Source: Pseudobdellovibrionaceae bacterium (GTDB taxonomy: Bacteria; Bdellovibrionota; Bdellovibrionia; Bdellovibrionales; JAMPXM01). Taken from it: a stretch of 32,037 bases of DNA. Location of the stretch: NCBI GenBank assembly GCA_947462815.1, contig CANHQR010000001.1, forward strand, positions 1 to 32,037, read 5' to 3'. The notes beneath the pieces are model-generated. The model saw only the letters and a program-made list of their open reading frames with translations, was not told the DNA's origin and made no database searches. Of this stretch, positions 1-32,037 are shown piece after piece. The translations under genes were made by a program, and so were the position numbers. How positions within the stretch are numbered: position 1 is the first letter of the stretch; the number at the start of each line of letters is the position of its first letter.

Positions 1-539
1 GTGGCGTGGCGTTTTGCCCGCACTGTGATGGGCCCTACTACAAAGGTAAGAAAGTGGCTGTCATCGGTGGCGGCAACTCCGGTGTGGAGGCGGCAATTGA
101 TTTGGCGGGAATCGTTCGTGAGGTGGTTCTGCTCGAGTTCAATGCCGAACTCAAGGCGGACCAAATCTTGGTCGACAAGTTGAAGGCTCTCCCGAACGTT
201 TCGATTGTGACTCAAGCGAAGACGGAAGAAGTCGTGGGCGACGGGAAGGTGGTGAAGGCTTTGCGGTACACCAACCGTGCGACAAACGACATGCAGAATA
301 TTGATCTCGATGGTGTGTTTGTGCAGATTGGTCTGGTGCCGAACTCGCAGTTCCTCAAGGGTGTGGTTGAACTTTCCAAGTTTGGTGAAGTGATCGTCGA
401 CGAAAAAGGTCGGACATCGGTTCCGGGCATCTATGCCGCAGGCGATGTCACCACGACCCCCTACAAACAAATCATCATCGCGATGGGCGAAGGTGCCAAG
501 GCAGCGCTGGCCGCTTTTGAAGACCGTATGCACGCCTAG
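1..539 (+). CDS. ahpF: Alkyl hydroperoxide reductase subunit F, C-terminal part (5' end outside window)
   Basis: Flavoprotein disulfide reductase that passes electrons from NAD(P)H through FAD and a CxxC pair to the peroxiredoxin AhpC in the cytoplasm. The reading frame enters from the left edge (first full codon at base 3) and 178 residues are visible. It begins just before the redox motif FCPHCDGP, which matches the thioredoxin-reductase-like domain of AhpF. Next comes the nucleotide-binding GGGNSG motif (about residues 22-27). The FAD-binding end is GIYAAGD followed by [18 protein letters not shown], the characteristic AhpF/TrxB tail. [11 protein letters not shown] and FVQIGLVPN favour AhpF over free-standing thioredoxin reductase, but the N-terminal tandem thioredoxin-fold domain that would settle it lies outside the window. 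An OxyR gene 2 kb away on the other strand supports a peroxide-stress role. A strong terminator follows directly. Confidence 0.9.
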
Positions 540-564
540 TCGGATAGGTGAAGGGCATAAGGGA

Positions 565-597
565 AGGCCCAAGCTGACGAGCTTGGGCCTCTTCTAT
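565..597 (+). terminator. Rho-independent terminator after ahpF
   Basis: A perfect 11-bp stem (565-575 with 580-590) around the 4-base loop GACG is followed by the pyrimidine-rich CTTCTATT. It lies 26 bases after the ahpF stop and before the convergent S41 gene. Confidence 0.85.
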
Positions 598-615
598 TGA
601 GCTCGGCAATTTAAT

Positions 616-2484
616 CTAGAGCGACCACTTCATCGCAGATCGAATCGTCTCGACGTAGTTCTGATCGCGATCCATCAATGTGTCGATCGCTTGATCCGGC
701 TTCACACCGCGATTCTCGAGATATTGTCCCGAGACATCAACGATCAAGGATTCGGTCTGTCCCAAAATCATTTTTGTGACCGGAGAAAACGCGTGGCTGA
801 CCACGTTGCCGCCAGCACCCATGGTCTGTGAGCCAAAGAGACGACCGAGCTGGTTGTCACGCACGACGGCCGCAAAGATGTCGCACATCGACGCGCAGGT
901 CTCGTTGATCAGGACACTGATTTTGGCGCCTTTGCGCAAACACTTGCCGGTGGTTTCACAATCCGTCTTAAGGCTATCGAAATCGAAGGGCGAAAGCTCC
1001 GTCACCGAGATCGGTTGCGAGAGGCGTCGACCTGCTGCCAGATCCTGGCGCATTTGTGTGAGCACGCGTTTCGCCAAAGTCCGCTGCGCATCACTGGCGG
1101 CATAGAGCGAATCCGACTTGAAGCTGTTGATCCAGTTGTCGTTCAGCGCCAGCTGCATCTTCGGATACTGCAAACTCTTCGCGCTGAGTGAGTTCAGCAT
1201 CTGCATACCCAAAATCAGATCACCACCACCGTTGTCGAGCAGATCAATGATCAGGCCTTTGACCTGTGACTTGTTGAAGCGAGCGATCAGTCCCCGGAAG
1301 GCCTTGAGCGACTCTTCTCCACCGCCGAAGCTGTCAAACTTGATATAGCCGAGGCGACTACCGTCTTCAGCAAGGAGCAACTTGGCCTTAAAGGGTTCGA
1401 CCGACACATCGAAGATCTCGATGGGCGTCGCAAACTCTTCAATCGCTGATTCGATGGAGGTGAGATCTTTGCCCTTTTCTTGTTTTTCCTCTTCTTCTGC
1501 GGCGAGCAGTTTGCGCGCTTGCGCAATCGTCGCGTTCAAGTTGTACACGCGGAATCCATTGGTCAGCAGAAGGCGGACGCGCTCACCAATTTGTGAGCGG
1601 TACTTCTGTAGCAAGCTAAGTAGGGCGTCGACACCGTCAAAACCGACCCAATAGCCGCGGAAATCTGCGGCCTGGGAGGACTCGGTCGCGGGCGGGCGAG
1701 CGGCCTCGAGGGCCTTATTGAATTCGACGTGATCGATATGATTCCAGGGGAGCTGCACGTTGACGATGCTGCCTTCGCGATTGATCTCGAGACTTACGTC
1801 TTGAGTCTTGGGGAGTGGAGCCGTCGATGAATCGCGCAGCGCGAAAGCCTGTCCCGACATGACAAGAGATGCTGGCTCATGACCCAAATTAAAGAATGGC
1901 ATCAGTTCTTCGCGCAGATAGGTGTGCACATCTCGTCCATCGATCTTCGTGAGGAGATCGCCCTCCTTGACCGGGAACTTCGAATCTGTGGTTGTCGGCA
2001 AAATCTGTACGACACGGAGTCCATATTCCATGCGCGGCGGCTTCGCCTCGTCGGTGTTGGCATCGAAGCGTACAAGCTGGGTTTGGAAGCCCAGATGCGC
2101 CACTTGAATGGTTTCGGGTAAGACCTGGCCCATGCCGCTGATTCGCGTATGAGCATCTGCAAAGCGATTCACGCAGCGACTGAGGTGCGCCATAAATTCG
2201 TCGGCTTTTTGGATGGCCGTACTTTGCGCTAAGCAATCCTGCTTCGCCTGCGCCAAAGTCACGCCAGGAATTGGACCAAGGGCGTCGGCCTTCCAATCAG
2301 CCGGAGCATAATTGCGTTCGAACGTTCCGTAGAGCCACTCAATTTCGGCCGCCTTTTCGACCGGACCGAGATCGCGCCCCGGATAGCCGCAGCCGATCAT
2401 TGAAATGCCGAGGCCAACGCCCGCGAGCAAAAGTGTGACTCGATTTCGCAAACCCAAACTTGAATTCAAACTTAGGCGCTGCAT
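616..2484 (-). CDS. S41-family (C-terminal-processing-like) peptidase lipoprotein
   Basis: Predicted exported protein of 622 residues. The start at 2484 is chosen because GGAAGAGGGGG lies just upstream; two in-frame upstream ATGs lack such a site. Residues 13-32 form a signal peptide ending SMIGC, a slightly atypical lipobox, so Cys32 is probably lipidated. A PDZ-like stretch lies around 153-195 (VKEGDLLTKIDG). The S41 core lies around 377-560, with GYIKFDSF, LIIDLLDNGGGDL and a serine segment NETCASMCD (Ser532 aligned with the catalytic serine). In classical Ctp/Tsp enzymes a catalytic lysine sits 25 residues later, in a G-K-G context; here that position reads GAGG, so the lysine is absent. 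It may use other residues or be inactive. It lies 183 bases downstream of oxyR on the same strand and may be co-transcribed with it. Substrate unknown. Confidence 0.8.
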   Translation of the reverse strand: MQRLSLNSSLGLRNRVTLLLAGVGLGISMIGCGYPGRDLGPVEKAAEIEWLYGTFERNYAPADWKADALGPIPGVTLAQAKQDCLAQSTAIQKADEFMAHLSRCVNRFADAHTRISGMGQVLPETIQVAHLGFQTQLVRFDANTDEAKPPRMEYGLRVVQILPTTTDSKFPVKEGDLLTKIDGRDVHTYLREELMPFFNLGHEPASLVMSGQAFALRDSSTAPLPKTQDVSLEINREGSIVNVQLPWNHIDHVEFNKALEAARPPATESSQAADFRGYWVGFDGVDALLSLLQKYRSQIGERVRLLLTNGFRVYNLNATIAQARKLLAAEEEEKQEKGKDLTSIESAIEEFATPIEIFDVSVEPFKAKLLLAEDGSRLGYIKFDSFGGGEESLKAFRGLIARFNKSQVKGLIIDLLDNGGGDLILGMQMLNSLSAKSLQYPKMQLALNDNWINSFKSDSLYAASDAQRTLAKRVLTQMRQDLAAGRRLSQPISVTELSPFDFDSLKTDCETTGKCLRKGAKISVLINETCASMCDIFAAVVRDNQLGRLFGSQTMGAGGNVVSHAFSPVTKMILGQTESLIVDVSGQYLENRGVKPDQAIDTLMDRDQNYVETIRSAMKWSL

Positions 2485-2667
2485 GTAGGCCCCCTCTTCC
2501 ATGCCGAAAAAATACAACTTCTCTCAATCCGGGACAGGGAATTCTATGACCGCCTGGGGGTCAATCGAGATCTCGATTTCGTTGCGGGGCGAAGTGGAGT
2601 TGGAGGGGAGAAATGACTCGAAACGCAAATTTTCGCACATTTCTTTGACGCGAAGATTTGTTGGTTC

Positions 2668-3612
2668 TCATTTCAAAGGTACGTTCACTTTCTTGAGCTT
2701 GCGAGCTTCGACGAGATGGGAGGGGAGGCTTTGAAGAATCGCCTGGGCGACCGCCTCAATGGTTGCGCGGCGACGATAGGTCTGGTGGTGCACGAGGCTG
2801 ACTTCGCGCGCCGGCGCGGGCGGGCTAATCGGACGAATATTTTTTCGGCTGGTACTGGGAAGATCTTCGATAGCAAGTTCCGGAATGAGCGTATAGCCAC
2901 CTGTCTGATCGACCATCTTTCGAAGGGTTTCCAGGCTACCACTTTCAAACAGCGGGCGCTGATCGTCTTGCACGCGCTTTCGATCGGCGCAAAGACTCAT
3001 CGCCTGCTCTCGAAAGCAGTGGCCTTCGCTCAGTAACCACAGCTCTCGCAGTTGCAGGTGCTGACGATCGATCGCTTTCCTTTGCGCGAGCGGATGCTCT
3101 TCGTTGATGTAGAGATAGAAAGCTTCCAAGAACAAAGCTTGTGACATCAAGCTGTCGTCATCGAGCGGCGTCACCACCAAGCCGAGATCCAGCTCGCCCG
3201 CCTTGAGGCTGGTGATGACGTCTTTCGTTTGACGTTCTTCAATCACAAGGCGGGTCTCAGGAAACTGTAGCTTCATGCCACCCACCAGGCGGGGGATCAG
3301 GCTCGCGCCCAGGGTGGGAATCACGCCGATGCGGATCTCATGCGCGACATGGTCAATTTCTTCTTTGGCCAGAGCTTTGAGGCGATCCGCCTCTGCGAGT
3401 ACGGCTTGAGCCTGCTGAACAACGGCTCGGCCTTGGGACGTCACTTCGATGGGCGTGTGGCGACGGTCAAAGATCTCCATGCCGAGTTCATCTTCGAGCT
3501 TTTGAATCTGCATGGATAATGTCGGCTGTGTGACAAAGCATTTTTCGGCAGCGACGCTGAAATTGCGATGTTTGGCGACGGCAACCACATACATCAATTG
3601 CTGAAGTGTCAT
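2668..3612 (-). CDS. oxyR: OxyR-type hydrogen-peroxide-sensing LysR regulator
   Basis: LysR-family transcription factor of 314 residues. The N-terminal winged helix-turn-helix is typical (LQQLMYVVAVAKHRNFSVAAEKCFVTQPTLSMQIQKLE). The effector domain contains GHCFREQAMSLC. Counting from the start, the two cysteines fall at 199 and 208, the same numbers as the disulfide switch of Escherichia coli OxyR (Cys199/Cys208). The following SGSLETLRKMV and GYTLIPELA also match OxyR. It is therefore predicted to sense H2O2 and activate peroxide-defence genes, plausibly including ahpF nearby. The start at 3612 has only a weak GGGG just upstream, 21 bases after the stop of the clostripain-like gene, suggesting translation from a protease-operon transcript. 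Placing a peroxide regulator inside a secreted-protease run is unusual. Confidence 0.92.
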   Translation of the reverse strand: MTLQQLMYVVAVAKHRNFSVAAEKCFVTQPTLSMQIQKLEDELGMEIFDRRHTPIEVTSQGRAVVQQAQAVLAEADRLKALAKEEIDHVAHEIRIGVIPTLGASLIPRLVGGMKLQFPETRLVIEERQTKDVITSLKAGELDLGLVVTPLDDDSLMSQALFLEAFYLYINEEHPLAQRKAIDRQHLQLRELWLLSEGHCFREQAMSLCADRKRVQDDQRPLFESGSLETLRKMVDQTGGYTLIPELAIEDLPSTSRKNIRPISPPAPAREVSLVHHQTYRRRATIEAVAQAILQSLPSHLVEARKLKKVNVPLK

Positions 3613-3633
3613 GCCCCGATGCTAGTGAAGCAT

Positions 3634-5289
3634 TCAGTAAATGTCATCGAGCCAATCGAGCCAACCCGTCGCTTGGTTAAACTTCGATCGACGAAAATCG
3701 GGTGCGCGCCGCTGAAACTCAAGTGGGCCCTGGGGAAGCCAAACCCCAAGAGCGCGATAACCGAGAAGATGGAAGCTCTTCTCTGTCGATCTGTAGCTTC
3801 GGCCAAAGCGTCTTTCCAGAACCGTCTCATCGAGTGCTGTGCGAGTGCGCAGGATTTGCTCGGCGAGTCGTCTTGCTCCGTCGCTCACTTGACCAGTTCG
3901 ATCGACCTCAAGCTCAATCGCCTGCTCGAGCAGCGTGAGAAAGGACCCAAGCTCCTTCCCGCCACCCATGAAAGACGGAGCGAGGCGGGCGACTTGGGGA
4001 AGGTCCATGGCTCGGAAATCATCTTCCGCCAAATATTCGCGGAGGCGCTGACCGAGGCGCTGTACCTCGGGCGCAAAGTTCCAAAGCAACTGATCACTTG
4101 CGAGTGTGCTCATGGTGAATGTCTCAATTGCTTTCTGATCGGCTTGGCCTTGCTGACCACGAAGCGGATCCAGCGATTGCTCGGCGAGTTGGGGCAGCAT
4201 ACGCGCCAAAGCATCCACCTCGTCGAATCGGCCGGTTGGACGCCGCGAAGCTGAAAGCAATCGGCCCGTGTTTAATTCGTAGAGCAGGCGACGGTAGGGA
4301 AGTCCAAGGTAACTTTGCACCTGAGCGGATCCCACAATGTACCGAGTAAACGGCGCGATTTCATAGGCGACCTCGGCCATTTGCATGAGGCAGGCATCGC
4401 TCGCGTAGATATCGAAGCGGCGCCCCTCTAGAGTATTCTGAACAACATCATCCAGAACGCGCGCCAGCTGGTTGATGTGCAAGGCGGTCTTCGAAGTTGG
4501 ATCAAAGAGCAAACCGCCGAAGCGGCCGGAGCTGTCCGCCTGCGGTAGATCGGGGGGCAAGGTCACAGTTGATTCAAGCCCCCAGCGGGAGGCGGGGAGT
4601 GATTCTTCGGGGTCGGCACTCCAGCCCTGACCATGTCCCCAAAGGATCACCATGTAGCGCTCGGCAGGATACTCCCGAACACCCCAATCCAGAAAATTCT
4701 TGAGACGCTGATCGTGACCGATCAGCGAGGGATCTCCTTCGGACATGAATTGTACAATCGGAGATTGAATGTCAGCAGGAGTTCGCTGCGCGAACTCGGC
4801 CTTCGAGCGAGCTGCGACATAGGGTCGATCTTCGCGTTGAAACACGTGAAGACGTCGAATTCCCGTCGCACCTTCGGTATCGAGCTGCGTGATTAAATCG
4901 GTTTTGAGAGTCGAACCCGCGAAGCGCCCACTCTCGAAACGGCCTTCCATTTCGTCGAGATCCCAAAGTGCGTAGGGGCTGAGGTCATTGTCGGCCGCGA
5001 TGTAAACGAGAATTGTCCATTCTTTGAAGCAATCGCGACGTGCCACAACGCCGGCATCAGCAAGCCGCTTTTGGTAAGAGGCATAGCCCAAGTTGCCGAT
5101 TTGCGGATCGCGCTGTACGTCCCGCTGCCAGTCGTAAGCCGCTCCATCTCGTTTTCCCCAAGCTTGTTCACAGCTTTGTCGGGGAAACCAGCTTGGAAAA
5201 GAAGACGCCGCCCGGGCGGACGGCGCCAAGATCGACAAAAAGAGCGTCGCAAGGAGAAGAGAGCTTATGCTTCTAAGTCCTTGCGACAT
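3634..5289 (-). CDS. Secreted clostripain-family (C11) cysteine peptidase
   Basis: Predicted exported protease of 551 residues, cutting substrates outside the cytoplasm. The start at 5289 is preceded by AAAGGA 7 bases upstream. Residues 9-27 form a signal peptide (SSLLLATLFLSILAPSARA, cleavage after ARA). The family signature WTILVYIAADNDLSPYALWDLDEME starts at residue 91. The catalytic histidine is His219 in VILWGHGQGW and the catalytic cysteine is Cys300 in YASDACLMQMAEVAYE, both in the order expected for clostripain/legumain-type clan CD enzymes. The C-terminal 200 residues are less conserved and I do not recognise a domain in them. The gene lies 32 bases after the transglutaminase-like gene and 21 bases before oxyR, all on one strand, so an operon is likely. 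A role in degrading prey protein is inference. Confidence 0.88.
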   Translation of the reverse strand: MSQGLRSISSLLLATLFLSILAPSARAASSFPSWFPRQSCEQAWGKRDGAAYDWQRDVQRDPQIGNLGYASYQKRLADAGVVARRDCFKEWTILVYIAADNDLSPYALWDLDEMEGRFESGRFAGSTLKTDLITQLDTEGATGIRRLHVFQREDRPYVAARSKAEFAQRTPADIQSPIVQFMSEGDPSLIGHDQRLKNFLDWGVREYPAERYMVILWGHGQGWSADPEESLPASRWGLESTVTLPPDLPQADSSGRFGGLLFDPTSKTALHINQLARVLDDVVQNTLEGRRFDIYASDACLMQMAEVAYEIAPFTRYIVGSAQVQSYLGLPYRRLLYELNTGRLLSASRRPTGRFDEVDALARMLPQLAEQSLDPLRGQQGQADQKAIETFTMSTLASDQLLWNFAPEVQRLGQRLREYLAEDDFRAMDLPQVARLAPSFMGGGKELGSFLTLLEQAIELEVDRTGQVSDGARRLAEQILRTRTALDETVLERRFGRSYRSTEKSFHLLGYRALGVWLPQGPLEFQRRAPDFRRSKFNQATGWLDWLDDIY

Positions 5290-5321
5290 GATGAGTCCTT
5301 TAAGCTCTCTCAATGTAGAGC

Positions 5322-6938
5322 TTATTTGTTGGAAGCCTCAATTAAAGCTTCGATGATTCCTGCGAGCGGCATACCGGTGCGGACGGCTGTCGCCACCGCG
5401 ACGTCGCGCCAGAACTTAGGCAGGGGTTGCGAGGGGTCCCAAGTTCCAGTCAAACGTGCATCACCTTGCGAGGCGGCGCGGCCGTCGGAAACGGGGCTCC
5501 ACAAGAAGTCGGGATGCTTGTTCGAGTACCACTCACCGCCAATCATACGACCCTGAGCATCCAACTCAATGTCGTACATGTACGTTACAGATGACGTGGC
5601 GTCGTAAGCCGCTGAATCGACATCGGCGTGTGAAGGATGTGTTTCGACAACATAAGTGACGTCCATCTCGATCCCGACGACGGATTTCGCGTTGGGTGAG
5701 CGGAACTGCTTAAACTTATCATTTGAGTAGCTCTGCATATCCACAGTGGCCTCTTCAAGTGTCTCAACTTGGCGACCAGTTTGCGGATTGAAGTAGCGGT
5801 AGCTGTATGAAAAGACGGGATGGTTCCAAACTTCGTAATCGTAAGTTGCGTCCATCACGAAAGACTTCTTCGCCAAACCGATTTGATTCACGACGATCTG
5901 ATGCCAGTTCGCCGGGTTGGTATCGAAGCAATCTTCGTCGAGCACGCGACCCGACTGAGGATCGCGCTGAGCTTCCTTGTCATTGCAACGTCCGCCGATG
6001 AAGCGGGTAGGGACTCGCGCCTGAGCCCAAATATATGAGGCCAAGCCTTTGATGTCGGAAGGATAAAACTTCAAGTTGTTCTTGCCATCGGCCGATGTCG
6101 TTTCGACTGATTTCGAAGGACGCGGTAGCATGTAGGCTGCAACGGCCCATCCGTGACAAATGCCCATCCAAGGTTCGACTTCACCACGATCGTCCCAATA
6201 GCCGCGCCCCTGCTCCCACATCGAGGGGGTCAGGTAGCCCGATTCGTACACCGTACGGCCGTCCGCTAATTCGCCGATCAACAAATCGTACTTTTCAGCG
6301 GGTGACAGAGTGTCGAGCATCAGCGGGCTGCCCTTGTCGGCGATGGCCTTGAGCGTGTGTTGTTGGCTCGTGAACTCATGGTGAGCTTTCCAATTACCTG
6401 CACTCATGAAATTGCGATTCGCGTAGCGCGCGCCCAAAATCCCTTGATAGATCGGCCAGTAAGAATCCGACCAGGGTGTCTCAGCCAATTCACCGCTCAT
6501 CAGACCCTGAGCTTCCATTTGCTTGAGACCCATCACGGGTCGCTGGCCGTTGAGTTCTCCGGCGTCAAAGAAGTCGCGCGCATTTTGGCGCGCAGCCGCT
6601 CGACCCTCGAGAATGTCAGCAACGCAGATTCCGGCTTCGTCACAAAGCTGGCGAGCCGCGCTCTTCTTATCCATGTAGGAAAGATCGCGAATATCTTGGG
6701 GCGAGAAGAGCGGCAGAGCGGCACGGCCCTGCACACGCTTCGGTGGCGTCATCTCCATGAACTGAACGGGATTGGCTTGGAACATCTGCCATCGCTGTTC
6801 GAGCTCCGTGAGCGTCGGGGCGGCCTGCGAGGCCGATTGGGGTGTTTCGGCACTGGCGACTGTAGCCGCTGCGGCCAAAGCCAATACGCAAGCAAAGTAA
6901 CCAAAGCGCGGTTGGCGCGAGAAAGTTGACTGGGTCAC
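5322..6938 (-). CDS. Exported transglutaminase-elicitor-like protein
   Basis: Predicted secreted protein of 538 residues resembling the transglutaminase-elicitor family (related to Phytophthora GP42, also found in some bacteria). The start is a GTG with GAGGAG about 8 bases upstream. A signal peptide covers about residues 12-30 (cleavage after ASA). A probable papain-like triad is visible: Cys261 in WMGICHGWAVAAYM, His346 in NPANWHQIVVNQ, and Asp363 in SFVMDATYDYEVWNHP. KFYPSDIKGLASYIW following the cysteine segment is also typical. Such enzymes can crosslink proteins or act as cysteine hydrolases; which applies here is not known. It is the first gene of a likely operon with the clostripain-like protease, oxyR and perhaps the S41 gene. 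The family assignment is by remembered motif pattern and needs a profile search. Confidence 0.7.
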   Translation of the reverse strand: MTQSTFSRQPRFGYFACVLALAAAATVASAETPQSASQAAPTLTELEQRWQMFQANPVQFMEMTPPKRVQGRAALPLFSPQDIRDLSYMDKKSAARQLCDEAGICVADILEGRAAARQNARDFFDAGELNGQRPVMGLKQMEAQGLMSGELAETPWSDSYWPIYQGILGARYANRNFMSAGNWKAHHEFTSQQHTLKAIADKGSPLMLDTLSPAEKYDLLIGELADGRTVYESGYLTPSMWEQGRGYWDDRGEVEPWMGICHGWAVAAYMLPRPSKSVETTSADGKNNLKFYPSDIKGLASYIWAQARVPTRFIGGRCNDKEAQRDPQSGRVLDEDCFDTNPANWHQIVVNQIGLAKKSFVMDATYDYEVWNHPVFSYSYRYFNPQTGRQVETLEEATVDMQSYSNDKFKQFRSPNAKSVVGIEMDVTYVVETHPSHADVDSAAYDATSSVTYMYDIELDAQGRMIGGEWYSNKHPDFLWSPVSDGRAASQGDARLTGTWDPSQPLPKFWRDVAVATAVRTGMPLAGIIEALIEASNK

Positions 6939-7269
6939 GGGAGTTCTCCTCAGAGCGGGGGGTTGTTTTCGCGACGCAAATTAAGTCCTTTCCCCTTGGT
7001 CCGCAAATCGGCCAGACCGGAACTCACAAAAGGCTAGAGAGGCTTCACCACTGGTCAAAATATGGACCCAGTCGTTTGGGAAAAAAGGTGAGCCCTCGAG
7101 GCCTAGTTCCGGCACAATTCATTCCGGAGCATCATGATAAACTATCGAAATCACGAGAATTTAACGAACATCGCGGACGGCACAGGGCTTGATCCCTGGC
7201 GCAGGAGCGATTGTTGAGATCCCGTGTTGAGCCCGAAGGCTCCGACACAATCTAAGACGGAGAAGTCAC
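6939..7269. other. Intergenic region between divergent exported-protein genes
   Basis: A 331-base gap holding the divergent control regions of the transglutaminase-like gene (minus) and the exported hypothetical gene (plus). Visible structure: a direct repeat TTCCGG at about 7107 and 7123; a short inverted repeat CAGGG/CCCTG near 7183-7198; and a hairpin GTGTTGAGCC/CGAA/GGCTCCGACAC at 7224-7248 in the likely leader of the plus-strand gene. That hairpin has no T-tract, so it is not a terminator. No convincing sigma70 promoter was found and no credible gene. Confidence 0.5.
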
Positions 7270-7923
7270 TTGGAACGTTTGCAAAATCTGATCACGCAAA
7301 AGTCCACCGACTCAGTGAGGACCACTCTTGCACGCACCCTTGCGCGCGCGTTGATCGGCCTGGCGATTGTCGGATCCTGCGGTTCCATGCTGTCTGTGGC
7401 CTCGGCGACTTCGACCACTCCCTCCGCGGTGAATGGGGTCTCGGACATTCCGCCTCTGAACGTACTGAGCTTCCGTGCTTGGAAGGAACATCGCGTGAGC
7501 GACGCGCGCCTGCAGTTGGAACGAGCGATTGCCGATCTCAATCTGGAGCGAGGCCCCATCGTCGATCGCGCACCTGGACACCGAGCGCCGATCGTCAAGG
7601 TTGAAGCGAAACCAGTGGCGGCCGCCGCGAGTTCGACAAAAACAACTCGTGTCGTCGATCAAAAGCGACTTGAAAGTCGTGTGGAACAAGCCAAGTCGAA
7701 TCTTGAGATGGCCCAGGAGCTGAACGTCAGCGACTACTTTGCCGTTTATCTCTCGCAATTCCGAACTCGTGAGGCGATGTTGGAGGCTGCTCGACAGATG
7801 CCACCCGAAGATGTGGCGGACCTGATGCTGGCCTATCAGAAGGCGACCGCACAGGATTCGGCGTACTCGACAGGCCGCGGTCCGATGTCTGTGGGCCAAT
7901 CTTTGGGCTCACCCCGCTTCTAG
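7270..7923 (+). CDS. Exported hypothetical protein
   Basis: A 217-residue protein I do not recognise. The start is TTG at 7270 with GGAG about 9 bases upstream; there is no nearby ATG. A hydrophobic segment at about residues 26-46 (ALIGLAIVGSCGSMLSVASA) looks like a signal peptide with cleavage after ASA, preceded by an unusually long basic and Thr-rich N-region. The mature part is charged and helical (RLQLERAIADLNLER, LESRVEQAKSNLEMAQELNVSDYFAVYLSQF), so a periplasmic coiled-coil-like protein is plausible. The section around 112-130 is Ala/Thr-rich, probably a linker. Its transcript ends at a hairpin that lies inside the groESL promoter zone. No function is proposed. Confidence 0.65.
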   Translation: MERLQNLITQKSTDSVRTTLARTLARALIGLAIVGSCGSMLSVASATSTTPSAVNGVSDIPPLNVLSFRAWKEHRVSDARLQLERAIADLNLERGPIVDRAPGHRAPIVKVEAKPVAAAASSTKTTRVVDQKRLESRVEQAKSNLEMAQELNVSDYFAVYLSQFRTREAMLEAARQMPPEDVADLMLAYQKATAQDSAYSTGRGPMSVGQSLGSPRF

Positions 7924-7991
7924 CCCGTCGCGTTAAAATTCCGAAAATTCCTCTGTTTTTAATGGGATTTCAACTCTCTTGCCCTTCCTAG

Positions 7992-8020
7992 CTTGACAGA
8001 ATTTTAGGGCGCTCCATATT
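7992..8020 (+). promoter_or_regulatory. Sigma32-like heat-shock promoter of groESL
   Basis: CTTGACA (7992-7998) and CTCCATAT (8012-8019), 13 bases apart, fit the RpoH pattern CTTGAAA-N11-16-CCCCATNT with one mismatch in each box. The same site reads as a passable sigma70 promoter (TTGACA-N16-CATATT). Initiation would be near 8026-8028, giving a leader of about 165 bases before groES. No CIRCE inverted repeat is present, so HrcA control is not supported here. Confidence 0.6.
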
Positions 8021-8021
8021 G

Positions 8022-8060
8022 CCCACCGAAAGCAACGTCGCATTCGGTGGGTTTTTGTTT
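8022..8060 (+). terminator. Terminator of the upstream gene overlapping the groESL start site
   Basis: A perfect 9-bp stem (8022-8030 with 8043-8051) and a 12-base loop are followed by TTTTTGTTT. It ends transcripts from the exported hypothetical gene. Its left arm straddles the predicted groESL initiation point, so the groESL transcript would lack part of that arm. Confidence 0.8.
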
Positions 8061-8191
8061 GTCGTGGCACAGCTGACTCGATCTCTAGAGCTGATTCATC
8101 GGCACTGACAAAAGCGTCATCGGAACATGGCAATCAATTTTGTTTTAGTAACAAACCGGACTCAAACCTGATCTCGAAAGAGGAGGAAAAA

Positions 8192-8494
8192 ATGGCACGC
8201 GCAGACCTCAATGTTCGTCCGTTGCATGATCGCATTCTTGTTCGCCGTATGGCGGAAGAAGAAAAAACTTCGGGAGGCATCATCATTCCCGATACAGCTA
8301 AAGAGAAACCGCAGCGTGGTGAAGTTGTCGCCACGGGTAAGGGCCGAATCATGGAAGATGGCAAAACTCTGCCGTTGGAAGTGAAAGTTGGCGATAAAGT
8401 GTTGTTCTCGAAGTACTCGGGCACTGAGCTGAAGCTCGAAGGCTCAGAGTACCTCATGATGCGCGAAGAAGACGTTCTCGGCGTTTTCAACTGA
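8192..8494 (+). CDS. groES: Co-chaperonin GroES (Hsp10)
   Basis: A 100-residue cytoplasmic lid of the GroEL folding chamber. [45 protein letters not shown] is the canonical GroES N-terminus, including the mobile loop (about residues 21-37) that binds Gro[36 protein letters not shown] is the usual C-terminus. The length is slightly above the common 95-97 because of a short N-terminal extension. A strong AGGAGG lies 6 bases before the ATG. It lies 49 bases upstream of groEL in the standard bicistronic operon, behind a heat-shock-like promoter. Confidence 0.98.
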
Positions 8495-8534
8495 TCGACC
8501 TCGACAAGCCAATTTTGAAACTTAACTGAAGTAA

Positions 8535-10178
<1,644 letters not shown>

Positions 10179-10210
10179 TCGCGGATCGCGATTTGCTATG
10201 TGTTCGCAGA

Positions 10211-10240
10211 AGGCCTGGGAGAGATCCCGGGCCTTTTTTA
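10211..10240 (+). terminator. Terminator after groEL
   Basis: A 10-bp stem with one G-T wobble (10211-10220 with 10225-10234), loop GAGA, then a T run. It lies 32 bases after the groEL stop. Confidence 0.88.
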
Positions 10241-10389
10241 TCGACGTCAACCGTAAGGCTAAAGAAAGTGATCGAAACCTGCGTGTCTTCATCTCGATGC
10301 GACTATACAGGTTACATGGCTTCGCCGTGCTGTTTGCGGAGAGCCACGGAGCTGATAGTCCGACGATCGTGGAACGCCCAGGAGGAAAA

Positions 10390-10773
10390 ATGAAAACCGT
10401 GATTCTATCTCTCAGCCTTTTGTGGGGTTCACAGGCGATCGGGGCCGAAAGCCTTTACTGCAACTTCACTGAGCCATTCATTAAAATTACTTTCGATGGA
10501 TCGACCAAAAACATCACAAAGGTCAGTCCTGAGGATTTGAATGAGGAAACCGGAAATTTCGACCCGCAAAATCTTGGACCGGGAGTCTTGGTTCGCCTGG
10601 GTGAGCCGGATGCTTCTCCGCCCGCCTATCAGCTGCGAGATCAGCAAGGCACAGCGATCTTGAGGCTGGTGTTCGATGGTCAGGGCTCAGATGGAATGTC
10701 GGACAAAACCTACCCGATCTCCGCTGAATATATGGGCTTCAGCGGATTGATGGGAGGCTGCCATACGGACTAG
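10390..10773 (+). CDS. Small exported hypothetical protein
   Basis: A 127-residue protein. The start at 10390 is preceded by a strong GGAGG and begins a clear signal peptide (MKTVILSLSLLWGSQAIGAE, cleavage after IGA); longer in-frame starts upstream would bury it. The mature protein starts SLYCNFTEPFIKITFDGSTKNITKVSPEDL and ends MGGCHTD, so two cysteines lie near its ends and could form a disulfide. The alternating pattern suggests a small beta-rich periplasmic domain. Such short YCxFTEPF-type proteins occur in many proteobacteria without known function. It is followed by a terminator at 10871-10899. Separate from groESL, which is terminated upstream. Confidence 0.7.
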   Translation: MKTVILSLSLLWGSQAIGAESLYCNFTEPFIKITFDGSTKNITKVSPEDLNEETGNFDPQNLGPGVLVRLGEPDASPPAYQLRDQQGTAILRLVFDGQGSDGMSDKTYPISAEYMGFSGLMGGCHTD

Positions 10774-10870
10774 GCGACTCCCCGGAACCCCTTCCAGATT
10801 GAAGCATCTCTGGGACTGACGACGGCTTAAGTGGCATCATCGACAGCGACTTTGGACTCTGTCCGATGAG

Positions 10871-10899
10871 AGGCGACCTTTTGAAGGTCGCCTTTTTTC
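10871..10899 (+). terminator. Terminator after the small exported protein
   Basis: A perfect 10-bp stem (10871-10880 with 10884-10893), a 3-base loop and a run of T. It lies about 100 bases after the stop at 10773. The orientation of the T-tract shows it works on the plus strand. Confidence 0.85.
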
Positions 10900-10976
10900 T
10901 TGGGTTATTGCCTTCAAGGGCCTTCGCAAAGCCTTCGAGTCGAACTGCCCACTAGGCTCACATCTAAGACTGCCAT

Positions 10977-12692
10977 CTAAAACTGATAGATGATGCCGGC
11001 GGTCGCGGAGATGTGGCGCTGGGAGATGCTGGTCGCGGGCTCAGTACGATTTCCAGAACCCGAAAGGCTCGAGGAGTAGAGCGCGAATTCAAGTTGAGAT
11101 CGAAGAATCAAGTTCATGGCGAGGCGACGATCGACGAAGAATGAGAATTCGTTGATCGTGTTGCTGGAGGAGTCTCCGCTCCGAATCGGTGATTCTGTAA
11201 GTTTTGTCAGGAAGAGCATGCTGAGGTCGCCGCCGATCGCCCAGAGTCGCAGGCGTTCGCTGGGATCAGACGCTTGATTCGCAAAAGTGCCGAGAGGGAA
11301 ATAGATACCAACTCCGGTGAGGACACCGTTGTAGTTCACCGTTGTGAGGCCTTGTGGAGTCGAGTCATCTACGTACATGCGATAGTAACTGAGGCCGCCG
11401 CGGAACTGAAACTTCGGACCGAAGAAGTCATTTCGCATGAGAAAGTTGTAGGCCATCGAGATCGAATACTTGTTGAGCGCGTGGTTGAGTGTGGAAGGGC
11501 TCGCGCCGGCACGTGGATTCGAGGTGGACATGATGCCTTGAGTGACCTCGGCCTGGACTGTCCAATTCGGATTCAACCAAAGTTCGCCGTCGACCTCGAG
11601 CAATGGGTAGAAGTCGGACTTCGCCTCCAGCGCGCCCACGCCCGTCAGATTCATGCCGCCCTTGTACATGCCGAGACCCGCTTTGACGCCGACCTGGCCG
11701 AAACTGGGCTCACGGATTGGCAGCCATTCTTCAGCTTGCGAGCCAAATGCAACACCGTGATCTGGTCGGTCTTGGAGGGAACCCTCGTCAGTTCCACTGC
11801 TGAGTGTCTGATCAGTTCCATACTCAACTGCATTGAGGCCCGCGATCTTGTTGAGTCGGCGAATTGCGCCGCGTTCTTTCTCGGCGGTCACGATGGCAAA
11901 ACTCAAAGTGTCGTCGACCTTGAGAACTCGAATTCGGCCGAGGATCTCCTTCTCGGTTGAGATGAGGAAACCAAATTTTGGGTGACGAGTGAGAGAGATA
12001 ACTTGGACAACGGCAAGATCTTGATTGAGTTGTACGCCGTCGACACGACCGAGATTGAGGGTGACTCGATTGCCTTGGCGACTGAGTATCAAACCATCGT
12101 AAGGAATTTTTCGAATCAGGCGTTGATACAGTTGCCCGACCTGATTCTTGACTTCAGCAATCTCGAAACGATTGAGATCTTTCACCTGCTCTTGGAGGAG
12201 CACTCGGCCATCTGACTTCATGATGAGGCTAAGGCGAATGGAAAGTCCGGTGGGACCCTTCGTGAGTGAGGGTAGGATCACGGCATCCACGGGAATCGGC
12301 GCCAGCAGCTGCTGAGTGAGTGTTGGATTGTCTTCGAGCTCAACAGGAGCCTTGGGGAGCGAAACCAACCCCGTGTCAGCGTACTCCCACCGATGCGAGG
12401 TCTTGAGCAAGCCCACGAGGTGAGACTCAACAGGTCTGACGAAGATTCCATCGAGGTTGTCGGCGCCGGGCAATACAGAAATCTTCCGAATGCTAATGAA
12501 GTCATCGCTGGGAGATGTGAATACCGCGCCCTGCTCGACGCGTGGTGATTGGACCGAGGTCGAGGGCTCGGAATTTTGAGCGCTGGCGAGCTGGACAAAG
12601 GTCAGCATGGCAAACGCCGTCAGAAACGTAGACCAACCGCATCGGCGTGTCGGATTCGTCAATGTGCGAAAGGTGCATACGTGTTGGAACAT
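10977..12692 (-). CDS. Outer-membrane protein with periplasmic N-domain and C-terminal beta-barrel
   Basis: A 571-residue exported protein. ATG at 12692 is preferred over the GTG at 12704 because GGTGAGG sits 6 bases upstream of it. The signal peptide ends ASA-Q at about residue 38. Residues about 40-270 form a soluble region with GLILSRQGNRVTLNLGRVDGVQLNQDLAVVQVI, faintly recalling FlgT-type C-domains (inference only). Residues about 320-571 show alternating amphipathic strands (for example SISMAYNFLMRNDFFGPKFQFRGGLSYYRMYV) and end in IIYQF, a C-terminal aromatic residue as recognised by the Bam machinery. It is divergent from another probable outer-membrane protein. The start codon lies in a hairpin that shows the ribosome-binding site in its loop. 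Function unknown. Confidence 0.65.
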   Translation of the reverse strand: MFQHVCTFRTLTNPTRRCGWSTFLTAFAMLTFVQLASAQNSEPSTSVQSPRVEQGAVFTSPSDDFISIRKISVLPGADNLDGIFVRPVESHLVGLLKTSHRWEYADTGLVSLPKAPVELEDNPTLTQQLLAPIPVDAVILPSLTKGPTGLSIRLSLIMKSDGRVLLQEQVKDLNRFEIAEVKNQVGQLYQRLIRKIPYDGLILSRQGNRVTLNLGRVDGVQLNQDLAVVQVISLTRHPKFGFLISTEKEILGRIRVLKVDDTLSFAIVTAEKERGAIRRLNKIAGLNAVEYGTDQTLSSGTDEGSLQDRPDHGVAFGSQAEEWLPIREPSFGQVGVKAGLGMYKGGMNLTGVGALEAKSDFYPLLEVDGELWLNPNWTVQAEVTQGIMSTSNPRAGASPSTLNHALNKYSISMAYNFLMRNDFFGPKFQFRGGLSYYRMYVDDSTPQGLTTVNYNGVLTGVGIYFPLGTFANQASDPSERLRLWAIGGDLSMLFLTKLTESPIRSGDSSSNTINEFSFFVDRRLAMNLILRSQLEFALYSSSLSGSGNRTEPATSISQRHISATAGIIYQF

Positions 12693-12713
12693 GTGAAGCC
12701 TCACCCTTCACAT
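12691..12713 (-). promoter_or_regulatory. Hairpin at the ribosome-binding site of the outer-membrane protein gene
   Basis: In the mRNA sense, ATGTGAAG (12713-12706) pairs perfectly with CTTCACAT (12698-12691). The 7-base loop GGTGAGG is the ribosome-binding sequence, and the first two bases of the start codon are in the stem. This could control translation. As DNA it is also an 8-bp palindromic operator candidate. Confidence 0.45.
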
Positions 12714-12726
12714 TGTGCCGCGCGTG

Positions 12727-12757
12727 CTTCGGGTTCACAAGTGAGTTTGAACCGAAG
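12727..12757. repeat. Inverted repeat in the divergent promoter region
   Basis: CTTCGGGTTCA (12727-12737) faces TGAACCGAAG (12748-12757), complementary apart from one bulged G, with a 10-base spacer. It sits midway between the two divergent outer-membrane protein genes and could be a regulator site. No T-tract follows on either strand. Confidence 0.4.
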
Positions 12758-12836
12758 GTCGGGAGGCGAGTGGGTGGAAACACAAACCGGACCCAAGGCC
12801 GTCGAGTTTGAAGGAGGTCTAGCCGAAACGAAGAGT

Positions 12837-13991
12837 ATGCAGTTCGACCCACGCCCATTCAAACTCGAGCTTTGGAAAAATCGTGCCCAACTGCAATCGG
12901 GCCGAAGCAAGTTTTCTTCGATTTTCGCTTCGCTCGCGGCCTTGTCGAGCTTGTGTTTCCAAATTGAAAATGCCCACGCGCAGATGGATCCGAGTTCAGC
13001 GCTCCTGCTTTCTCCGCCGGCGCAAGTTGCTCCTCGACCGACTCCTAACGAGCGCCGTGGCGAGAGCGGCCGATATCAAGTTCGGCCCACGCCAAGCGCT
13101 GGAAATCGTCGTCCTGATCCAGTGAGCGCCATCAATCCGAGTCCAACGCCCCTAGAGAATGTTGACGGCGTTGCGAATGTGAAGCCCAGCACGGCCCCAG
13201 CTGTTTCGCCGAATGCTTCGGGTGACTCTCCTCATGAGAAGACGCCGCCTGGAGCGCCCGGAAGTGCTGAGAATTCGGCTGCGGTTGAGCGCATGGTCAC
13301 AGCCTCGAAGGTCTTAGAAATGTCATTTTCTCCGGGATACTTTTACCTCGATTCGAAAAGTGACTCGGCTTATCGAAACTTTCAGGCGGCCAGTCCGGCC
13401 GTTCAGTTGGACGCGGCGGTGTGGCTCAGTGATCACTTGGCTGTGGAGCTCGAGATGGGCACGAGCCTAGCTGCTTCGGTGAGCGATGGTTTGAATCGCC
13501 AGGTCGCCTTGAACCGAAATGACTTGGCAATTGGCATTCAACGCCGTCGAGTCGATCGCGGTGGCGAGTTTCTCTATGGGTTGGGTTTCTTTGAAAGCCA
13601 ACTTCGTGTCTCAGCTGATGCTCAACGTCGGCCTCGATTGCGCACGTCGGGAGTGAAGCTGAATCTCGAGGGCTTGTTTCGCTTGCCTGCAGGATTCTGG
13701 GGCTTGGGAGTGGACTTCGCGCCGAAGGTCAGCCATGCCGAGGAGGCCACGGGCATTCAATTGAAGTCGGGAGGCAACGTAGACTCGCACGCGTTAGCCT
13801 TCTCGCTGCGCCGAGTTTGGACCTTGGATGAAACGAGTTCCGTCTTTCTGAAGCTCACGCACTCCGTAGAACGGCATTTGTTTTCGGGGGACTCTAGTCT
13901 CGCTGACCCGGTCACGGGTTCAACTCTCACGAACGTCGGGGTCACGCAGAGCACGACTCTCATCCAGTTCGGCATTGGCTGGAGTAACTGA
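12837..13991 (+). CDS. Probable outer-membrane beta-barrel protein with Pro-rich linker
   Basis: 384 residues when started at ATG 12837, the first start that places a hydrophobic export segment near the N-terminus (FSSIFASLAALSSLCFQIENAHA-Q, about residues 27-49). The Shine-Dalgarno is odd: a perfect AAGGAGG lies about 20 bases upstream, too far for normal use, with only GAAGAG close by. Residues about 50-155 are rich in Pro, Ser, Ala and Asn (a flexible linker). From about 165 onward, alternating hydrophobic strands (MSFSPGYFYLDSKSDSAY, AAVWLSDHLAVELEMG, LIQFGIGWSN) suggest a small barrel of 8-10 strands. The last residue is Asn, not the usual aromatic one. Function unknown. A response regulator starts 37 bases downstream and may be co-transcribed. 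Confidence 0.6.
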   Translation: MQFDPRPFKLELWKNRAQLQSGRSKFSSIFASLAALSSLCFQIENAHAQMDPSSALLLSPPAQVAPRPTPNERRGESGRYQVRPTPSAGNRRPDPVSAINPSPTPLENVDGVANVKPSTAPAVSPNASGDSPHEKTPPGAPGSAENSAAVERMVTASKVLEMSFSPGYFYLDSKSDSAYRNFQAASPAVQLDAAVWLSDHLAVELEMGTSLAASVSDGLNRQVALNRNDLAIGIQRRRVDRGGEFLYGLGFFESQLRVSADAQRRPRLRTSGVKLNLEGLFRLPAGFWGLGVDFAPKVSHAEEATGIQLKSGGNVDSHALAFSLRRVWTLDETSSVFLKLTHSVERHLFSGDSSLADPVTGSTLTNVGVTQSTTLIQFGIGWSN

Positions 13992-14028
13992 GTTTTAGGC
14001 CTCCCTAAATCTAGAATATCCTAGAGAC

Positions 14029-14412
14029 ATGATTCGCCTTCTTATCGTTGATGATGCGCCCTTCATTCGAGAGCTCGTTCAGTTGAATGTGCGCGATCAA
14101 GGGATCAGCGTCGTGGCTGAGGCTGAAGACGGTGCAGAGGCGCTCATGTTCGCACGTACACTCCAGCCGGATGTCATTCTCATGGACTTGGTCATGCCGA
14201 AGATGAACGGTATCGAAGCCACAGAAGCCATTCTCGCGGAGTATCCCCAAACTCGGGTGATTGCCTTCTCAACGGCCGATCACGAGTCGATTGTCGCGCG
14301 TGCGATCCAAGCGGGATGTTGTGATTTTTTATCGAAGCCATTCACGTCGGAGGACCTTGTGAAGGCCATTCAGCGTGCAATGGCGGATCGTCGTGAGAGC
14401 AAGGAGGCTTAA
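14029..14412 (+). CDS. CheY-like single-domain response regulator
   Basis: A 127-residue receiver domain without an output domain. Key residues are in place: acidic pocket Asp8/Asp9 (LLIVDDAPF), phosphoacceptor Asp53 (VILMDLVMPKMNG), switch Thr82 (AFSTAD) and Lys103 (FLSKPF). It would be phosphorylated by a histidine kinase not in this window and act by protein contact, like CheY. The stop codon overlaps the ATG of the next gene (TAATG), so the two are translationally coupled. A TAGAAT box at 14012-14017 just upstream could be a -10 element, but no good -35 is visible. Whether it drives motility, gene control or pilus behaviour cannot be told. Confidence 0.9.
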   Translation: MIRLLIVDDAPFIRELVQLNVRDQGISVVAEAEDGAEALMFARTLQPDVILMDLVMPKMNGIEATEAILAEYPQTRVIAFSTADHESIVARAIQAGCCDFLSKPFTSEDLVKAIQRAMADRRESKEA

Positions 14413-14693
14413 TGGGTGAGTTGAGCTTTGTCGTGAAGAGCTTTGTTTTTTCCGCGCTGTTGATTTCAGCCCTTCAGTTCAGAGTCGGAGGATCGACTTT
14501 GGAGGCAACATCTGAGGCCTGGATTCGCGAGGCACCGCTTCCGCGTCTCCTTCAAGAGGTGGCGAAGGGAGCTGTGCAATTGAGCAAAGAAGTTTGGACG
14601 ACAGTACGAGGTCAATTTGAAGAGGCCTCAGATCAAGTTTCGGATGAGGCCGCCTCGCGCTTGAAGGGTCGCCGAGAAGAGTCTCGGCGTTAG
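14412..14693 (+). CDS. Small membrane-anchored protein coupled to the response regulator
   Basis: A 93-residue protein whose ATG shares one base with the preceding stop (TAATG). Residues about 6-24 (FVVKSFVFSALLISALQF) form one transmembrane helix or uncleaved signal anchor. The rest is a charged helical tail (LLQEVAKGAVQLSKEVW, FEEASDQVSDEAASRLKGRREESRR). No family recognised. The tight coupling suggests a partner of the receiver protein, for example a membrane target; this is inference. Confidence 0.6.
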   Translation: MGELSFVVKSFVFSALLISALQFRVGGSTLEATSEAWIREAPLPRLLQEVAKGAVQLSKEVWTTVRGQFEEASDQVSDEAASRLKGRREESRR

Positions 14694-14712
14694 AATCCAA
14701 GTCGATTATAGT

Positions 14713-15012
14713 TTAGCGAGTCACTTCGCGCCCGTTGCTTTGTGCGCGGCTTGTGCCAGAGCGTCCATCTGCAATTTCGACGGCTTGAGTGTGATTTCCG
14801 GAGGCCGCCTTGGCGCAGTTGAGACCGTCCCTCTTGGCTGCGTGATAGGCCTGACCGGCTCGTGTGAAACGATCGTTAGGGTCTTCGCTGGCGGTCTGGC
14901 GAACGCGGGCTTGTGCCAAGCTCGATGAGAGGGCGATTGCGGCGATGGTCATAGCAAAAATGAACTTCGCTCGGTTCGACTTGATCGTGTGAAGAGTGCC
15001 TGCGTGTTTCAT
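14713..15012 (-). CDS. Small exported hypothetical protein
   Basis: 99 codons when started at 15012, where GGAGG lies 6-7 bases upstream (GGAGGAAAAGT-ATG). The signal peptide covers about residues 15-35 (AKFIFAMTIAAIALSSSLAQA, cleavage after AQA). The mature part of about 63 residues is polar (EDPNDRFTRAGQAYHAAKRDGLNCAKAASGNH) with one cysteine. No family recognised. It lies beyond the terminator of the hit-like gene and is convergent with the small membrane protein gene, 19 bases away, so it is a separate unit near the hit locus. Confidence 0.55.
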   Translation of the reverse strand: MKHAGTLHTIKSNRAKFIFAMTIAAIALSSSLAQARVRQTASEDPNDRFTRAGQAYHAAKRDGLNCAKAASGNHTQAVEIADGRSGTSRAQSNGREVTR

Positions 15013-15246
15013 ACTTTTCCTCCGCTCTCGACTTGTCTCGGGGGGCCGAAGCAAATCGTGTTGGAAACTAGATGTTCACGCTTCGTGCCAGCGAGAACGC
15101 TCAGATCGAACTGTGAGTGATCTCATCTCGAATAGAAGCGAGTCGGTCGATCCACGAGACCAGTGACGCTTCTGGGCGCGACTCGGATTCGACGCATGTT
15201 CAGTTCTTGGACATCGCCTGATTGCAATCGACCAGGTTGGCCCCCA

Positions 15247-15283
15247 CAAACAAAAAGGCGCGCGGGGATTTCCCCGTGCACCT
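15247..15283 (-). terminator. Terminator of the pilus motor/hit operon
   Basis: On the minus strand AGGTGCACGGGGA (15283-15271) pairs with TCCCCGCGCGCCT (15268-15256) across a two-base loop, with one wobble and one mismatch, followed by TTTTTGTTTG. It lies about 43 bases past the hit-like gene. Confidence 0.82.
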
Positions 15284-15306
15284 TTAATGGAGAAGAAGCA
15301 GGTTGT

Positions 15307-15321
15307 GTCTCAAAATGAGAC
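15307..15321. repeat. 15-base palindrome GTCTCAAAATGAGAC, copy 1
   Basis: Lies 4 bases downstream of the stop of the hit-like gene. The identical 15 bases form the core of the terminator downstream of cpaC (20887-20901). Here there is no T-tract, so it is not itself a terminator. Confidence 0.5.
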
Positions 15322-15325
15322 GGGA

Positions 15326-15643
15326 TCAGCGAGCTGTATCGTCGCCGCCGTTCGTATTTCTCTGCATGACATCCGTCGTTGAGCCTGGAACCAGACGGCT
15401 CTCATATCCCAGCTTGGGAGAGTTACGGTTCTCACAGTTGCGGCAGGGTATCCCGTGATCGCTCGCGTAGGGAACGCCGTACTCAGTCGCCGAGCGATCG
15501 GGAATCTCCGTCATGTTGGGATCCGCAGATGCGAGTCCAACGAGTCCGAGCGCCATGACCAAGCCCGTCGACAGGACCAACTTTCGCAAATTGGCTGTCA
15601 TGCCCGGGCTTCCACTCTGCCTTTGGGGTGACTTGATTTCCAT
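15326..15643 (-). CDS. Small secreted protein in the position of Bdellovibrio Bd0108 (hit locus)
   Basis: A 105-residue protein. A signal peptide spans about residues 19-41 (LRKLVLSTGLVMALGLVGLASA-D). The mature part of about 64 residues is polar, with a CxxC pair (GIPCRNCENRN) and a Gly/Asp-rich end. GAGGTAGGT directly precedes the ATG. It follows the YD-repeat gene by 68 bases and is the last gene of the Tad operon. In B. bacteriovorus the hit locus encodes Bd0108, a secreted protein of about 100 residues described as unique to Bdellovibrio, next to the YD-repeat protein Bd0109; mutations in bd0108 alter pilus extrusion and allow prey-independent growth. The call rests on size, export signal and gene order, not on remembered sequence. 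CxxC could bind metal or form a disulfide. Confidence 0.65.
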   Translation of the reverse strand: MEIKSPQRQSGSPGMTANLRKLVLSTGLVMALGLVGLASADPNMTEIPDRSATEYGVPYASDHGIPCRNCENRNSPKLGYESRLVPGSTTDVMQRNTNGGDDTAR

Positions 15644-15711
15644 ACCTACCTCACTCCTTCTCTTGCGACCTGAGTCGCAGATCTGTTTCTTAAAATTTAC
15701 GTGTCCTCGCC

Positions 15712-17469
15712 TCAGAGATTTAGCTCTGAGGTCGCGGGCGCGATAATATCCAACAAGTTATTGAAGGTGCTCGCGACCTGGAGAGCCACCGTAGGTCCAC
15801 CATCGGGGCTCACAACATTGCGAATTTCACCGTTCGACTTATAGGTGACCATGATCGTGCCCACTTTGGGGCGCGTGATCTGGGCGGGTCGGCCTGACTT
15901 TTCCTCATACTTGATCTGCACTTCCTTCTTAGCGTGGTCGATAATGGTCGCTATTCTGCCTCGAGCATCGTAGGTCAGGCGAACAGACTGACCGTCACTG
16001 TTTTGGGCCGCGATGAGATTGCCTTTGCCATCGTAGGAGAAGGTTGTATCGCGCTTTGCGGCCGCCTTTCCCTTGGCGTCGAAGTATTCGGTGACGACGC
16101 GAGCGACTTTGTTGTGTTGCTTGTTGTATTCAAACGACATCTTCGAGTTCGCACTCGATTTCACCTTGATGAGACCGTTGTCGTAGTATTCGAAGGCCGT
16201 GGTGTTGGATCCCTTTTTCACTGAGGTCGGCCGTCCGAACTCGGGATGATAAGTGATGTCGACGGTATCGCTCTGCGATTTATTCATAACTCGCGAAAGA
16301 TATCGACGGCCATCAGATCGCTTTTTCAGCCAGAACTCGAAGCGAGCTTTGTTCACGACCTCAGCGCCACATTTTTTTTCAGCCTCTGACCAAAAGTGAT
16401 CCTGCGGTGTGGTTTTGCTGGTTTCGTAATTATAGGTTTCCTTACAGACCTCTTTCCCGTCTGAGCGGTCTTGGAAAGACGTGACCCAGTCTTTTTGCTT
16501 GTTGTAGGTGAGGGCTTTAAAAGTTCGATCGGGATAAGTAACTTTTGTCAGATTGTGATTGTCGTCGTACTCGAAAGTGTACGTATTAGGTTGACCCTTC
16601 GGGTTCTTCCACATGTTTTTGACTTCGACGAGATCCTCGCCTTGAAACTTGTAGGAAGCCTTTACGCCGCCGGGCCCTGTGATTTCCTTGACCCGCTTTG
16701 TCGGATAGAACTGGAAGCTCAGCTTTTTACCCGTATTGTCCGCGACTTCGCGAAGCACTGCGCCTGAATAAGTTAAGCGGAGATAGTTGCCGTTCTTATC
16801 AAAGATGGCCGACAGCCTCCCTTGAGCATCAAAGCGTTGCGAGGAGCCGTCACTGAGGGCACGAGTGTAGGTCGTTCCATCAAACGTGATCGAATCGATT
16901 TGCAGAGAATCAGATGTGTAGGTGACACCCTTTTGAACTTGGGGCTCGGGTAGGTTGATCAAGCGGGCTCGGCGGGCTCGATACTCGGCATTGTCCTCGA
17001 GTTCGGCTTCCATATTCGCAATCACGTCCTTGCTCGCGGTCGGATTCGATTTTTTGTATTCGGCGATGATCTTGTTGATCAACTCTGCCTTTGCTGAATC
17101 TGCCGTTTTAGTTTCGGGTTTGAAGTAGATCTCTTGTCCTGCTCCGCATTCGGTGAGCTTGATGGTGCCTTCGGGCGTTTTCTCGAGCGTTGTTTCGAAA
17201 TCTGAGCACCAGCCGAAGCCAAAGATTCCATTGAACACGGATCGACTGTTGTAGGTTCTTTGAACCTTGAGTGGGTAGCCCGTTGTCGGGAGCTGAATGT
17301 CGAGCCACGACTCCGTATAGTTCGCGTTCTTCATGTCGACCGTGGCGTGAGAAGAGATCGAGTGAAACAACGTCAGACTTACAACGATCGCTCGTGTCGC
17401 AGAACGCATCCAGGCTGGAGCGAAAGCTCCTGGTGTCGTCATTCGCTGAGAATTCTCAAGTGTCTTCAT
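15712..17469 (-). CDS. Secreted YD/RHS-repeat protein, Bd0109-like (hit locus)
   Basis: A 585-residue exported protein. The start at 17469 is chosen for the GGGAG upstream and the signal peptide (TRAIVVSLTLFHSISSHA-T, ending about residue 43). After it comes the RHS-type N-terminal block YTESWLDIQLPTTGYPLKVQRTYNSRSVFNGIFGFGWCSDF. Several YD-type repeats follow (FDAQGRLSAIFDKNGNYLRLTY, YDDNHNLTKVTYPD, YDGKGNLIAAQNSDGQ, YDARGRIATIID). YD repeats form beta-strand shells and are linked to carbohydrate binding. There is no C-terminal toxin or RHS core-end motif, so it is not an RHS toxin. It lies between the TadB-like gene and the hit-like gene. B. bacteriovorus Bd0109 is reported to have YD repeats, to bind Bd0108 and to resist deletion; the same role is inferred here. 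Confidence 0.82.
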   Translation of the reverse strand: MKTLENSQRMTTPGAFAPAWMRSATRAIVVSLTLFHSISSHATVDMKNANYTESWLDIQLPTTGYPLKVQRTYNSRSVFNGIFGFGWCSDFETTLEKTPEGTIKLTECGAGQEIYFKPETKTADSAKAELINKIIAEYKKSNPTASKDVIANMEAELEDNAEYRARRARLINLPEPQVQKGVTYTSDSLQIDSITFDGTTYTRALSDGSSQRFDAQGRLSAIFDKNGNYLRLTYSGAVLREVADNTGKKLSFQFYPTKRVKEITGPGGVKASYKFQGEDLVEVKNMWKNPKGQPNTYTFEYDDNHNLTKVTYPDRTFKALTYNKQKDWVTSFQDRSDGKEVCKETYNYETSKTTPQDHFWSEAEKKCGAEVVNKARFEFWLKKRSDGRRYLSRVMNKSQSDTVDITYHPEFGRPTSVKKGSNTTAFEYYDNGLIKVKSSANSKMSFEYNKQHNKVARVVTEYFDAKGKAAAKRDTTFSYDGKGNLIAAQNSDGQSVRLTYDARGRIATIIDHAKKEVQIKYEEKSGRPAQITRPKVGTIMVTYKSNGEIRNVVSPDGGPTVALQVASTFNNLLDIIAPATSELNL

Positions 17470-17602
17470 GCGCGTTCTCCCTTGGACGTCCATATCTCGA
17501 TCTCTGTATCTCAATCTCTCTGCCTTTATCGATCTGGGCGCCAACTTCCGGAATTCAGCGCCATTCCATGCGCGAATCGATGTTGGCTCGAGCTCGAAGG
17601 CG

Positions 17603-18481
17603 TCACACCTTAATTCTAACGATCTTTCGCATGGCGATACCACCCACAATTTGCAAGGTGAACATCACGAATAGAGCGATCAAGCCCAGAGTCGTGGTGA
17701 ACAGCACCTTCACGTAGTTGGGATCTACCATGTAAAACAGGACCAATAAGCCGAGCGGCACGAGGGTGATAATCGTACCCTGCATCATTCCCTGCGCGGT
17801 CATAGCTTCGATTTTCTTCTCGATCTTCTGTCGTTCGCGGACCACATAGACGATGGTCTGGAAAGTTTCAGCCATGTTACCGCCAGTTTCTTGGAGAATA
17901 TTGACGGCGGTAACGAACATCTGCACGTCCTGACGAGGAATGCGATTCGCTAGATTGGTCAAAGCTTCAGCGAGCGAAGCTCCGACTCGAATCTCTGCCA
18001 AGACCAGACCAAACTCCTGACTGATGGGATTCGGCATATTCTGTTGGACGCGCTCCATACACTGCTGTGGAGAAAGTCCGGCTTTGATCCCGTTCGCCAT
18101 CATGGTGAGGCCATCAACCATCTGGTCGACGAAACGATTGCATCGACGATTCCAAAGCGACTCCATGATGATTCTTGGAATTGACCACATCACGACGGTC
18201 ACCACACAGGCCATGAAAACGCCCAAACCGAAATGGGGCCACAAAAGCAGGAACAGAAGAAACCCGAGGCCAAAGCTCGAGAGCAGCATCATCCAAGTGA
18301 CTTTAGTTCGATTGGTGTCGACAAACATCAGCGCCATGAGGCGAAGAACCTCTTCGCGCTGACCGAGAGAGCGTTTGTGAAGCCAAGCCAAGGCTCGATC
18401 TGCCCACATGTAGCTGATGGTGAAGGCGCTTCCGCCGCAAACGAGGAACATCATCCAATCCGACTTTAAGATCCCCATCAT
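17603..18481 (-). CDS. Tad pilus inner-membrane platform protein (TadB/TadC type, T2SSF domain)
   Basis: A 292-residue polytopic protein that anchors the pilus assembly machine and is worked by the CpaF-type ATPase. Hydrophobic segments lie at about 12-27, 65-98, 235-255 and 262-282. The T2SSF domain spans about 110-235 (CNRFVDQMVDGLTMMANGIKAGLSPQQCMERV, VLAEIRVGASLAEALTNLANRIPRQDVQMFVTAVNILQETGGNMAETFQ). Its ATG overlaps the stop of the CpaE-CpaF gene (ATGA), so the two are coupled. Tad systems normally have two such proteins, TadB and TadC; only this one is in the window. The sequence alone does not tell me which of the two it is. Confidence 0.88.
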   Translation of the reverse strand: MMGILKSDWMMFLVCGGSAFTISYMWADRALAWLHKRSLGQREEVLRLMALMFVDTNRTKVTWMMLLSSFGLGFLLFLLLWPHFGLGVFMACVVTVVMWSIPRIIMESLWNRRCNRFVDQMVDGLTMMANGIKAGLSPQQCMERVQQNMPNPISQEFGLVLAEIRVGASLAEALTNLANRIPRQDVQMFVTAVNILQETGGNMAETFQTIVYVVRERQKIEKKIEAMTAQGMMQGTIITLVPLGLLVLFYMVDPNYVKVLFTTTLGLIALFVMFTLQIVGGIAMRKIVRIKV

Positions 18482-20781
18482 GAGCGACCTCCCTGGGGCT
18501 TCGAGGGCGATCCGCGCTGGGCCTCTGTGCCTGTGGGGCGTGTGGTGGCCGATGAGGGTGTGGTTGAGGATGTCGCGGGTTTCGAGCCAGCCGATCCCGG
18601 AGTGGCCGGTCCAGATGGCGCATTGGCTCCTGCCGTGCCCATGTTAGGGCTATTGGCGAAGAGTTGTTTGGGAATAATGAGTCCGCGCTTTTCGAACTTT
18701 TCGATGCACTTCGGGATGAGGCCCGTCGCTTGGAACTCGCCGACGATTTTTCGATTCTTATCGAAGCCCTTTTCCACGAAGCGGAAGACCTCTTGCTGGG
18801 TTACAACTTCACCCTGCATGCCCTGAACCTCGGCGATGCTGATGAGTTTTCGTGAGCCATCGCTGAGGCGTTGAATCTGAACGATGATATTGACGGCGTT
18901 AGAAATCTGCTCGCGGATCGCGCGGGCAGGAAGCTCCATGCCGGCCATCATGCAAAGAGTCTCGAGACGGCCGACGGCCTCCTTTGGATTGTTGGCGTGC
19001 ACGGTTGTCATGGAGCCATCGTGACCCGTCGACATCGCCTGCAACATATCGAGGGCGGCGCCATCTCGACATTCGCCGACCACAATTCGATCAGGCCGCA
19101 TACGCAACGAGTTCTTGACGAGATCGCGGATGGTGACGGCGCCTTCGCCTTCCATGTTTGCTGGGCGAGTTTCAAGTCGAACCACATGCTCCTGTTTGAG
19201 TTGAAGTTCGGCCGCATCCTCGATTGTGACGATCCTCTCGTTTGAGGGAATAAACCCGGACAAAGTATTCAGAAGTGTTGTCTTACCGGAACCCGTTCCC
19301 CCGGAGATGATCACGTTCATCTTGTTGGCAACGCAGATTCGTAAGAACTCCATCATGTTGGCTGTCGAGGCATTCCACTCGTTCACATAAGTTTCAGGAC
19401 TCACCGGTTTTTTACGAAACTTACGAATCGTCACGGCGGGGCCGTCGATCGCAAGTGGCTCGATCACGGCATTAACCCGCGAGCCGTCTTTCAGGCGCGC
19501 ATCGACATAAGGAACCGACTCGTTGATCTGTCGTCCGAGAGGAGCGACGATTCGTTCAATGACTTTTCGTAAATGAAAGTTCGAGGTGAAGTGCACCGGA
19601 CTGAGTTGCACCAAGCCGTTCTTTTCAATGTAGATCTTCTCGTGACCGCAAACCATGATTTCCGTCACGCTGGGGTCCGAGAGAAGGTCTTCTAAAGGTC
19701 CAAGGCCGAGGGCCTCATCCAGAACCTCTTTGATGATTTGCGCGCGCTCATCGCGACCCAGACCCGAGGATTCGCGATCGACGATACTGGCAATGACGGT
19801 ATTGGTCTTTTTGCGAAGTTCGGCTTCTTTGTCGGGGTCGCCTTGGGTATCCGCAACACCCTTGGTGAGATCCATCGCCTTCAATAATTCGCTATGAACG
19901 GTGAGTTTAAGGGCGGTGCGCGGATCGACGTTCTTCGGAATCTTTGCGCGGGGTCCGCCGGAAGAAGCCACCTCAACTTTGGGCGCGTCTTTGGCGAACT
20001 TCAACTGTGGCTTCGACGAGGATTTCAACTGTTGCAAAACGCCGCCGGTCAGCCGACGGACAACTTCAAAATGGGCCGTCGAGATCGCGCTCTTCGGTGC
20101 GCTGGCAACGAAGGGTGTGGACCGAGCCACGCTCCCCAGTACGGTCGCGTCATCTTGAGGAATGACACCGAGTGGAGTCTTACGCAGAGTTTGGCCGATT
20201 GCGGCCGGCTGGAGCCCAGCGGGTCCCGCTTTGTTGACGATGATTTGCATCACGTCCGTGGGCAGATTTGATGCCAAGAGGTCGCCCATCATTCGCATCG
20301 TTTGATTGATCGCTAGAGCCTCGGGAGCCGTAACAAGCAAGAGCACTGTGCTTTTATCAATGCCCATCATTTGCATCGCTTGAAGCTGATTGCCGAGATC
20401 GAGAATGATGAAGCGATAGACGTTGCTGAGGCCGTCGAGTTGTTTCGCTAAGGTCTCGGGATTGACGTTGAGATTGTCATTGCGGTCTCGAACTGCGGCG
20501 ATGAAATGCAGGCCCGATGCGTGAGGTGTGACAATAGAACCGAGAGATTGGGGTGTGATGGAGCCTGCAAAGTTCGTCAGATCGCTCAGTGTGCGGACAT
20601 CGCGAAAGCCGAGCAAAAAGTTTTGATCGCCGCAGCTTTGACCATCGAGATCAATGAGCAAAGTCGGCTGTTTCATTTCCATATTGAAGGCGATGGCAAG
20701 GTTGGCCGCGAAAACGGATTTACCCATTCCGCCTTTGCCGCCGGACACGCCAATAACAAAGCAACCAGGATTAACAGCCAT
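18478..20781 (-). CDS. CpaE-CpaF fusion: MinD/ParA-like localisation ATPase joined to Tad secretion ATPase
   Basis: A single 767-residue polypeptide. Residues 1-250 are a CpaE/TadZ-like MinD-family domain with deviant Walker [10 protein letters not shown] (14-22), LLIDLDGQ (41-48) and RFIILDLG (123-130). A linker (250-320) leads to a complete CpaF/TadA hexameric ATPase. Its Walker A is GGTGSGKTT (494-502), the Walker B region is [11 protein letters not shown] (564-574) and the His box is [11 protein letters not shown] (586-596). The tail (about 700-767) is Ser/Thr/Pro/Gly-rich. TadZ/CpaE normally positions the pilus at the pole and CpaF powers assembly, as separate proteins. The frame runs unbroken through both domains. 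The ATG has GGGAG almost touching it, and a sigma28-like -10 box ends about 10 bases before it, so the mRNA leader is very short or absent. Confidence 0.92.
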
Positions 20782-20788
20782 CTCCCAG

Positions 20789-20819
20789 ACTTATCGGCAC
20801 AAAATGAAACGGAGTTGAG
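20789..20819 (-). promoter_or_regulatory. Sigma28-like promoter of the cpaEF-tadB-hit operon
   Basis: On the minus strand CTCAACTC (20819-20812), 14 bases, then CCGATAAGT (20797-20789). With the preceding G the second box reads GCCGATAA, a perfect sigma28 -10 element. The TCAA of the first box sits one base further away than the FliA consensus. The same arrangement occurs upstream of the pilin gene. Confidence 0.55.
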
Positions 20820-20881
20820 CCAGGCCATGGAAACAACACGGAAAAATCCAGGTCCAACGGCGAGGAGGTGCGATCCAAGAA

Positions 20882-20906
20882 AAAGCGTCTCAAAATGAGA
20901 CGCTTT
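20882..20906 (-). terminator. Terminator after cpaC, splitting the Tad locus
   Basis: A perfect 11-bp stem (20906-20896 with 20892-20882) with a 3-base loop. It is followed on the minus strand by TTCTT continuing the T run of the stem (TTTTTCTT). It lies 26 bases after the cpaC stop and before the cpaEF promoter. Its core equals the palindrome at 15307-15321. Confidence 0.85.
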
Positions 20907-20932
20907 CCTGGCTTAAGAACCTGAGGCCGATC

Positions 20933-22600
20933 TCAATCTCGGAAGTTAAACTTCTTCTTCACTTTCTCAGAGCCCTCAGAAGCACTGACCTTAATGACTG
21001 GCGTCACAAACACAACAAATTGACTCTGCTTCCTCGTGAACTGCTTGGAGGCGTAGAGAGAGATGATGGGGTTCTTAACGTTCTCAGGAAGTTTGTTGTA
21101 GCCCGTGTTTGAAACGTTACGAATCAAACCGCCGATCGCGGCGCTTTGCCGGCTGCGTACGGTGACGCGGGTGTTGACGTTGCTTTCCGAGGTAATGGGA
21201 CCACTCGCACTCATATCGACAAGTTGGGCCAATGAGAAGTCCATCGCCATTTCAATCGCGTCGGAACGGGGGTTGTTGATCTTCGCACCGATCTTTGTAC
21301 GGATCCCAATCTTCGCATCGCGAGAGACCGCCGAGTTGTTGGGTCCGAATGAAGTGAAGGGAATAGCGGTTTGGTTTAAAATCACACCTTCAGACCCATC
21401 TGTGACCAGCAGAGTGGAGCTTTCCAGAATACGGGCGTGACCGTGTTCCTTGGCCCAATTGAGTTTGGGCAAGAGGTTACTGATCACCGCCGTGATCGAG
21501 CTCACCATACCTCCTTGGGCTTGGGAGTTATTGCTGATGGTGATGTTCGATGCATCATCCTTCAACTCGGGGGTGAATTGAAATCGGAAAGCCTTGCTGT
21601 AGCTCTTGGACAGTTCGACGAAGTGCACGACAATTTGAATGATTTTTGAGGGCTCCTTGGGAGGAGCCTCGCGAATCTTCAGGAGGTCGAGGACAAAGGT
21701 ACGACGAATCTGTGTGAAGCGACCGCCATCGGCACCCACATCCTTCACGAGATCCGGCAAATACATTTCCGCAATCTGCTTCGCGCGTTTCGCCTCTTGC
21801 TCGTTGTCGACAGTTCCTTCAAGAACGAACTTGTCGTTCACGGGGTAGACGTTCACGTCGGGCAGGTTGATGTGTTCCAGGATGAGCTTGGCAATCTTTC
21901 GTTGGGCCATGGGGCTCAGGTTCACGAGACTGGCGGCACGGGGTCCAAACTGATCGACGACCGCTGTAATTCGCGCGAGGTCCCGGGGCAAAAGCACCTG
22001 ACCATCAACAACCACTTTGTTGTTCACGATTTTGATCGTGATCCCCTCGATGTCGGACAGGAGCGCACGAATTTCTCGAGACACTTTCGTTAGGTCGCTT
22101 TCCCGTACATCCAACATGAAATCGTAGATACGTCGATCATTGGCGTCGTAGATGGTCAGCGTCGCGTAACCCACCTTGTTAGGTTGGAACAAAAGAATAC
22201 CCTGTTCCTTGTCGACCAAAACCTTGGTGACCTTCTTGTAGTCGCCCTTGAATTTGGCGTCGGGCGGAAAGAAGGGAAGCTTCTCTTGTTGTTCAAGTCC
22301 GATAAACAGCGATAACGGCTTTTGACGTTTGGGATCGATGGGGTCGACTTCCAGGTCGGCTTTCTCCTCGGCATCGGGAGCCGGTGTCGAATCCAAAGGT
22401 GGGGGAGTCGAGTTCGGTGCGGCGTCGGCCGTTGCGCTCGAACCCGAAGTTGAAGCGGACGCCGTTGCTGACGCTGAATCCTTCGAAGCCTCTTGAGCCA
22501 CCGCGCCGGTGTTCATCGAACTGAGTGCCAACATCAAGAAGGTAAGTCCCGCGAATCGCAACGCGCGATGGAAGCTGAGAATTGTATTTTGCGTCTTCAT
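20933..22600 (-). CDS. cpaC: Tad pilus outer-membrane secretin (CpaC/RcpA)
   Basis: A 555-residue protein forming the outer-membrane channel for the pilus. The signal peptide ends AVA-Q at residue 35 and is followed by a Ser/Ala/Pro-rich stretch to about 80. The pilus/secretin N-terminal domain (about 95-165, KVLVDKEQGILLFQPNKVGYATLTIYDANDRRIYDFMLDVRE) precedes a BON-like domain (GITIKIVNNKVVVDGQVLLPRDLARI). The secretin core (about 380-540) includes GVILNQTAIPFTSFG, VNTRVTVRSRQSAAIGGLIRN and SQFVVFVTPVI. GAGGGGG precedes the ATG. It lies 51 bases after cpaB and is the last gene of the pilin operon, with a terminator right after it. Confidence 0.92.
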   Translation of the reverse strand: MKTQNTILSFHRALRFAGLTFLMLALSSMNTGAVAQEASKDSASATASASTSGSSATADAAPNSTPPPLDSTPAPDAEEKADLEVDPIDPKRQKPLSLFIGLEQQEKLPFFPPDAKFKGDYKKVTKVLVDKEQGILLFQPNKVGYATLTIYDANDRRIYDFMLDVRESDLTKVSREIRALLSDIEGITIKIVNNKVVVDGQVLLPRDLARITAVVDQFGPRAASLVNLSPMAQRKIAKLILEHINLPDVNVYPVNDKFVLEGTVDNEQEAKRAKQIAEMYLPDLVKDVGADGGRFTQIRRTFVLDLLKIREAPPKEPSKIIQIVVHFVELSKSYSKAFRFQFTPELKDDASNITISNNSQAQGGMVSSITAVISNLLPKLNWAKEHGHARILESSTLLVTDGSEGVILNQTAIPFTSFGPNNSAVSRDAKIGIRTKIGAKINNPRSDAIEMAMDFSLAQLVDMSASGPITSESNVNTRVTVRSRQSAAIGGLIRNVSNTGYNKLPENVKNPIISLYASKQFTRKQSQFVVFVTPVIKVSASEGSEKVKKKFNFRD

Positions 22601-22651
22601 CTTTCCCCCTCGAAACCACTTGCGCGATCTTTAAACCCCAGCAGATTGGAC

Positions 22652-23536
22652 TCAGAACTCCTGATAGTTGCCTCGGCCTCGGCTCGGTGCAGCCGCCGGC
22701 GGCGGTGGCGGCTGAGCTGGAGCCTGTGTGGGCGGCGCTTGCGCTGGCGCCCGGAGCAGCGCGGGCTTTCCAAGCAGATCCTCGACGACCGTCGTGCGTA
22801 GCGCCTCCTCGTTGCGATCGGTTGGATGGCGAAGAACCGTAAACAGCGAGCCTGGTGAAGTGGATAAGATATAGACGAGCTGTTGGGCCTCTTGGGGTTT
22901 CACTTCAACTGTGATGCTTGTGAAGTTGACTGTCGCACTCAGGTTTACACGCATGATGCTCTTGCCATTGGCATCGAGCTCGAGTCGTCGCGGGATTTTG
23001 TTGACGACGTTCACGCCGGTTGCCAAGACCACGACGTCTTGGAGAATTGTTCGGATCTCGCGGCGCTGCTCAGCGGCCTTTCCGTAGTCGACAGCGGCGA
23101 CGATGTCGACTCGATCGCCTGGGCGAAGGAGTCGCGAAACGCCACGCATGTCATCGATCGGCATGGTGATCGCCCGTTTGCCCGGTGAGATTTCAGAAGA
23201 CAAACCTGTATCGGGTCCAGGAAGCAGGAGCTTAGTTTGTAGAACTTGTTCACCCTTCTTAATGGGTGCGGCGGCCACTTGCCCGATGGCGGTATCGGCT
23301 TCAAGGATGGCATCAGGTTGGACGAAGTCCTTTGGAAGTTCTTTGATCTCTAACATCGATTCATCGATGTCGGCCATTTCTTCAATGTCTTTAGCGGCCA
23401 CGACCACTCGTTGCACGGTTCCGTACTTTGCGGCGAGCTGGTCTTTGTGGCTCTCGGACCACGAATACAGCATGAACATCGCAAACAGTGCGACCATGAC
23501 CGAGATCCATAATGTGCGCGTCTCGTTGTTGCCCAT
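22652..23536 (-). CDS. cpaB: Tad pilus assembly protein CpaB/RcpC
   Basis: A 294-residue protein with one N-terminal membrane anchor (LWISVMVALFAMFMLYSW, about 9-26). A SAF domain follows (VVVAAKDIEEMADIDESMLEIKELPKDFVQPDAI, about 45-105) and then the RcpC domain (PGKRAITMPIDDMRGVSRLLRPGDRVDIVAAVDYG, about 120-260). The last 35 residues are Pro/Ala-rich. CpaB works in the periplasm beside the secretin. The start at 23536 has AGGGGA upstream. It begins 14 bases after the preceding TadE-like gene, so all these genes are co-transcribed. Confidence 0.9.
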   Translation of the reverse strand: MGNNETRTLWISVMVALFAMFMLYSWSESHKDQLAAKYGTVQRVVVAAKDIEEMADIDESMLEIKELPKDFVQPDAILEADTAIGQVAAAPIKKGEQVLQTKLLLPGPDTGLSSEISPGKRAITMPIDDMRGVSRLLRPGDRVDIVAAVDYGKAAEQRREIRTILQDVVVLATGVNVVNKIPRRLELDANGKSIMRVNLSATVNFTSITVEVKPQEAQQLVYILSTSPGSLFTVLRHPTDRNEEALRTTVVEDLLGKPALLRAPAQAPPTQAPAQPPPPPAAAPSRGRGNYQEF

Positions 23537-23550
23537 GAATACGTTCCCCT

Positions 23551-24078
23551 TTAGTCCCCACACGAGGCGTTGATGCACATCCCGTATTGGGTCTTGACCC
23601 ACACCGGACTCACGCCCACCGTATTGTTCTCAACCCCATCCTGGATTTGCTCGTAGATCAGTTCGTTATGCAGATTGATGTTGTTGCGCGAGCCATCGGG
23701 CTGTAAATCGCCGAATCCCACCCGCAACGAGCGTTCCGTCGCGCGGAAGTCGGTATTGGTTCTTTGGAAGCCTTCTCCGGTCGTACCGTGAATGCGTGTA
23801 CCGACGGATCGATAAGAGAAAAACGATGAGTCGCGGTTGTCGCGGAAGTAAGTCACATTGGATCGATTGCGAAAGGTTTCAAAGGCGTAGTTGCGAGCCG
23901 CGATAGAATTTAGAATGCCGGTATGAATGACGCCGAACATGCCAAATGAATAGGCGAGCAAGATCACAAACACCAAGAGCACGGGAATGGCCTCGATCGT
24001 CGCGAAGCCGCGTCGACTCAAGCGACGACGTCGGTGCGAAGTCTGGATTGAGATGAGAGGTCGACGCGAAGTTGCCAT
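23551..24078 (-). CDS. TadE-like pseudopilin (179-residue class)
   Basis: 175 residues from the ATG at 24078, one base after the upstream stop; an in-frame ATG at 24090 overlapping that gene is possible. A basic leader (SHRRRRLSRRG) is followed by FATIEAIPVLLVFVILLAYSFGMFG, a prepilin-type segment with Glu at +5 from the Gly. It is thus a likely substrate of the CpaA peptidase. The rest (about 130 residues) is polar and Asn/Arg-rich, with two cysteines near the end (GMCINASCGD) that could form a disulfide. It is probably a minor pilin or pilus-base component, like TadE/TadF. Confidence 0.75.
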   Translation of the reverse strand: MATSRRPLISIQTSHRRRRLSRRGFATIEAIPVLLVFVILLAYSFGMFGVIHTGILNSIAARNYAFETFRNRSNVTYFRDNRDSSFFSYRSVGTRIHGTTGEGFQRTNTDFRATERSLRVGFGDLQPDGSRNNINLHNELIYEQIQDGVENNTVGVSPVWVKTQYGMCINASCGD

Positions 24079-24079
24079 C

Positions 24080-24748
24080 TCAACACCCATTATCAGTCAG
24101 TTGGGCCGGCGGCTGCGCCACACCGCTTGCACCGTTATAAACTTGGCCTGCACCTTGCGCTTGCATGCTCAGAATGTTTTGCCAGCGCTGCGTGTTGAAG
24201 TTGTTGTTGCATTCGTCTGTTGTCACTTCGCGACCCAAGAAAGTCTGAATGTTGGCGACGCCCGTGGAGTCGTCATCTTGGGAGTCGCCGAGAAGCGGCA
24301 GATTGAAATCCAGTACGGTGGATTGAAATCTCATACGCGCTCCGATGAAAGTTTCATTGTCGTTCGCGGCATTGTTGTCTTGACCTGAACCCGGATAATC
24401 ATCGTTGTGGCCGCGCAAGGGATCGCCAAAGTCGACTTGGCCGAAGCGAATCCATTGCTTGCTGAGAATTCCGCGCAGGGCGGGATTCATTCGTAGCTCT
24501 TCATATTTTCGACGACCGAGATCGAGTTGCTTGTCGCGATTTTGGTGAGCGGCCCATGAGGCGCGCGCGGCCGAGAAGGTCACATACTGACCCACTTCGA
24601 CCATGGAAAGGGTGAAACAAATGGCAAGAAACACGAGCGAGAGCCCCATGGTCATCATCAGAGCAAATATAAAATCGAGCGTGAGCACGCCGCGCTTTTG
24701 GCGCAGAATGCTCGAGCGTCGATTTTGAGTGCCCCACTGACGTTTCAT
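24080..24748 (-). CDS. TadE-like pseudopilin, larger
   Basis: 222 residues from the ATG at 24748, which has GAGGA 6-7 bases upstream; a GTG at 24760 overlapping the previous stop is the alternative. The leader SSILRQKRG is followed by VLTLDFIFALMMTMGLSLVFLAICFTL. Aspartate replaces the usual glutamate at +5. The remaining 165 residues are soluble, with a polar Asp/Asn-rich part (NDDYPGSGQDNNAANDNETF) and two cysteines (TTDECNNNF and the C-terminal DNGC). It belongs with the TadE/F/G group of minor Tad components; the exact counterpart is uncertain. Confidence 0.72.
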   Translation of the reverse strand: MKRQWGTQNRRSSILRQKRGVLTLDFIFALMMTMGLSLVFLAICFTLSMVEVGQYVTFSAARASWAAHQNRDKQLDLGRRKYEELRMNPALRGILSKQWIRFGQVDFGDPLRGHNDDYPGSGQDNNAANDNETFIGARMRFQSTVLDFNLPLLGDSQDDDSTGVANIQTFLGREVTTDECNNNFNTQRWQNILSMQAQGAGQVYNGASGVAQPPAQLTDNGC

Positions 24749-24756
24749 TGGATTCC

Positions 24757-25017
24757 TCACGGTGGTTGAGTGGATTGTCGTCGCGAAAAGTTATTGGGAT
24801 GTGCCGTCTTGCTCGCATTGTGGCGTTGCCAGACACCGTCTTCGATCATTCCTCGAATCGGAGACCAAGGCCCCTGCACGATGTCGCGCATGAAGCCGCG
24901 CTCGGTGGCCCGGTTCGAGAACATAAGGGCAACCGATGTGAACACAATCATCAGCAGCACGGCTTCCATCGTCGCGACGCCGCGCCGGGATCGACGGACT
25001 TGAACCATCAATGCCAT
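24757..25017 (-). CDS. Short TadE/Flp-like pseudopilin
   Basis: 86 residues from ATG 25017, with GGAGG 5 bases upstream. It overlaps the end of cpaA by 10 bases. The leader VQVRRSRRG is followed by VATMEAVLLMIVFTSVALMFSN, a classic prepilin segment with Glu at +5. The tail of about 50 residues is short and basic. It is the third pseudopilin-like protein in a row downstream of the peptidase gene. It could be a minor pilin or a second Flp-type subunit. Confidence 0.7.
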   Translation of the reverse strand: MALMVQVRRSRRGVATMEAVLLMIVFTSVALMFSNRATERGFMRDIVQGPWSPIRGMIEDGVWQRHNASKTAHPNNFSRRQSTQPP

Positions 25018-25496
25018 AGTCCCTCCAGCGTGGCATGTGTGAGCCATCCGAGGAGCAGAGGTACGGTAAAGGGAAGTTTGTGCAGCTCAAGGCCTGCAGA
25101 GCTCCGAGTGGCCGCCATTTGCGATAGATTTTGTGTGAGCCGCTTGAACTCGCCGCGTGCAAGGACCTGGTAGATTCCAAAGATTGCGGCCCAAACCATC
25201 CCGTAGGCCACGGTCCAAAAAACGCCGTTCCAACCGATCAAGAGACCCGCAGCAGCCATCAGCTTGAGATCTCCTCCCCCGACAATTTTCAAAATGACGA
25301 GGGGAAGCAGGAGTGCAAAGCCCGAAAAGAATCCCACCAAGCCGAAGTGCCAAAAGTCTTGGCGCTGAACGGCAACCGCGAGGATCAGGGCTAAGGTTCC
25401 GATGATCATAAAACTGCGATTGGAGAACTTACGCGAGCGCAAGTCCTCCAAAACGGCCCACCCAAATGTTGTGGTGGCGGCCAAAGACAGAATCAT
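25008..25496 (-). CDS. cpaA: Prepilin peptidase of the Tad system (CpaA/TadV, A24 family)
   Basis: A 162-residue polytopic aspartyl protease that cleaves leader peptides of Flp pilin and TadE-like proteins at the inner membrane. The two catalytic aspartates are visible: Asp18 in LEDLRSRKFSN and Asp76 in IVGGGDLKL (the GxGD motif). At least four hydrophobic segments are present. It lacks the N-terminal methyltransferase domain of PilD, as usual for TadV. The start at 25496 overlaps the upstream stop (ATGA); GGAAAG lies upstream. The C-terminus extends about 45 residues beyond the last GxGD-side helices. Confidence 0.9.
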   Translation of the reverse strand: MILSLAATTTFGWAVLEDLRSRKFSNRSFMIIGTLALILAVAVQRQDFWHFGLVGFFSGFALLLPLVILKIVGGGDLKLMAAAGLLIGWNGVFWTVAYGMVWAAIFGIYQVLARGEFKRLTQNLSQMAATRSSAGLELHKLPFTVPLLLGWLTHATLEGLWH

Positions 25497-25720
25497 GGCG
25501 TGAGCTTTCCGGTTGGTGCCTGTGTCGGCGGTGCCGCCCAACGATTCTTCGTGCCCGGACCGTTGTTGAAGTCACGACCCGTATCGAGATGTCGTTCGAT
25601 CCTCGCACCCAAGCGTGGACCTGAATTCTGGAACACCTTCATCGGACCGTTTTCGCCGAAGAAAGCGCCGCCCAAAATCAGCGCAAACATGCTGAGTAGC
25701 AGGGTGACTTCCAATGTCAT
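25493..25720 (-). CDS. Small single-span membrane protein of the Tad operon
   Basis: 75 residues. A hydrophobic segment at the very N-terminus (TLEVTLLLSMFALILGGAFFG) follows Met directly. It resembles a processed pilin, with Glu at residue 3, but lacks a leader, so it probably stays as an N-terminal anchor. The tail is polar with Pro/Gly (NNGPGTKNRWAAPPTQAPTG). GAGG lies 8 bases before the ATG. It is coupled to cpaA by an ATGA overlap. No family recognised. Confidence 0.6.
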   Translation of the reverse strand: MTLEVTLLLSMFALILGGAFFGENGPMKVFQNSGPRLGARIERHLDTGRDFNNGPGTKNRWAAPPTQAPTGKLTP

Positions 25721-25815
25721 CGCTCAACCTCACTTTAAATTGTTGCAAAGCTCTGGCCGGCGGCTTCTCTAAGCCACCGGCTCGCCGCGCTCGAGCCGAA
25801 GCTCGCTCCCGGGAG

Positions 25816-26016
25816 TTACTTTTCAACGTTAAACTGCTGAAGTCCGCCGCCCAGTTTTTCTAAGTTGCCCGAGACAAATTCTTTAATTCGGTCCTTGAAG
25901 ATCAGCGCGACCGATACGAGAGCGATCAAAATCAAGATCAGCTCCAAAGAACCTTGCGCTGATTCATCATTCCAAATCGCCTTGAGACGCTGCTGAACAG
26001 ACTTATAGAAGGACAT
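25816..26016 (-). CDS. Flp-like major pilin
   Basis: A 66-residue protein, the size of a Flp pilin. The start at 26016 is preceded by GGAGGGGG, stronger than any other site here. A leader of about 19 residues (SFYKSVQQRLKAIWNDESA) is followed by QGSLELILILIALVSVALIF. Aligned with the QGLVEYALI type of Tad pilin, cleavage would fall between Ala and Gln, putting Glu at +5. The residue before the cut would then be Ala instead of Gly, and the usual Tyr at +6 is Leu. The short tail FKDRIKEFVSGNLEKLGGGLQQFNVEK is typical. First gene of the pilus operon, with its own sigma28-like promoter. The 95-base gap to the next gene may hold processing or folding signals. Confidence 0.82.
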   Translation of the reverse strand: MSFYKSVQQRLKAIWNDESAQGSLELILILIALVSVALIFKDRIKEFVSGNLEKLGGGLQQFNVEK

Positions 26017-26047
26017 ATCTCCCCCTCCGGTTTTGAGTTCCTCAATC

Positions 26048-26078
26048 ACTTATCGGATTATTGGGGACGCGAGTTGAG
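26048..26078 (-). promoter_or_regulatory. Sigma28-like promoter of the pilin operon
   Basis: On the minus strand CTCAACTC (26078-26071), 14 bases, then CCGATAAGT (26056-26048). The second box reads TCCGATAA, one base from the sigma28 -10 GCCGATAA. Initiation near 26043 gives a leader of about 27 bases with the strong GGAGGGGG. Boxes and spacing match those before cpaEF. Confidence 0.55.
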
Positions 26079-26153
26079 GCTTTGGGCGAGGACAAGACTG
26101 GGCCGGCAAGGTCCAGACTGGACTTTGAAGGGCGATTCGGCGACCTCATGTTG

Positions 26154-26198
26154 AGCCTGACCTAGGGCCAGAACTCGAGCCAGACCTCGAGTCAGGCT
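26154..26198. repeat. Tandem 12-base repeat in a stem-forming region
   Basis: CCAGAACTCGAG (26168-26179) and CCAGACCTCGAG (26180-26191) are adjacent repeats with one difference, each containing the palindrome CTCGAG. ACTCGAG/CTCGAGT (26173-26179 and 26186-26192) form a perfect inner inverted repeat. AGCCTGAC/GTCAGGCT (26154-26161 and 26191-26198) form an outer one. A regulator-binding site for the pilin promoter is possible. Confidence 0.4.
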
Positions 26199-26508
26199 GT
26201 CGCTCGCCGACGCTGAAGCAGCGCCCTCATCCCACAACTCATTTCGCGTCTGATCCCGGCATGAACTCACGGACGAAGGGGATCTGCGTGTTCCTGTCCC
26301 TTGATTATATCAGCTCCGCTTGGACTTGCGTGGGGGTTAAGCCCTGAATTTCCGATGGCTTTGCCCTGGTCGACTGTGAAATCCGTCACCCCAGCGTCCT
26401 CGGCATCCTTATTGGAAATGAGCTCGATGGGGCGAAAAAATGGGCTCCCGAGCTGAGGAAGTTCGCTGCTCATTTGACTTCGTTACCGTCTCATACTGAT
26501 ACAAAGAC

Positions 26509-26979
26509 ATGTCCGATATGAAGCAAGTTTGGATTTTTGAAACGACGTCGCTACCTGAAGCTTACCAAAAAGCGGCATCGGTCGGTGGGACGTGGCTCGA
26601 CGTTTCGCCGACAGCTCAAGGTGGAATCGCCATCGTCGAAGCGAGCACACCGGTCGCGGATCCTCACCCTGATTTGATCTCGATGCATTCGGCGGCGCTC
26701 AAGGCCTTGTTTTCTCTCGCGGAGCCGATTCCCTCTGCCCACGACGGAATTCAGATCTTAGAAGCGAACACGCTGAGGACTCTTCTTCAGCACGTGAATC
26801 ATGCCATTGAGTCTCAGCATCATGTTGTCGAGATTCGGATCAAGCGCTCGGGTTCATCGGGTGCTGTCGCCTTCATCAGCGGCTCGCTGCAGAGCTTGTC
26901 GAGAATGGCCCAGCAGCTGCCGCGCGACTTCAAGCACACGACGCTCGAACTCAAAGGCGAAGTGCGCCGTCACTTCTGA
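26509..26979 (+). CDS. Uncharacterised protein with two BMC-shell-like repeats (tentative)
   Basis: A 156-residue soluble cytoplasmic protein with no signal peptide. Two segments look alike: about residues 7-46 (VWIFETTSLPEAYQKAASVGGTWLDV...GGIAIVEAS) and 81-127 (IQILEANTLRTLLQHVNHAIESQHHVVEIRI...GAVAFISGS). Both follow a pattern of strand with IxE, helix, strand, then Gly-rich turn and strand. This recalls the microcompartment shell (BMC) fold, and tandem BMC proteins exist, but the match is faint and no other shell genes are visible. The start may be leaderless: TTGACT (26474-26479) and GATACA (26498-26503) put initiation at about the ATG, and there is no Shine-Dalgarno. It faces the TPR gene tail-to-tail 28 bases away. 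Confidence 0.55.
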   Translation: MSDMKQVWIFETTSLPEAYQKAASVGGTWLDVSPTAQGGIAIVEASTPVADPHPDLISMHSAALKALFSLAEPIPSAHDGIQILEANTLRTLLQHVNHAIESQHHVVEIRIKRSGSSGAVAFISGSLQSLSRMAQQLPRDFKHTTLELKGEVRRHF

Positions 26980-27007
26980 ATCGAAACTCAGCATCACAAG
27001 CTCGAGC

Positions 27008-28138
27008 TCATAAACTAAACGGGTTTTCGCCGCGCGTGGGCTGGCAGTACTTGAAGATCGCATCTTCGAACTTTGTTTGCATGAGGGCATCTCGTCGCAC
27101 TTTGACTTTACCCAGAGCCGCTTGAAAATGCCGACGCGTGTAGCGGTCGAGCTCACAGGCGCGAGTAAACGCCTGCAGCGCCTCTTCGAACTTCTGCAAC
27201 TCCGTCGCGGAGTTTCCTAGGCCAAGAAGAGCCTCAACATTTTTAGGATCAACCTTGGTTGCCTCGAGGTACCACTTGCGTGCGTCGACAAAGGAACGTT
27301 TTTCGTAATGATAGTCGGCGAGTCGCGTGCGAACGATACTTCCGTTCGGCATTCGCGAGGCGGCGAGTTCGAGAATCCGGCGCGCCTTTTCAGGCTCGCC
27401 TTGATCTCGATAGGAAAGAGCGAGATGCACGGGGTTCAAGTCGTACTCGGGATCTCGCTCCATGGCTTTGCGACAGGTCTCGATGGCTTTTTCAAAGAAG
27501 GAGTCTTTCGCATAAAGACCGCAAAGTGCGTTCAGCCACTTGGCTCGTACACCGAGCTTCTTGTTGGCGTCGGTAATGATATTGCGCGCCTCTTCGTTGG
27601 AGCCGGTGGAAATCAACACATCGATGAGGCCGTCATAAGCAGGAACGTATTTCGGATTGAACTCGATGGCCTTGTAGAATGCCGCGATCCCCTCAGGGAA
27701 CTTGCGGGCGCGCACCAGGGAAGACGCATATTGTGACTGCAGTGCCGCATCCTTCGGGTGGCGCGCCAAAGCCAAGGTCCAGACCTGCTGCTCGCTATTA
27801 CTGCGCTTCATTTGCGCATAGGCTTTAGCCAAGGCCACGAGTCCGCGTTTATCTAAACGATCCTGGTGGGGCTCCAGAGCTTCAATCATTCCCAGCCAAT
27901 CCGACTTCTTCTCTTGCTTCGCGGCGGCGGCGAGCAGGTCGCTCAAGGGGATCTTTTCCTGGCCGGGCTTTGCCGTTGCCCTCGGAGCGATTCGCTCATC
28001 CAGATCTTCGTCACCATCTGTACCGTTTTGAGACAAAGCCGCTTGAGATGAAAACGCGAGAGCGAGAGTCACCGCGAAGCGTGCCAGCTTTGGACGAAGG
28101 TCCTTGAGTCGATCTCGAGAGATTCCGAAACGTCTCAT
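27008..28138 (-). CDS. Secreted TPR-repeat protein (possible TadD counterpart)
   Basis: 376 residues from ATG 28138. A signal peptide covers about residues 18-36 (LARFAVTLALAFSSQAALS). At least seven tetratricopeptide repeats follow from about residue 80 to 360 (for example LVRARKFPEGIAAFYKAIEFNPKYVPAYDGL, ALSYRDQGEPEKARRILELAASRMPNG, GNSATELQKFEEALQAFTRACELDRYTRRHF). Tad systems use TadD, a periplasmic or lipoprotein TPR factor, to help the secretin. The location next to the Tad locus fits, but the protein lacks a lipobox and is far from the pilus genes. The longer in-frame ORF reaching 29179 is rejected because it overlaps the divergent gene. A TACAAT box (28150-28145) lies 6 bases from the ATG, so a leaderless mRNA is possible. 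Confidence 0.78.
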   Translation of the reverse strand: MRRFGISRDRLKDLRPKLARFAVTLALAFSSQAALSQNGTDGDEDLDERIAPRATAKPGQEKIPLSDLLAAAAKQEKKSDWLGMIEALEPHQDRLDKRGLVALAKAYAQMKRSNSEQQVWTLALARHPKDAALQSQYASSLVRARKFPEGIAAFYKAIEFNPKYVPAYDGLIDVLISTGSNEEARNIITDANKKLGVRAKWLNALCGLYAKDSFFEKAIETCRKAMERDPEYDLNPVHLALSYRDQGEPEKARRILELAASRMPNGSIVRTRLADYHYEKRSFVDARKWYLEATKVDPKNVEALLGLGNSATELQKFEEALQAFTRACELDRYTRRHFQAALGKVKVRRDALMQTKFEDAIFKYCQPTRGENPFSL

Positions 28139-28165
28139 AGAGATATTGTAAGCGGAGTGTGCATT

Positions 28166-28178
28166 TTGGGAATCCCAA
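28166..28178. promoter_or_regulatory. Palindrome in the divergent promoter between the TPR and pseudopilin genes
   Basis: TTGGGA-A-TCCCAA is a perfect 6-bp inverted repeat with one central base, about 30 bases before the TPR gene start. It coincides with the possible TTG start of the rightward gene. Candidate operator for either gene; the evidence is positional only. Confidence 0.3.
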
Positions 28179-29128
28179 GATGTTGGTTTTTTCGAAGTGG
28201 GGGTCGACGACCTGGATTCAGGTCGGGTCCTCGCACGCCCAACGGGGCATCGAGGCGCTCGAGTTGGGGTCGTCGAGGCCAGGCTACGCTCGAAATCATT
28301 CTTCTGCTCATCATTCTGGTGGCCGTCATTCTCGGCCTCGTTGCGAAGTTTAATTCTTCCTTTCGCAAATATACCGTCGACCTCTACGGCGGCTACTACC
28401 GATGTCTCTTGGAGACAGGTGAGCTGCCGGGCACAGGTTCGGTCTGTAAAGACAAGCAGGCCGCCTTCGATCCCGATGCCGGTAAGGATGTGCTCACCGG
28501 TGATGGCAGCGACGGCAGTGATGGTGGTGGCGACGGCGAGGACAGCGGTGGAAATCGCGGGGGCGGGGGAACAGAAACGACCTCGAACAGCGGCAGCAGC
28601 TCGGGCTCCTCGAGCGAAGGCAACACAGAGACGGCGAGTCGTGGGAGTGGTGGCGGTGGACAAAGTGTGATCGCGCGAATGCGCCAAACCAGTCGTCGCA
28701 ATCGACCTACACAAGTGGGCTCGGCTGAAGATTTGAGTCAATCGGAACTCGCGATGGCCGGAGGAAGCGGAGCGGACGAGGCCTCTCGTATTTCGAATCG
28801 AAGTGTGGCTTCGAATAACTTGCGGCGACCTCGATCGCGGACCAACTTTTCGATGGAAGGTGAAGAGTATGTTCGTGAAGAAACAAAGGCGGCTGTCGCG
28901 AGCGGCACCGTTCGAAAGACCAACGAGGCGGGCAGCGGTCTCCGCCCACGACGCAGCGCATACGTTCCTCCCCGAGAGAAGAAGGAATCTCAGTCCGTCG
29001 AGGGCGCAGGCCGTTTCGTCTTTGGAAACATCGTTCGCATGCTCTTCATCATCATTATCATTGTGATCATTGTGGTCGTGGTGGGCGGTCAGATGATGCA
29101 AGTCGCGAATTCGGGCGATAAGGGCTAG
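28166..29128 (+). CDS. Gly/Ser-rich pseudopilin-like protein with two membrane segments
   Basis: 320 residues if started at TTG 28166, which has GGAG with 8-base spacing; GTG 28157 is the alternative. A basic leader of about 35 residues (RRSSWGRRG) is followed by QATLEIILLLIILVAVILGLVAKF, a prepilin segment with Glu at +5. Residues about 60-90 (YTVDLYGGYYRCLLETGELPGTGSVCKDK) contain two cysteines. A long low-complexity section (about 100-160) is rich in Gly, Asp and Ser, and a basic polar section follows. Near the C-terminus lies a second transmembrane helix of Ile/Val (MLFIIIIIVIIVVVVGG). Two membrane anchors separated by a flexible acidic region are unusual for TadE-like proteins. It is divergent from the TPR gene, with under 30 bases between starts. 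Function unknown; a pilus-associated role is inferred. Confidence 0.72.
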   Translation: MGIPRCWFFRSGGRRPGFRSGPRTPNGASRRSSWGRRGQATLEIILLLIILVAVILGLVAKFNSSFRKYTVDLYGGYYRCLLETGELPGTGSVCKDKQAAFDPDAGKDVLTGDGSDGSDGGGDGEDSGGNRGGGGTETTSNSGSSSGSSSEGNTETASRGSGGGGQSVIARMRQTSRRNRPTQVGSAEDLSQSELAMAGGSGADEASRISNRSVASNNLRRPRSRTNFSMEGEEYVREETKAAVASGTVRKTNEAGSGLRPRRSAYVPPREKKESQSVEGAGRFVFGNIVRMLFIIIIIVIIVVVVGGQMMQVANSGDKG

Positions 29129-29561
29129 GGACTTGCAACAGGGCCATGCGTTGCCCACGCCTTTAACTCGGCTTGGCAATTACATTATTGATTCAGAAAA
29201 ACCCCTCAATCTGCTGAGTGGCTCAGCGCATCTAGAGCGTCCCTTTGTGCAAATTTCCAACTTCATAGGGGCTTAAGATTTTTGGTTCCAAATCGGAACT
29301 GGCTATGTCAGACAGCAGCTCCTCACGCGAGTTCTCCTTCGTGCTCAAGCTTCGGGGGGAGCGGCTCACTCTGGAGGCCTTCGAACCTCATGACCAAACA
29401 TGGAGTTTGAAACGTCAAAGGGGCGACGGCCAATCGGAGAACTCGCTGAGGGGGGCCTGATGCTCACTCTTTGACGAGTGGGTGTGGGACCAGGGTCGCA
29501 GCGAAGTTTCCCGCAAGGCTTTGCTGATTCGAGTTTGTCAGATCTTATCGGGGGGTAAGAG
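29129..29561. other. Intergenic region upstream of the DUF2203 gene
   Basis: 433 bases. It contains a possible 51-codon ORF (29305-29460), a short hairpin CACTC/GAGTG at about 29465-29480 and the GGGGGTAAGAG site of the next gene. No convincing terminator for the upstream gene was found. Confidence 0.45.
29305..29460 (+). CDS. Possible small hypothetical protein
   Basis: A 51-residue ORF with ATG at 29305 and GGAA 7 bases upstream. It reads MSDSSSSREFSFVLKLRGERL, then a charged tail ending NSLRGA. The composition is protein-like (Arg, Glu, Leu) but the length is short and no family is recognised. It could be a remnant or chance ORF. Confidence 0.25.
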   Translation: MSDSSSSREFSFVLKLRGERLTLEAFEPHDQTWSLKRQRGDGQSENSLRGA

Positions 29562-30032
29562 ATGGAGAGCTTGTCGAATGTGGTCGGAATCAATCGCCGA
29601 AGCGTGTTCAATCTCGAAGAAGCGCGCGCTCTCTTGCCCATCGTTTTCCGGCTGACGAAATCGTATTCGGAAAGAGTTCAGGCCCTGATCCACAAACTCG
29701 ATCAGGCATCGTTATCGACGAGCTCTGAGGGGCAAGATTCTATATTGGCAGATGCCCTCGAAGCCGAAGCCGGCCGTCTCATTCAAGAGTGGCAAGCCAA
29801 GATCCAAAAACTGGGCGGCGTGCCCAAGGGACTGTGGCTTGCCGACTTTGATTCGGGCGATGGGTACTATTGCTGGAAGTACCCCGAACGCAACATTGAA
29901 TACTGGCACGCGTATCGCGACGGCTATTCAAAACGTGTTCGCCTGTCGAGTGTGGAATTTCGAGCGAGTATCGAAGTGCAGGACCATCAGCGGGGCGCAG
30001 GGACGCATTCTCAGTTGGACGGCCGGCTCTGA
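29562..30032 (+). CDS. DUF2203 family protein
   Basis: A 156-residue cytoplasmic protein. RSVFNLEEARALLPIVFRLTKSYSERVQALIHKLD (about 13-47) is the family's N-terminal helical part. GVPKGLWLADFDSGDGYYCWKYPERNIEYWHAYRDGYSKRVRL (about 86-128) is the characteristic C-terminal motif with CWK and the W-H pair. The biochemical role is unknown in the family. GGGGGTAAGAG precedes the ATG. It ends 21 bases before nadE on the same strand, so the two are probably co-transcribed. About 20 residues after the family motif are unconserved. Confidence 0.75.
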   Translation: MESLSNVVGINRRSVFNLEEARALLPIVFRLTKSYSERVQALIHKLDQASLSTSSEGQDSILADALEAEAGRLIQEWQAKIQKLGGVPKGLWLADFDSGDGYYCWKYPERNIEYWHAYRDGYSKRVRLSSVEFRASIEVQDHQRGAGTHSQLDGRL

Positions 30033-30053
30033 GCGACGTAATCTTCTGCGGCT

Positions 30054-31712
30054 ATGAGAATCGCAATTGCCCAGATGAATTCGACGCTCGGCCACTTCAC
30101 CGCAAATTCGGAAAAGATGTTGGAACTCATCGCACGAGCTCAAGCTCGACGATGTGATTTGGTGGTCTTTCCGGAGCTATCCCTCGCGGGCTATCCTCCC
30201 AATGACTTGCTCGAGCGCGAAGACTTTGTGGTGAAGCAATTGCAGGCCCTGCGCGACTTTCATCGGCGCATCCCCAAAGGCATCGCCGTGTTAGTGGGAG
30301 CCCTCACGCCCGCCAAGCGCCGCACAGCTGTCAAAGCAGACTCGCGACTGCAGGCCGGCTCACTTTCTCGGCGTCCTTACTACAACTCGGCGTTGTTTTT
30401 GGTCCGAGGCCGACGGCCACAAATCATTTCCAAACATCGACTGCCCAACTACGACGTGTTTGATGAAGCTCGGCATCTTGAATCGGCACCCGAGCTCTCG
30501 GGTCTTGTGAAGTGGAAGGGTTGTCGATTGCGAGTCTCGATCTGCGAAGATATGTGGGGTTGGCTCGACGGTGACAACTCGATCCGCAAGCTCCCGCGCC
30601 GAGGCACGGATTTGTTTATCAATATGAGCGGCTCGCCTTTCACACGTACTAAGCTTGTAGCGCGTGAAGAGATCATCAAGCGAACAGCGAAACACTTCCG
30701 GGCGCCCGTGATTTACGTGAACATGGTTGGAGCGCAAGATGAGTTGGTTTTTGACGGGCGCTCGATGGTTTTCAATGCGAAAGGTCAATGTTTGAGTCGA
30801 CTTGCGGCTTGCGAAGAGGACCTTGGAGTCTTCGATTTGGAGACCGGCGAGACGGGTGAGCGTCCTGCTGTGAACGAGGTCGAGTTACTCCGTCGCGTCT
30901 TGGTGCTCGGCATTCGCGACTTTGCTCGCAAAACGGGTATTGCAAAGGTCCACTTTGGCTTGAGCGGAGGGATCGATAGTGCCGTAGTCGCTTGTCTGGC
31001 GGTTGATGCGCTCGGTCCGCAGTCCGTGATAGCTCTGACTCTGCCTGGTCCATTCAATGACCCGCGAAGTCTTGAGGTCGCACAAACCTTAGGGCGACGA
31101 CTCGGAATTCGGGTCGTCAACATGCCGATCGAGCCGGCTTTCAAAGCCTTCTCAGACACAGTGAGCGACGGGCTCAACGTCAAAGATTTTGGGATCGTGC
31201 ACGAGAATCTTCAGGCACGGATTCGCGGAACACTCCTCATGGCTTTCTCGAATGCGCATGGCAGTTTGTTGCTGAACACCGGCAATAAATCCGAGTATGC
31301 AGCGGGATATACCACGCTTTACGGCGATCAGTGCGGAGGCCTGGCTCCGCTTGGCGACTTGCTCAAGCGGGAAATTTATGAGCTGGCCGAGTACTACAAT
31401 CGCCAGTATGAATCAGCGGGCGAGGAATTGATTCCTCGCTTCATCATCGATCGACCGCCGAGCGCTGAGTTGAGGCCGAATCAAAAGGATCAGGATTCAC
31501 TGCCACCCTATGAGGAATTAGATGCCGCTGTCGAAAAACTCGTGCAAAAGCGCAAGACAGCAAAAACCAAAACCGAAAAGTGGTTGGTGCGCGCTCTTGC
31601 CAAAAGCGAATTCAAGCGCTGGCAGGCTCCACCTGTTTTGAAAGTTTCAGATCATGCCTTCGGCCGAGGTCGCCGGATGCCCATTGCTGGGTTTTTCGAT
31701 GGCTTGAGTTAG
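30054..31712 (+). CDS. nadE: Glutamine-dependent NAD+ synthetase
   Basis: A 552-residue two-domain cytoplasmic enzyme: nicotinic acid adenine dinucleotide + ATP + glutamine gives NAD+ + AMP + PPi + glutamate, the last step of NAD synthesis. The N-terminal nitrilase-type glutaminase has the Glu-Lys-Cys triad: Glu41 (VVFPELSLAGYPP), Lys127 (IISKHRLPNYDVFDE) and Cys164 (VSICEDMW). The C-terminal synthetase has the ATP-pyrophosphatase loop SGGIDS (304-309), GNKSEYAAGYTTLYGD and a typical end (HAFGRGRRMPIAGFF). Full length. Its stop codon overlaps the stop of the convergent exonuclease gene by two bases. Confidence 0.95.
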   Translation: MRIAIAQMNSTLGHFTANSEKMLELIARAQARRCDLVVFPELSLAGYPPNDLLEREDFVVKQLQALRDFHRRIPKGIAVLVGALTPAKRRTAVKADSRLQAGSLSRRPYYNSALFLVRGRRPQIISKHRLPNYDVFDEARHLESAPELSGLVKWKGCRLRVSICEDMWGWLDGDNSIRKLPRRGTDLFINMSGSPFTRTKLVAREEIIKRTAKHFRAPVIYVNMVGAQDELVFDGRSMVFNAKGQCLSRLAACEEDLGVFDLETGETGERPAVNEVELLRRVLVLGIRDFARKTGIAKVHFGLSGGIDSAVVACLAVDALGPQSVIALTLPGPFNDPRSLEVAQTLGRRLGIRVVNMPIEPAFKAFSDTVSDGLNVKDFGIVHENLQARIRGTLLMAFSNAHGSLLLNTGNKSEYAAGYTTLYGDQCGGLAPLGDLLKREIYELAEYYNRQYESAGEELIPRFIIDRPPSAELRPNQKDQDSLPPYEELDAAVEKLVQKRKTAKTKTEKWLVRALAKSEFKRWQAPPVLKVSDHAFGRGRRMPIAGFFDGLS

Positions 31713-32037
31713 AGCGACATCGAAAACAAATCTTGCTGCTTAGGTTTCCGCTCAATCTGCGGAAAGCGCTGTTCGGGTTTTCCCGTCAAACTGATGAGCG
31801 TTGCCAGGCTCGGGGCATGCGGTTGCGTCAGGCGCTGGAGCATCTTGGCGAACAGGTGTCCGCAGTAAATGGCATCTTCTTCGGCTCTATGAAAGTTAGA
31901 GGACGGAATGCCCAAGTGTTGGACCAAGGTTCCCAACTTGTAGTTCGCCAAGCCGGGATAAACCTTTCGGGAGAGCGGTAAGGTATCGAGAATTACACCA
32001 CGAGGCGCTTTGGACTCAAACTTTCTAATATCGGCGG
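31709..32037 (-). CDS. DnaQ-like 3'-5' exonuclease, C-terminal part (5' end outside window)
   Basis: About 108 C-terminal residues are visible. The pattern GVILDTLPLSRKVYPGLANYKLGTLVQHLGI, then NFHRAEEDAIYCGHLFAKML, matches the end of the DEDDh exonuclease domain, with the Exo III motif His-x4-Asp in HRAEED. This domain is found in DNA polymerase III epsilon, DinG-like and other repair exonucleases. Residues after it (about 45) are basic and Pro/Gln-rich and carry no recognised domain. The N-terminal Exo I/II motifs lie beyond the right edge, so the exact type cannot be given. The stop overlaps that of nadE. Confidence 0.8.
   Translation of the reverse strand, partial: ADIRKFESKAPRGVILDTLPLSRKVYPGLANYKLGTLVQHLGIPSSNFHRAEEDAIYCGHLFAKMLQRLTQPHAPSLATLISLTGKPEQRFPQIERKPKQQDLFSMSL

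Follow-up and report, generated by a model that had tools for sequence, protein, structure and literature searches.

A hit locus counterpart at the downstream end of a Tad pilus operon in the Bdellovibrionota, with a probable small secreted protein gene within its published sRNA

The hit locus, which has been tied to the change from predatory to prey-independent growth, is the main genetic handle on the need of Bdellovibrio for prey; its Bd0108 protein has been regarded as specific to Bdellovibrio, and the sRNA beside it as non-coding. The stretch of DNA analyzed here (32,037 nt, "the window") comes from a 3.43-Mb assembly in 107 contigs, placed in the same order as Bdellovibrio but in another family, and almost certainly carries the same locus by descent and gene order. 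At this locus a Tad pilus operon ends in a secreted YD-repeat protein, orthologous to Bd0109, and a small secreted protein (S1) at the Bd0108 position, followed by a second small secreted protein (S2) whose positional counterpart in B. bacteriovorus HD100 is an open reading frame inside the published sRNA. The overall reading favored here, to which a probability of about 0.6 is given, is that these three proteins together form a periplasmic accessory to the Tad machine, orthologous to the hit locus, with S1 and S2 acting as ligands of the YD protein.

The first-pass annotation had described a secreted YD protein followed by a secreted protein of about 100 residues downstream of Tad genes, and this arrangement was confirmed, with both reading frames present in the ORF list of the window on the minus strand and the Tad genes upstream on the same strand. 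The YD protein (15712–17469) has 585 aa when read from the ATG at 17469, and S1 (15326–15643) has 105 aa with no Pfam or NCBIfam match, or 91 aa with a cleaner signal peptide from an alternative start at 15601. S2 (14713–15012, minus strand) has 99 aa and a GGAGG motif 7 nt before its ATG. Upstream of the YD gene, all on the minus strand, lie a TadB/C-type T2SSF membrane protein (17603–18481), the only gene of this type in the cluster; a 767-aa TadZ-TadA fusion of a ParA/CpaE-like N-terminus with a Tad ATPase (18478–20781); a CpaC/RcpA-type secretin (20933–22600); and CpaB/RcpC (22652–23602). Beyond these are three TadE-like ORFs (23551–24090, 24080–24760, and 24757–25047), the first two without a Pfam family, a prepilin-peptidase-like ORF with a GGGDLK motif (25008–25541), and a Flp-like ORF (25816–26049). 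These last five were named by inspection and are conserved by tblastn, the TadE-like ORFs also in order. Convergent with the hit genes, on the plus strand, are a CheY-like single-domain response regulator (14029–14412) and a small protein (14412–14693) homologous to the 86-aa HD100 ORF taken as Bd0103; this pair and S2 are parts of the same conserved block as the YD and S1 genes. The adjoining block at 8544–14000, in which groEL and two barrel-like outer membrane ORFs accompany CheY beside the hit locus, is kept in many genomes of the order. Neither the window nor the HD100 locus had an Rfam match, and a search of viral contigs with the TadA protein returned no relative.

The orthology of the YD protein with Bd0109 is supported by similarity over the full length and by a best HD100 match to Bd0109, which was the sole YD match in that genome when three candidates were scored (1e-179, ∼50% identity). 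The window protein has Pfam matches to RHS_repeat (7.6e-20) and DUF6531 (2.1e-10), and a match to it was found in 347 of the 369 genomes of the phylum, with each of its four cysteines kept in 91% of homologs. In a tree of 45 YD proteins, several forks of which are weakly supported, it groups with its own family. YD-like proteins of Roseovarius, Paraburkholderia, and Variovorax were also considered as relatives, and were judged generic as neither a Tad gene match nor an S1-like ORF was found nearby.

Gene order around the Tad cluster, the second line of comparison proposed by the first-pass annotation, points in the same direction. Genome G133 is B. bacteriovorus HD100, and the published hit-locus primers (PMC3818213) match its locus L023, in which the genes from CheY through the Tad cluster are arranged as in the window. 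Across the phylum, 39 of 40 long loci have TadB/C and TadZ-TadA upstream of the YD gene, separated from it by a near-constant distance, the exception being L050, the second YD copy of B. exovorus, and CpaC, CpaB, and TadE-like genes follow in most loci that reach far enough. The spacing between the TadB/C-type gene and the fusion seen in the window also recurs through the phylum, and CheY and the Bd0103-like gene keep their position in many genomes. In the window, too, the Tad operon ends downstream in a Bd0109 ortholog, with a small secreted gene directly after it. Of 116 loci examined, 114 have an S1-type small secreted gene immediately behind YD (108 found by an automatic rule and six by reading frames, with signal peptides called by a simple rule), and with YD matches in so many genomes the arrangement is not due to chance. 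As these genes are so regularly present, mostly with an even number of cysteines, the YD-S1 pair looks like a Tad accessory of the whole phylum and not a Bdellovibrio-specific switch.

Two groundwater MAGs named as Deltaproteobacteria, and labeled Myxococcota by the tree tool (L212 and L213), also have Tad genes, a YD gene, and a cysteine-bearing small secreted ORF right after it. With the pair spread over the phylum and in these two MAGs, its presence alone cannot diagnose a growth switch or predation. The source genome of the window does encode HMG-CoA reductase and tryptophan dioxygenase, and DXR was not detected in it while the mevalonate pathway is present; a mevalonate pathway without DXR and tryptophan dioxygenase are traits enriched in predators (PMC4646340), so that its gene content is compatible with predation but is no proof of it. 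Two genomes of one family (L056 in G203 and L067 in G202) keep the Tad genes and YD but have lost both S1 and S2 from the interval between YD and CheY, a double loss in nature, which indicates that the two peptides are not always needed.

For B. exovorus, A11Q_2207/2208 was the hit locus preferred by Prehna et al. (PMC4267844). In genome G174, taken as strain JSS partly from its two YD copies, the Tad-linked copy (L049) has the order CheY, Bd0103-like, S2, S1, YD, Tad; its S1 has no cysteines and keeps GEDPN, whilst no Tad gene was found near the other copy (L050). By gene order, therefore, L049 appears to be the hit-locus counterpart in this species.

Whether S1 is a Bd0108 homolog, as had been proposed, is a claim that stands in part. 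Its position, its C-x-x-C, and a weak similarity to a model built from the HD100 family (15.5 bits, against 14.5 for the best of 9,700 shuffled decoys) agree with the proposal, but neither S1 nor any other protein of its genome matched NCBIfam NF053838, the curated Bd0108 model (cut-off 40 bits), and a profile-profile comparison with Bd0108 was not significant (E 0.34). The combination that the first-pass annotation named as refuting its reading was not seen: the YD protein resembles Bd0109 much more than it does other RHS proteins, and S1 has its weak similarity to the Bd0108-position family plus the C-x-x-C. The curated model itself exceeds its cut-off in only 21 of 369 genomes, all of genus Bdellovibrio. 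Because both of these comparisons fail and 15.5 bits is weak, S1 is, as far as sequence can tell, a Bd0108-position protein with Bd0108-like architecture and not a member of the curated family.

That architecture consists of a signal peptide, a length of about 100 aa, and a C-x-x-C (C-R-N-C in the window) within a chain of low hydrophobicity, with a DPN motif at the predicted mature N-terminus. Bd0108 is itself disordered, with a C56–C59 disulfide, and its conserved segment 32–40 lies in the Bd0109-binding region (PMC4267844); DPN falls within this segment. At least two mature cysteines are present in 98 of 108 S1 proteins, an even, non-zero number in 91 of 108, and C-x-x-C in 54 of 108 (6.3 in shuffles), while DPN is enriched as well (32/109 vs. 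2.8). S1 sequences diverge strongly between families while the cysteines are kept, and dN/dS is low between close species. In one complete Bdellovibrio genome, a frame shift breaks the gene at the bd0108 position (L024; G134:C1, 90770–91062). Host-independent strains carry such lesions of this gene (PMC11323537), and the genome may perhaps have been sequenced from a host-independent culture.

Between S1 and S2, a terminator-like hairpin with a T-run is found in 48 of 80 loci (9 of 80 when shuffled), HD100 and the window included; that of the window (15251–15285, minus strand, z −4.7) was missed by a simple consensus terminator scan, and a simple promoter scan around S1 and S2 gave nothing informative. 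The same interval holds a palindrome, GTCTCA-NNN-TGAGAC (15307–15321 in the window), which is exact in 25 of 115 loci, compared with 0.0 in shuffles, and present with up to two mismatches in 66 of 115, compared with 0.7. Of five genomes tested, four have 20–30 copies each and the fifth, G168, has nine, while a reversed control gave zero; many of the HD100 sites examined lie ∼40–150 nt before start codons. The palindrome is a candidate regulatory site or operator. In HD100, the copy at this place (96767–96781) precedes the sRNA end at 96716 by 51 nt. Further copies in the window lie before TadZ-TadA (20887–20901, no mismatches) and near the Flp end (26488–26502, one mismatch), and HD100 has a copy with one mismatch 78 nt before its Flp match; three palindromes at ≤2 mismatches in a stretch like the window are not unusual alone (19 of 100 shuffles).

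A non-coding RNA that rises in bd0108 mutants was described at HD100 96455–96716 by Capeness et al. (PMC3818213). Wholly within this interval, on the bd0108 strand, lies the 66-aa S2 ORF (96683–96483), with a strong Shine-Dalgarno-like ribosome site and a signal peptide, and both published RT-PCR primers for the sRNA map inside it. Of 69 substitutions in S2 between the members of four close species pairs, 59 fall at third codon positions (p = 4.5e-19, an approximate value as two of the four pairs share a genome), dN/dS is 0–0.25 in nine pairs, and across genera the length changes are in-frame with one cysteine invariant. There is very high confidence, from these substitution patterns, that S2 is a real protein gene in Bdellovibrio, and the RNA published as non-coding would accordingly contain the gene for a small secreted protein. 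A RefSeq ORF, BD_RS00505, has been reported between Bd0103 and Bd0108 (PMC5941755) and is presumably the same ORF, and a wastewater study described short secreted gene arrays at this place (PMC10469934); among the open-access papers covered, none was found that ties the S2 ORF or BD_RS00505 to the sRNA.

Exactly one cysteine is present in 82 of 86 S2 proteins chosen, a set selected with a signal-peptide rule and by excluding eight candidates on inspection; this rule is weak alone, as of 113 loci 66 also had such an ORF on the opposite strand, compared with 94. A profile of 17 S2 sequences recovers the HD100 gene at 2.3e-16, the HD100 gene being one of the 17, and misses the S2 of the window, which scores 0.5 bits against the S2 model, with no detectable homology to HD100 S2. 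Models, profile, and profile-profile comparison were all non-significant, and sequence homology between S2 of the window's family and that of Bdellovibrio was not supported. The link between the two is one of position, signal peptide, and single cysteine only, the window S2 standing after S1 with a signal peptide and exactly one cysteine. DPN occurs in S2 of the window's family in 8 of 9 (vs. 0.1). S1 and S2 are alike in DPN (in some), cysteine, and a basic or polar end, with profile E-values of ∼0.1–0.95, and a common origin is not claimed. A lipoprotein reading of S2 was rejected by inspection, as the cysteine lies at a variable distance past the predicted cleavage site and there is no general lipobox. 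A 59-aa secreted single-cysteine S2-like ORF, unlinked to the hit locus, is present in HD100 at 407439–407618 on the minus strand (L220:2940–3119), with a weak match (E 0.006).

Taken together, the tail of the Tad (type IVb) pilus operon encodes the YD protein and S1, with S2 following after the terminator, and the three would form a periplasmic accessory of the Tad machine that is spread over the Bdellovibrionota. The YD protein would most likely be a beta-sheet shell at the pilus base. S1 would be a disordered peptide closed by a C-x-x-C disulfide, which binds YD and restrains its effect on pilus extrusion and retraction, and S2 a second, single-cysteine ligand with its own promoter, made in the absence of S1 or upon a change of growth mode. 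That S1 and S2 are alternative disordered ligands that tune YD, and through it pilus activity, is put at even odds, and is favored because DPN, from the Bd0108 segment in the Bd0109-binding region, is enriched in S1 and, in the window's family, in S2. Binding of Bd0109 to Bd0108 is published for HD100 only (PMC3818213, PMC4267844); S2 may bind YD, and the locus may switch growth in the source organism. A bolder version, which is rather doubtful, would treat S1 (paired cysteines) and S2 (free cysteine) as a periplasmic thiol pair competing for, or coupling on, the YD shell; the hit switch would then be a redox- or competition-gated peptide circuit and the sRNA the mRNA of its third member.

The main rival to this ligand model, unlikely though deserving of weight, is that YD, S1, and S2 chiefly serve the Tad pilus in a structural, adhesive, or cargo role, such as a shell or tip with variable peptides, and that in B. 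bacteriovorus the growth mode is affected indirectly, through altered pili. The linkage to the Tad operon is fixed, and is also seen in the two groundwater MAGs; Tad flp mutants lose predation and still attach to prey (PMC5430801), diversity of Tad tips has been described in Myxococcus (PMC12075869), and the strong divergence of S1 between families with its cysteines kept would suit variable peptides of this kind. Deletion of bd0108, however, alters type IVa piliation as well as growth mode, and Bd0108 binds Bd0109 (PMC3818213, PMC4267844), while the low dN/dS of S1 between close species speaks against fast adaptive change there.

Two other readings fare considerably worse. That the transcript downstream of bd0108 is a regulatory RNA, as published, with an ORF of incidental or secondary importance (a dual-function RNA at most), agrees with its induction in bd0108 mutants (PMC3818213), but is very improbable given the codon-position bias, low dN/dS, in-frame length changes, and invariant cysteine of S2, its ribosome site and signal peptide, the lack of an Rfam match, and the RefSeq ORF in the same interval (PMC5941755). 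The remaining reading, in which YD would be an Rhs toxin and S1 its immunity or cargo peptide, is the least credible of all. The predicted YD structure (pLDDT 85.7) does have the Rhs-like beta-sheet of a continuous YD fold, and some toxin-antitoxin sets are known to pair an RHS gene with a small gene downstream of it (discussed in PMC3818213). The 585-aa protein, however, lacks a toxin tip and ends in a conserved helix, and its match to the NCBI RHS core model is only partial (29.7 bits; cut-off 2000), so that neither the full RHS core nor the variable C-terminal toxin of a polymorphic Rhs toxin was found; moreover, its partner S1 is secreted and not cytoplasmic, and Bd0109 could not be deleted in HD100 (PMC3818213).

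If the accessory model is true, the hit locus would be a Tad accessory found across the phylum, whose third protein was previously studied as an RNA, and what was reported in 2013 as sRNA induction would reflect a secreted peptide being induced in the absence of Bd0108. The Tad-linked locus would also replace A11Q_2207/2208 as the likely hit locus of B. exovorus.

When compared with known systems, the window most resembles the HD100 hit locus (Bd0108, Bd0109, and the Tad genes Bd0110–Bd0119), sharing CheY, the Bd0103-like gene, S2, S1, YD, TadB/C, TadZ-TadA, CpaC, CpaB, and the TadE-like and Flp-like ORFs, and, in detail, a YD protein of about 50% identity, C-x-x-C in S1, the S1-S2 terminator, and the palindrome before S2. 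It differs in an S1 that the Bd0108 model does not recognize, in a longer S2 (99 vs. 66 aa) with DPN, and in a prepilin-peptidase-like gene in the cluster, which was not found near that of HD100. As for the HD100 sRNA and BD_RS00505, published as non-coding and as a hypothetical protein, respectively, the substitution pattern in Bdellovibrio indicates here that they are protein-coding. The continuous YD beta-sheet fold is shared with the Rhs/YD-repeat proteins (T6SS Rhs effectors, teneurins, and Tc BC shells), compared with which the window YD protein is about half the length, with a signal peptide, a conserved C-terminal helix in place of a toxin tip, and TM-scores ≤0.48.
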